Shown here one piece after another: positions 1 to 64,000 of a stretch of 64,000 nt of DNA. How positions within the stretch are numbered: position 1 is the first letter of the stretch; every line of letters begins with the position of its first letter. The stretch lies in contig SKCR01049632.1 in the NCBI GenBank assembly GCA_019454045.1, positions 1 through 64,000 of the forward strand, in the 5' to 3' direction. The notes beneath the pieces are model-generated. The model was not told the DNA's origin and ran no database searches. It saw only the letters and a list, made by a program, of their open reading frames with translations. Position numbers and translations under genes: made by a program. The stretch is from Zanthoxylum bungeanum. Taxonomy: Eukaryota; Streptophyta; Magnoliopsida; Sapindales; Rutaceae.

Positions 1-303
1 CGGATTCTGACTTCATTTCCTTGTGAGAGTAGGATAGCTCGTTTTATCTTATCCGCAAGAATAGGGTGTCGTCACCTTGAACACATCTCTCCATCTGTTC
101 GGTCTTCATGAGGTCGGTCATGGCAATCTTTTATGCTGAGAGTGTTTCTGCCGACCTTAGAGTGATCGGTCATCCGAACCAAAGTGGTCGGTCTTCCTCA
201 GTTGTGGTCGGGTCGGCTTGACGATCTCAACCTGTCAGGGAATTACCCTTCTGTCCTCGTCATGCTGCTTTAAGTGTCATAGTGCCTGAAAACACCATCA
301 ACA
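1..303 (-). repeat. E1 3' LTR, partial (truncated by window edge)
   Basis: Aligns without gaps to 7696-7998, with mismatches near positions 19, 95, 138, 233 and 295. It ends in CATCAACA, the complement of the TGTTG start in element orientation. The remaining ~375 bp of this LTR lie left of the window. Confidence 0.93.
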
Positions 304-313
304 TCTGTCCCCT
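304..313 (-). other. E1 polypurine tract
   Basis: The plus strand reads tctgtcccct directly after the LTR; on the element strand this is a purine-rich run (aggggacaga) abutting the LTR, the expected position of the plus-strand DNA primer. Confidence 0.65.
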
Positions 314-354
314 AGTTCTCGGTTCCAACAAGCGTGCAAGTTGGTGCCGGGAAC

Positions 355-363
355 TATATAAAG
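355..363 (+). promoter_or_regulatory. Candidate TATA box of the E1 antisense gene
   Basis: TATATAAAG lies about 50 bp inside the element from the left LTR and upstream of the plus-strand antisense gene. A strong splice-donor context (AA|GTAAGT) follows at 889/890 and an acceptor (gggtgttag) ends at 1085, two bases before the ATG at 1088. This gives a plausible transcript with a 5' UTR from roughly 385-889 and a UTR intron 890-1085. Initiation here is inferred only from the motif. Confidence 0.45.
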
Positions 364-1087
364 AAGGTGTTTCTGTTTTGCTCTGTTGGAGGTCGGTCCG
401 GTGTCGAGAAATGTTTTGTTGCCTCTTTTCAAGCGCTTTGTCTTGAGACACGCAACAGTCACGTCCGCTTGAATGCCTATCAAATCAACTTTAGGGTTTT
501 TTTCTAATTTCGACACTTGTCAAACATCCGCCGGGTTCCCGCCAAAAAGGGAACGAATCGACCGTGTGGAGGTGTCTTCACAGTGGGTTGATCTCAGTCG
601 TTTGTTTAAACTCGGGAGGCCTCTTTTGCAGTCGACATCTGGCGTTCATCCGGTTTCTTCCCTTAGATCCAACAGTCACGAGAGTTCTTGCCATGACTAT
701 AAGAAGGCGGGGCTTTTACTGTTCCATCTTTTTCGGCAATTTCTCCTTATTTTCTGAAAATCTCTCTGTGATTCGCCCAACTCCGTGCTCTCGAAACTCA
801 ACCGTGGTCTTTTTCTTCTTCAGTGCTGTGAACATAAGGAACTGGCACAACCGTACTGTACAACCTCCTGCTCTTTCCGAGAAGAACAAGTAAGTCCTCT
901 GAACAATCTCTTTTTTTTTTTTGGTGTTTACGAAACTGTGTTTGCTAGGGAAAGATTTATGGTTTGCTGGGTTATGCTTTAGGGCACTTTAGAGACCACC
1001 TGTTTAGCTGACATGGAGACCGTGAGTAGTTTTCTTTTAGCCATAGACTGACTTCCCCTTCCTTCTTTGTTTTTCTGGGTGTTAGGG

Positions 1088-3559
1088 ATGTCTGACAGCG
1101 GTTCCTCCCCTGAAAAGCCTGCTAAGATCTCAAATCCCCCCGCTGAGGAGATCTCCTCGGGCTCGGGGGCACCTAGTGTAGAAGACCTTGATACTACCCC
1201 TACTCCCTCTGAGATCAAACAAGACTCCTACCATCAGAGGGTTCCTCGGAAGGACCCAGAGCCCGGTGAACTTGGATCGATGGCTCTGGATATGAACCGT
1301 CCTTCCAAAATAACTAAGGATGATCTGGCGCTGTTGCGGCAACGATATGACATCCCAATAGATATTGCCCTTGAAGTTCCCGGCCCGATGGATCATGCTA
1401 GTCAACCTGATGAGGGCTCGGTGGCACTTCTTCCTGCTTTTTTTGAGTGCGGGCTACGGCTGCCGATGCAACGTTATTTTGCTTGGATGCTGGCTGAGAT
1501 GGAGATTGCCCCTTGCCAATTGAGCTTAAATAGCTGGAGGATTCTGGCCGGCATATATGTGGTTTGGCACCGGGCAGGTTTATGTGTACCTTCTTTGGAA
1601 GAGGTGAAGAGGTTGTATCGTTTGAAGTCCAACCCAAAGACTCACTACGGTTGGTATTACCTCTCTGCTTATGATAGCTCGTCCAACCTTGTCCAGAAAC
1701 TCCCCGATTCTAACAAGAATTTCAAGGATCTTTGGTTCTGGACTACTGGGGATTGGGGTCGGGTTCTGAGATCGTTTGAGGAGGACGTCTCGGTTCCGGA
1801 CATCTTCAGGGCGGGAGGTTAGGAGTTTAATACCCCTCATTTCCCTTTTTTTTTTAATTCCCGTTCTTAGTTTCTCGGGTTTCTAACTTCTCTGGTTCCT
1901 CCCAGCTTGTTGGCGAGATGCTCCCACGGTTTCTCGTCAGGTTCGGAGGCGGGTACATTGGGCTCGTCGGTATGCCGCTCACTGGAGGGAATTGGTTAAT
2001 GATGCGGCCTTTGTTGATTCGGGCCTTACTCGGACCGTCCTTCCGGAGGTCTCGGGTCGGATAGGTTGCTGGCTGTTTTGATGACTTTCCCCGTTTGTTT
2101 ATCATGTGTTTGATGTCTTTGTCATTTGCTCGGGTCCTGATTTCCTTTTCCTCTTTTTTGTAGGTATGTCGAAGAGGCCAAAGTTTCTTGAGAAGTTGGC
2201 CGGTACTATGAAGAAGGCCGGCCATGCGGAGACTGGAACTTCCCGGGCACCACCTAACCCTGCTGGTATTGAGGGGGCGTCTCAAGGGAAAGTTCAGCCG
2301 GTTGCTCGGGGTCTATCTTCTCCTGGTGCGCAGTCGCCAGGGTCTGCTCGTCTGGTCAGTCCACCGAAGCCTCTTAGGAAGATGAGGCGTCAGTTCGGGT
2401 CAGAAGAGATCGAGCTGGTTCAAGGGGACGAGGAGGATCCTGTCCCAGGTAAGAAAAAAGACGTTCGTCGGGGGAAAAATCATCTGTGGGCTCCTCCAAG
2501 AAGCGAAAGGGTTCTGTAATCCTTGGGGTGGATGATTTGGGAGAAAGCATCCGGGAGGCTACTTCCCATCTAGTGCCGGCTTTCAATGAATTGGCCGAGG
2601 TGATTCCCCCTGGGGAGGTCTCAAGATATGAGGATATCTCGCCCGAGGCTGTGGTGACTGAGATGAGCTCTCAGATGGCAAAGGTAGTTTCATTCTTTTT
2701 TTTTTTTTTTTTTGACTTCGGTTCTCGGTTTTCTTCATATCATATCTTGACTCCTTTTTTTTTTGTGCAGGCTACTTACCTCATGGCCAAGAACAAAGAC
2801 CTTCTTCTGAGTCTGTTGTCCGAGGGTGGTCAGGCTCAGAGGCTTCAACATCATCTTACAGAAGTGGAAACCAAACTGGCCGACCGAGAGGAGGTGATAA
2901 AGAATCACGAAGCGACCGCCGTTGAGAATTTCAAAATTAATAAGGCTCTTAAGGCTACTGCTGCCCTGGAGCGAAAGCTCGCTGACAATACTCGGGAGGA
3001 TTTGAAAACTGCCCAATCTGAGATCGGCGTTTTGAAGGCGAAGGTGGCCTGTGCCGAAACCAAATTGAAGGCCAATGAAGAACAAATGGCGCGGGCCCGG
3101 AATGATCTTGAGAGAAAAGAGGCCGAGCTTGAGGAGAGAGAGGCCGATCTTGAGACCGAGAAGGAGGCCATCCGTCTTGAGGGAGTTGGTTATTGTGCTG
3201 ATCTAATACCGATGGTGCTGCCAAGTCTGAACATGGACCCTATTTATGCGGCCATAAGTTTTTGCAAGGGGGATATATCTGAGGAGGAGTTCCGGAAGTG
3301 GCTTCCTCCTCCTTCCGAGGAGGTGATGGATCCCGCCCCGGTTTCGGTTGTTCCGGCTTCTAGGGCTTCCCAAGAAGAACGACCTGATGTTCCTGCCTCC
3401 GGTGAGGATTGCCTTGAGATCCCTCCTCCCATCCCTGAAGTAGAGGTCTCCCATGCTGCCGAGGTCGAAACCGCAGTTCCTCTTTCCGATGCCGAGCCGC
3501 TTCTCCCGCCATCTGAGCCAGTTGAGGAAGAAATTCCCACCCCTGTGCGGGCTGAATGA
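1088..3559 (+). CDS. Antisense extra gene of E1: 'putative gypsy-type transposon' family protein, spliced, one frameshift
   Basis: Predicted exons are 1088-1817, 1906-2064, 2164-2683 and 2771-3559. All junctions are GT/AG, pyrimidine tracts precede the acceptors, and the reading frame stays open across each one. About 730 aa are encoded if one base is missing in the G5A5 run near 2471-2479; as read, frame is lost there. The first exon has the conserved pattern of the plant 'putative gypsy type transposon' domain (Pfam Transposase_28): a YDIP motif near residue 96, then GLRLPMQR, APCQL and WRILAG segments at about residues 135-165. The last exon is rich in K/E/A and predicts a long coiled coil, then an acidic proline-rich tail. 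The gene is antisense to the element's own RNA; related extra ORFs are known from Tat/Retand elements. Its function is unknown. The frameshift could be real decay or a sequencing error. Confidence 0.72.
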
Positions 3560-3757
3560 GAAAGGGTAACCCTACCGGGGCCCTATGTACACTTATACTT
3601 TTTGTAATAACATTACAATTTGTATTTTGACATACACACATATATATTTATGTATATTTCCTATCTCTTTCTTACTTTTTCCTTTATGCTTCTTTTGTTT
3701 GCCTGAATACTCCGAGACCTTTCGGGGGTTAAGATGAGGTGGATAGGCAAAACCCGG

Positions 3758-4661
3758 CCCCGAGCTGAGAAAGGAACTTGGACCTGGAGGAATGTTACGT
3801 CCCCAGTCCAAAGGGCTGACTCGGTGGGACGTACCCCGACCCCGAGCTGAGAAAGGCACTTGGACCTGGGGGAATGTTACGTCCCCAGTCCAAAGGGCTG
3901 ACTCGGTGGGACGTACCCCGACCCCGAGCTGAGAAAGGAACTTGGACCTGGGGGAATGTTACGTCCCCAGTCCAAAGGGCTGACTCGGTGGGACGTACCC
4001 CGACCCCGAGCTGAGAGAAAGGCACTTGGACCTGGGGGAATGTTACGTCCCCAGTCCAAAGGACTGACTCGGTGGGACGTACCCCGACCCCGAGCTGAGA
4101 AATGAACTTGGACCTGGGGGAATGTTACGTCCCCAGTCCAAAGGGCTGACTCGATGGGACGTACCCCGACCCCGAGGTGAGAAAGACACTTGGACCTGGG
4201 GGAATGTTACGTCCCCAGTCCAAAGGGCTGACTGGGTGGGACGTACCCCGACCCCGAGCTGAGAAAGGAACTTGGACCTGAGGGAATGTTACGTCCCCAG
4301 TCCAAAGGGCTGACTCGGTGGGACGTACCCCGACCCCGAGCTGAGAAAGGAACTTGAACCTGGGTGAATGTTACGTCCCCAGTCCAAAGGGCTGACTCGG
4401 TGGGACGTACCCCGACCCCGAGCTGAGAAAGGCACTTGGACCTGGGGGAATGTTACGTCCCCAGTCCAAAGGGCTGACTCGGTGGGACGTACCCCGACCC
4501 CGAGCTGAGAAAGGCACTTGGACCTGGGGGAATGTTACGTCCCCAGTCCAAAGGGCTGACTCGGTGGGACGTACCCTGACCCCGAGCTGAGAAAGGAACT
4601 TGGACCTGGGGGAATGTTACGTCCCCAGTCCAAATGGCTGACTCGGTGGGGCGTACCCCGA
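3758..4661. repeat. 82-bp tandem array, 11 units
   Basis: Units start at 3758, 3840, 3922, 4004, 4088, 4170, 4252, 4334, 4416, 4498 and 4580. All are 82 bp except the fourth, which is 84 bp. Each unit contains two inverted repeats: GGACCTGGGGGAATG...CCCCAGTCC and GTGGGACGTACCCC. Units are nearly identical, so the array was homogenised recently. It lies between the antisense gene and the truncated gag, where Tat-group elements often carry tandem repeats. All six frames across it are repeat peptides, not genes. Confidence 0.95.
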
Positions 4662-4837
4662 CCCCGAGCTGAATAACCAAGCGGCCTCGGCGGAATGAAA
4701 TCCAGCCCCGAGCTGAATAACCAAGCGGCCTCGGCGGAATGAAATCCCTCCCCGAGTCGTCTAATCGAATGGCCTCGGCGTAACGAAATCCAGACCCGAG
4801 CCGATTAACCCCTGGGACTTGTTCAGAAGGGAAATGA
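4662..4837. repeat. 44-bp tandem repeats, 4 units
   Basis: Units start at 4662, 4706, 4750 and 4794 with a core CCCCGAGCTGAATAACC...CCTCGGCGGAATGAAATCC. The first ~12 bases match the start of the 82-bp unit, so the two arrays share a common head. The stretch 4838-5073 that follows is single-copy with no gene that I can support. Confidence 0.85.
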
Positions 4838-5073
4838 ATCAACCTTCAAAGCCCTACCGGATCTGGCACGGGCGTCCCCCTTCCAGATCGGCGGAAAACA
4901 AAAACAAGTTTCTGGAAAATAAAAAAGCGGGGGTGACTTAGCACCTATCCCAAAAATAAAAAACGTTTGCAAGCATAAATAACAACATGGATGCCTCAAA
5001 ACATCGTCCTGCCCGAGGTCTCCAAAACACAATTCTGAATCTTTCAATTCAGTGTCCCGACGAACCAGGATTC

Positions 5074-5510
5074 GGATCAAAGAGCGTTTGAATGGTAAGG
5101 GCACATCCTCTACACGTTGGTTCACTGGGGAGCCTGTGTATTGTATGAGGGCTCCTCCTTACCACGCTGGAGCAGGCACACGCCACAGGGGCATAACGCA
5201 TCCCCGTGCTATGTCTCTCGCGGATCCGGATGATGAATGGATCAAAGAGTGTTCGGGATACTAAGGGCACATTCCTCCTTAGGTCCGGCATCACTGGAGC
5301 TAGCAATCGTCACAGGGGCATCATTATCCCTCGTGCTATGCTTTCCCACGGATCCATTACATCGGGTATGTGAGGATCAAAGAGTGCTCGACACATTAAG
5401 GGCATATTCCTCCTTATGTTCGGTAACACTGGAGTAGGCAATCGCCACAGGGGTATCATCCCTCCCCGTGCTATGCTTCTCACGGATCCTATGCATCGAG
5501 TATGTCCCTG
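5074..5510. repeat. Three ~135-165 bp tandem repeats
   Basis: Copies begin at 5074, 5239 and 5374. Each starts GGATCAAAGAG and shares a 'aagggcacattcctcctta' block, a 'cacaggggcat' block and a 'cgtgctatg' to CACGGATCC end. They are more diverged than the 82-bp array. No coding capacity is credible. Confidence 0.8.
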
Positions 5511-5880
5511 AATATTTCCGAGGACCTCGAGCTAAGAGAGACACTTGGTTCTGGGGGAATATCCCGTCCCCAGACCAATGAGCATGACTCGGTGGGACGT
5601 AACCCGACCCCGAGCTAAAAGAAAGACTTGGCTCTGGGGGAATGTTACATCCCCAGTCCAAAGAAGCCGACTCGGTGGGATGTAACCCGACCTCGAGCTG
5701 AATAAACAAGCGGCCTCGGCGGAACGAAATCCAGCCCCGAGCCGAAAAGAGACATCGGTCTCGGCGGTACAAGAGCAGACCCGAGCCGTAAAATATATAT
5801 CAACAAAACGGACTCGGCGGTACAAGAGCAGTCCCGAGCCGGAAAGATGCATCGATCTCGGCGGTACAAGAGAAGACCTT
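5511..5880. repeat. Diverged copies of the 82-bp and 44-bp repeats
   Basis: Two degenerate 82-bp-type units (about 5520-5690) are followed by four 44-bp-type units (about 5690-5875; core CTCGGCGGTACAAGAG). The order 82-type then 44-type repeats the layout at 3758-4837, as if a composite block had been duplicated and the outer copy then aged. Confidence 0.75.
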
Positions 5881-6011
5881 TTTGGGATCCGTTGCCTTTC
5901 TTGCAACTCTACAAGGGCCACTACAAGCTAGGCTCTTCTTAATACATCCTCTCTGCATCTCAGCATTCCACGCATCCGACCGGATGACTTCCGATATCAA
6001 CTTGGTCGACC

Positions 6012-7267
6012 TCAAAAAACCGAATGGTCTATGAACACACTGAGATAGCCTTCTTTCACCAAGTCTTCCATCTGCTCCCGCAGGTCTCTGCACCCATTTG
6101 TGGCATGTCCCTTTACTTTGTGGTCCTTTCTCTGATGATGTTCCCTCTTCGGGATATTTTCTCCTCGTTTTCTAATAGAACGAATTTGCGGGACACCTCT
6201 AGGGCGGTTGCGTAGTCCGGGGTGTCTTGGATCCTTAGATGGGTCCATAGCCTTCCGACCCTCAAGGCTCCCTTCAAGCTTTCCAGGGCCTTGGGGGATT
6301 CATACCCTCCGACTTCGAGTACCATATTATGGTATCTTTCAATAAATATCTTCAGAGGTTCATCGTCTCTTTGCTTCATGAGCCTGAGTTCTCCAATCGT
6401 TTTTCTGGGGACACAAGCCCCCTTGAAATGTCGTATGAATGACTTCCTTAGTTGTGCGAAGCTGCTGATGCTCCTTGGGGCTAGGCTTCTATACCATAGA
6501 ATGGCCGGTCCGGCCAGAGTCAGGGGGAACACTTTGCAGATGGCGTCCCCTGTTACCCCTTGTACCTCCATCAGTAGGACGAAGCCTTCAATGTGGGTTT
6601 TGGGATCGGTATGGCCCTTGTATGATGTCATGGTCGGCATGCTGAATCTTTTTGGGAATTTCTCTGATTTTATTTCTTCTGTGAGGGGGGACTCATCTTT
6701 GACGTCCTGGACATCCCCTCTGTTTGCATTGGGGTATACTCCCTATTTGACCAGCTCCTCCCGTAACCAAGATTTCATGCTGCTGTCTTTGGTTCCATGC
6801 CGCCCCCTGTGGTTTCTTTTCTTTCTGCTATCTCGAGAGTGGTGCTTCTCAGGGTCGGTGTCCTCTCGCACCTTTTCGGTAGGTTCTTTCCCTCTTCTCC
6901 GGGTACTGTGAGGGCTATCGTAGGAGGAGTCTGGTGATGATTTGTCATCTTCCTCCTCCCATGTGTCCTCGGTTTGGGAGTCTCTCTGCACTACCACGGA
7001 TCTTACCCTGTAGGGTTCCCTCCTCCGGGGCCTGTCGACTTCACTTGTATCAACAATTCTTTTTCCTTTTGCTATGTCGTTCCTTCGTCGGCTAGTCCCG
7101 GCCTTGAATTTTCCATCATGTGCTCCTTCCATCATTTGCAACCGGTCTACTATGGTTTTTAGCAGAGTTTGGTTTTCCTCCCTTTCTTTCCTAAGGTTTT
7201 CCTTGATCTTTTCCATCCAATCTGCAGCCGAGCTCCCTGATGATTGTTGGTTTCCGCCTTCCGCCAT
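6012..7267 (-). pseudogene. E1 gag, one in-frame stop and a frameshift
   Basis: Starts at ATG 7267-7265, 34 bp inside the primer site. The N-terminal part (7267-6746) is charged and rich in R/E/S. An amber codon at 6743-6745 interrupts the frame, which then stays open to 6113. This second part holds the retrotransposon gag core: H-IEGF, CKVFPLTLAGPAILWYRSL, a SISSFAQLRKSFIRHF block and a PLKIFIERYHN segment. Near 6113 the frame shifts; the segment GHATNGCRDLREQMEDLVKE (6012-6248 frame) is the degenerate end of gag seen in Tat-group polyproteins. No protease or RT follows. Gag normally assembles the particle in the cytoplasm; this copy cannot give full-length protein without readthrough and reframing. 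Confidence 0.85.
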
Positions 7268-7300
7268 TTGTCTTACTACGCGAGCTGCTTTTTGTAGGGC

Positions 7301-7318
7301 TCCCCACAGACGGCGCCA
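7301..7318 (-). other. E1 primer-binding site
   Basis: On the element strand the sequence 2 nt from the LTR reads TGGCGCCGTCTGTGGGGA. Its first nine bases match the complement of a plant tRNA-Asp 3' end; the rest differ. Closely similar to the E5 site at 61915-61933. Confidence 0.7.
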
Positions 7319-7320
7319 AC

Positions 7321-7998
7321 TGTTGACGACTGATTTTGGTCTCAGGGTAATATGTGAATATCACCTCCGAGGGAATCCTCCTTCAACAGTGAATTTGTTT
7401 GGTTATGGGGGACCAAAGGCAAATTTAGCGAGAGACAGATAAACACACCAATCGACAAAGAGGTTTAACGTGGTTCGGTGGATTTTGGATCCGACCTACG
7501 TCCACGGACAAGAACATAATGGTACTTTTTATTAACTTTTTTGATGATGCCTTTTACACATACTATGCCCTCCTATTTATAATAACACAGAAATCAAACT
7601 CCTATTCGCATAAGAAATCCTAATTGATCTTTTAGTCTTCTTTCCTTGTAAGGATTCCTAGTCTGATTCTCCTTTCTCTTTTTCATATTCCTTTTCGGAT
7701 TCTGACTTCATTTACTTGTGAGAGTAGGATAGCTCGTTTTATCTTATCCGCAAGAATAGGGTGTCGTCACCTTGAACACGTCTCTCCATCTGTTCGGTCT
7801 TCATGAGGTCGGTCATGGCAATATTTTATGCTGAGAGTGTTTCTGCCGACCTTAGAGTGATCGGTCATCCGAACCAAAGTGGTCGGTCTTCCTCAGTTGT
7901 GGTCGGGTCGGCTTGACGATCTCAACCAGTCAGGGAATTACCCTTCTGTCCTCGTCATGCTGCTTTAAGTGTCATAGTGCCTGAAAACATCATCAACA
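7321..7998 (-). repeat. E1 5' LTR, complete (678 bp)
   Basis: Plus-strand ends are TGTTGACGAC and CATCAACA, giving a TGTTG/CAACA terminal inverted repeat. The inner end abuts the primer site; the outer end joins unrelated sequence at 7999. Confidence 0.93.
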
Positions 7999-9699
7999 GA
8001 TCTCATATTAAAATTCTGGGTTTGAATTTAGTAAGTGCGTTTCTTGTATGAACCTGAGATAGTAAGATATTTTACCTGTTCCGCTTAAGTCATGAATGAA
8101 TGATTCAACGTCAAGATTTCCAATGATTCCAAAGAAAAATGTGATAAATATTTATACTTAAATAATTTATATTTAAATAAAAAAATGAATTAACATTATT
8201 GAATAAAATCTAAAAAATTTAAATGGATATCAACATAAATTATGATCGATCCTCGTTTGTTAAAAAAAAAATAAAAAATCTCAAAGTTGAAGAGAGATGA
8301 GAAGAGGAGACGTCATGCCCTCGTGTGTCTGAGGAAACGAATGAAAAAAGATGATATGAGGCGGCAATATTTGTGGTGGATAAATATAAAGACAAATTCC
8401 GCACTTTCCTGTGCACGCAATTTTCTCCGTCCCATTCAATTTTTTTTTTTTTTTTTTTTTAAATTATAAATAAAAAAAGAAAAATAAATAATGTTTAAAT
8501 CATGACCGTTGATTTGGATTCGACAAATCAAAAGCTAAAACGTAGGGCTGGCTGGCCTTATTATATTAAGCTTAATTTTTACCTCGCCGCAAAAGCAATT
8601 GATAACAAAATCATCACAAACGAGTGTTGGGTGGGTTTCCTTCTCGTAACAAAATCTGGCTAGTGAGAGGTCAGATTTTATTTTATTTGTTATTTTTTTT
8701 TTTTTTAATTTTCTTGCCTTTAATATTTTTTAGTGTTCACTGTTTGAATGATTTGTTTGTTTGTTTGAGATCTTTTGTGGGAAAAAAAAAGGATTTATTA
8801 AGCAGTGGGTTGATTCTTTTTTGAGTTGTTTTATTCATATATTGATCCGTATTTGTAGCTATATCATTATTTGAATCTGGATCAGTAATAGCTAATACGA
8901 AAGCTAAGGATATGATAATGATCGACGCGTTGGTTTATGAATCGTGGTAAATTTTTTGTTATATAATAATTTTCATCTGGGTTACTAATCAAATTTGGTT
9001 CTGATATATATATTTGTTGGAAATATAAGAATAAGCTAATATGAAAAAGCTAAGATTGTGAATATGATAGTGGCATGTTGGTTTATGATTCGTGGTAAAT
9101 TTGGAATTCAGCTATTACAACTTCTTGCAATATTTATGATTTTTCTTGAGAAATACAATAACAAAATTGAAAAGATAAAGATAAGCTGGTGAATGATTGC
9201 TTATTTGTTTTGGTGTCCTTTTGAGCTAAATATTGTGCGGTTGTTGTGTTTCTTTGGTTAGTAATGCTTCAAGTTTCTGGTATATTAAAGGAATGATAGG
9301 GTTGTTTCGTTTTGTCATTTTGACAGGCATAGGTCTCTAATTCATGCTAGGGATTTGGTTTTCCTAGTTGGAAACAATCTTTTTTCACTCTGGCCGCTGC
9401 AGCATATTTGAACGCTTCTCGCACCTCCAAGTGGGTGTGGGGTGATCACGAGGGAATTATTTTAATATTAAAATCAAGGTCATCTCATATTTGGAGACTG
9501 TGCCGTGTTTCTGTGGGTTTGTCTCTTGATTATGGCTAAGGTCGCCTTTTGCCAAGTCCCGGAAGCTTGATGGTAGCTTGTCTCTTAGGTCTATATTCAG
9601 GCTTCTGGATTTTTTTGCCAGAGTAGTTGTTCGTAGATAGTTTTTCTTTGTAATAAATAAGAAGATCGTGTCAATGTAGCACTGGTCAGGATTGCCACA
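7999..9699 (+). promoter_or_regulatory. Upstream region and probable 5' UTR of the LRR gene
   Basis: AT-rich, with no protein-coding signal. A good 3' splice site (ttgtttcgttttgtcattttgacag, ending at 9326) suggests the ATG exon begins at 9327 and that a 5' UTR intron lies upstream, perhaps starting in the GAGAG|GTCAG context near 8670. Between 9327 and 9699 several short upstream ATGs occur. The E1 LTR ends only ~1.7 kb from the ATG and may supply or disturb promoter sequence. Transcription start is not determinable from sequence alone. Confidence 0.4.
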
Positions 9700-12115
9700 A
9701 TGTTCGGATTTTCATGCTTTAGTACTCACACTTGCTCCCAGAGATCAAAGGTAAGTGGAATAATCACATAATTTTCCTGAAATTTGATTTTTTATTTCTG
9801 TGGTTTTATTTTTTGTTTTGTTTTTCTGACTCCTGAATAGCACCCTCTTCATCAGAAAACAGTACCATCACTTGAAGAAATGCAGAAAAGTTTGCAAGAC
9901 TTCTCGGAAATTCAGGCCATGAAAGGTTCATCTGATTCTATGAACTCAAGAACAGTTTTATTGAGTGCACCAGAATATACTGAAATCAATGATGCCGCCC
10001 ATGTTGCAAGTTTGGACAAAATGAACGGCATATACAATTCTGAAAATGATGTGGGGGTCCGTAAGTTGGGACAGATGAAGAAGAGTCAGTCTCTAGGAAG
10101 TAGATTATGCTGTGAGGGAAAGTATCCTGGTGAAAATGATATGGAGGAGGAGACTGATCAAGGATTCTCTTCTGATTCCAATGACCAAAATGGTCTGACA
10201 TTCCAAAATGGCAGCAATGATCCAGTTGTATGCCCAACCAGTGAGTATCCAAAAGCTTCTCACTCCATGTCAGTTTATGTCAATGATGAATCAATATTCT
10301 CAATTGGAGATCCTCATAATTCAGAGAAGGTACGTCATAGAAATTCTGATGCTGCGATATCTGGTCTAGGTGACTCTGCTGATAATTATATTGACCATAT
10401 GCCCCGTAGCCCACCTTTGATTGTGAAATCTCGTTCTTTGCCCAACATCAAAACTTTTATGTGCCCTTCCAAAGAATGCTCTGCTGTTAAACATTTTGCA
10501 CCTCATTCCAGATCCTCTGATGACCTGCAAGTTTTAGGAATGTGGCAAAAAGAATCTTTGGTTCATAATGTCGACACACAGGTTATGCAAGAGCAAGAAA
10601 GAGATTACGATATATGTAAAATGGAAAAAGCAAATTTGGGGTTTCTGGCTGAAGATTGCTATTATGAGTCTTGTAATTACTCTGCTTTAGCAAAAGATTG
10701 GGTAATGCCAGATGAGGTGAATTCCGTGAAAAACTTTCAAGGAGAATCCTTATTGGAGCAGTGGGATAAATTGCCAAGCAAGGATTTTAAGATGAAGCGT
10801 ATCCAGGAATGGGTTAATCATCTTCAACATTGCAGCCCAGTGGAGGAATCAAATGAAATATCTCTTTCTAATGATCAGGTGAAGAGAGATCCTGATGTCT
10901 TGAATGTTTCAACTGCTGTTAAGGTGGATGGTAAGGTAACTGCTGGCATGGAAGCTGCAAAAAAATATATCTCTTCTTTGAGTGCCTCAGCCACCTCAGT
11001 TCATCTGTCAAATCATGGGTTGGTTGTCATCCCATTTCTCAGTGCATTTGTCAGCCTGAAGGTGCTGAATCTGTCAGGAAATGCCATAGGTATGCACTTC
11101 TACTGGCAGGCTTTATCTTCATGTATATGTCGTATAATATGCCATAAATAATAGTATAATCCAAGTTCAGGGAACTATTGCTGGTGTTGCTTATTTTATC
11201 TCTCTTTTGTTTTTTTTTTTTTTTTTTCCCCGTTCCTTGTAGTGAGGATCACTGCTGGTGCTCTTCCTCGAGGACTTCATATGCTGAATCTGTCAAAGAA
11301 CAATATTTCCACAATTGAGGGCTTGCGAGAACTTACCCGCCTCCGTATACTCAACCTGAGCTACAATCGAATAGTTAGAATTGGACATGGTATGGACTAT
11401 GGCCCGTTACTGTATTGAAAGTTTGTTAGCTGATTGTTTTCCTATTTCTAATGTGTTCCCCCAACTAATTTTATTGCAAGGTCTGGCATCATGTTCCTCC
11501 TTGAAAGAGTTGTACCTGGCTGGGAACAAAATTAGTGAGGTAGAGGGTCTTCACCGCCTCTTGAAATTGACTGTGCTTGATCTGCGTTTCAACAAAATTT
11601 CTACAGCTAAATGCCTCGGCCAACTTGCTGCTAATTACAATTCCTTGCAAGCCATTAGCTTGGAAGGAAATCCAGCTCAGAAGAATGTAGGGGATGAGAA
11701 GCTGAAGAAAAATCTACAAAGCCTTCTTCCTCATCTGGTTTACTTCAACCGTCAGCCAATGAAAGCTAGCACTTTGAAGGATGCCGCTGACAGGTCAGTT
11801 CGGCTAGGTATCAGTGGTCTTCAGTCTGATCGTGGCCTTAGGTCAGATAACAAAGCTGCAAGGAAGAGTTGTCACGGTGCAGCTTCTCACAGGTCATCTT
11901 CGTCAACTCATGGCCGTAGAAGTCAAGCTGCAGCTGCAGTCTCACCGCTGAGAAAGTCAAGGGGCAGGCATGCGGGCCTGCCACCAATGGGAACAAAAGC
12001 AACACCTAATAATCGGCGTAATTATTTTGATATTGGCAGCAAACTTCTGAACCTCAAATCAGATTTTTCTATGCGCAGGAGTCGAAGTGAAGGAACGCTT
12101 GAAGGTGGTCAATAA
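9700..12115 (+). CDS. SDS22-like leucine-rich repeat protein (plant outer-arm dynein light chain 1-like)
   Basis: Coding exons are 9700-9750, 9841-11089, 11243-11389 and 11481-12115, all with GT/AG introns and an open frame throughout, giving about 693 aa. The protein starts MFGFSCFSTH, a long Ser/Asp-rich region follows to about residue 400, then four to six SDS22-type leucine-rich repeats run to about residue 580 (LKVLNLSGNAI, LHMLNLSKNNI, LRILNLSYNRI, LKELYLAGNKI, LTVLDLRFNKI), and a basic Ser-rich tail ends the protein. The short MxxFSCF start, length and repeat placement fit plant proteins annotated 'outer arm dynein light chain 1'. Since most flowering plants lack motile cilia, that name reflects repeat similarity, not axoneme function; a scaffold role is likely but unproven. 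The only intact single-copy-looking host gene in the window. Confidence 0.88.
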
Positions 12116-12499
12116 GAAGTTTTTGTTTAGCAGGTGTGACTTAGGTTTTTTTTTTTTTTTTCTACTTTAAACATCTGGATTGTACCTTTTATCTGTTTTT
12201 TGGTTGTGTTTTATGATACTCATATTTGAGAGTAACTCATTTATAAGTTCACTCCTGGTAAATTTGGGATCCCAAAAAAGCTCATTTTTTATGGTGGTTT
12301 TGGTGATATAGTGATGTTAATTTTGTTGATGAAAGTATGCATGGAGTTACACGGTGCTTGGAACCTCTGCAAACTTCCAATAACCTGTTGTATTCAAGAT
12401 GGTAATAATAGCAAATTCAATTTAGTAAAGTATAAAATCATCTGTTTATATGTTTTTCATACTAATGTAAGATTTCTTTCCATTGGGAAGCACGTCTCC
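12116..12499 (+). other. Probable 3' UTR and downstream flank of the LRR gene
   Basis: T-rich sequence after the stop codon with several AATAAA-like contexts but no single convincing poly(A) signal. No separate gene is visible. The stretch ends at the 8-bp target duplication of the hAT-like element. Confidence 0.5.
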
Positions 12500-14014
12500 T
12501 AGGGGTGTTCACGGTGCGGTTTGGGGCGGTTTTTTTTTTTTTTTTTTTTTTTTTTTGTTCAAACCGCGCGGGTTGCGGTTTAAGAAATTAGAAACCGAAA
12601 TTGCAAATATCCTACATAAAATCGTGGCGGTTCGGTTCGGCGGTTTAACGGTTTGAGAGGTGCGGATTGGCGGTTTAATTTTTAGAAATTATTAGCTATT
12701 TCTTTAAAACATTTGTGAAAATAATTAATCATTTTTCAAGTGTCAATAATATTAAATATTGTATTATTGTTCATCATCCAGCAACTCTGGAAGCAATATA
12801 TTTATAAGATTGAAAATCCAAGCCAGAATCAACATGTTGATTGTTGAGAAGTGCTATTAAAAGTATAAACAGATAGATTGACCAAAAGCAAAAGCCATAA
12901 CTAGGCAATTAAATTCCTTACAATTACAAGTTATAAAAATAACAGCATAATTAATGAAAAACACAACCCAGACAACAATCTTCCTTTTGCATAATGATGC
13001 ATATGTCAAATCCTAAACCCAGATAAATATATATCCTTTACAAGAGAATATAACTAAACTACCACTACACGAAAAAAATTGTTTAGTGCAGCCTACACAA
13101 GCACTGAAAATTCTAGTCTAATAACACCAAATTGGCACTCTATATCAGTCTTAATTCCCAAAAAAGAAAAAATAATCCTAGCAAAAAATTGACTATTATA
13201 TACTGAAAGTAAGAGAATCACACACGGTGGATCAAATTTCAATCATTTAAAAATTCAAACTTTAGATATAAAAGTAATACGAAATGGATCAATACCACAC
13301 AAAATGTGGTTGCTTTAGACCTTAAAAAAATACAATGCAAACCAAATAGCAGAAGATAAGAACAAGCTAAAGAAGATTCATTATAGATCTCAAAATGCAA
13401 CCCCACCTATTGATCAAAAAAAAAAAAAAAAAAAAGCCCAGAAAAACCCAGATGCTAAAAAACAAATTAGAATTGCAAAGAAGAGAAAACCCACCAAGCA
13501 AACCAGAAGACAAGTTAAAAATGAAAAATATGGCACTGAGTAAAGAGGAGAGACCGAGAGAGCAAAAAATGACATACCTAACAGGACTTGAAGCCTTTGA
13601 AGGTTGATAATTGAAGCCTGCTTACTGCTTACAGAGGAGAGACCGACTGACCGAGAGAGCAAAAATTGAAGCATTTGAAGGTTGATAATTGATATGATGT
13701 ACCAGACTTGGTTTAGAAATTACAAATGAGAGATTCATATTTGAGAGTAAAGAAGAGGGAAAGTCGGCGCAGGAGATGAAAAAAATGGGGAATGGAGAGG
13801 AACCCTAAATTTCGTTGGTATATATATTACCAGGTCCGCAGGTCGGGTTGAACCCGATATTTAATAATCAAAACCATAACCCGAACCGCAAATTGCGGTT
13901 CAGGACATTTTGACCCGACAAACACATATACACTCTTATAAACAGCGCGGTTTGCTGCAGTTCGGGTCGGGTCGGGTCGGTTCGCGGTTTGACCCGACCA
14001 TGTGTTCACCCATA
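12500..14014. mobile_element. Non-autonomous hAT-like DNA transposon (~1.5 kb)
   Basis: Ends are TAGGGGTG and CACCCATA (7 of 8 complementary), flanked by an 8-bp duplication ACGTCTCC (12492-12499) / ATGTCTCC (14015-14022) with one C-to-T change. Eight-base duplications and TAGGG-type ends are hAT hallmarks. Subterminal zones are packed with GCGGTTT / CGGTTCGG / GGGTCGGGTCGG motifs in opposite orientation at the two ends, as expected for transposase-binding arrays. The AT-rich interior has no transposase-like reading frame, so it would need a helper transposase. Confidence 0.75.
13545..13690. repeat. 89-bp-spaced direct duplication inside the hAT-like element
   Basis: The block starting GAGGAGAGACCGA at 13545 recurs at 13634, followed in both by 'gagagagcaaaaa' and 'tttgaaggttgataattga'. 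The second copy has a short extra GACTGACC and lacks the middle of the first. Probably replication slippage. Confidence 0.7.
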
Positions 14015-14514
14015 ATGTCTCCCTTTCCCAATATCAGATCTCGATACTTGCCTTCGATCGACTTTCAGACATAGTTGTTTTAGTGAATAATTAAATGAAA
14101 CAAATAGAATCTGAACAGTTGCCTTAGATCGTCTTTTAGACATTTGTGTGTAGAGAATTTTTATTCTCCTAACACGATAGTTATAAGTATTGGATACTGA
14201 TTCTTTTGTCTAATTGTTAAAATATTATTCAATAATTATTTTTGATATACGATATCAAGATCTATAATATTTTGGTCAGTTACTTATTCTTCATAAATAA
14301 TTGTTACATATTCAATACAACTAGTAGTATTATTGACGTGGAGGTAAACATTAAGAAAATATTTGGTAATGTAAATAGCTTAAAATAATAGTTCATGAGA
14401 TTTTATCCTATAAGCATTGGATGCTTATATCATATTGTAAATGATGGTCTGATATGAGATCACACCACATATCCTTATCCATTTAATAAATATTTTATTC
14501 TAGGATTGTGACTA
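14015..14514. other. AT-rich intergenic stretch, nothing assigned
   Basis: No gene or complete element is visible. A short imperfect duplication is present: 'ttgccttcgatcgactttcagacat' near 14049 and 'ttgccttagatcgtcttttagacat' near 14118. Confidence 0.5.
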
Positions 14515-17047
14515 TGTAACATCTCCAAATCTGGGAGATGCTCCAGCAGGGAATAGGCCGTACTATCCATCTGAATCTCTGACTCTCACACCATAAACAT
14601 ATACTAATACTCTATTTTCCCTTATTTAAATATCTTAAGTGTGGGACCGAAGCCCAAGCTTCATAACATAACTCTCAAACTCAACATTAATGACTGTATA
14701 CTCAATTACATTTACTTTTACAACGACTATGACATACAATGACTAATACATAACTTTTACTTGAACTGACTGGACTCATACTCTCTCTGACTTGATCTGG
14801 TGGACTCCGAACCCTAGTGACTGCAACAGTATCCGTCCTCCCGAGCTCATCCTCCGAGAATACCTGCAAAACAAAGAAACTAGGAGGGGGGTTAGATCAT
14901 TGTACGATCTAAGTGAGTGGACGAAAAATTGAAATACTGATATAAAATCATTTGGTTTCAAAACCAAAGTTTCAAAAATATCTTACATGAAAACTCTCTT
15001 TCTGAAATCTTCGCTTGAAATCTCTTTTATAAAACTTCTCTTTCTAAAATCTGCTTTTGAAAGTCTGGATTCTGAAAACTATTTCTAAACTCTGATTTCT
15101 GAAAATCTGATATCTGAATGCTGGTCTGTATCTGAAAAACTTAACGTATGGGGGCGTTACGTATCGCCGTCCCCCTATACGCCTAACTAGAGCAAGGAAT
15201 GCAAAACCATGACTTTGGGGCGTTACATATCGCCGTCCCCCAAAGCATGCCACTCATGTCCCTGAAACTGGTGGTATTGGGACGTTACATATCGCCGTCC
15301 CCCAAAACAAAGAACTAGAACCGGGGGTGAGGATCTATGCTTCCCTCCAAGCTCTGAAACTAGGATCTAGGGGTATCAGTCATCCCTAGTCCTGAACTAG
15401 GATCTGGGGGCGTTACGTATTGCCGTCCCCCCAGTCCTCTACATGTGCACATGTTCTCTATCCGTCAATTCCAAACTGTATCAAGTTACATACTGGGGTG
15501 GGTTTTCCCCATGCCCCGAAAACATAGATCTCATGTCTAAAAACATTACATTTCTCAAATATAACTTAAACCATAAACCTTTACGAAATAACTGTAATAA
15601 AAATGGTCTAACGCCCTAAAGCATAAAAAATTAAGTCTGTTTGCAAAAATAACGAAATAAAAATCAATTAAAAAGAGTAGTGTCCACTCACTGTGTTCGG
15701 AATCTGGCTGGAGTTATACCGCTTCGTCGAAAGATATTGCAACTCCTGTAATGATCTATAAGTGATAATTTGATTAGACTAAAAATTACGAGATAAGTTC
15801 TGGAACTAGGCTTAAACTACTAAATTCAAGTACGTGATATCATAACTTGGTATATCATACTTGTACTAAGATGTAATGTGTATATACGAACTGATACGAG
15901 ACCCTAAGGGTGGTATTTAACACGCTAGGGTGGAACTAGGGTGGTTTAAAACTGATTCTACGAAATTCTGTGCCACGCGTCGCGACGCAAGGCATTACGC
16001 ATCGCGACGCGCATCGTCCAGAGACGTTTCCAACTTTTTATCGTGCGCATTGCGACGCACGAACCTTTCGCGTCGCAATACGTAACAAACCAGAAGCCTT
16101 CATGGGAAAATCTTAGATCGCGTCGTGACGCGGGGCTCTCTGCGTCGCGATGCAAGTCCAATTTCTGGTCTAAACTTCAATCATTCATACTGAATTTGCT
16201 CAACACTTAATCCTTATCTTCACACAAGCAAATTACTCAACCAATCTCCATAATCCAATCAATATCATTCTCAATGCCTAAACATATCCAATTTATCATT
16301 TATACTTAATCTTACTCCCAAAATCAAACAAATTGGGGACTTCCAACAATCATTATTTTCTCATCACTAAACTTATATTAACATCACTTATTACAACTTA
16401 ACAACACCCTCAATCAATAAATCATCAAAAATACAAATATCCATAATTTGTTTTAAGGTTTTCTCACCTTTATTCTCTTAGTTTTTCCTTCATTTCTTGA
16501 ACCTCCATGGATGCCGAACTCTTCCTTTGCTTATTTCTTCTTTTCTTTTCTTCCTCTTCTATTTTCTTCCTTTTTCTTTTCTTCTTCTTCTCTTCCTCCA
16601 TTCACGTTTTTCTTCTTCTCATTTTTGTGAATTTGGTGAACAGTATACCCTTTTATATATTAGGAGTCATTTCATATTTGGAAGGTTTGAGAAAAGTGTG
16701 GAACTTTGGAGAAAATTTGAGATTCTTCATTTGGGTCCGAAATTACTATTCATTTGAATTTTTGACTTGCATATTTGACCTATTTCCGGTCTGATTTTAG
16801 AAAAATGTTCAACGTAAAAGTTGTAGATCTCGATCTCAAATTTTCGGTGGTATAAAATTCATAGAAATAATAGTTCGTATGAGAAAGTTATGGCCCAAAT
16901 ACTATGGGCTGTCCGGAGTGGTACATTATATAGTCTCGTATCGGAATTCCGGGGAATTAACCGATCATCCCCAAAGTCGTTTCAGGGGTGTATACATGCT
17001 CGGACATAATTTTATAATACATACGTACTCTCGTCCGCGATGTAACA
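14515..17047. mobile_element. Probable gypsy-type LTR remnant (about 2.5 kb)
   Basis: It starts TGTAACATCTCC, a start common to chromovirus (Tekay/Del-type) LTRs, and a matching end ...GATGTAACA occurs near 17047. Between them are hairpin repeats (15146-15433), CpG-rich palindromes (15977-16153) and a low-complexity pyrimidine block, but no gag or pol. The five bases outside each end (gacta, gtacc) do not match, so a clean solo LTR is not demonstrated; boundaries are provisional. The apparent reading frames at 16497-16794 are poly-Phe/Leu translations of the pyrimidine block. Confidence 0.4.
15146..15433. repeat. Four dispersed hairpins with a constant loop
   Basis: At 15146-15180, 15213-15245, 15275-15306 and 15404-15433 the core CGTTACRTATYGCCG is flanked by complementary arms that differ between copies: GTATGGGGG with CCCCCTATAC, CTTTGGGG with CCCCAAAG, TTGGGA with TCCCCCAA, and CTGGGGG with CCCCCAG. 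Arms change in matched fashion while the loop stays fixed. Confidence 0.8.
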
Positions 17048-20000
17048 GTACCACCGTTAACAGTAGTCGAGACCACCAGTCGTTATAGATTAAATCTCAT
17101 TTAACTGATGATTAACATTGGACTGCAAATTTATTAAACTAATATGTTGTATGTCTGTGGTTTAATGATCATATAGTTTTCTTTATAATGTAACTTTGTC
17201 GATGAGTTGTCATCATTTAATTGCCTGTTTCTGAATAAACTCAAGTTGAATACCTTGAGGGATTCGAGGAATTTTCAATCTATTACTCTGATGAAACACA
17301 GATCAAATATTTTATTTGGTTTAAAAAGTTTCAATATGACATTTGCAAATTGTGCCTTTTAAAATTTATCGTGAGTCTTGGAACTGTTCAAAAATATTTG
17401 ATACGATCAAACCAGATGAATTTATGGACAATTAGTTAGAAGATTATTTAATAAAAAAAAATATGATTCTTACTTATTATCCTTTTTGGATTCCATCATG
17501 ATGGAATGAGTGAGTCGGAGGAATCGAATCATATATAATTTGATTCGTTATATATTGAGTGTTACTAAATTATTTTCGATACCCTTGAGGTTATGCTCCA
17601 ATAACCCTAGTTCATCTTTTTGATTTAGATTCCACTAGTTTCTAGATTTATATATATACTATATGTATAAGTAGAAATCCAATCTTGAAAGATTTAAGGT
17701 TTGAATCTTCCTTTTGTATAACGATTATACAATTGGAAGTACTTGCGCTTCGGAGTCACAAGTAAAAGTTTATCATATGTTCTATCTAATAGAATCTCAT
17801 AATCTATTTAATAGAATATATTTTCTACTATCCCGAGTAATAAAATGGCTTCGTTACTTGCTGTGTGATATCGGATGTTAATGATTGTAGAAAAGACTTA
17901 ACTTTTTGAAGTCAATTGTGAGAATGATAAATTATAAATGGAACCACATAATTAATTAGATGAAAAGACCGTTAGATACCTTCCATATAAATCCAATAGG
18001 ATGTCAGAGCCATTTGAAGAATATTTTCTATTTAATGGTTCCAATGTTTTATTATCGAAGAAATTATCACATCACTTATAGTAGAAGCAATATTTGATAT
18101 CGATTTCATAATATAGCATATAATCATGGATCTAAGATTGTTCACAATCTACTGCAATCAAGTTTCGAACTTGATTGAGCTTTTGTTATGAATTGTTCAT
18201 AACATGTGTAAATGGTTTGGTAGAGAAAATGAAGTGAGCTGACTAAAGTTTTGACCTTTATAATCTCACTACGTGTGAAAGGTTGCTCAAAAATCTATCT
18301 TAGAGTTTGAGAAAATTTTCTCTAACTTGCTGATTGAACAATCAAGATTAATTGGTTATTGCTTATATTAAAATTACATATTTTGGCTAAAGAATACAAA
18401 ATGGTGTTGCTAAATATCTTCGTTAAAGAGATTTGTTATGGAACAACTTTTGAGTTTGTGTTCTGCTGAAATCATAGTTTTGGTATATCATCATATGAAG
18501 TCTTTTTGAAGACTTAGATGAGCTTTCCGCAAGTGTAGTCTCCATTTTTATTACGCAATCAGATTGCCGGATTCTATCAAAATACAGAGAATACATGTGT
18601 TAGTAAGGTTAGTGAGAGCGTACAAAATTCTGTTTAGTGTTACATCTTAACAAAATATTCATTATCAAGGTAATAATGATATATTTGTTAGGTAAAATGA
18701 TTACCTAAGCTTTCTTTTCTCCGTGAATGCAGTGAGAGTGGTTTCTGTTATATTAGATAAAAGTTTTATATATGATATAAAAATAAGAGATTTGTGGGAT
18801 ACTTCCATTAGATGTGAATTATATATGATCTAGTAAATGATACAACTTGACTATCTGTGTGACAGATAGTTTAAATGTGATAGTTAGTGTGTCTTTTATA
18901 GATTTAGTATTCATCTTTCGTAGATGATGATTCATCAAACGAAAGAGAAATTGATTCGAATGTCTAGTCGGTTTTATGCATTATAGGATGGTGGCATAAT
19001 AAATACTGTATTATGTAAGATTATAGATATAAATTTAGTTGCAAATATTGATAGCTATTTAGATATAATATAGACCATAAGATGGCATTAAAATATGTTC
19101 TGTAATATCTTTGAGATATTAAGAATAAGTTTCTAATTCATGGAGATAATAACCTACAATCATTAGGCATTTGACGTATTTATAATAAGTTCATGAACAC
19201 AAGCAATCACTTTTTCCATAATATTACTTATTTAATAGTAACATTTGTAGGAGCAAAGTAGAATTTCCCGCTATGCCTATAACATCGACGACCATGACAC
19301 TGTTGAGCTCGCAACTTATAGAGAGTACAATTAGCCCACATGGGACTAATCGGATAATGAATGAGTCGCCACCTAGTATAAGACATTGTGAATGATTTAA
19401 AGCCGCATTACAGCCCTCACAATGTTGACCTTAAATTCGTTTGGGTTCAGAATGGTCCCTTACTTATACCACTATAGTATCAAGGTTTGAAGAGAGATAT
19501 TACCATGTCTTTTAATGCAAATATCATGAAAAATAATTGATAAGAACACAAAAACACAAATATAAAAATAAGAGCACATAGTAATATCCAGAAGACAGTA
19601 CAACTGATAACATAAAAATAATAAAATTAGCTATTGCTGGCCGGATATTGGCATGACTGACCAGATATATATTTTAATATGTATGTCCGACCGGACTTAC
19701 TAAGAATCCGATCGGATGTGCAACGTAATCCAAAATCATAAAACGTATGCAATAATGAGAGAAATATAAAGAACAGGGAAAATCAATACACATGTAGTAA
19801 TCTTGTTAAATAATTGATAAAAAAAAACATGTGCAAATAAGGGAAATAAATAGGCTATTTTTTCCTTGGTATGTAAGGTTGCATCCCAAGTACAGACCGT
19901 ACTATCGTCCATTCAGATTCAGCTATGGAATTTACATATGGGTTTCCATCCTATATACCATGGGAAAACATGCCACTGGATGTGGCCTTATATACTGCCA

Positions 20001-20239
20001 AATTTAATTTATGACTTATGTATGTCCGGTCGAATATACTATGTCAAAACAATAAATGCAGAATTAAATTTTAAGGGCTCTAAGGTCTTTACCTTAGGTA
20101 TAACTCGACTCCGAGAACATGTCTGAGTTTGGTTGATTGTTGACTTTATCTACTAGAGAAAGTTAATAGGTTTTTTGGGTCTTTGTTTTGCTGCAGTGTG
20201 TGTGCACATTTCACTGATTTTTGGCAAATGATTAGCTGC
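17048..20239. other. Degenerate AT-rich repeat-derived DNA, unassigned
   Basis: Over 3 kb with no supportable gene. Near 19215-19245 about 29 bases (ttccataatattacttatttaat...) nearly match the C2 copia LTR near 45790, so part of this stretch may be old copia LTR material. A block at 19260-19750 (gagtcgccacctag; several ccgaccgg / ccgatcgg motifs) also looks repeat-like, but I cannot classify it. Confidence 0.4.
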
Positions 20240-20245
20240 AAGCTT

Positions 20246-21480
20246 CTAAAATCCTGATGTAGAATTTCTATTAACGGGATTCGATTGGAAACCAGAATTC
20301 GTATACCCATTAACCTGTAGTTCATTTCCTCCATAATTGATAAACGTATCCTTAATACCTTTAAGATACTTCAGGATATGTTTAACGGCCATCCAATGGT
20401 CATTTCCTGGATTGGACTGATATATACTGGTTACACTAACCGCGTAGCTAATATCAGGTCTCGTACATAACATGGCATACATAATGCTACCCAAACATGA
20501 AGTATAAGGCTAATTAGACATTCTAATCTTCTCATCTTCTGTTTGCGGACACATCTTCTTCATAAGATGAATGCCATGTCTGAATGATATATTTACTGTC
20601 TTACAGTTAGCAAAATTGTACCGTTATAAGATCTTATCTATGTACGTGGATTGGGATAACCCAATAAGCTTCATTTCTCTATCTCTATAGAACTTTATAC
20701 CTAAGATATAAGAAACTTCACCCAGGTCCTTCATGGAGAAATTCTTACAGAGGTAAGCTTTGACGCCTTGCATCATTCCTATATCATTCCCAATGATTAG
20801 GATGTCATCGATGTAGAGAACAAAAAATACTATCATACTCTCACTGGCCTTCTGGTACACACATGATTCTTCCGTATTCTTGAGAAAACCAGATAATCTA
20901 ATAATCTCGTCGAATTCCAACTTTGCGAAGCTTGTTTAAGTCCATAATGGACTTCTTATGCTTACAAACCATGCTTGAGGTTTCGCTGGATACAAAACCC
21001 TCCGGCTGTTCCATATAGATTTCTTCATCAAGAAATCCACTTAGAAAATACATTTTGTCATCCATTTGCTAAATCTCATAATCATGGTAAGCAGCAATAG
21101 AAAATAAAATTCTTATAGACTTTACATCACAACTGGCGAAAAACTTTCATCGTAGTCGACACCAAGTCGCTGCGTGTAATCTTTAACTGCGTGTAACCTT
21201 TCCGTCAGGCCCATGCTTCTTTTGGTAAAACCATTTACTACCGATAAGAACAATTCCTCTAGGAAGCGGAACCAAGTCCCAAACTTTATTCTCATGCATA
21301 AAGTCTAACTTTGATTTTATGGACTCTTATCATTTCTCGGAGTCGATGTCCAAAATCGCTTCTCTATAGGTGTAAGGGTCAGTCTCTTCAATTAAGAGAA
21401 CATCTAAACTCTTTTCTTATATCAAATACAAGGGTTCAAGAGGTCTAGATACCCTTTGGGACCTACGGAGTGTATGTGTT
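20246..21480 (-). pseudogene. C1 reverse transcriptase and RNase H, degenerate
   Basis: Copia RT fragments in several frames: an N-terminal VPLPRG / GSKWFYQKKH block and YMEQPEGFVS (about 20990-21300), then YIDDILIIGND with KDLGEVSYILGI (20624-20920), the catalytic YxDD box. RNase H follows (20246-20494: MYAMLCTRPDISYAV, HWMAVKHILKYLKG, YTNSGFQ; the RNase H Asp is Asn in YTNSGF, where copia usually has YTDAD/YSDSD). Stops and frameshifts separate the pieces, so no active enzyme is made. Confidence 0.85.
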
Positions 21481-21849
21481 GAAGGCTCTTCATCTATTTG
21501 AATTTCAGGTTCCTCCACTGGTTCGTTGGTTCCAGGTTGTACTTCATCAAGTTCAACCTGTCTATGATTACCTCATTCAGACAAAAATTCTACCTCTAGA
21601 AATTTTACGAAGCGAGCCACGAACATATTTCGATGCTCGGTATCATAGAACAAATATCTTTTCGTGTTTGAAGGATGTCCAACAAACCTAAACTTTTACC
21701 CTCGAGGCGAAAACTTATCTGGCTGAGCCATCATGACATAGGCTGGACAGCCCCAAATCTTAACATAATTAAGATTCAGTTTCCTACTAGTCTATATCTC
21801 ATACGGAGTTGTAGGAACAACTTTGGAAGGAATCTTATTCAAAAGATGA

Positions 21850-22504
21850 GCATCAGTTAAAAGAGCATATCCCCATAAGTAATAGGGCAAATCTGTAAAC
21901 TCAACATCGATCGAACCATATCTAATAAAGTTTGATTTCTCCTTTCGGACACTCCATTGTGCTGTGGAGTACCCGGAGGAGTATATTGAGCGAGAATCCC
22001 ATTCTCCTTTAAATAATCAGTGAACTCACCACTCATATATTCACCGCCTCGATTAGATCGAAGACATTTAATATATTTACCAGTATGTTTTTCTACTTAA
22101 TTTCGGAATTTCTTGAACTTTTCAAAGGTTACCGATTTCTGTTTCATCAAATAAACATAACTATACCGTGACAAATCATCAGTAAAGGTAAATAAGTACG
22201 AAAAACAACTGTGAATAGTGTGACTCATGGGACCACATACATCAGAATGCATTAGTTCCAATAAGTCGGTGGCTCGGTGTCCTACACCCGAAAATGGGGC
22301 TTTGGTCATTTTACCCCGAATACAAGATTCACAAGTTGGATAAGGTTCAATGGTAAGATCATGTATCAAACTATTCCTAACCAACTGGGATAGGCTTTTC
22401 ACACCTATATGACCCAACCTCATATGCCACAATTCAGTATTATTTATATCAGATACTTTACGTTTATTAATTCCAGCATTAAAGATATTTTGTGAGGTAT
22501 GCAA
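21850..22504 (-). pseudogene. C1 integrase, degenerate
   Basis: The pre-integrase zinc-binding block is clear (ELWHMRLGHIGVKSL ... CESCIRGKMTKAPF, an HHCC pattern), followed by the catalytic core: HSDVCGPM (first Asp), then RSNRGGEYMS where copia usually has SDRGGEY, and NGVSERRNQTLLDMVR with the catalytic Glu. The second catalytic Asp therefore appears to be Asn. Frame breaks near 22097 separate the two halves. Integrase joins the cDNA to host DNA in the nucleus; this copy is inactive. Confidence 0.85.
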
Positions 22505-22632
22505 AATGTAATGACCATGCTCATTTGGACAAACAAGGATATGAACATTATATCTATCATATAAATATAAAGAACGATTCTTAATATTTACATTATAGCC
22601 TTTAGTATCTATTACAAAAAGTGATACAATGT

Positions 22633-23000
22633 TTACAACACATCCTGGTACAAAAAGCAGTCATGCAATAAAAGGCTCTCACTGGGCAGGGGAATCTCGC
22701 ATAAGCCTACAGAAACTGCATCCAAAGAGTCACCACTCCCGAATAGCAATTGCATCTCCCCAGATTTTAGCCGTCTACTTTCCTTCAGCATCTGCAATGA
22801 ATTGCAAATGTGAATTGGACAAGCAGAATCCAAAATCCAACTGGACGACATAACTTCACAAGCTAATGAGATATCAATAATGGGAAAAATAAAAGTACCT
22901 AAAGTAGATGCTCTTTCCTTTCTGATATGGGCCAGGTAATCATGATAGTTCCTCTTCCAATGGTCGATCTTGCTGCAGTGGTGGAATTTATCTTCGGCAT
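22633..23000 (-). pseudogene. C1 gag zinc-knuckle remnant and protease
   Basis: Directly left of the S1 target duplication the frame reads KFHHCSKIDHWKRN, a degenerate CCHC knuckle, then IFPIIDIS and WILDSACPIHICNSLQ, the copia protease region (usually WILDSGASxHI), so the D-S-G triad reads D-S-A. The gag frame from 25423 would continue here if S1 were absent. Confidence 0.75.
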
Positions 23001-23005
23001 CTCTC

Positions 23006-25417
23006 TGTTGGGGTTGGTGCTCAGAGCGCCAATTCTCGGTTGTATATCTTTATGAATACTTCTGTAAAACATTATTATTATGAATAATATATGCATTTTA
23101 TATAATATAATATATATTTTAATATGGTAAAGACGTAATGACCTTAGAATGACTAGTCATGGTGCTGTTGCAAAAGCGTCGTAACTGACATTGAGTAGCA
23201 TCATGACGTTGTCATTCTCAGAAAGTTCCTGGTCAAGGTTTACACTACTTGGTCAGTATAGTAAACCCGTTGAGACTGGAATATATGATTCTAATGGTTT
23301 CTCAATGAACCATAAGTCTTGGAGACTAGTATAGACGTGTAGGTGTTTATAGCGGATAAACACTGAATGACTCACCAAAGATTCTTAATGGATGGTACAC
23401 CAACGTCAATAAGAATCTTATCGGGTTGAGTAGCACTTGTGATTCTTAGACTTGAGATGCCATTGTGGGCACATGAGACATCTTCTACACTTAATTGGCA
23501 GTCACGTCACCGATCTATTTAGATCAGACCTCCGTCTGTTAGTTGGGTGTGGATAGATCCTCAAGGTGTCCTGTGTGTATCGAGATAAGATCCGTTAGTT
23601 CTGTGTATCAGAGCATAGGTAGTCCATATGATTAGCAATCAGATAAAAACCATGGGCCCGTGGTACAATTTAGAAGTTAGTTCTAAATGTTCTTTTTGAG
23701 ATTGCTAATAGAGACGTTGACGGGATAATCCCCATAGAGATTTGACTTTTACATCTATATCTCTGGGATATATTCGGATACCTGTGACAGAGGAATTATA
23801 CATTTTCCATGACCTCGACCTGTATGATTCAACGAGTTTATCCGTGATCGTCATAATTTATGGGTGGATAAATTATGGACACGAAATTAGATTTCGTGAC
23901 GGATATGCCTGAATCTATAGAGTCTCACTAATGAAATATACTCGTAGAGCACTAGAGAAACAATTATAAATAATATTTATTATTTATAAATTCGTTTAAA
24001 GGTTAAACGCAAAATACATGTGTAGGGATCCGATAGCCATTTTCTTAATTTTTGTGTATTTGCATTTAATGTTAGAGTATTTGCATTTAATGTTAGATTA
24101 ATTCAAATACACATTAATTAATTGTCAAATTGAGATATTTGACTAATATTATAAATATATATATATATATATGTATTTGATATTTAATGTAAATATAATA
24201 CATATATTTAATATATTTGTATTTAAATAATTAAATAATTATTTAATTGTTAAATGATTAAATTATTTCAAATTTGAATATCTTAAGTTATGATATTTAT
24301 TTTAATGACTTGAGTTGCCATTGTTGACTTGATTTATTTCATTAAATGGTTTAATGATTAAAGTTAACAAGTTGATAAAGGCAAAATTAAATGAAACAAA
24401 AATCAAAATATCTATATATTTGGTAATGTAATTTTTGGCCAAGGCTAGTTGGTGGAATATAAATTATTTTTTTTTCATTTATGGTTTCATAACCTTCAAC
24501 ACTTATAAAAAATACTCCATTAAATAAAACAAATGAAGCTTGGGAGAAAAGAAAAGAAAACAAAGGAAAGCTTGGATTTTAGTAAGTTTTTCCAACTTGC
24601 TATCAGAGAGGAAAATGTTCATTGAGTTCTAGGCTTCATGCTATGAGTTTCTTATGTTTTTCTATTCTTTATTCTTTGTATTTTTGGTGGATGGAAGTTT
24701 GATGATAGGGTTGAGCATGTGTAAAGTTGATAGAATGCTTCTAATATGTTAACTAGCATTCTTATGAAGTTTTTAGAAACTTGTTGCCAATCTAGAGTTA
24801 TTGACCCACTCTTAAATGACCTAGATTTGTTCTATAGTTGTTTCATTGTGGTGAGGCTTAATTGGAATGGAAGAAACATGATTGAAGTATTGGATTTAAC
24901 CAATTTGGTCTAATTTGATGAAATTGAAAAATTAGGGTTTAAGACCACTTCGAAATTTGGGGCTTTTCATTTATCTTGTGTATTTGGATGTGTATATGAT
25001 ACGTATAAAATCTTATATTGATTGGATTTCATCTTCTTGTGTTTTGAACATTGGAAGTGCAAAATGCACATTATGTCACAAAATGGAGGCTCTCGGCCTT
25101 GGGGAAATTTTTTGGGTTTTTTGTGGCAATTTTTATTTTGATATTTGGGACATGTTAAATTCATCTTAGAAATGATTTAGAATCATCAAAAATTATTTTG
25201 AACAATTTAGGACTAAAATGAACCAAATGCTCGATTTAAGGGCAATTCGGCAATTGTACAAAAATTTGATTTATTGTGCAATTTTTCATAGTTTGATAAT
25301 TGGATAATTAAATAAATAAGTTTATTTAATTAATCCGAGAAAAAGTTTTGAAATCGGAAAATTTTGATTTTCCACTATTCCGCTGCGTTACCGGATTTCC
25401 GCAATAAAACCCCTTCA
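23006..25417 (+). mobile_element. S1: solo copia LTR with perfect 5-bp TSD
   Basis: Begins TGTTGGGGTTGGTGCTC and ends AACCCCTTCA, flanked by CTCTC on both sides (23001-23005 and 25418-25422). Start and end match the C2 LTR (TGTTAGGGTTGGTGCTC ... CCCCATCA), so it is in plus orientation, opposite to the C1 gag it interrupts. About 2.4 kb. No internal region remains: LTR-LTR recombination has removed it. Confidence 0.88.
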
Positions 25418-25422
25418 CTCTC

Positions 25423-26149
25423 TTGGGTTTAGCTATCTTACCCTCTGGTGGAAGATTCATACCCTTCTTTTTCTTCCCTTTCTGTTTAGATTGGGAGGAA
25501 GCAGGAAGAGCAGTGGGTTTAGGAAGGCGAGTCGGTACTCCATTCCTTAAATCTTCCTCCGCAGTTTGCAGCATCATATGCAGCTCCTCGTAAAAACAGC
25601 TATCCCATTCATATTGAAATACATCACAAATTGGCGATATGATGCTGGCAGAGATCCCAGTATGACACTTCGTCCTAAAGTATCATTCACAGGGAAATTA
25701 TAGCGCCTCAACTGTTCGATCAAATCAATCAGATGTAGCACGTGAGGGCTCACAGCCTGTCCCTCTTCCAATTTTGCATGGAACAGTTACATATCAATTT
25801 TATGAATCGAGACCCGTTCTTGGTTCATAAAGGACTCTCACAACTGCGTCATCATTGTATATGCGTCGGGCAATCCAGAATATTGCCTCTTAAGATCTGG
25901 TGCCATGGAACTGAGAATATATTATTTGACTCTTCTATCATCATCTCTGCACTTTTGGAGAGTCTCAGGTTCCTCTGCTATAGCATCAGGTGCTATGGCC
26001 AGTGGCAACAGACCTTCCAACATATATTCTATTTGCTCAGACCCAAGAACAATTCTCAGATCCAAGTCCCAATCTGTAAAGTTTTCGGCGCCTTTAAGCT
26101 TGTTCGTATCAAGTATACGAGCAAAAGGATTAGAAGCAGGTGCCGCCAT
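25423..26149 (-). pseudogene. C1 gag N-terminal part (copia, UBN2-like)
   Basis: The start is ATG at 26147-26149 (MAAPASNPFARILD). A first block NKLKGAENFTDWDLDLRIVL (about 26030-26110) and a second block with GRSVILGSLPASYRQFV (25574-25771) are the conserved core of copia gag. A K-rich linker (25326-25577 frame) leads to KIAKPKRVK, where S1 is inserted. Stops or frame changes separate the blocks. Confidence 0.85.
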
Positions 26150-27128
26150 CGCATATCTATCATATAGATAGCGAAAAACGGTTAGCATACATAACATTTT
26201 CATATAATATAAATCAAACAAAGCATAAATAGATCATGAATTTTTAATCTAAAAATGCCACTCCCACTATTACATGCAATACTGTAATCCCCAAACAAAA
26301 TGCAAACAAAAAATTAATCAAATTAAATTTAATAGCGAAAGGTGGATCCCATGAATATACTTCAGTTCACAGCTTTGGCATGATCTCACCTACGTATATT
26401 CATTAGGTAGAGAACTCATTGTCAATCACTCAATAGTGACTCCTAGGTTCGGGTCCTGGTCGTTTCTCGTTGTGACAGCTTTGGCACGTTCACAAGGAGG
26501 CGTACCAAGGTTATACTTATCAATGATAAATTCAAGATACTTACCTAGTCCTGACAGCTTTGGCACGTTCAGGATTTCCGCTTATTTTATAATTTCACAA
26601 ATTAACAAAATTAAAACCAAATTAATTAAATTCATTAGGTAGACAACTCATTGTTAATCACTCAATAGTGACTCCTGGGTTCCGGTCCTGGTCGTTTCTC
26701 GTTGTGACAGCTTTGGCACGTTCACAAGGAGGCGTACCAATGTTATACTTGTCAATGATAAATTCAAGATACTTACCTAGTCCTGACAGCTTTGGCACGT
26801 TCAGAATTTCCGCTTTCTCTTGAATTTATCTAGTATCACATATACATCCGGTATGGATAAATTTCTATCAACTACACCCCCACTGCTTTGGCAAGATCTT
26901 GGATGCAGCAATAGAATATATATCCACAAACCGTATTGACAAGATGGACCAAGAAACATGCATCCAATACATATTACTTTCAAAATCTTATTAATTAGGG
27001 ATATTTCCGCAAAGATGATACATATTTAATTTAATCAAATTAAATAAATACAAGCATGTATAAAGTGAGAACATAATTAAACATTGAATTTAAAGACATA
27101 TTCATATTATGTGTTCAGGTTCAGACCT
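26150..27128 (-). repeat. C1 leader with repeated TGCCAAAGCTGT motif and internal duplication
   Basis: Between primer site and gag. The motif (plus strand ACAGCTTTGGCA or near) occurs at 26369, 26475, 26554, 26707, 26786 and 26882. A ~188-bp segment (26396-26584) is repeated at 26632-26818; the ~48 bp between the copies matches LTR sequence near 27620. No ORF is supportable here. Confidence 0.8.
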
Positions 27129-27140
27129 GCTCTGATACTA
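27129..27140 (-). other. C1 primer-binding site (tRNA-Met type)
   Basis: Element strand reads TAGTATCAGAGC, one mismatch from the TGGTATCAGAGC complementary to initiator tRNA-Met used by plant copia elements. It lies 4 nt from the LTR end. Confidence 0.85.
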
Positions 27141-27144
27141 TTTT

Positions 27145-29210
27145 TGTTGGGGTTTCGGGCGGTAATTCGGGTAAACGCAGCGGAACGCGGAAAATCAAAA
27201 TTTTTCAATTTCAATTATATTTCTTGGGTAATTAAAATAAGGTAATTTATTTCAGTTACTAAATACTTAAAAACTGAAATTTTTACCCAAAAATCAGATT
27301 TTTCAGAAATTACCATTTTGCCCCAATACTTTGTATTTTAATCATTTTAGTCCAAAATTGTCAAAAATAATTCTAATTGATTCCAAAATAATTCCAAAAT
27401 GATTTATTCATGTATTGTACATGAAAATACAACTTGCAAATCAAGGAAACAATTTTTAACTTATTGCCGAATAGTCCCTCAATTTTCAAGAATTTGCAAT
27501 TTGGTCATTTTTGTTAAAAATATGTCAAGATCAAATCCAAAAATTTCCAAATTTAATATACATCAAATCTCATCACATATATGAGAATCCCCAAATTTGG
27601 TGAAGGTTCGAAACCCTAATTTTATAATTTCACAAATTAACAAAATTAACACCAAATTAATTAAATTCAATACTTTAATTCAATTCCCACAACACCAATC
27701 AAGCCTCACCATCATGAAAAAAATCAAGAAAAATTCTAGGTCAATCATGAGTGGCTAAATGACTTTAGAATGGAAACTACCATCAAATGGTTAAAAAATA
27801 TGCTTAATAAATAATTTAAAGCACTCTAAATCAATATACATGCTTCCATCTTTCATCCAAGTTCCCAATAATCAAATCACATCCATGAAAGAGTAGAGAA
27901 TAAACTAATCTACACATGTTGAGGCTTAGTAAGATAGAAACAATTTTCATGAAGGAAAAAGTAAGAAAAACTTACCAAAATCCTTGATTTTCAAGCTTTT
28001 TCTTTCTTTTTTTCTCATTTTCTCTCTTTCTCCTTTTGTATTTGATTTTTAGGGTTCATGGAATGTGAAAAAAAGTGGCCTTATATATTTACTTGTAATT
28101 ACCGAGAAAACAAGGAAAAAATAAAGGCCAAGTATTTTATTTTTATTTCATGAATTGGAAAATGATTTTAATTAAATTTGTGGTCTAAAACCATTAATCA
28201 AATTAATGCTTATCACAAACTAACCAATAAAATCATTCCATTCCAACCAATCAAAATTGGTCAAGAAAACCAATTAAAACATGCCATTTATCTTACTTCA
28301 TTGAGTAAATAAGATATTAAATATTTAATTAATTCAATTATTCAACATTTGAATAATTAATTAATTAAATACAAATATCTAAAATATATGTATTATGTTT
28401 ACATTAAATAATTAATATACATATATTAAAAATAAATGTCAAATATTACTATTCGACATTTAATAAAATATCTGAACCATACAGGTCGAGGTCACTGCAT
28501 ACGTATAATCCTTCCATAACAGGCATCCGGATTATCCCATTGATATAGATATAAATTTTAAATCACTTTAGGTATAATCCCGTCGACGATTCTATTAGCA
28601 ATCTCTTAAATAACACTTAGAACTGATTTTCACAGTGTACCATGGGCCCATGGATTTAACAGATTGGTAATTCCATAATGGATACCTATGCTATGTACAC
28701 AGAACTGACATATCTTATCTTGATACGCATAAGATATCATGAGGATCAGTCCACACCCAACGAACAGACGGAGGCCTGATCTAAATAGATCGGTGAGTGA
28801 CTACCATCAAAGTGTGGAGGATACATAATATATCCACAGTGGTATCTCAAGTTGAAGGATCACCATGCTCACTCAACCCGAGAAGATTCTTATTGATGTT
28901 GGTGTACCATTTATTGAGAATCTCCAGTGAGTCGTTTAATGTTTATCCGATATAAATACCTACGTGTCTATATGAGTATCCCCAGACTCATGGTTCATTG
29001 AGAAACCATTAACATTATAATATACGACACGTACCGGTCTCAGCGGGTTTACTTACTGACCAAGTAATTGTAAACCTTGACCAGGAACAGTTAAAGAATG
29101 ATACTATTATGATACTGCTCAATGTCAGTTACGACGCTTTTGCAACTGTATCATAACCTATCATTCCATGGTCATTTACGTCTTTACTATATAATAAAAG
29201 AATTTATATT
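27145..29210 (-). repeat. C1 5' LTR, inner part (interrupted by E2)
   Basis: Starts TGTTGGGGTTTCGGGCGG next to the primer site. The other end of the same LTR is 38969-39064, ending GAGCACCAACCCTAACA. The break coincides exactly with the ends of E2. Confidence 0.88.
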
Positions 29211-31273
29211 TGACCGGCGTAAACACACACGTATAACGCAAGCGCACGTATCGTTCAAGTAGTATAAAAATATCGATCCCACGAGGACTTAATATCTAAT
29301 CTATTAATTTTATGAGGTCAAATGATTACTAGTATCTAACAGGTTGATTGATTGATTTGAAATGGTGACGATTCTAAATTTAAAAGAAAGTAAATAAAAT
29401 TGTCGAAAATAGGTTTTAAGAAAATTCAATATTAAAAACTATCTAGGGTTGTGATTTCTTCGCAATATCATTTTAAAGATGAAATGATTATCTTATAGTT
29501 GGGTAAAATATTGATTTATTAACCACTAAATTATGTGTGAGCCTCTGTCGATGGTCAGACACAAATATCCAGTTTAACCCAATTGAACCATATGTCTATG
29601 TCAACCAAATTACCTGGATTCATTAAGATTAAGTTCCAATTATGGCTACCCCCGCCCGACAAGTATATTCCTATCCTGTAAGGAAATCTATTAAATGGTT
29701 ATCTATCCTCAAGGAAGATCGTGGGCTATTGAGTCTAAGGTCTTAAACTTAAAATCCATATGTCTAGTTCATTTTAAGTTTACCAGTTCAATTTTATTAA
29801 TGGCCAGTTAATAAAAAGCATTAAGATTAAGACTCAATAAATAAACCTTTAATTTACCCAAACTCAATAAATAATTTATGGGTAGTAAAAATTTAAATAA
29901 AATAAAAGACATAAAGTAAATTCTGAAAATTAAATACTGAAAAGTAAATTGCTGAAAAGTAAAAAAAAAGTAAAAAGTAAAAGTAAAAAGTAAAAAGTAA
30001 AAAGTAAAAAAAAAATAAAAGTAAATTACTGAAAGTAAATTGCTGAAAAGTAAATTACTGAAATTAAATAAAGTAAAAGTACAATAAAAGAAAATGCTGG
30101 GGTTAGAGGATCAACTTTTATTACTACTATTTTAGATATCTCCCTTAATATAATATATTAACTTTGCGTGATAATTACCAACCAGCCATATAGGCGGTAT
30201 CCTGATTAAGTCAAATTAATAATTAATTACCAACCGACCAACCTGGCGGTATCCATACTTAGTCAGGTTAAAACCAATTTATAATTAATTTCCAACCGGC
30301 CAATATAGCGGTATCCTCATTAAGTCAGATTTTAAATAGTTTATATTTTATATTTAAGGGAGATTAATCTAGATAGAAATAATAAAAGCTTTACCTTTTA
30401 CCCCAGCAAAGGGGAGTTACCTCCTCATTGCTTGAAAAATAAAAACTGCAAAAGTAAAGAAAGAAAAGGTTTGTGCGTAAAAGTAAATTGCGGAAAGTAA
30501 AAACTGAAAAGTAAAGAAAAGAAAGTGCGAAAGCGGAAATTAATTACTGGAAGCTGTAAATAAACAAACAAGATACAATCTTCTTATTTATTCATTAGGA
30601 ATTTCAAAGAAGAAAGTATGAATTTTACAAATGAAATGGCTTGGTATTTATAGGCAAAATTTTGCCTATATCAAATCATCCATCAAATTCTCCACCAAAT
30701 CCATTATTAATTTCTCCACTAATTACTCCACCAAATCCATAATTGCTCCACTAATTGCTTATCTTGTTTGGTGTTGATTTGATAATTTTTATTAATTATT
30801 TATTAATTTATATTTTGCTTTGAAAATGATTGATAATGACTTTAATAATTACACATCACACACTTCTGGATGGTTCATCAATTTCGGTCATGAACGCTTC
30901 CGAATTCGAAAATATTTTCTCTTTCAAAGTTGTAGATCTTTGAGTCATCTTTAATTTTCCAATTGAATCAGCTCAATCCGATATCTGAGTAAAATATTAT
31001 GCCCAAAATACGATAAATGCGCAAAATTGGAATTCCCAAAACTGCACTTCGTCAAAACGCCCTTTCAAGTTTCCAATCTCCAAAATTAATATATCAAGTC
31101 CAATAATTGCCCTTATTTGACCCATATTTCATCCTAAATAATTTCATTGAGACCCGATATTATTTTATCTGCAAAATAAACTAAAACACATCAAAACGTT
31201 CATCAAAACCGAGAAACTAAACAAAATATTAAGTTAAAGGGGCGGTAAATATTGATATATTTTCCGCTCATCA
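29211..31273 (-). repeat. E2 3' LTR (2063 bp)
   Basis: Plus-strand ends TGACCGGCG and CGCTCATCA. It lacks an ~80-bp segment present in the other LTR near 37490-37575 and contains an AAAAGT/AAAAAGT microsatellite (29950-30020). A perfect palindrome with half-site TATAGGCAAAA lies at 30649-30670. Confidence 0.93.
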
Positions 31274-31286
31274 CACCCCCAAACCT
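31274..31286 (-). other. E2 polypurine tract
   Basis: Element strand reads AGGTTTGGGGGTG directly before the LTR start TGATGAGCGG, the typical Athila arrangement and identical to that in E4. Confidence 0.85.
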
Positions 31287-32574
31287 AATATTTTGCTAGT
31301 CCTCGAGCAAAACAAAAAAATAAAAATAAAATTAAACTAAGCCACTTTCGTAGGGATCACGGTTGCATTTAGCATATGCAACAAGCCTTTAAACCCCTAG
31401 GTGTCCCTAGTGGACGAGTTATAGTCTCGTGAGGGCTTACAGCAACGATACCCACAAACGTTTTACAAAAGTAAAAAGATAATAAAACTAATGCACACAA
31501 AAGCAAAAAGACAAGAGAAAAGAGAATAAAGAAGTTAGTGACTAATCAGGTGAAACTTTTACTTCAAGTTACTAATTGTTTTCTTTCCTTCTAAATTACC
31601 GAATAAGTAAATTCTCCGATTATTTTTATCATTCTTCATATACATAGCCAACAAAATATTAATCAACTCATTTTTGCCCACAACAGTCATAAGTGCAGTT
31701 GATAAGAGAGTAATATTTTTGTCCTAAAGTTCTATCAGATTTCACACCTTTTTGTAGCAATGGAATAATTTTTCTCATTTTTCTGATTTTTTATTTATTT
31801 ATATACAATACCTTCCGTCTATGTAGCGAGTGTTGGGTCGGTGACTCCCAAACCAGTTGGCTTTAGGGCACCAGGTGTTAAGACACCCCTACGGACTTAA
31901 TTACTCAGACTTCAGATATATATATTTTTTGCAGCATATTCGATCCATGTAACGAGCTTTGGGCCAGTGACTCCCAAACCAGTTGGTTTTAGGACACTAG
32001 GTGTTAAAACACCCTTACAGACTTAATAACTCGGATCTCAGAAGTTTTTTTTTTTTTTTTACTCCATTTCTTTTTGAGATGCTTCCTCCAATTAAACTAG
32101 AGCACTGAATATTACAAACTTTTCAATTTAACTTATGTCCGTATGTTACTTTATATGTTGATAATATCTGCTAACTGAACATATGAAGATCCATTTTAGT
32201 CCGTTTTAAAGAGAATTCACAAATTAAATAATTCAAAATGAAATAAACAAAAATCAACTTGTTTCGAAATAGGTTTGAGATACGTCTCAGGAGTGGAAAC
32301 TCCTTACTCAGCTATCTCTTACCAATTTCACCTTTTTAGTCAAAATAAAAATACAAAAACATAAGATATTTTTGTAATTTTTGAAAATTTTCCAATTTTT
32401 TTGTATTTTTCGAAAAATTTTGGACTAAAAATAAAAACAACATACAAACTTAAAACAAGGTACTAATCAACTAATTCCCTCCCCCAAACCTAAATAAGAC
32501 ATTTTCCCCAATGTCTTAAACATTAAAAGGAGAGTTAAGAAGGTCGTACCTGGTTAGCTGAAATCTACAGGAAA
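31287..32574 (-). other. E2 3' untranslated region with a tandem duplication
   Basis: Non-coding. Contains two diverged copies of a ~110-125 bp block (about 31815-31930 and 31940-32045; shared core 'gactcccaaaccagttgg'). The same region occurs in E4 at 54378-55690. It also includes the conserved 'cattggggaaaatgtc' and 'aggtttgggggagg' segments, corresponding to 'cattggggacaatgtc' and 'aggtttggggaagg' in E4 near 54440. Confidence 0.75.
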
Positions 32575-33227
32575 TTAAAGGTTAAGATCCAGATTAACAC
32601 GACGCCTCTTACCACGATCGTCCTTGGACCAATTTATCTTTGAAAGGATAGGGTCAACTTGTGGTTCATAGGCTATAAGTTGGTCTATTAGATCCGGAGC
32701 AGTTCTGGCAGTAAAGATGAGTTCTTTTATAGTTTTGACACGAACCCATTTCTCCGAGAATCATCAAGAAACACACAAAGAAAATCATAAAATCCATCAA
32801 CGTTGAGCAGTCCAATTGGTTTCTGGTGTATGTTCAGGTTCGCCCAAGATAGAACGATAAAAATTTCCTCCAATGTACCCAAGCCACCTGGCAAAGCGAT
32901 AAAAGCATCAGCACGGTTAATCATTTCTACCAGTCGTTCAGACATACCTGGCACAATCAGTTCCTCTCCGTTTGATGATCCAATAAGATTTGCCTCTGCC
33001 AAGGGTTTTGGGATGATTCCCAAAACATGACTGCCTCATTCCTGTACAGCCTTTGAAACGATCCCCATAAGTCCAAGATTTCCTCCGCCATATATTAAGT
33101 GCATATTTCTTGCAGCTAAGACTCGACCCAATTCCTGTGCTTCTTCTACGTATTGTGGTTTAGTACCAACACTACTACCGCAAAACACACAGATGTTTTC
33201 AACTCGTCTTCTTGAAGTGGCTTCCAT
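32575..33227 (-). pseudogene. LOG: E2-borne LOG-like cytokinin riboside 5'-monophosphate phosphoribohydrolase, broken
   Basis: LOG enzymes release active cytokinin bases from cytokinin nucleotides in the cytosol and nucleus. The frame starts MEATSRRRVENICVFCGSSV and keeps YGGGNLGLMG and the intact signature PGGLGTLEE. It is broken by a TGA at 33033-33035 (residue 64, GGA in E4) and by a 1-bp deletion near residue 166 (E4 CCTATG, here CTATA). Beyond it the reading continues to KRRRINLDLNL and a stop at 32575-32577. Length matches E4's copy minus one base. Intronless, whereas plant LOG genes usually have introns. In E2 it lies after the integrase tail and before the polypurine tract. Confidence 0.88.
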
Positions 33228-33278
33228 GTTTTACTCTGGATGCCTTCAAAAGTGCAATGACGGGCTGGATTTATAGTA

Positions 33279-33282
33279 CCTG
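33279..33282 (-). promoter_or_regulatory. Candidate 3' splice site upstream of E2 LOG
   Basis: Element strand reads ttactcacccttttcag|gtac, with the CAG at 33282-33280 and the LOG ATG 52 bp further on. The same acceptor context is conserved in E4 (53641-53656). Athila env-like ORFs are thought to be expressed from spliced RNA; splicing here is inferred. Confidence 0.5.
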
Positions 33283-33512
33283 AAAAGGGTGAGTAAAAAT
33301 AGCACAAGTATCTTCCAGATGACGATTAGTAGCGAATTAATATTGTGATAGTCAAAAAGGTCTGGATCCTGTCGGAGAAAATTAAAAGAAAACAACAAAA
33401 CAAATCATAATTATTAAGAAAAGACAAAGAGATATAATATTTACAAGAAAAGTAGCGGCTTGATCGACGTCTATGCGTCAGGGACAAGCTTCCCATCCAA
33501 TTTTCTTATAAA

Positions 33513-34020
33513 CTAGCAAACAAGGTCTTTTTGAGTCAGATTCCTGAGACTTAACATTTGTCTTTCTTTTTGAAATTGTGTATATAACATGCGAATTTCA
33601 TGATACACACATCCATTGGGATGCGTCTTAAGAGTTTTAGATATGTCATCCAAAGACTCCTTACTCAAGCCATCCCTAATGAAGTTAATCTTATCTTCGC
33701 GGTTATCGGACACCATTCCTAAAGAACGACAAATGAGTATTACAAAATATGCGAGCACATTTATAACAAACACACATTCTTTTGGCTCTTCTCTTTTTAG
33801 CATATGTGCTCTTTCCTAAGCCAGGCAGTTGTGAAATAAAAGAGTCAGAAAACTCACCTGCCAATCGAACCCGTGCTTCAATTAACCAACGAATGTCAGT
33901 AGGAATACCTTTGATCATCAGTAGTCTCATCCGTTCTAAGCGAGCTTTGTAAACTTTCATAAGAGATTTTTGAGGGAAAGAAGGAAATTGCTTGTGAAGA
34001 TTTGCGAGAGCATCTTCCAT
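33513..34020 (-). CDS. ORF of unknown function in the E2 env position
   Basis: I do not recognise this protein. A frame starts at ATG 34018-34020 (MEDALANLHKQFPSF, then KVYKARLERMRLLMIKGIP, RWLIEARVRLAGEF) and runs in the open to 33703. A second frame, from about ATG 33713-33715 (MVSDNREDKINFIRDGL ... HEIRMLYTQFQKERQ), runs to a stop at 33513. A pyrimidine-rich 'cgttctttag' lies at the change of frame, so the two may be exons of one protein of ~170 aa, although no good donor is evident. Another acceptor (tttaatttttgcag, ending at 34037) precedes the first ATG. E4 lacks this ORF. It could be a captured host fragment or a diverged env-like protein. No transmembrane segment is obvious in the conserved parts. 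Confidence 0.4.
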
Positions 34021-34191
34021 CTTGAAATGACTAAACCTGCAAAAATTAAACACACAAAAATAAAACACACCAAATCACAATATATACACAAATTGCATGG
34101 GTTGCCTCCCTGCTAGCGCTAAGTTTAAAGTCGTCAGCCAGACTTGACTTCTCGAACGTTAAGCTGGATCTGAAAGTGTAACACTTTCTTT

Positions 34192-34590
34192 TTATCGCTC
34201 AAATGATTCTCCCCAGTAGTGCTTGACACGCTTGTTTTTAACCTTGAAAGTTTTGTTAGCGTCAGGATCATGTATCTCAACGGCTCTATTTGGTAAAACT
34301 TTGGTGATCACAAATGGACCTGACCACCGTGATTTTGGCTTCCATGGGAAGAATTTCACCCTTGATTTGTTTAACAATATCTTCTGCCCTGGTTCCAGTT
34401 GTATGCGCACTAACTTCTCATCATGTCTCTTCTTGCCCTTTTCTTTGTACAATTTGGCATCATCAAAAGGCTGATTGTGAAATTCCTCCAATTCGTTGAG
34501 CTGGTGGAACTTTTTCTCTTCTGTTGCTTGTAGTGCAAGAATTGGCTCCTTCAGTACAAAAGACGCTTTATCTTTAGGCTTTACAAGCAA
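34192..34590 (-). pseudogene. E2 integrase C-terminal tail
   Basis: Encodes the end of the Athila pol polyprotein: EPGQKILLNKSRVKFFPWKP, then KSRWSGPFVITKVLP, RAVEIHDPDANKTFKV and a stop after GESFER. The equivalent in E3 is 39065-39240. Directly upstream is the deletion that removed RT, RNase H and the integrase core: the protease-RT linker (VTFNVFKAM block, about 34690-34730) joins this tail near 34600. Confidence 0.85.
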
Positions 34591-34624
34591 TTGACATGTT
34601 TTAAGTTTGTCAGTAGAACTTTAT

Positions 34625-35227
34625 CTTTTTTCAGAGTTTTGAATGGTACTGTGTATCACATCGAGTTTGAAACATTCCTCCTTCTTTTCATCATCTGGGA
34701 AATTCATGGCCTTGAAAACATTGAATGTTACTTCTTGGTCCTGTACCCTCATGGTTAATTCTCATTTTTGTACATCAATAATGGTTCGACCTGTAGCCAA
34801 GAATGGTCTCCCAAGGATGATTGGCACGTCTGCGTCTTCCTCCATATCAAGGACAATAAAATCTGCTGGGAAAATGAATTTGTCAACCTTGACCAGCACA
34901 TCCTCAACTACACCTCTTGGAAATACGAGCGTTCTATTAGCAAGTTGCAGTGAGACTGAAGTTGGCATTGTTTCTCCAATCTGTAATTTCCTGAAAATAG
35001 AAAAAAGGCATCAAGTTAACACTCGCACCTAAATCACACAAAGCCTTACCAAAGTTATGTTCTCCTATGACGCAAGGAACAGTGAAACTGCCAGGATTTT
35101 TCAACTTCAGGGGAAGTTTCCTCTGAATGATGGCACTGCATTCTTCTGTTAATGCTACTGTCTCGTAATCTCCCAATCTCCGTTTTCGTGAAAGAATATC
35201 TTTCATGAATTTGGCATAGGTGGGCAT
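34625..35227 (-). pseudogene. E2 protease region and linker
   Basis: Contains FMKDILSRKRRLGDYETV, the aspartic protease motif LCDLGASVNLMP (Asp at 35033-35035) and, after a frame change near 34975, [20 protein letters not shown] and [13 protein letters not shown]. These match E3 at 42109-42540. The DLGAS form of the D-[TS]-G motif is typical of Athila proteases. Confidence 0.82.
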
Positions 35228-36702
35228 TTGTCCAATTTGTTCTTCTGAAGACGTTGAGGAAAAGGTGGAGGTGGAATGATCTGTTTCTTTTCCTTTGCTT
35301 CTTTTTCCTCCATCTGTTGCTTTGTTTCTTTTGGAACTTCCTCAGCAGTTGTTTTGGCTCCAACATCTTTGTTGATTTCAGTACCGCTTTTTAACATGAT
35401 GGCATGACATTGCTCTTTCCCCATGTTTCTTGGATTTGGTTCAGTGTTGCTAGGAAGGGTACCTGGCGGTCTGTAACTCTGAGCATTGGCCATGTGTCCG
35501 ATTTGATTCTCCAGTGCTTTGATGGAAGCTGATTGGCTCTGAAAGATAGCATCGTACTTTTTTAACTGAGCCAGCACTTCTGCTATTCCTGGTTCATTTG
35601 CCTGCTCCTGGCCTTTGTTCTGTTTCTCGAATCCAGATGGTGGATAGTTCTGCTGTTGGCCTGAATTGTTGCTCCATGAAAAATTAGGGTGATTCCTCCA
35701 CCCTGGGTTGTAGGTGTTGGAATAAGGATTGTTCCATTGTCTGTTGAAATTGTTGACAAAATTCACCGTTTCTTCAAGTTGGTTTGACTCTGGTATTCCT
35801 CCATATGGTGAACTTATGGATCCAGTGGTAAGAGTTTCCATAAATTTGCATATCTGATCTAGCTTGGTGTTGACTGCTGTATTAGCTCCACTTTCATAAA
35901 TTCCTGCAATTCTTTGGATCATGCTCCTTTCTGTTGGCCACAAGGAATTGTTGTTGGCCATTTCTTCGATTAGGTCCCAGGCTTGATCTTCTCCTTTTGC
36001 CATCAAGGCTCCTCCAGCAGCAGCATCGATTGTGGTTCTCATTATTCCAGAAAGCCCATTATAGAATGTTTGGACTTGAAGCCATTTTGGAATCTCATGG
36101 TGAGGACATTTCCGGAGCAAATCTTTGTACCTTTCCCAAGCTTTGCAAAGGGATTCTAAATATTGTTGTACAAAGGATGTGATGTCATTCCTCAGGTTTC
36201 CGGTTCTGGCTGGTGGAAAGTACTTTGCAAGAAATTTGGTGGCTAAAGTGTTCCAAGTTGTTATGGAACCTGCTGGTAGTGAATGTAGCCAAGCTTTAGC
36301 TCCGTCCTTCAAGGAGTATGGAAAAACTCGCAGTCTCATTGCTTCTTCTGATGCTCTGTTGTAGTTAAAAGTGCCGCAAACTTCCAGGAAGTTGCTGGTG
36401 TGGGCATTAGGATCTTCAGTTGCATTCCCCCCAAACTGAACTGACTGCTGAATCATCTGAATGCATGTTTTGATGTCACACGCATTTGCTGGTAAGGGAG
36501 GAAGTACAATACAGGAAATGAGTCTGTCAACCACCGGAATGGTTCTGTCTCGAATAGGAATTGGTGGTGCAACGTTCAAAGGTTCAGGTTCCATGTTGAC
36601 TAAAGCTTCTTGGCCTTCTCGCCTTTCCCTTTTCAACTGTCTGATGGTTCTTTCAATTTCCGGGTCAAGCGGTTGGAGTTCAAAGCTTCTGGTTCGTCTC
36701 AT
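35203..36702 (-). CDS. E2 gag (Athila type), open
   Basis: Open for about 500 codons from ATG 36700-36702 (MRRTRSFELQPLDPEIERTI). Conserved gag core: CGTFNYN, LRVFPYSLKDGAKAWLHSLP, WNTLATKFLAKYFPPART, LCKAWERYKDLLRKCPHHEIP and WLQVQTFYNGL, all typical of Athila. A Q/N/P-rich tail follows with PYSNTYNPGWRNHPNFSWSN. I see no CCHC knuckle. Gag forms the virus-like particle. This is the only long intact retroelement gag in the window, so E2 RNA could still yield particles, although no pol is encoded. A possible splice acceptor (tttcag) lies just before the start. Confidence 0.88.
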   Translation of the reverse strand: MRRTRSFELQPLDPEIERTIRQLKRERREGQEALVNMEPEPLNVAPPIPIRDRTIPVVDRLISCIVLPPLPANACDIKTCIQMIQQSVQFGGNATEDPNAHTSNFLEVCGTFNYNRASEEAMRLRVFPYSLKDGAKAWLHSLPAGSITTWNTLATKFLAKYFPPARTGNLRNDITSFVQQYLESLCKAWERYKDLLRKCPHHEIPKWLQVQTFYNGLSGIMRTTIDAAAGGALMAKGEDQAWDLIEEMANNNSLWPTERSMIQRIAGIYESGANTAVNTKLDQICKFMETLTTGSISSPYGGIPESNQLEETVNFVNNFNRQWNNPYSNTYNPGWRNHPNFSWSNNSGQQQNYPPSGFEKQNKGQEQANEPGIAEVLAQLKKYDAIFQSQSASIKALENQIGHMANAQSYRPPGTLPSNTEPNPRNMGKEQCHAIMLKSGTEINKDVGAKTTAEEVPKETKQQMEEKEAKEKKQIIPPPPFPQRLQKNKLDKCPPMPNS

Positions 36703-36808
36703 GAAGTTTCTGAGAACCTGAAACACAAGAAAAAAAAAACAATAAGTAAAAAGAAATTAGATACAAGTAACGTATCTAACCCCTAAATTAATAGTAAAAG
36801 ATAATAAG

Positions 36809-36826
36809 TCCCCGGCAACGGCGCCA
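36809..36826 (-). other. E2 primer-binding site, tRNA-Asp
   Basis: Plus strand TCCCCGGCAACGGCGCCA is identical to the 3' end of plant tRNA-Asp(GTC) including CCA, so the element RNA carries its perfect complement, 6 nt from the LTR. Confidence 0.9.
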
Positions 36827-36832
36827 AAAACT

Positions 36833-38963
36833 TGACCGCGTAAACACACACGTATAACGCAAGCGCACGTATCGTTCAAGTAGTATAAAAATATCGATCC
36901 CACGAGAACTTAATATCTAATCTATTAATTTTATGAGGTCAAATGATTACTAGTATCTAACAGGTTGATTGATTGATTTGAAATGGTGACGATTCTAAAT
37001 TTAAAAGCAAGTAAATAAAATTGTCGAAAATAGGTTTTAAGAAAATTCAATATTAAAAACTATCTAGGGTTGTGATTTCTTCGCAATATCATTTTAAAGA
37101 TGAAATGGTTATCTTATAGTTGGGTAAAATATTGATTTATTAACCTGGAACACTAAATTATGTGTGAGCCTCTGTCGATGGTCAGACACAAATACCCAGT
37201 TTAACCCAATTGAACCATATGTCTATGTCAACCAAATTACCTGGATTCATTAAGATTAAGTTCCAATTATGGCTACCCCCGCCCAACAGGTATATCCCTA
37301 TCCTGTAAGGAAATTTATTAAAGGGTTATCTATCCTCAAGGAAGATCGTGGGCTATTGAGTCTAAGGTCTTAAACTTAAAATCCATATGTCTAGTTCATT
37401 TTAAGTTTACCAGTTCAATTTTATTAATGGCCAGTTAATAAAAAGCATTAAGATTAAGACTCAATAAATAAACCTTTATATTACCCAAACTATAATTTAA
37501 CCCCTTATAAACCGGTGATATTGGATTTCATCACAACCCCAAATAACTGGCTTAGTTACGACACATATTTACGGGTAGTAAAAATTTAAATAAAATAAAA
37601 GACATAAAGTAAATTATGAAAATTAAATACTGAAAAGTAAATTGCTGAAAAGTAAAAAAAAGTAAAAAGTAAAAGTAAAAAGTAAAAAGTAAAAAGTAAA
37701 AAAAAATAAAAGTAAATTACTGAAGGTAAATTGCTGAAAAGTAAATTACTGAAATTAAATAAAGTAAAAGTACAACAAAAGAAAATGCTGAGGTTAGAGG
37801 ATCAACTTTTATTACTACTATTTTAGATATCTCCCTTAATATAATATATTAACTTTGCGTGATAATTACCAACCAGCCATATAGGCGGTATCCTGATTAA
37901 GTCAAATTAATAATTAATTACCAACCGACCAACCAGGCGGTATCCATATTTAGTCAGGTTAAAACCAATTTATAATTAATTTCCAACCGGCCAATATAGC
38001 GGTATCCTCATTAAGTCAGATTTTAATAGTTTATATTTTATATTTAAGGGAGATTAATCTAGATAGCAATAATAAAAGCTTTACCTTTTACCCCAGCAAA
38101 GGGGAGTTACCTCCTCATTGCTTGAAAAATAAAAATTGCAAAAGTAAAGAAAGAAAATGTTTGTGCGTAAAAGTAAATTGCGGAAAGTAAAAACTGAAAA
38201 GTAAAGAAAAGAAAGTGCGAAAGCTGAAATTAATTACTGGAAGCTGTAAATAAAAAAACAAGATACAATCTTCTTATTTATTCATTAGGAATTTCAAAGA
38301 AGAAAGTATGAATTTTACAAATGAAATGGCTTGGTATTTATAGGCAAAATTTTGCCTATATCAAATCATCCCTCAAATTCTCCACCAAATCAATTATTAA
38401 TTTCTCCACTAATTACTCCACCAAATCCATAATTGCTCCACTAATTGCTTATCTTGTTTGGTGTTGATTTGATAATTTTTATTAATTATTTATTAATTTA
38501 TATTTTGCTTTGAAAATGATTGATAATGACTTTAATAATTACACATCACACACTTCTGGATGGTTCATCAATTTCGGTCATGAACTCTTCAGAATTAGAA
38601 AATATTTTCTCTTTCAAAGTTGTAGATATTTGAGTCTTCTTTAATCTGGCACTTGAATCAGCTCAATCCGATATCTGAGTAAAACGTTATGCCCAAAATA
38701 CTAAAAATGCGCAAAATTGGAATTCCCAAAACTGCACTTCGTCAAAACGCCCTTTCAAGTTTCCAATCTCCAAAATTAATATATCAAGTCCAATAATTGC
38801 CCTTATTTGACCCATATTTCATCCTAAATGATTTCATTGAGACCCGATATTATTTTATCTACAAAATAAACTAAAACACATCAAAACGTTCATCAAAACC
38901 GAGAAACTAAACAAAATATTAAGTTAAAGGGGCGGTAAATATTGATATATTTTCCGCTCATCA
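36833..38963 (-). repeat. E2 5' LTR (2131 bp)
   Basis: Plus-strand ends TGACCGCG and CGCTCATCA. Nearly identical to 29211-31273 apart from the ~80-bp segment missing there. The palindrome with half-site TATAGGCAAAA is at 38339-38360; its right half (read on the element strand) leads into TATAAATA, the probable TATA box. Confidence 0.93.
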
Positions 38964-38968
38964 TTATT

Positions 38969-39064
38969 ACAGAAACCTTTTATTTTATTCATTAATAAAA
39001 TATATATAAGAGTATTTACAGGGAAATACATAAGAAATTGACGCTCTGAGCACCAACCCTAACA
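38969..39064 (-). repeat. C1 5' LTR, outer part
   Basis: Continues the LTR interrupted at 29210; matches the C3 LTR end at 61280-61378. Ends CCCTAACA; E3 integrase sequence starts at 39065. Confidence 0.85.
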
Positions 39065-40002
39065 CTGACCACCTCGATTTCAGCTTTCCAGGGAAAAGTT
39101 TCAACCTTGAATTGTATAACAACACCTGTTGCCTTGGTTATTCTTTGTGTAGTCTAGCATTCTCATAAGCCTGTAGGCGAAATTCCTCCAATTCGTTGAG
39201 TTGGTGGAGTCGTTTCTCTCATGCTACTTGTGGATTAAGATTTAACTTATTCAGTGCCCAATATGCTTTATGTTCAAGCTTAACTGGCAGATGTCATGCT
39301 TTCCCAAACACCATTTGATATGGATACATACCAATAGGTGTCTTGTAAGCTATCCGCAAGGCCCATAATACGTCATCTAGTTTTGTAGACCAGTCTCTCC
39401 TTGTTGATCCAACAGTTCTCTCCAAAATTCTTTTGATCTCTTTGTTTGAAACTTCAACTTGGCCATTTTACTGCGGATGGTAGGCAGTGGCAACTTTATG
39501 AGTAACTCCGTATTTGGATAGGAGTGCATCAAAGTATCTGTTGCAGAAGTGTGTGCCACCATCACTGATAATTGCCCGAGGTGTTCCGAAGTGAGTGAAT
39601 GTATTATTTTTAAGGAATTTTATCACCACATTTGAATCATTTGATGGCAGTGCTATAGCTTCAACCCATTTGGAGACGTAATATACGACAACTAGTATGT
39701 ACATGTTTTCAAATGATGGATTAAAGGGTCCCATAAAATCAATCCCCCCATACATCAAATATCTCCACTTCTAGAATGTTTTGCCGAGGTCATTCATTTC
39801 TCCTCGAAATATTTCCCGTTCTTTGGCACCTTTCACAATGAAAAGCAAATAAGTAATCATCTTTAAACAGAGTAGGCCAGAACAAACCTGACTGTAGGAC
39901 TTTGGCTGCAGTTTTATTTCCACTGAAGTGTCCGCCGTATGGTGATGAATGACAATGCTGCAAGACACAATTAAATTCCTCATATGGAACACAATGTCTC
40001 AA
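39065..40002 (-). pseudogene. E3 integrase
   Basis: Zinc-binding HHCC region at 39790-40002 (HCHSSPYGGHFSGNK ... HCERCQRTG). Core at 39468-39758: [11 protein letters not shown] with the first catalytic Asp, [11 protein letters not shown], then [15 protein letters not shown] with the second Asp. The [13 protein letters not shown] block and the glutamate region follow in another frame at 39377-39565. The C-terminal tail (39065-39240) is cut by C1. Several frame changes. Confidence 0.85.
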
Positions 40003-40104
40003 TAATTGATCAGCACAACGTTTGAACAGGTACGGCTCATCCCATTTATAGTGCTTGATTTCTTTAAAGAACTTCTTTCGTTACTGATGTGTCCATTCCA
40101 ACGG

Positions 40105-41694
40105 TCATTTTCCCGATACTATATAGTTTACATAGTTCGCATACCAAGGGACATCCTGTTGTTTCGTGGCAAACAACTGTTCATCTGGAAAAGTTTCTTT
40201 GATTGTCAGTTCATTGCCAGCTGTTTCTCCATTCTCGATCCTCGATAAGTGATATTCCACTTGGTTTTCTGTCCATTTCCTGTCTTGCATCTCTACGTCA
40301 AATTCTTGCAGCAGAAGCACCCAATAGATCAATCTAGATTTGGCATCTTTCTTCGCGATCAGGTATTTGATTGCTGAATGATCTGTGTAGACCACCGATT
40401 TAGGACCCAGCAGATAAGAAAGTAATTTATCAAAAGCAAACACAACTGTAAGCAACTCATTTTCAGTTGTTGTGTAGTTGAGTTGGCTTCATTTAGAGTT
40501 CTGCTGGAGTAGTAAATGGTATGAAATTTTTTTGCTTTGCGTTGTCCCAAAACTGCACCTACAACAAAATCATTAGCATCACATCACCTCAAATGGTAGA
40601 GTCCAGTCTGGTGCTACTATGATGGGGGCAGAGACCATCTTTTATTTTAAGATATCAAAAGCTTCGTGGCATTCTTTGGTGAAATTGAAAGGCACGTATT
40701 TCTCCAGCAAATTGCATATAGGTTTAGCAATCTTGGAGAAGTCTTTGATAAATTTCCTGTAAAATCTTGCATGTCCGAGAAAACTGCAAATCCCTTTGAC
40801 GGATGATGGTGGAGGTAGTTTTTCAATTGTCTCGATCTTTGCTTTGTCTACCTTGATTCCCTTTTGTGAGATCCGATGTCCCAGGACAATACATTCCTGC
40901 ACTATAAAATGGCATTTCTCCCAGTTGAGTACCAGGTTGGTATCTTCGCATCTTTGTAACATATTTTCCAGATTTTGCAAGCAATGGTCGAAAAAGTCTC
41001 CAAACACAGAGAAATCATCCATGAAAACCTCCATACTTTATTCCAGCATGTTTGAGAAGATTGCCATCATGCAACGTTGAAATGTGGCAGGAGCATTACA
41101 TAGTCTAAATGGCATCCTACGGAAAGCAAAAGTACCATACGGACATGTAAAAGTGATTTTCTCCTAATTTTCTAGGGCGATGGAAATCTGATTGTACCCC
41201 GAGTATCCTTCCAGAAAATATTAGAACTCATGTCCCACCAGTCTGTCTAATATCTGGTCAATGAATGACAGTGGAAAATGATATTTCCTTGTTGCTTTGT
41301 TCAGCTTCCTGTAGTCCATGCATACTCTCCATCCAGTCACCGTTCTTGTTGGAATCAGATCATTCTTTTCATTTGTGACTACAATTATTCCTCATTTCTT
41401 TGGCACACATTGCATACGACTCACCCAAGTGCTATCAGAGATGAGGTAGATGATGTCGGCATCCAACCATTTGATAATTTATTTCTTCACGACCTCCTTC
41501 ATGATTGGATTTATTCTTCGTTGATGCTCCACTGTGGCTTTGTACTCATCGTTCAATAGAATTTTATACATGCAAAATGATGGACTAATACCTCGAATGT
41601 CTGCTATAGTCCAGCCAATGGCTTTCTTGTGTTCTCGTAACACTCTCAGCAACTTATCTTCATGCTCCAATGTTAGCGACAAAGAAATAATCAC
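40105..41694 (-). pseudogene. E3 reverse transcriptase and RNase H
   Basis: RT begins within 41479-41694 (LRVLREHKKAIGWTIADIRGISP, a typical Athila pol start) and includes MEVFMDDFSVFG at 40999-41034, the F-x-D-D catalytic box, then NLVLNWEKCHFIV, VLGHRIS and the FLGHARFYRKFIKDFS connection. RNase H fragments (40105-40550) read [27 protein letters not shown] and [14 protein letters not shown]. Internal stops separate the blocks. Confidence 0.87.
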
Positions 41695-41790
41695 AGGTAA
41701 ATCAGAAGAGTTTTCTAAGAATGTATACCTGAGATGGTTTGGAAGTAGCTTTAGTTCTAGCTGTGGTGGTTCTTCAATCGAGGGCTTGAT

Positions 41791-42805
41791 TCACTCATTT
41801 TTCGATAGTTCCAAACTTTCCACATGTGGTGTTGATTTGAAGCGAAAGAGCCTGTCAAGATAGTTGATACATTCCAGAATTTCATCATCTAGCTCGCTGT
41901 CAGTCATGTAGGTGATGCAAGCTTCAAGTTTTTTCATGGAAAGTTGCATTGCATCAGTATCCTGGATGATACTATCTACAACATCAATTCTGAAACATTC
42001 CTCATCCTTTTCATCATTCGGGAATTTCATGGCTTTGAAAACATTGAAGGTAACTTCTTGGTTCTGCACTTTCATAGCCAGTTCTCCGTTTTGTATATCA
42101 ATAACAGTTCAACCTGTAGCCAAGAATGGTCTCCCGAGGATGATAGGTACATCTTTGTCTTTTTCCATGTCAAGGATAATGAAATCTGCTTGGAAAATGA
42201 ATTTGTCCACTTTAACCAATACATCTTCCACTACTCCTCTCGGAAATGTGAGTGATCTGTCAGCAAGCTGTAAAGTAACTGCGGTGGGCATTGCTTCTCC
42301 AATTTGCAGTTTCTTGTAAATAGACAAAGGCATCAAGTTAATGCTGGCACCTAAATCACACAAAGCCTTACCGAAGTAATGTTTGCCTATGGTGTAGGGG
42401 ATGGTGAAACTGCCAGGATCTTTCAACTTTGGGGGAAGTTTCCTCTGAATGATGGCGCTGCATTCTTATGTCAATGCTACTGCCACGTAATCTCCCAATC
42501 TTCTTTTTTCATGACAGAATATCTTTCATGAATTTGACATAACTGGGCATTTGTTCCAAAGCTTCTACAAATGGAATGTTGATATGCAGATTTTTGAAGA
42601 TCTCTAAGAATCGAGCAAACTGCTTATCTAGTTTAATTTTCTGGAGACGCTGCGGAAAAGGTGGAGGTGGAGTGAATTTTTCTTGATAATTTGCTTTTTC
42701 TTCTTTTTCCTCCATCTGTGGTTCTGTTTCGATGCTTTCTTTTGGAGCTTCCTTAGTGGATACATTGACTCCAATATCTTTGTTGATTTCAGTACCACTT
42801 TTCAA
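41791..42805 (-). pseudogene. E3 protease and flanking linkers
   Basis: From the right: gag-protease linker (FTPPPPFPQRLQKIKLDKQF, 42509-42805), protease with [14 protein letters not shown] (catalytic Asp 42355-42357), [12 protein letters not shown], and the downstream linker (VTFNVFKAMKFPNDEKDEE, LEACITYMTDSELDDEILE; 41791-42075). The last block is the one that survives in E4 at 52742-52830. Confidence 0.83.
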
Positions 42806-42820
42806 ATTAATGGCTTGACA

Positions 42821-44259
42821 TTACTTATTTCCTCGGTTCCTTGGATTTGGTTCTATGTTGCTATGAAGGTTAACTTGTGGTCTGTAACTCTGAGCGTTAG
42901 CCAGTTGTCCCATTTGATTCTCCAGTGCCTTCAAAGATGCTGCTTGGCTTTGAATCAATGCTGCTATGGATTGAAACATAGCATCATATGTTGCTTGTTG
43001 CCTTTTCATTTGGGCCAGCAATTCTGCTATTCCTGGTTCTTTTTCATACTCATGGCCTTTGTTTTGCTGTTGGAATCCAGGTGGTGGATTGTTCTTTTGC
43101 CCTGAATTGTTGCTCCATGCGAAATTGGGATGATTCCTCCAACCTGGGTTGTAGGTGTTAGAATATGGATTGTTCCCCGGTGTGTTGAAATTATTGACAT
43201 AATTCACCATCTCATCATGTTGGTTGAATGATTCTGCCTCTGGTGCTCCTCCATATGGTGAACTTGTGGAACCATCATCAACCTTCATGTTAAGAGTATC
43301 CAGAATTTTGCAAATTTGATCCAGCTTGGCACTCAATGCTGTGTTGGCTCCTACTTCATAGATCCATGCTATTCGTTGAATCATGCTTCTTTCTGTTGGC
43401 CACAAAGAATTATTGTTGGTCATTACTTCAATTAGGTCTCAGGCTTGATCTTCTCCTTTTGCCATTAAAGCACCTCCAACGGCATCATCAATTGTGGATC
43501 TCATCAGTCCAGAAAGTCCATTGCAGAAAGTTTGGACTTGTAGCCACTTTGCAATCTCATGGTGAGGATATTTTCTGAGCAAATCTTTGTACCTTTCCCA
43601 AGCTTCGCAGAGGGATTCTGAGTCATGTTGTACAAAGGATGTAATATCATTCATCAGCTTTGCAGTTCTAGCTGGTGGAAAGTACTTTGCAAGGAATTTG
43701 GTGGCTAGAGTGTTCCAAGTTGTGATGGAATCTGCTGGTAGTGAATGTAGCCAAGCCTTAGCTCTGTCTTTCAAGGGATATGGAAAAACACATAGTCTCA
43801 TTGCTTCTTCTGCCGCTCGGTTGTAGCTTCTTCTACCGATCGGTTGTAATTGAAAGTGCCGCAAACTTCTAGGAAGTTGCTGATGTGGGCATTAGGATTT
43901 TCAGTTGCATTCCCCCCAAACTGTACTGACTGCTGTATCATCTGGATGCATGTTTTGATGTCACATGCATTTGCTGGTAAGAGAGGAAGTACAATACATG
44001 AAATGAAGCCGTCAAGTACCAAAATAGTTCTGTCTCGAATGAGAATTGGTGGTACAACTTCCAAAGGTTCAGGTTCCATATTGTTGATTGCTTCTTGACA
44101 TTCTCGCTTTTCCCTTCTTAACTGTCTGATGGTTCTTTCAATCTGTGGATCAAGCGGACGAATTTCAAAGCTTATGGTTCTTCTCATGTGGTTTCTGAGA
44201 ACTGAAACACAAGAAAAGAGAAATAATAAATAAAGAAAATTAGACACAAGTAAAGGCAT
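42821..44259 (-). pseudogene. E3 gag, degenerate
   Basis: Same domain order as E2 gag (FEIRPLDPQIERTIRQLR, CGTFNYNR, LHSLPADSITTWNTLATKFL, WLQVQTFCNGLSG, PYSNTYNPGWRNHPNFAWSN). Broken by a ~20-bp local duplication near 43830 that repeats the YNR-EEA coding segment, by a TGA at about 43438 in the EDQA(W)DLIE segment, and by further changes. Confidence 0.87.
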
Positions 44260-44293
44260 CTAACCTCAAAATTAATAGTGAAAGATAAATAAG

Positions 44294-44311
44294 TCCCCGG
44301 CAACGGCGCCA
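44294..44311 (-). other. E3 primer-binding site, tRNA-Asp
   Basis: TCCCCGGCAACGGCGCCA on the plus strand, identical to the E2 site; 6 nt from the LTR start at 44318. Confidence 0.9.
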
Positions 44312-44317
44312 AAAACT

Positions 44318-45713
44318 TGATCGGTGAAATCACTCACGTAACGCAAGCGCATGTATCTCTCAAGTAGTATAAAATATATCGATCCCACGATGACTTAATA
44401 CCTAGGCTATTAATTTATGACGTTAAATGTTTACGAGTATATAATAGATTGGTTGTTTGATTGGATGATGAATTTAAACTAAAATAAGTAAATAAAACAG
44501 TGCGAAAGTAAATGAAAGGAAAACTCAATATTATTAAACTATCTTGGGTTGTGAATTCTTCCAATATCTCTTAAAGATGAAGTGATTATCTCATGATTGT
44601 GCAATATATCGGTTTATTAACCTAGAACACGAAATTATGAAAAAGCCTATGTCGATGGTCATATGCAAACACCCAAATAACTCAATTAATCATATGTCTA
44701 TGTTAACCAAGTTACCTGAATTCATTAAGACTGAGTTCCAATTATTGCTACCCCGCCCGACAGATATATGTCTATCATGGAAGGAAATCTATTAAAGGGT
44801 ATCTAATCCTTAAGGGAGATCGTAGGTTATTAAGTCTAAGGCTGAAACCTAAAATCCCTTTGTCAAGTTCATTTTAAGTTTACCAGATCAATCTTATTAA
44901 TGGCCAGTTAACAAGAAGCATCAAGCTTTAGACTTAATAAATAAACCTTTATATTACCCAAGACACAAAATAACCCATTATAAATCAGTGATATTGGAAT
45001 TCATCATAACCCCAAATATAGGGTTTAGTTACAACACATATCTAGAACTAGTAAAAGTTTAAATAAAGTAAATGACATAAAGTAATGCTTGGAAATTAAA
45101 AAGGTAAATTAAGTAATAAAGAAAATATCGGGGGTTAGAGGATCCACTTTTATTATTTCTATTTTAGATATCTCCCTTATTATAATATATTAACTTTGCA
45201 TGAAATTACCAACCGACCATATAGGCGGTATCCTGATTAAGTCATATTATGATTAATTCCAACCGACCATAAAGTCGGTATCCAATTTAGTCAGGTTAAA
45301 ATCAATTTAATTAAGTCCAACCGACCATAAAAGGCGATATCCCATTAAGTCAGGTTTTAAAATAGTTTATATATTATTATTAAGGGAGATTAATCTAAAT
45401 ATCAGTAATAAAAGCTTAATCTTTCACCCCAGCAGAGATGAGTTACCTCATCATACTGAAAAGTAAAAATAAAGACTGAAAAGTAAAATAAAGAAAGTAC
45501 TATTGCGTAAAATAAATAAAATTAAATACAGAAAGTTGTAAATAAACAAACAAGATATAATCTTATTAGTATTCTTAAGGAATTCCCCAGAAGAATGTAT
45601 AAATTTTGCTTCTGATTTCAGTTTCAATTTATAGGCAAATTTTTGCCCCGCGCGTCGCGATGCAAAGTACTTGTGCGTCGCGACGCGCCACTGATTCAAC
45701 GCGATGATGACAC
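44318..45713 (-). repeat. E3 5' LTR, outer end missing
   Basis: Begins TGATCGGTGAAATC next to the primer site and aligns with E2 and E4 LTRs through 'cgatcccacga', the 'ccaaccgaccat...ggcggtatcc' repeats and the leader. TATA (TTTATA at 45628) and two GCGTCGCGAYGC palindromes (45652-45663, 45675-45686) lie near the break. At 45714 a copia LTR starts; the missing ~150-300 bp are not found after 61378. Confidence 0.82.
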
Positions 45714-48261
45714 TGTTAGGGTTGGTGCTCGGAGTACCAATCCAGATTGTATTTATGTCTGATTTATGGATACGAATAATGCATTTTTCCATAATATTAC
45801 TTATTTAATGGTAGCACCTTTTGTCTTTTAGATACATATTCAATCTAATTACGATTAGATATCTAATTATGATTAGATTGAAACTAAATCTGATTTAGCG
45901 ATATGTGTATATTGGACAAAGACCCTAGGATTTATAATGTAGTGTGCAGTTACAACGTAGTTTGTAATTGACATTGGGAAGCGTCACTATAAGTTGTATA
46001 TCTTTAATTAATGTTTCTGGTCAAGATTTACTAACACGGGTCGGTTAGTAAAATCTGCTGAGACCAATAAATGTCGTATATCGTGACTTGGTCCGATGGT
46101 TTATCCCAATGAACCATGAGTCTCGAGAGACTCGTATAGACATGTAGGTGTTTATTTGATAAACACTGAACGACTCACTGAATATTTCCTAATAGATGGT
46201 ACACTAACGTCAATAGGAATCTTCTCGAGTTGAGCAAGCATAGTGGTCCTTCGACTTGAGCTACCACAGTGGATATATGAGTTATCCTCCACACTTTGAT
46301 GGCAGTCACGTCACCGATCTATTTAGATTAGACCTCTACCTGTTCGTTGGGTGTGGACTGATGCTCATGATATCTAGTGCGTATCAAGATAGAATCCGTC
46401 AGTCTTGTGTACAGTGCATAAGTATCCTACACGTGTTTGCGATCTAGTAAATCAATGGCTGTGGTATAACTTCGGAAGTGAGTTCCGAATGTTATTTGAA
46501 GATCGTAAATTTGAAAGTAGACTATATTATACCATAAGGATTTGATGTTCTTATCTATATCACTGGTATAATATAGATACCCTGTGATGGAGGGATTATA
46601 CGTATACAATGACCTCGACTTGCATAGTTTAACGAGATTATCCGTGGTCGTCATAATTCATGAGTGGGTGAATTAGTGGACACAAAATTGGATTTCCTAA
46701 CAGATAAACCTAAACTTAGAGAGTCCCACAATATGAAGTGTACTCGTTGAGCACTTGGGCAACGCGTTATGAATAAAATAAATTATTCATAATACTTCAC
46801 CAGATTAAATGAGTTAATTCGAGTCGTTTAAATGGTTAACCGAAAATACATGCATTAGGGGCATTTCTGTCAATTGATAATTAATATGTATTTATATTTG
46901 ATACAAAATTTGATTTGATACATATTAATTATTTATCAAATGAGATTTTGACATATGCCATTAATATATGTATTTGTTATTTAATGTAAATAAAAATACA
47001 TATATAATAATAATTGCATTAATTAATTATTTAGATGTTTAAATGTTAAATATCTAGATAATTAAATTATTTCGACATTACATAATTGTTATGCAATATG
47101 TTTGATTATTATTGGTTACATGTGGCATGGTTTTATTAAGCTTAAAGTTTACAAATTGGATTTGTTAACTTAAAGGTTATTATTATTTAATTAGATTAAA
47201 AAAATGACTAAATGACCAAATTGCCCTTCTTTCTCAACCTAAGTCGGTTTTGGCCTTGTATTTAAAGTTGAAAATTTTGTTTTCTTGATTGATTCACCTC
47301 CATGGCTGAACCTAATCTCCATAAAAGCTCCCAAAATTTTCTTGAAGAATCAAAGAAGAAAGTGAAGAAAATCAAGAAAAAGTTTAAAGAATTTATGAGA
47401 TTTGGAGGTAATCTTCATAACTCTTAAACTTAGAAAACTTGTTTCTTGTTCTTGATTATCTAGAATAGTTCTAGGATTTCTCCATTTCTTAGATTTTGGG
47501 GCTTTTTGATTTGGAGGATGGATTTGGAGGCTAGATGCATGTGTGAAGTTAGATTGGATAATATTATTGTAATAGTAGTTCAATTTTGTCATTTGATGAC
47601 TTGTTGCCATTCTAGTGTGTTATGACCACTCTTGTAACTACTAGAATTGTTCATGGGTTCTTCATTTGTGGTGACTTTGGATGGTGTAACAATGAATATG
47701 ATTTATGTTGAGAAAATTGGATTTAAAGCATGAAAAATGATATTTTTGTTACAAAAAATCAGATATGGAAATTCTGTATTTTTGGTGATGCAAAGTATGT
47801 TGTATAAATGTATTGGATGTGATTTGGGCATTGGAACAATTTTCGGAAATTGTTTCGGAGTTGAAATATGCGAAAATGATGAAAAACGACGTTACCAGGT
47901 CAGTTTCGGGCTTACCGGGTGTCTGCTGTCCAAACAGTGAATTGGCCACTGTTTGGGCATCCCATGAATTACCCAAGCACCATTGGAGCTGACCTAGGCA
48001 GCCCCTATGTGTGTTGGTTGGTCGGTTCGGACAAAAACGCGTTTTATGCCATTTTACGGAAAAATATTTTCGTAAAAACTTCGCGATGTTCCTTAGCTAT
48101 TTATGTCGTTATTTGATATCGAATGAATATGTTTAGGTGAAATATGAATAAATTATTCATAGTGGATATTGAATAATTTATTCGGTAATTTAAAAAGTTT
48201 TTAAAATTACGATTTCACCCGAACCGTGAGCTTCCGCTGTGCCCGCACTAAAACCCCATCA
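45714..48261 (+). repeat. C2 copia 5' LTR, plus strand (2548 bp)
   Basis: Begins TGTTAGGGTTGGTGCTCGGAG and ends CCCCATCA, followed by a primer-site-like sequence. Same family as S1 and related to the C1 and C3 LTRs, which share the TTGGTGCTC start. No gene is supportable inside. Confidence 0.88.
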
Positions 48262-48265
48262 AAAA

Positions 48266-48279
48266 TGGTATTAGACAGG
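48266..48279 (+). other. C2 primer-binding site, degenerate
   Basis: TGGTATTAGACAGG; compared with TGGTATCAGAGC two of twelve bases are changed. Same offset from the LTR as in C1. Confidence 0.7.
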
Positions 48280-48925
48280 TCTGATCCTTCATCCATTATA
48301 TTTTTCATGCTTGATATATGATATATAATCCAATTCTGACGTTTGCACATGCATATAATTTAGATGTTTCTTGACTTTTAATTCTACGCTAACGGGAAGC
48401 GTAACAGAAATTTAATGGTTAAGTTAAGTTATGTTTTCTAAGGTAGAATTGAATTGTTTAGAAATTGATCTAGATTATATTCTACATTTGATGTAGAGTA
48501 ATGATTTCTTGAGGAATATCCCCGCTTAAATAAGGCAGTAAAGTGACTTGTATTGGATCCATGTTTCTTGGTCCGTCTTGTCAATACGGTTTATGGGTAT
48601 CTTTCTATGGCTGCATCCGAGAAAGTGCCAAAGCAGTGAAGGTGTAGTTGATAGAATTTTATCCATGCCAGATGTATATTTGATACTAGACAAATTCAAG
48701 TGAAAGTGGAAATCCTAAACGTGCCAAAGATGTCAAGACTACATCGGTAGCTTGAGTTTGTCATTGGCAAGTGAAGCCTTGATACGCCTCCTTGTGAACG
48801 TGCCAAAGCTGTCATAACGAGAAACAGTCAGGACCAAAATCAGGAGTCATAGTGAGTGTGATTGACAATGAGTTATCTACCTAATGAATATACGTAGGCG
48901 AGATTGTGCCAAAGCTGTGATATAA
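48280..48925 (+). repeat. C2 leader with phased TGCCAAAGCTGT motifs
   Basis: Homologous to the C1 and C3 leaders but in plus orientation. Motif copies start at 48626, 48722, 48801 and 48907 (spacings 96, 79, 106). No gag follows: between 48920 and 48940 the sequence passes into inverted gag-protease sequence belonging to C3. Confidence 0.8.
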
Positions 48926-48934
48926 TATTTGCTA

Positions 48935-49559
48935 CGCATATCGATACAATATAGCAGTCATGCAGCAAAAGTCTCCCATTGGGTAAGGGAATCTCGCATA
49001 AGCCCACTGTAATCCCATCCAGAGAGTCACCACTCCTGAACCGCAACTTCATCTCTCCAGATTTCAGCTGTCTACTTTCATTCAGCACCTGCAAAAAATT
49101 GCAAATGTGAACAGGACAAGTAGAATCTAAAATCCAACTTGATGTGACAACTTCGTAGGTTAATGAGATATCAATAACGGGAAAAATAAAAGTACCGGAT
49201 GTTCCTGATCTGGGCAAGGTAGTCAGGACAGTTCATTTTCCAGTGCCTGACTTCTGACAGTGATGGCATTTATCTTAAAAAGCTCTCTTGGGCTTCACTA
49301 TCTTAGCCTGCGAAGGAATATTGAAACCTTTCTTCTTTTTTCCCTTCGTCTTCATCCCCTTCGACTTGGAGTGGGAAGAAGCGAAAAGTGAAGTGGGTTT
49401 CAGAAGGCTAGTCGGCAATCCCTTATTCAAATCCTCATCCGCTATGAGAATCATCCTATGCAACTCACGATAAGTGCAGTGAATCCCGTTCATGTTGAAG
49501 TACATAACAAACTGGCGATATGACGTCAGAAGCGAACCAAGAATGACACTCCGTCCCAG
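48935..49559 (-). pseudogene. C3 gag C-terminal part and protease
   Basis: Gag core NTLGRSVILGSLLTSYRQFV at 49500-49575 and a K-rich linker (SKGMKTKGKKKKGFNIP), then, after frame loss near 49275, a protease-like segment IFPVIDIS and WILDSTCPVHICNFLQ (48873-49217). Matches C1 at 22633-23000 and 25423-25771, without the S1 insertion. Confidence 0.8.
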
Positions 49560-49873
49560 AGTATTGATGAGTGGTAAATCTATCACTATTTCCCACTCAT
49601 TTAACCTAATATTTTGTATAGTTTCTTGAGTTTTGTGAATATTTTGATGTGTTTTGTGTTATTTTGCAGATAAATAAAGTTGGAAAAGCATTGGAAGAAA
49701 ATTGGGGCGAAAATAGAGAAAAATTGACAAAATGGCAATTCAGTAAATTGTCTGCGTCGCGACGGCAAGACCTTCCGCGTCGCGACGCCTAACGTGTGCC
49801 GAATAGTGCTAACGTGCGCCGGGTCCACAAATCAGAATCTGAGAAAAGTTTGACTTTGATAACGTGCGATGTG

Positions 49874-50263
49874 CCACGTGTCACCATCACAGCCGATCTG
49901 CTAACATGCGTCGTGCCACGTGTCAGCATCCTACGGTGCCGACAGTCATCATCGCCATGTGTGCCATGTGTCACTCCACGTCATTGCCGCGTCATCAGCC
50001 ACATCACCAGGTTGACCAAGTCAAACTGCCACCTCATCGCCACGTCATCATCAGCGAATCAGGAAGTGCCACGTGTCGCAATCCTACAGTGCCGACAGTC
50101 TCTTTCCCACGTGTCGCCACATCACCGCCACGTCACCGCCATGTTAGCATCAATCATTGAGTATCTAATCCTTATCTGACACGTGGCGGATAAGAATCTC
50201 ATCGACCAATCAGAAGCCGCCACGTGTCACAATAATTGAAGCCCAACCACCTCGCCACGTGTC
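49874..50263 (+). promoter_or_regulatory. Cluster of G-box/ABRE-like CCACGTGTC sites in the E4 LTR
   Basis: Perfect CCACGTGTC (or complement) at 49874, 49916, 50069, 50107, 50178 (reverse), 50220 and 50255, plus CCATGTGTC at 49964. CACGTG is the core bound by plant bZIP and bHLH factors in ABA, light and stress responses. The cluster ends ~120 bp before the TATA box, the position expected for a U3 enhancer. The 3' LTR has a similar cluster with several C-to-T or G-to-A losses. Confidence 0.7.
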
Positions 50264-50381
50264 ACCTTATCATCTTATCCAGAATCTACAAACCGACGAA
50301 CCAGAGCGTGCCACGTCGATAGAATCTGGCGTAGCGACGCCAAAGGCCCTGGCGTCGCGACGCTGGAAGCCTACCGAGGCC

Positions 50382-50390
50382 TATAAATAG
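50382..50390 (+). promoter_or_regulatory. E4 LTR TATA box
   Basis: TATAAATAG preceded by the palindromic GCGTCGCGACGC (50352-50363) and GCGTAGCGACGC (50329-50340). Identical in the 3' LTR. Transcription would start near 50410-50420. Confidence 0.65.
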
Positions 50391-51783
50391 AGCTTCAAAT
50401 TTCAGTTTTAGTTGCACCACTCTCTCTCATCTCTTTGATGTAAAGAGAGAGTTTATCTCTCTAGTTTCTTTTAGTTTTTAGTTTTTTTTTAGTTTTTTTT
50501 AGTTTTGTAAATAATTTTAATTACGTTTTATTAATATAGTAATTTACTTTTTTACTTTTTATAGTTTTTACTATTCACCATGAGGAGGTAACTTTCCCAG
50601 CTAGGGTGAAAGGTAATTCTTTTACTGTTACTATTTATATTAATCTCCCTTAAAAATAATATATTCACTATTTAAAATATTGACTTAAAAAGGATACCGC
50701 CAGATTGGTCGGTTGGTAATTCATTTTAATCTGGTTTAAACCTGACTAATCAAGGATACCGCCAGATTGGTCGGTTGGTAATTTAATTTTGGTTCCGCCT
50801 TTATGGCTGGTTGGACTTAATTTGACTTAATCAGGTTACCGCCTATATGGCTGGTTGGAAAAAAGAATCAAAAGTTTATATATTATTTTATAGGAGATAT
50901 CTAAAATAGTAAATAGTAAAAGTAATTCCTTTTACCTTAGCATTTTATTTTATTTTACTTTTCAGATTTTACTTTATGTCTTTTACTTTTCAGTATTTTT
51001 ACTTTATGTCTTTTACTTTTAAGTTTTTATTAGCCATAGTTATGTGTTAGTTATCTGGAGTTGTGATGAATTCTAATATCACCGGTTTATAAGGGGTTAT
51101 TTTATAGTTTGGGTAATTTAACGGTTTACTTATTAAGTCTTAAACTTAATGCTTCTTGTTGTCTGATTACCAGTAAGATTGATGAGGTAAATCTAAAATG
51201 AACTAGACATAGGGATTTTAGGTTTCAGTCTTAGACTTAATAGCCCACGATCTTCATTGATGATATATAACCCTTTAATAGATTTCCTTACAGGATAGAC
51301 ATATACCTGTCGGGCGGGGGTAGCTATAATTGGAACTTAAACTTAATGAATCCAGATAATTTGGTTGACATAGACATATGGTTCAATTGGGTTAAACTGA
51401 GTATTTGCGTCTGACCATCGACATAGGCTTGCATAATTTACCGTTCCAGGTTAGTAAACTGATTTATTACACAAACATAAAATAATCACTTGATCTTTTA
51501 AAAGATATTAGAAGGATTCACAACCCTAGATCTTTGTGTCTTTTGTTATTTTCCTTAGTATTTTCTTTTGTCTTTTTATTTATTTATTTATTTTGTAAAA
51601 CTACAATCAACCAAATCAATCAAGCAATCATTCTCTTCACCCTCATTTAGATATTTGTAAATAAATAGATTCAATAATTAATAACAACAGTAGATATTAT
51701 GTCCTCGTGGGATCGATATTTTTATACTACTTGTACGATACGTGCGCTTGCGTTATACGTGTGTGTTTACGCCGGTCAAGTTT

Positions 51784-51801
51784 TGGCGCCGTTGCCAGGG
51801 A
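51784..51801 (+). other. E4 primer-binding site, tRNA-Asp
   Basis: TGGCGCCGTTGCCAGGGA, one mismatch to the complement of the tRNA-Asp 3' end, 5 nt after the LTR. Confidence 0.88.
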
Positions 51802-51908
51802 CTTATTTTTCTTGAGTTATTAATTTTGAAGCTATCTCATTTACTTGTATCTAATTTTCATTATCTGTAATTTTTATTTCCTTATTTTATTTTTCAGGTG
51901 ATTGAAAA

Positions 51909-52678
51909 ATGGAACATTATTGGGAGATTGAGAGATTACGTACCTTACAAGAAGATACATCCCAAATCTGGGAGCAACAGTCCGATTTTCTGAGGCCTGT
52001 TGTCCAGCCCAACAATTATCACTGGATGCCAGAACCAACATTTGCTCAACAGAACGCAATGGGGAGATGTGATATATGTAATGGTAACCACCCTAGAGAT
52101 TATTGTGAATACAACTACCATACAGGGTGGCAGAGCTATCAAGATCCTTCATGGTATGACGAGCCATCACATTTCACAGAACCACATTTTCCATCTTATC
52201 CACCATCTACCTATGATCTTCATCAACAACCAGAACCATCAGAGGAAGATCAGTTGCCAAACATGCTCGAAGATATGTTCAAGAAACGAAAAGAAAAGTT
52301 GGATACAATTCTTGAAACAATTCAGAATCAATTTCAAAGTATTAAGAGACAATCAGAATTCATTCAGAGGATGATAGATCAAATGAGACAATTCACAGAA
52401 AACCAGAACTACATACCTCAAGAACCAGTTTCAGATGACACTGATGAAGCCTTCGAGTACCAATCATTTCACAATGACACTTCAACAGAGGAAGAGGCTG
52501 AGCAGTATCAACAACCAGAGGTATCAGTTCAGGAGCCCGGACCGGCAAAGTCTCAATTTGACTTTTATTATTCAGATTCTGACGAGGATGAAGCTGATCT
52601 ATTGTACCCACTGCACCAACAACAGAGGATCAAACTTTCAATCCTCAAAATGAAGATCTTGGATAATGATTTACCATG
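51909..52678 (+). CDS. E4 nucleocapsid-like gag remnant ORF (256 aa)
   Basis: Open frame from the first ATG after the primer site. It lacks the particle-forming gag core seen in E2. Residues ~58-70 contain CDICNGNHPRDYC, a CX2CX3HX4C knuckle of the form found late in Athila gag, followed by a proline/tyrosine-rich stretch, a helical K/Q-rich segment (MFKKRKEKLDTILETIQNQF) and an acidic tail. It could bind RNA and aid packaging by a helper's gag; that is inference. A short polyprotein-linker ORF overlaps its end. Confidence 0.65.
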
Positions 52679-52963
52679 ATGTTTGAAGAAGATCTACCTG
52701 AACCATCCATTCCAGTCGTATCAGAGGATGAAAACCTAATGTCAGAAACATCTTTGCATCTTCAGGTTGACAATTTTGAAGCATGTATTTCACAGATGAC
52801 AGATGAAGAGCTGAATACAAAAATTTTACAATACATCTGTGAAGAAAATGTGGAGCAAGAAACAGAGCAAATGGAAGAGCAAATGTCTGACCTTAATAAA
52901 GATCCAGAGCATTCAAGAGAAACATTGTTGTTTTGGGGAGTACAAATCAAAGATATCGCCTAG
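52676..52963 (+). pseudogene. E4 remnant of the protease-RT linker
   Basis: The stretch FEACISQMTDEELNTKILQYI corresponds to LEACITYMTDSELDDEILE in the E3 linker between protease and RT. The E4 gag-pol thus joins knuckle to linker with the protease removed; RT, RNase H and integrase are missing downstream. Confidence 0.65.
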
Positions 52964-52975
52964 AAGCTTGACAGA

Positions 52976-53194
52976 ATGGAACTCCCATTCCAAGTCACGC
53001 ACCATACGAGACCTCCTGATTTTCTTTCTTTCTTTATAGGAACCACTGGAGTAACAAGGAGCAAAAAGGTGGCACGAGCACTGAATAGGAAAAAATTCTT
53101 TTTGCCACTTTACCGTTGGAAGAGACCCTTCAAAAGCAATGCTCACAGGATTGTCTTTAATCAGACATCCAAAATGACATTGAAATCTCCTTAA
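52976..53194 (+). CDS. Short basic ORF of unknown role in E4
   Basis: Encodes about 72 aa with TTGVTRSKKVARALNRKKFF and a basic C-terminus; I do not recognise it. It ends just before 'gcgctagtagggaggcaacccatgcaa', a segment also found in E2 after the integrase tail, so it may be the diverged end of pol. Coding status is uncertain. Confidence 0.3.
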   Translation: MELPFQVTHHTRPPDFLSFFIGTTGVTRSKKVARALNRKKFFLPLYRWKRPFKSNAHRIVFNQTSKMTLKSP

Positions 53195-53652
53195 CATATG
53201 AATTTCAGTCACGTCTGGCTGAAGACGAAAAATTTAGCGCTAGTAGGGAGGCAACCCATGCAATTTGTTGTAATTTTTGTTTTCATATTTTGTGTATACA
53301 TGTTGTAGAGTTTTTAATTTTGTGTGTTATTTTTGTAGGGGAAAGCACAAACGAAGCATTTTAAGACAGAAGGAATTGTGTTTGGCAATCAAAGAAGAGA
53401 AACAATTCATTAGCGATGGCTGAGTAAGGAATAAAATCTTGAGACGCATTCTAATGAATTTATACTAAGCGAGTGGCGTATTGCGTACACAATTCTGTTG
53501 CCTTAATTATTGCTTTGATTCGTTTTTCTGTTGTAATTATCTTTATTTTCGTAGACAGGATCCAGACTTTTTGACCTTTCAAGATTTCTTTTGTTGTTTA
53601 GCTAACAATCGTCCTTTGGAAGATATTAGTGCTATTATTACTCACCTTTTTT

Positions 53653-53656
53653 CAGG
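53653..53656 (+). promoter_or_regulatory. Candidate 3' splice site upstream of E4 LOG
   Basis: attactcaccttttttcag|gtac, 68 bp before the LOG ATG, conserved with E2 (33279-33282). Suggests a spliced subgenomic LOG mRNA from the LTR promoter. The donor is not identified. Confidence 0.5.
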
Positions 53657-53723
53657 TACTATAAATTCATCCCGTCATTACACTTTTGAATGCATCCAGA
53701 GTTGAAAAAGAAATACATAAAAA

Positions 53724-54377
53724 ATGGAAGCCACTTCAAGAAGACGAGTTGAAAACATCTGTGTGTTTTGCGGTACTAGTGTTGGTACTAAGCCACAATA
53801 CGTAGAGGCAGCACATGAATTGGGTCGAGTCTTAGCTACAAGGAATATGCACTTAATATATGGCGGAGGCAATCTCGGACTTATGCGGATCGTTTCAAAG
53901 GCTGTACAGGAAGGAGGCAGTCATATTTTTGGAATCATCCCAAAACCTTTGGCAGAGGCAAATCTTATTGGATCATCAAACAGAGAGGAACTGATCGTGC
54001 TAGGTATGTCTGAACGACTGATAGAAATGATTAACCGTGCTGATGCTTTTATCGCTTTGCCAGGTGTCTTGGGTACATTGGAGGAAATTTTTATAGTATT
54101 ATCTTGGGCGAACCTGAACATACACCAGAAACCGCTTGGACTGTTCAACGTTGATGGATTTTATGATTTTCTTTGTGTGTTTCTTGATGATGCTTGGAGA
54201 AATGGGTTCATGTCAAAACCTATGAAAGAACTCCTCTTCACTGCCAGAACTGCTCCGGATCTAATAGACCAACTCATAGCCTATGAACCACAAGTTGACC
54301 CTATCCTTTCAAAGATAAATTGGTCCAATGACGATCGTGGTAAGAGGCGTCGGATTAATCTGGATTTTAACCTTTAA
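53724..54377 (+). CDS. LOG: E4-borne LOG-like cytokinin riboside 5'-monophosphate phosphoribohydrolase
   Basis: Intact 217-aa, intronless frame. LOG enzymes hydrolyse cytokinin nucleotides to the free base plus ribose 5-phosphate, the direct activation step. Family features seen: ICVFCGTSVG (residues 12-21), LIYGGGNLGLM (44-54), MSERLIEM (95-102) with the conserved Arg, the signature at 113-121, WANLNIHQKPLGLFNVDGFY (128-147). Two glycines conserved in the family are changed: Gly to Arg at 55 and the second Gly of PGGxGTxxE to Val at 115 (here PGVLGTLEE); E2 retains Gly at both. The C-terminus has KRRR and INLDFNL. The ORF occupies the env-like position, after pol remnants and before the 3' region. 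Activity is doubtful given G115V, but the frame has been kept open. Confidence 0.9.
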   Translation: MEATSRRRVENICVFCGTSVGTKPQYVEAAHELGRVLATRNMHLIYGGGNLGLMRIVSKAVQEGGSHIFGIIPKPLAEANLIGSSNREELIVLGMSERLIEMINRADAFIALPGVLGTLEEIFIVLSWANLNIHQKPLGLFNVDGFYDFLCVFLDDAWRNGFMSKPMKELLFTARTAPDLIDQLIAYEPQVDPILSKINWSNDDRGKRRRINLDFNL

Positions 54378-55690
54378 CTTTTCGTGTAAGACTTTCAGCT
54401 AACCAGGTATTATCTTCTAAACTCTTCTTCTACTGTATAAGACATTGGGGACAATGTCTCATTTAGGTTTGGGGAAGGGAATTATTTGATCAGTACCTTG
54501 TTTTTAGTTGTGTGTTATTTTTTTATTTTTTAGTCCAAATTTTTTTCGAAAAATACAAAAAAAAATTGGAAAAGTTTCAAAAATTACAAAAATATTTTGC
54601 ATTTTTATTTGACTAAAAAGGTGAAATTGGTAAGAGATAGCTGAGTAAGGAGTTTCCACTCCTGAGACGTATCTCAAACCTATTTCGAAACAAGTTAATT
54701 TTTGTTTATTTCATTTTGAATTATTTAATTTGTGAATTCTCCTTAAAACGGACTAAAATGGATCTTCATATGCTCAGTTGACAGATATTATCAACATATA
54801 TAGTAACATACGGACATGAGCTAAAATTGAAAAGTTTGTAATATTCAGTGCTCTAGTTTAATTGGAGGAAATATCTTAAAAAGCAATGGAGTAAAAAAAA
54901 AAAAAAAAAAAAAAAACGTATGAGATCTAAGTTATTAAGTCTGTAAGGGTGTTTTAACACCTAGTGCCCTAAAGCCAACTGGTTTGGGAGTCACTGGCCC
55001 AAAGCTCGTTACATGGATCGAAGATACTGCAAAAATATATATATCTGAAGTCTGAGTAATTAAGTCCGTAGGGATGTCTTAACACCTGATACCCTAAAGC
55101 CAACTGGTTTGGGAGGCACCGACCCAACACTCGCTACATAGATGGAAGGTATTGTATATAAATAAAAAAATAGAGAAAAATCAAAGAAAAAATCAGAAAA
55201 ATGAGAAAAATTATTCCATTGCTACAAAAAGGTGTGAAATCTGATAGAACTTTAGGACAAAAATATTACTCTCTTATCAACTGCACTTATGACTGTTATG
55301 GGCAAAAATAAGTTGTTTAATATTTTGTTGGCTATGTATACGAATGGTAAAAATAATCGGAGAATTTACTTATTCAGTAATTTAGAATAAAACAAAACAA
55401 CTAGTAACTTGGAGTAGAAGTTTCACCTGATTAGTCACTAACATCTTTATTCTCTTTTCGCTTGTCTTTTTGCTTTTGTGTGCATTTGTTTTACTACCTT
55501 TTTACTTTTGTAAAATTTTTGTGGGTATCATTGCTGTAAACCCTCACGAGACTACAACTCGTCCACTAGGGACACATAGGGGTTTAAAGGCTTGTTGCAT
55601 ACGCTAAATGCAACCGTGATCCCTACGAAAGTGGCTTAGTTAATTTATTTATGTTATTTTATGTTTTGCTCGAGGACTAGCAAAATGTTA
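54378..55690 (+). other. E4 3' untranslated region
   Basis: Non-coding and collinear with E2 31287-32574 in the opposite orientation, including the duplicated block (54940-55150) with core 'ccaactggtttgggag'. A-rich run at 54894-54916. Confidence 0.75.
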
Positions 55691-55702
55691 GGTTTGGGGG
55701 TG
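55691..55702 (+). other. E4 polypurine tract
   Basis: GGTTTGGGGGTG immediately before TGATGAGTGG; the same as in E2. Confidence 0.88.
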
Positions 55703-57850
55703 TGATGAGTGGTAAATCTATCACTATTTCCCACTCATTTAACCTAATATTTTGTATAGTTTCTTGAGTTTTGTGAATATTTTGATGTGTTTTGTGTTAT
55801 TTTGCAGATAAATAAAGTTGGGAAAGCATTGGAAGCAAATTGGGGCGAAAATAGAGAAAAATTGACAAAATGGGAATTCAGTAAATTATCCGCGTCGCGA
55901 CGCCAAGACCGAAAAGTTTGACTTTGCTAACGTGCGTCGTGCCACGTGTCACCATCACAGCCGATCTGCTAACATACGCCGTGCCACGTGTCAGCATCCT
56001 ACGGTGCCGACAGTCATCATCGCCACGTGTCACTCCACGTCATTGCCGCGTCATCAGCCACATCACCAGGTTGACCAAGTTAAACTACCACCTCATCGCC
56101 ACGTCATCATCAGCGAATCAGGAAGTGCCACGTGTCGCAATCCTACGGTGCCGACAGTCTCTTTTCACGTGTCGCCACGTCACCGCCACGTCACCGCCAC
56201 GTCATTGAGTATCTAATCCTTATCTGACACATGGCGGATAAGAATCTCATCGACCAATCAGAAGCCGCCATGTGTCACAATAATTGAAGCCCAACCAGCT
56301 TGCCACGTGTCACCTTATCAGCTTATCCAGAATCTGCAAACCGACGAACCAGAGCGTGCCACGACGATAGAATCTGGCGTAGCGACGCCAAAGGCCCTGG
56401 CGTCGCGACGCTGGAAGCCTACCGAGGCCTATAAATAGAGCTTCAAATTTCAGTTTTAGTTGCACCACTCTCTCTCATCTCTTTGATGTAAAGAGAGAGT
56501 TTCTCTCTCTAGTTTCTTTTAGTTTTTTGTTTTTTTTTTAGTTTTTTTTAGTTTTATAAATAATTTTAATTACGTTTTGTTAATATAGTAATTTACTTTT
56601 TTACTTTTTATAGTTTTTACTATTCACAATGAGGAGGTAACTTTCTCAGCTAGGGTGAAAGGTAATTCTTTTACTGTTACTATTTAGATTAATCTCCCTT
56701 AAAAATAATATATTCACTATTTAAAATATTGACTTAAAAAGGATACCGCCAGATTGGTCGGTTGGTAATTCATTTTAATCTGGTTTAAACCTGACTAATC
56801 AAGGATACTGCCAGATTGGTCGGTTGGTAATTTAATTTTGGTTCAGCCTTTATGGCTGGTTGGACTTAATTTGACTTAATCAGGTTACCGCCTATATGGC
56901 TGGTTGGAAAAAGAATCACAAGTTTATATATTATTTTATAGGAGATATCTAAAATGGTAAATAGTAAAAGTAATTCCTTTTACCTTAGCATTTTATTTTA
57001 TTTTACTTTTCAGCTTTTACTTTATGTCTTTTACTTTTCAGTATTTTTACTTTATGTTTTTTCAGTATTTTTACTTTATGTCTTTTACTTTTAATTTTTT
57101 ATTAGCCCTAGTTATGTGTTAGTTATCTGGGGTTGTGATGAATTCTAATATCACCGGTTTATAAGGGGTTGTTTTATAGTTTGGGTAATTTAAAGGTTTA
57201 CTTATTAAGTCTTAATCTTAATGCTTCTTGTTGTCTGATCACCAATAAGATTGATGTGGTAAATCTAAAATGAACTAGACATAGGGATTTTAGGTTTCAG
57301 CCTTAGACTTAATAGCCCACGATCTTCCTTGAGGATAGATAACCCTTTAATAGATTTCCTTACAGGATAGACATATACCTGTCGGGCGGGGGTAGCTATA
57401 ATTGGAACTTAAACTTAATGAATCCAGATAATTTGGTTGACATAGACATATGGTTCAATTGGGTTAAACTGGGTATTTGCGTCTGACCATCGACATAGGC
57501 TTTTGCATAATTTAGTGTTCCAGGTTAGTAAACTGATTTATTACACAAACATAAAATAATCACTTCATCTTTTAAAAGATATTAGAAGGATTCACAACCC
57601 TAGATCTTTGTGTCTTTTGTTATTTTCCTTAGTATTTTCTTTTATCTTTTTATTTATTTATTTATTTTGTAAAACTACAATCAACCAAATCAATCAAGCA
57701 ATCATTCTCTTCACCCTCAATTAGATATTTGTAAATAAATAGATTCAATAATTAATAACAACAGTAGATATTAAGTCCTCGTGGGATCGATATTTTTATA
57801 CTACTTGAACGATACGTGCGTTTGCGTTATACGTGTGTTTACGCCGGTCA
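55703..57850 (+). repeat. E4 3' LTR (2148 bp)
   Basis: Same ends as the 5' LTR; lacks a ~70-bp segment after 55905. Three G-box sites present in the 5' LTR are altered here (for example ACATGG and CCATGTGTC near 56230-56275). Confidence 0.94.
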
Positions 57851-58320
57851 AGTATCATTGAGAAGGAAATCACTGCGCCTCAATTGCTCGATCAAATTGA
57901 TCAAATGAAACACATGTGTGCTCACAGCCTATCCCTCGTCAAGTTTAGAATGGAACAGTTCCATTGCTACTCCATGAACCAAGACATGTTCTTTGTTCAT
58001 GAACGATTCATAGAGTTATGTCATTATGCTATAAGCATCATGCATCTCAAAATATTGCCTCTTGAGTTCAGAAGCCAGAGAACTAAGAATGTATGATTTA
58101 ACCCTTAAATCATCATCTTTCCATTTCTGGAAAGTCTCAATCTCTTCTGGTGATGCATTTACAATATAACAAGGGGCAATGGACCCTCTAGTATATATCC
58201 CAGCTTCTCGGACCCGAGGACGATCCTTAAATCCATATCACAGTCTGTAAATTTCTCAACGCCTTTGAGCTTATTTGTATCAAACATATGAGCAAATGGG
58301 TTGTTCGAAGAAGCTGCCAT
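57851..58320 (-). pseudogene. C3 gag N-terminal part
   Basis: Starts at ATG 58318-58320 (MAASSNNPFAHMFDTNKLKG), then KFTDCDMDLRIVL, matching C1 gag. Stops and frame changes follow before the E4 insertion point at 57851. Continues at 49559 leftwards. Confidence 0.8.
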
Positions 58321-59053
58321 CGCAAATCTATCAAATAGATAGAGAATAAACGAATAGCAAACAAAACATTTTCATATAATATCATAAGCATTAAATAGAA
58401 CATGGAGTTTTTAATCTAAAAATGTCCCTCCCACTATTTCATGCAAAACTATATCCCCAAACAAAATACATAAAAAGCAATAAAAGAGAAAGTGGACCCC
58501 ATGAATATATTTCAGCTCACAACTTTGGCACGTTCTCGCTTACATATATTCATTAGGTAGACAACCGATTGTCAATCACAATCACTCACCAGTGACTCAT
58601 TGGTTCCGGTCTTGATCATTTCTCGCTGTGACAGCTTTGACACGTTCAGAAAGAGGCGTATCAAGGTTAAACTTTTCAATGATAAATTCAAGATACTTGC
58701 GTAAACCTTACAGGTTTGGCACGTTTAGGATTCCTCTTTCACTTGAATTTACCTAAGATAAAAAATATATACGGTACAGAAAAATTCCTACCGACAATAT
58801 CCTCACAGCTTTGACACATTCTTGGATATAGTCGTAGATTATTTTTCCATAAGCGGTATTGACAAGACGGACCAAGTAACATGCATCAAATACATATTAA
58901 ATATAATTCCTTATTAACAATAGGGATTTTCCGCAAAAGACGTTTATCACTTTATTTAATCAAATTAAATAAATAACAGTATGCATAAAACCAATATTAG
59001 ATTAAACATTAAATTTAAAGGCATAATCATATCATGTGTTCAGAATCAGACTC
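58321..59053 (-). repeat. C3 leader with phased TGCCAAAGCTGT motifs
   Basis: Motif copies (plus strand ACAGCTTTGGCA or near) start at 58519, 58631, 58710 and 58805, spacings 112, 79, 95. Homologous to the C1 and C2 leaders. No coding region. Confidence 0.8.
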
Positions 59054-59065
59054 GCTCTGATACCA
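59054..59065 (-). other. C3 primer-binding site (tRNA-Met)
   Basis: Element strand TGGTATCAGAGC, a perfect match to the standard copia initiator tRNA-Met site, 3 nt from the LTR. Confidence 0.9.
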
Positions 59066-59068
59066 TTT

Positions 59069-61378
59069 TGTGGAGGAATTTAGTGGTAAACGTAGCGGAA
59101 CGTCGAAAAACAAATTTTTCCGATTTCAATAATTTTTCTCGGGCAATTGAAACAAACTTATTTATTCTAATTACTTAATACTTAAAAACTGAATTTTTCC
59201 CCAAAAATAAGATTTTCTCATATTTTCCATGAGAACCAATAGTTTGTATTTGATCATTTTAGTCCTAATTTGTCAAATACAAATTTATGTGATTTCAAAT
59301 CACTACCAAAATGATTTATACATATCATATACATCAAAATACAACTCACAATAAAAAATCCCAAAATACTTGAAATTGCCGAGAACACTAAAGAATTTCA
59401 ATTTTTTGCATTTTGATCCAAATTTATTCAAACCAAGTTTAAATGATTTCCAATCAACACCAAATGATTTGTACATCTTATATATATCATTATACAACAC
59501 ATATTTGAAAAGTCCCAATTTTGGTGGGGGTTATAAACCTTAATTTCTCAAATTAATCAAATTAACCAAAATTAACATAAATCAGTACTTTAGTCTAATC
59601 TCTACAACACCAAACAAGTCTCACCACTTTGAAACAACTCAAGAATAATTCTAGGTCATCAATGAGTGGCCTAACAACTCTAGAATGACAACAATATTAT
59701 CAAATGATCAAAAGAGAGCTTATACACCATTTATAAGCTTTCTTTATAAACATACATGCTCACATCTTTCATTCATGCTTCCAACCAACTTATTACAAAA
59801 CTAAGAGAGTTGAAAAACTTCCAAGCAAAACATGTTGCAGCTAAGAACCATAGCAAATTGAATTTTTCTTCAATTTTCTTCTTTAACACTTAACTTTTTC
59901 TCTCAACTTTCTTTTTTGGAACTTTGGAGGCTTAACCTAAAGTGTGAAGCAAATGAAAAAAAAAACCTTATATAGTTCTAGGTCATGGCCGAATTTGGCC
60001 AAGAAAAATAAATAAGATATTTTGTTATTTTAACAAATAAAAGAAGTCAAAATCAATTTGATAACCTTTTCATTTAATTGTAAAGTCAAACTTATACACA
60101 AAATAATCATTTCCTAACTTTATCATAATGGTAGAGATTTATATTTTAATTACTTTAATCGTTTAACAATTAAATAATTAATAAAATATAAATATCTCAA
60201 ATATATGTATTATATTTACTTTAAATATCTCAAATACATATATTAATGATATATGTCAAAAATCATAATTTGACATTTTATTAATGTGTATTTAATAAAA
60301 TCATATATTAAATAAAAATACACATTAATTAAGAACTGACCAAAAGGTCCATTTGCATGTATCTTTCGTTTAACAGTTAAACGATTTATAAATAATCAAT
60401 ATTATTCATAAAAATTCCCCTAGTGCTCTTCGAGTATATTTCATTAGTGAGACTCTCTAGGTTCTGGCATATCTGTTACAAAATCTAATTTTGTGTCCAT
60501 AATCTACCCACCCGTAAATTATGACGACCATAGATAAACTGACTGAACCATACAGGTCGAGGTCATTGCATACGTATAATCCCTCTATCACAGGTATCTG
60601 GATTATTCTAGAGATATAGATATAAACGTCAAATCTCTATAGATACAATCACGTCAATGTTTCTATTAGCAATCTCTTAATAACACTTAAAACTCACTTC
60701 TACAGTGTACCACGGGCTCATGGATTTGACAGATTGCCAATTCCATATTAAATACCTATGCTTTGTAGCTGATATATTCTATCTTGACACACACATGATA
60801 TCCTGAGGATCAGTCCACATCCAACGTACAGGCGGAGGTGTGACCTTAATAGGTTGGTGACGTGACTGCCATCAAAGTGTGGAGGATATCTCATATATCC
60901 ACAGTGGTATATCAAGTCAAAGAATCCTTATGATACTCAATCCGAGAAGATTCTTATTGACGTTGGTGAAATATCCATTAAGAATATTCAGTGAGTCGTT
61001 AAATGTTTATCCAATATAAATACCTACATGTCTATACGAGTCTCCAGGACTCATAATTCATTGAGAATCAACTATTAGAATCCAATATTCTAATATACGA
61101 CATGTACCAGTCTCAACGGGATTATTTATTGACCAAGTAATGTAAACCTTGACCAGGAATAATTAAAGAAATGATATTGTTATGATACAACTCAATGGAA
61201 ATTGCGACGCTTTTACAATTGTATCATAACTAATCATTCTAAGGTCAATTACGTCTTTACCATATATAAAGAGATGTTATATAATAGAAACTATTTATTT
61301 TATTCATAATAAAATGTTACATAAGTATTTACGGGGAAATATATAAGAAATTTGGCGCTCCGAGCACCAACCCTAACA
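59069..61378 (-). repeat. C3 copia 5' LTR (2310 bp)
   Basis: Plus-strand start TGTGGAGGAATTTAGTGG next to the primer site; end CGAGCACCAACCCTAACA. Matches the C1 LTR along its length, including the outer end at 38969-39064. At 61379 the sequence passes directly into the E5 LTR. Confidence 0.88.
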
Positions 61379-61913
61379 TAACGTGTAACTGTTACAAAAA
61401 ATGGCATGATTTAAAGAGATTTGAATGGCTTAGAGTAGATTTTTCAGGTGGCAGGTCATAACTGTGTCGGGCTTCAGGGCTATAATTCGTATGGTAATTG
61501 AGGAAAAGAGCCTAGGCAATAATGGCTTAACAATGCGGATGACGTCACGAATATAGAATAATAGTGTAATTAGATTTAATATATAAAAGGGTGAGAGTTT
61601 ATTGTAAGGGTTGATCAATTTTATTCACAAACACTTGTAACTTTTTATAGAGAGAACATAATCCCGAGTTGGAGAAACAAAAGAGGTCCGTCAGACCCAA
61701 TCCAATAGTAAAAGCTTTCTTTTCCCGTGTGCCCGTGGATGCATGTTGGATCTATTCCGTCGAAAAACGTTCAATCTTTTTTTATCTGTGTGTATTATAT
61801 CTTTTGCCAAGTTTTCATTTGGTTCCCAACAAACCAAACAAATTCACAGTTGAGAGAAGTTTGTTCGAGGAGTGTTCCCAAACTACCCCTGGAACGAAAA
61901 ATAACCATCAACA
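61379..61913 (+). repeat. E5 5' LTR, truncated
   Basis: Ends ACCATCAACA just before the primer site. TATAAAAG at 61582 is a plausible TATA box, with a transcript start near 61610. The 5' end of the LTR is not visible; the sequence joins the C3 LTR at 61378. The apparent frames at 61669-62013 cross LTR and primer site and are not genes. Confidence 0.75.
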
Positions 61914-61914
61914 G

Positions 61915-61933
61915 TTGGCACCGTTTGTGGAGA
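61915..61933 (+). other. E5 primer-binding site
   Basis: TTGGCACCGTTTGTGGAGA, 1 nt after the LTR; resembles the E1 site TTGGCGCCGTCTGTGGGGA with three differences. Confidence 0.75.
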
Positions 61934-62016
61934 CCAGTACAAGAAGTAGCAAACACACTAAAGTAGTGGTAGAAGACGGGAACCATATATCTTTAAAGGC
62001 TTCAACGATATAGTGG

Positions 62017-62314
62017 ATGAAGAAAATTAGAGAAACAATGCGGAGTGAGAGGGAAAATGCACAAAAGAAAAAGGAGGCAAGTCAAACCTTCATGAAGACC
62101 ATGATGATGAGTCGAAGAAGTTGGAGCAGAAGACGGGAGAAAAGGGGGAAAAACTCATGTTCACAATTGCGCGAGGGGGGGGAGACATTGGCCATAGACT
62201 CGAATCGGGCAACAAATAACTACTGCCGGATTAAAGGGTCAGAGGTTTTAACGACAGAAAGGGCCCCAAGGATCCAAAAGGATAGATCGGTGCCCATAAT
62301 GTTCACTGAGGAAG
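62017..62314 (+). pseudogene. E5 gag remnant
   Basis: Short K/R/E-rich frame (IRETMRSERENAQKKKEA) typical of Tat gag N-terminal parts, joined near 62240 to SVPIMFTEEDAKGVSYPP, the block just before protease. The gag core is missing, so this is an internal deletion. Frame is lost in the C-run at 62335-62340. Confidence 0.65.
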
Positions 62315-63018
62315 ATGCTAAAGGGGTCAGTTACCCCCCATGATAACGCCTTGATAATTAAGGCTAATATCGACGATACCGAGGTAGATAGGATATTAGT
62401 AGATCCAGGGACCGCGGTGGATATCATCGCTAATGAAGCTCTGGATAATTTGGGCATGGAGTATGCCACTCTGACCCGGGACGTGACACTGTTGTATGGG
62501 TTTGGGGGAGCATCTGTAATCCCGCTAGGTCGGATATAGTGGCTGTTACTAATGGGACGACACCTCTCACCCGGATCATTATGTTGGATTTTACTGTAAT
62601 AGATTGCATGAGCAGCTATCATGTGATCTTAGGGAGGCCATTTATGATGAAGTCAATGGTAGCCATGTCATGTTACTATCTGAAGCTGAAGGTCCCAACC
62701 CTGGAGGGAATTGGCATAGTTTGTGGAAGTAAGAAGATAACCAAGAGTTGTTTTACTACCGTTTCCAAGGAAAAATTTTGTGTTGAGGAGGTAGGGGCAA
62801 AGACGAAAGAAAGAGAAATGGATCAAGTAGAAGTTGAGTCGGATGACCTCCGACCTGAGGATCCTATCCAATTGGGTGCAGGGGAAGAACTGGAACAGAT
62901 AGAGCTTTTCGGCCTTGGGAAAGTGATAAAAATTGAGGCAAGCTTAGAGTCAGGTCTGAGGAAGCGGTTGCTGTTTTTTCTGAAGGAATATGCGGATGTC
63001 TTCTCATGGGGACAATGA
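62315..63018 (+). pseudogene. E5 protease and linker
   Basis: Protease: HDNALIIKANIDD, then RILVDPGTAVDIIANEALD, where Tat proteases usually have VDTGSSADIL; the catalytic Asp codon is 62402-62404 and the Thr is replaced by Pro. A frame change at 62539 is followed by MLDFTVIDCMSSYHVILGRP and, further on, FLKEYADVFSWG, the block preceding RT. A stop follows at 63016-63018. Confidence 0.82.
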
Positions 63019-63023
63019 ACATG

Positions 63024-64000
63024 TCTGGGATTGATCCCAAATTTATCAATCACCGTTTGGTGGTTGATTGAGCTCACAAGCCGATGAAATAAAAGATGAG
63101 GATTTTTAATCAAGATCGATATGGGGCGATTTATGTGGAGGTTGGAAAGTCCCTAAAGGTCAGTTTTATTAGAGAAGTCAAGTACTCGGAGTGGGTATCC
63201 AATATTATCCTGGTGAAGAAGGCCAGCGGGAAGTGGAGGATGTGCGTGGGTTTCTCTGACTTGAACAAGGCTTGCCCGAAAAATAGCTTCCTACTCCTTA
63301 AGGTAGATCATTTGGTGGAATCTATGGCGTGTCATGGACTGTTCAGTTTTATGGATGCATTTTCGGGGTACAACCAGGTCAGAATGCATGTCGAGGATGA
63401 AGAGAAGACAACCTTCGTAACTGAGCAAGGGCTGTACTATTACTAGGTGATTCCTTTCGGATTAAAGAATGCCGGGGCCAAGTATCAGAGGTTGGTGAAC
63501 AGGATTTTCAAAGCACTTATCGGCAAGACAATGCAGGTCTTTGTCGATGACATGATCACGATGACGGAGAAGCTCGAGGATCATCTGGAAGACCTCAGAG
63601 GGATATTTGAGTTGCTGAGGAAGCACAACATGAGACTGAATCCAGATAAATATGCCTTTGGTGTATCTTCGGGAAAGTGTTTTAGGTACATAGTCAGTGT
63701 CTGGGGCATTGAAGCAAACCCTCAGAAAATCAAGGCCGTATTGGTTTCAAAACCCCCGAGGACGGTTAAAGAAGTGCAGAGCTTAACGGGACAGGTGGCA
63801 GCATTACACCGATTCATTTCTAAGGCCACCGATAAGTGTCACACTTTCTTCCAACTGATCAAGAAGGCCAAGAAGGAAGTCATCTGGATAACTGAATGCG
63901 AGGACGCATTCCAGCAGCTGAAGAAGTACCTGGTCCAACCTCCACTATTGGCGAAGCCGATCCCATGTAAGGCTCTGTTCCTGTACTTGGTTGTTTCTGA
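63024..64000 (+). pseudogene. E5 reverse transcriptase, one in-frame stop, continues past window
   Basis: MSGIDPKFINHRLVVD then two stops, and from 63096 the RT core: WVSNIILVKKASGKWRMCVG, LNKACPKNSF, FSFMDAFSGYNQVRM (first catalytic Asp), then TAG at 63444-63446 where relatives have a Lys codon, and VIPFGLKNAGAKYQRLV. The FVDDMI catalytic box is at 63540-63557. NMRLNPDKYAFGV and TGQVAALHRFIS follow, and the start of the RNase H region (CEDAFQQLKKYL, PLLAKPI) reaches the window end. Domain order and residues are otherwise well kept, so decay is recent. Confidence 0.88.

Follow-up and report, generated by a model that had tools for sequence, protein, structure and literature searches.

LOG-like genes and a carlavirus-type NABP-like gene in LTR retrotransposons of Zanthoxylum bungeanum

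YgdH/LOG domains in plant LTR retrotransposons were reportedly noted by Steinbauerova et al. in 2011, and LOG-carrying elements are not new as a class. Such domains have been described in Ty3/gypsy elements of Citrus sinensis, C. clementina and Populus trichocarpa (PMC9289625). The two elements analysed here, E4 and E3, likewise carry a LOG-family extra domain in a plant Ty3/gypsy setting, whereas pocket loss, an LxLxL tail, an NABP-like neighbour and cassette exchange are not mentioned in the available portion of that account. The same portion describes Ty3/gypsy elements of Phalaenopsis that carry an m6A demethylase domain and are nested in Tat next to Ogre, in which a host-type enzyme domain, although a different one, is similarly fixed in an element family. 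In Athila-type elements an extra sense ORF lies downstream of pol and ahead of the 3′ LTR (Vicient and Casacuberta 2020, PMC7264820, in the portion available), which is the position of the extra ORFs of E4 and E3; the Athila ORF is env-like and transmembrane, whereas the extra ORFs here encode an enzyme of LOG type and an NABP-like protein with a zinc finger. The cysteine-rich nucleic-acid-binding proteins (NABPs) of carlaviruses (PF01623, PF05515; e.g., CVB p12, PMC7588395) are matched by the same Pfam models as the plant gene, which differs from them in its length of about 182 aa, its added conserved C-terminal part and its location after a retrotransposon integrase. The plant LOGs AtLOG3 (2a33) and AtLOG8 (1ydh) belong to the same sequence family as the element LOG and share its catalytic Arg and Glu; the element LOG differs in lacking the proposed prenyl/adenine pocket residues, in being intronless and in having gained a C-terminal basic and LxLxL tail.

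Two LOG-bearing elements and their shared cassette

The window, a stretch of 64,000 nucleotides of Zanthoxylum bungeanum, contains the features collected in Table 1. E4 has the hallmarks of an LTR retrotransposon, and the bounded element described in an earlier note on this DNA, with LTR pair, exact AGTAT duplication, primer binding site (PBS) and polypurine tract (PPT), was confirmed in all four respects. The end of its 5′ LTR at 51778 was set by the repeated end ACGCCGGTCA, and TGGCGCCGTTGCC was found at 51784. The primer binding site is one that we take to resemble tRNA-Asp. The LTR pair has a K2P of 0.0284 (2120 aligned sites; 31 transitions, 28 transversions), computed with the 5′ LTR as 49565-51777, one base short. 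Rejoining the flanks with a single AGTAT gives a frame that continues across the junction, with stops elsewhere in the frame, and the insertion therefore looks clean; the rejoined frame reads, to our recognition and without a database match, like Ty1/copia gag.

Table 1. Features of the LOG-bearing elements and their relative in the window
Feature	Position	Strand	Remarks
E4	49565-57850	+	LTR element, exact AGTAT duplication, PBS, PPT
E4 left target site duplication AGTAT	49560-49564	.	sequence
E4 5′ LTR	49565-51778	+	direct repeat with 55703-57850; ends TG...CA
E4 primer binding site TGGCGCCGTTGCCAGGGA	51784-51801	+	sequence
E4 open frame, 256 aa, CDICNGNHPRDYC cluster	51909-52679	+	perhaps gag-derived (guess)
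Cassette common to E4 and E3 (LOG and 3′ noncoding up to PPT)	53590-55690	+	
E4 LOG-like open frame, 217 aa, intronless	53724-54377	+	between 3′ interior and PPT
E4 polypurine tract GGTTTGGGGGTG	55691-55702	+	sequence; abuts 3′ LTR
E4 3′ LTR	55703-57850	+	repeat with 5′ LTR
E4 right target site duplication AGTAT	57851-57855	.	sequence
E3, second LOG-bearing element	38963-29211	-	own LTR element
E3 gag	35203-36726	-	PF03732, E 1.2e-20
E3 integrase C-terminal remnant	34192-34620	-	40% over 146 columns to end of L002 integrase frame
E3 carlavirus-type NABP-like gene	33471-34020	-	one frameshift and one stop
E3 LOG-like gene	32578-33227	-	tblastn; one stop and one frameshift
E5, E3-related element	39066-45534	-	LTR, gag, RT, RNase H, integrase pieces; stops

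The coding content of E4 is sparse apart from the LOG frame. At a minimum of 55 aa, its plus strand gives 12 stop-to-stop pieces, and the Pfam scan covered nine of them, the LOG included; the eight non-LOG pieces gave no gag, protease, reverse transcriptase, RNase H or integrase match, and the 256-aa frame matched no family above cut-off. The integrase-bearing query from contig L002 matched nowhere in E4, and no reverse transcriptase was found in E4 or E3. Given these scans, speaking of gag-pol remnants in E4, as had been done before, is too strong, and with no gag or pol match of its own the element is therefore non-autonomous. E4 and E3 are putatively assigned to the Athila lineage from primer binding site, gag wording and gene order, and we take their large LTRs and primer site type to be Athila-like as well.

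The second LOG copy reported for the window is present, with the correction that it lies inside an LTR element of its own, E3, whose flanks AATAA and AATAT match at four of five positions. Its LOG occupies the same place as that of E4 and, in E3, lies downstream of the NABP-like gene; the E3 integrase remnant gave no Pfam match. The kinship of E5 with E3 is indicated by LTR likeness and by gag pieces matching the E3 gag at 83% and 67%. E5 has matches above cut-off to PF00078, PF17917, PF17921 and PF00665 and a protease match under cut-off; tblastn found no LOG in it. An element of the E5 type could act as helper.

The cassette is 93.0% identical between E4 and E3 (1899 of 2042 aligned sites), versus 76-84% for the alignable LTR parts, and was therefore probably swapped between elements; over the entire LTRs K2P comes to 0.34, a value raised by U3 stretches that are not truly alignable. 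On the same identities, the reading of E3 and E4 as simple sisters was rejected.

A carlavirus-type gene beside the LOG

The first piece of the NABP-like gene of E3 matches PF01623 (2.7e-6) and PF05515 (6.1e-6), both above cut-off, and by tblastn the gene gives 81% in two pieces. Ten relatives were matched by PF05515 in all cases (54-104 residues) and by PF01623 in nine (27-39 residues). A chance match was rejected, as none of ten shuffled or reversed controls matched either model; one reversed control matched the cysteine-rich PF01657 at 5.9e-4, under its cut-off. In the plant gene and the carlavirus proteins alike, a cluster of four cysteines presumably comes after a basic KKRRAK stretch. 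The structure model is poor (pLDDT 58.5).

The gene recurs beyond E3. In contig L002 an NABP-like frame lies about 200 bases past the integrase, with PF05515 above and PF01623 just under cut-off, and the last 1 kb of this contig holds the NABP-like gene and no LOG; between E3 and L002, dN is 0.235 and dS 1.07. The Acer gene model P0300 fuses the NABP-like gene with LOG-like residues. None of the 74 NABP-like matches is named viral, and most are unnamed. In the viral_contigs set, the NABP alignment gave 97 pattern stretches with no relative among them, the E4 LOG gave nothing, and the LOG alignment gave 72 stretches with one 37% match, L001. L003 matched weakly (37% over 51 columns) and was set aside. 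Among the papers listed in searches of open-licence literature, none described a plant retrotransposon with a carlavirus-type gene, which is weak evidence. The findings suggest a link between plant retrotransposons and a silencing-suppressor family of RNA viruses. The carlavirus-type gene beside the E3 LOG, the tail and the cassette exchange were all absent from the earlier note.

Remodelling of the LOG-like protein

The open, intronless 217-aa LOG frame ahead of the E4 polypurine tract was found as previously described. It scores 107.3 bits with PF03641 (cut-off 27), and its PDB sequence match is AtLOG3 (2a33, E 3.8e-56). The LOG family motifs claimed for it hold only in part, as the PF03641 match is strong and PGGxGTxxE is incomplete, reading PGVLGTLEE. 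Residue roles in cytokinin LOGs follow the available part of PMC4979012, in which the proposed prenyl site was itself inferred by superposition. In CgLOG numbering, E4 retains the catalytic Arg99 and Glu122, and the equivalents of Met96, His97, Lys100, Glu125 and Trp129 are Met, Ser, Leu, Ile and Trp in both E4 and E3. The E4 tail, GKRRRINLDFNL, has a degenerate LxLxL (LDFNL), and residues 204-217 are modelled at pLDDT below 50; the E3 tail, GKRRRVNLDLNL, has LDLNL, and the E3 protein has PGGxGTxxE. Judged from its sequence, the LOG-like protein of E4 itself has probably ceased to function as an enzyme.

Lys100, Glu125 and the remaining scored residues are intact in all 105 host rows, and the pocket is intact in 10/10 tail-less element-type rows. 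Of the 98 tail-bearing rows, many of them close relatives of one another, 90 retain Arg99 and 95 retain Glu122, but His97 is retained in eight, Lys100 in one and Glu125 in one. The fewest changes on the tree are one each for Lys100, Glu125 and the tail, and two for His97. LxLxL occurs within the last 12 residues of 87 of 120 first-search proteins versus none of 110 new second-search proteins, and forms the end of 78 of the 99 longer relatives. P0044 combines a tail of the ...LDLxLxL type with a pocket that is still normal.

The account we favour, and hold to be moderately probable as a whole, is that E4 and E3 belong to a pol-deleted, trans-mobilised, Athila-like Ty3/gypsy group with accessory genes downstream of pol, in which a LOG captured long ago was remodelled into a nuclear accessory protein no longer devoted to cytokinin. 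The captured gene would have stayed with the elements and changed stepwise, first gaining a basic tail that ends in KKRRLA or KRRRLD, the pocket being normal, then extending it to ...LDLxLxL with the pocket normal still, as in P0044, and finally losing the proposed N6-prenyl pocket residues while the catalytic Arg/Glu were kept, as was, for the most part, the phosphate loop. Because of its basic patch the product is proposed to be nuclear, LxLxL, although only a short motif, could recruit TOPLESS-type co-repressors, and any phosphoribohydrolase activity would be altered or vestigial and not cytokinin-activating. The tail looks made for the nucleus, and the protein may be a repurposed element helper rather than a stray hormone gene. 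Together, the LOG and NABP-like proteins might form a host-manipulating accessory module, acting on silencing, transcription or cell state and thereby favouring transposition. The data suggest how a mobile element can remake a captured hormone enzyme, through stages that can still be read, as another kind of accessory protein, and they bear on the long-standing question of extra-ORF function in plant LTR elements.

A more far-reaching version, speculative and rather unlikely, is a cassette-mobile, two-gene module for counter-defence or host reprogramming, in which the carlavirus-type zinc-finger protein would suppress silencing or act on transcription and the former LOG, a nucleotide-binding protein no longer specific for cytokinin, would be a nuclear recruiter of co-repressors, perhaps sensing or degrading another nucleotide, e.g., an immune one.

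It is unlikely that the LOG is a mere passenger, a chance retrogene decaying beside the polypurine tract, with the likeness of E3 and E4 due to recent common descent. Both window copies are damaged, and their dN/dS of 0.46, taken between two defective copies, has a bootstrap range of 0.22-1.02, its upper bound being compatible with this reading; the noncoding 3′ flank is also about as conserved as the LOG (K2P 0.074 vs. dS 0.10). Decay is common among the relatives, since PGGxGTxxE is present in 83 and absent in 16 of 99 first-search proteins of at least 205 aa and the catalytic Arg is missing in 8 of 98 tail-bearing rows. However, a length of about 217 aa and the catalytic residues persist among proteins only about 50% identical, the tail and pocket changes each amount to one or two tree changes, and the gap between LTR and cassette identity opposes simple recent descent of whole elements.

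Continued cytokinin activation, which would keep expressing cells meristematic and favour heritable transposition, is rather improbable. Most relatives retain Arg99 and Glu122, the tail-less element-type pocket is complete and PF03641 is matched, but E4, E3 and almost all relatives with a tail have lost His97, Lys100 and Glu125 of the proposed prenyl site, and in E4 PGG is without its second glycine. The active cytokinin enzyme implied by the earlier note is thus not supported, the pocket residues being lost and the phosphate loop of E4 altered.

Clade, spread and origin

In the tree, a single branch with support 100/100 separates 35 element-type rows from 36 host LOG rows, all chosen by hand from 230 proteins; the host set comprises the best-scoring LOG1/3/7/8 type, with more distant host LOGs left out. 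Location in an element was seen directly only for E3 and E4 and, by gene model, for P0300 beside an element-type gene, and the other proteins are labelled element-type by their clade and the report in PMC9289625; most of these relatives are probably element-borne. The clade is deep, and all 36 sampled host LOGs fall outside it. On this ground the reading that E4 recently captured the mRNA of a host LOG was rejected, and a capture by E4 itself, or a recent one, is not supported.

Host plant LOG genes usually have introns. Intronlessness together with the single clade suggests that a spliced mRNA of a host LOG was captured once, long ago. The proposal that the gene has been mobilised is upheld, since it is intronless, occupies the same place in E4 and E3, whose LTRs clearly differ, and is represented by relatives in a number of plants, among them Populus and Xanthoceras. 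Within the window and the relatives sampled, the pattern that would point to local recombination, with local copies only and flanking host LOG introns, was not what was found.

That the gene is an ordinary host LOG subfamily (LOGL10) which lost its introns and entered repeats through local recombination would agree with the public naming of the Populus members P0038, P0045 and P0054 as LOGL10, but is very improbable given the two window copies at the same PPT-relative place within different LTRs, the joining of LOG-like residues and NABP-like gene in P0300, and YgdH in Citrus and Populus LTR-retrotransposon consensuses (PMC9289625, in the portion available). Populus annotations as LOGL10 or cytokinin phosphoribohydrolase may instead mark element-derived genes whose products may not act on cytokinin, e.g., P0038, which lacks Lys100 and Glu125.

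Element-type LOG proteins and their pocket

The frame in the LTR element E4 that the earlier note assigned to the cytokinin-activating LONELY GUY (LOG) family is indeed open over 217 aa and matches PF03641 at 107.3 bits (cut-off 27). It is 46% identical to a stretch of AtLOG3 in alignment, its best solved-structure match is 2a33 (E 3.8e-56), and its AlphaFold model is confident over most of the body (mean pLDDT 81.1, pTM 0.80), residues 1-5 and 204-217 falling below pLDDT 50. The window holds two LOG copies only, the other lying in a second element, E3, where it is interrupted by one stop and one frameshift. Between them dS is 0.100 and dN 0.046, a ratio of 0.46 (bootstrap 0.22-1.02) that falls below 1 in 97.3% of 1000 resamplings and gives weak evidence of past constraint. 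The E4 copy carries an LDFNL tail and PGV and so appears past its best; that of E3 carries LDLNL and PGG in a broken frame.

The best 120 of 1042 matches in a first protein search are headed by a short ENA contig at 85% identity and include, at 48-55%, 'hypothetical proteins' of Xanthoceras sorbifolium and proteins of Populus, three of the latter annotated LOGL10. A second search used a mixed alignment and scored only the 7998 candidates sharing most words; its best 120 include host LOGs of many plants. In a tree of 69 proteins picked by us from 230, to which E4 and the first piece of E3 were added, one branch splits 35 element-type from 36 host rows (support 100/100, 100% of 200 bootstrap trees). 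Element-type is a label, given to most rows by clade; evidence of lying in an element is direct for E3 and E4 and comes through a gene model for the Acer yangbiense protein P0300, a single predicted protein that matches both models of a carlavirus-type nucleic-acid-binding (NABP-like) gene and, below cut-off, the SLOG cluster model. LOG-bearing LTR elements as a class are already known in outline: PMC9289625 describes a YgdH domain, which it connects with LONELY GUY, in consensus LTR retrotransposons from two species of Citrus and, once that paper's filter is lifted, from Populus trichocarpa; it calls this 'in line with' Steinbauerova 2011. In the viral contig L001, positions 1337-1660 encode a LOG-like stretch of 37% identity.

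Pocket residues were scored in CgLOG numbering in 225 of the 230 proteins (five above 300 aa excluded), E4 and the first E3 piece. All scored residues of the proposed prenyl site (Met96, His97, Lys100, Glu125, Trp129) and the catalytic Arg99 and Glu122 are present in 105 of 105 host-type rows and in 10 of 10 element-type rows ending RRLA, RKLA or RRLD. The 98 element-type rows with an LxLxL-like tail by a loose pattern, E4 included, keep Met96 in 95, Trp129 in 96, Arg99 in 90 and Glu122 in 95, and retain His97 in 8, Lys100 in 1 and Glu125 in 1; a further 14 element-type rows, the E3 piece among them and most of them truncated, are unclassed. P0044 is the exception, with a complete pocket and an LxLxL tail. 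Because many of the 98 are closely related, changes on the tree outweigh raw counts; one change each is needed for Lys100, Glu125 and the tail and two for His97, the tree and the mapped traits using the same alignment columns. Read from the tree, a basic tail would have gained the LxLxL extension before loss of the pocket and then of His97. Continued cytokinin production is possible for tail-less and P0044-like forms and unlikely for the E4 protein and those closest to it. The earlier view, of a LOG mRNA captured by reverse transcription and mobilised since, is partly supported: mobilisation holds, and neither a recent capture, or one by E4, nor an active cytokinin enzyme is borne out.

LxLxL occurs within the last 12 residues of 87/120 proteins from the first search (best 120 of 1042) versus 0/110 new ones from the second (best 120 of 7998), and a basic cluster in 102/120 versus 2/110. 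Xanthoceras P0123 and P0196, among these 110, end in a KKR-type cluster and were classed by us as element-type. Nuclear signals and EAR repression motifs commonly look like such a basic patch with LxLxL.

A viral-type partner gene

The NABP-like frame of E3 is open and exceeds the curated cut-offs of both PF01623 and PF05515; the E3 gene as a whole carries one frameshift and one stop. Its 74 relatives at E <=0.001 include named ones from Xanthoceras, three Orobanche species and Acer, and one Acinetobacter baumannii record (P0282) that we judge to be plant contamination; the longer relatives have ~182 aa. Across 25 aligned rows nothing varies at K75, K76, R78, A79, K80, C85 and C88, and two more cysteines are nearly invariant. 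PF05515 was passed by 10/10 scanned relatives and PF01623 by 9/10; neither model was matched by any of ten control sequences, shuffled or reversed, one reversed control matching another cysteine-rich model below that model's cut-off. In E4, a search for the frame found just a weakly alignable stretch.

A genome-contig scan yielded L002, a contig of 3330 bases assigned to a Candidatus Nomurabacteria MAG, whose integrase (PF00665, PF17921) is by our judgement of plant retrotransposon type; it looks like a plant contaminant. Its NABP-like frame is intact and no LOG was found in the 1 kb left past it, so that an NABP-like gene can follow pol alone, and some lineages may have added LOG. Between the E3 and L002 genes dN is 0.235 and dS, close to saturation, 1.07; the values fit constraint.

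Carlavirus members of the family are known silencing suppressors (PVM, PMC10219291), and CVB p12 is also a nuclear transcriptional activator (PMC7588395). The LOG-like and NABP-like products are most likely accessory proteins that would help the element to counter its host or to work through it. Sequence logic is what the data show, with nuclear entry, co-repressor binding and silencing suppression as the predicted acts. No prior report of the pocket remodelling, tail, viral-type partner or cassette exchange (below) was found in the literature surveyed, Steinbauerova 2011 lying outside it.

Structure of the elements and a shared 3′ cassette

The LTR pair, flanking duplication, primer site and polypurine tract (PPT) of E4 were all confirmed, and its borders are right.

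Features of E4, E3 and L002
Feature	Position	Strand	Basis or remark
E4 start, TGATGAGTGG	49565	+	sequence
E4 end, CCGGTCA	57850	+	sequence
E4 target site duplication, AGTAT	both flanks		sequence
E4 primer site, TGGCGCCGTTGCC	five bases past 5′ LTR	+	sequence
E4 polypurine tract, GGTTTGGGGGTG	ahead of 3′ LTR	+	sequence
E4 256-aa frame, cysteine-histidine cluster	51909-52679	+	no Pfam match above cut-off
E3 NABP-like frame	begins 34020	-	between integrase remnant and LOG; PF01623 E 2.7e-6, PF05515 E 6.1e-6
L002 intact NABP-like frame	1799-2344		~200 bases past integrase

Between the two LTRs of E4, 59 of 2120 aligned sites are different (K2P 0.0284) and there are indels in addition, giving an age of about 1 to 2 million years at plant rates of 0.7-1.3 x 10^-8 substitutions per site per year. 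The flanks (49265-49564 and 57856-58155) place E4 within a minus-strand frame, read by judgement as Ty1/copia gag; as this frame continues across the junction when they are rejoined with one AGTAT, E4 seems to have inserted cleanly into another element.

Within the 3.9-kb interior of E4, a Pfam scan of 9 of the 12 plus-strand stop-to-stop pieces of at least 55 aa found no retrotransposon domain in any piece other than that of LOG. The integrase-bearing query from L002 matches the related element E5 (39066-45534, minus strand) at 40350-39066 and E3 at 34602-34165 by its C-terminal part only, and has no match anywhere in E4, which therefore looks non-autonomous. In E3 a protease-like end at 34762 (RVP_2 14.5 bits, under its cut-off) lies only ~160 bases from what is left of the integrase C-terminus, which leaves no room for RT, RNase H or the integrase core, so these are missing from E3 as well. 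The gag pieces of E5 are 83% and 67% identical to E3 gag, and E5 also matches RT, RNase H and integrase models above their cut-offs, broken up by stops; an E5-type element could provide the enzymes, E5 itself being broken. Its integrase match ends ~100 bases short of the E3 5′ LTR, so E3 probably inserted in or beside E5; the rest of E5 was not found.

From 53590 to 55690, E4 is identical to E3 at 1899 of 2042 aligned sites (93.0%; 86-97% per 150 bases). Identity drops to 77% at the LTR start and to 44-54% in U3, which is not truly alignable, and recovers to 65-94% in the remaining LTR (76-84% in the longer alignable pieces). K2P is 0.074 over the noncoding LOG-PPT stretch and 0.34, inflated by U3, over the whole 5′ LTR alignment. 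Since selection on LOG cannot account for a conserved noncoding flank, the best reading is that the LOG-to-PPT cassette was exchanged between element lineages, perhaps by template switching in reverse transcription; the same pattern might also come from a 3′ region under unusual constraint or from LTRs that change faster. Between LOG and PPT, E4 has a 125-base tandem duplication (54906-55030 and 55031-55155, 78% alike), also present in E3.

A hairpin-like motif, TGAGTAAGGA...GAGACG, occurs at 53421-53446 (+), 54642-54669 (+) and 32310-32283 (-) and in none of 100 shuffles. Fold z-scores are -2.2 (54630-54685), -1.5 (53405-53460) and, for a related stretch within the E3 NABP-like coding region (33690-33615), -3.5; the motif may serve these elements as an RNA signal. 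Rfam snoR71 is matched twice above its gathering score, at 36092-36198 (+) and 43554-43660 (+), antisense to the gag regions of, respectively, E3 and E5; either this snoRNA family includes retroelement members or the match is spurious.
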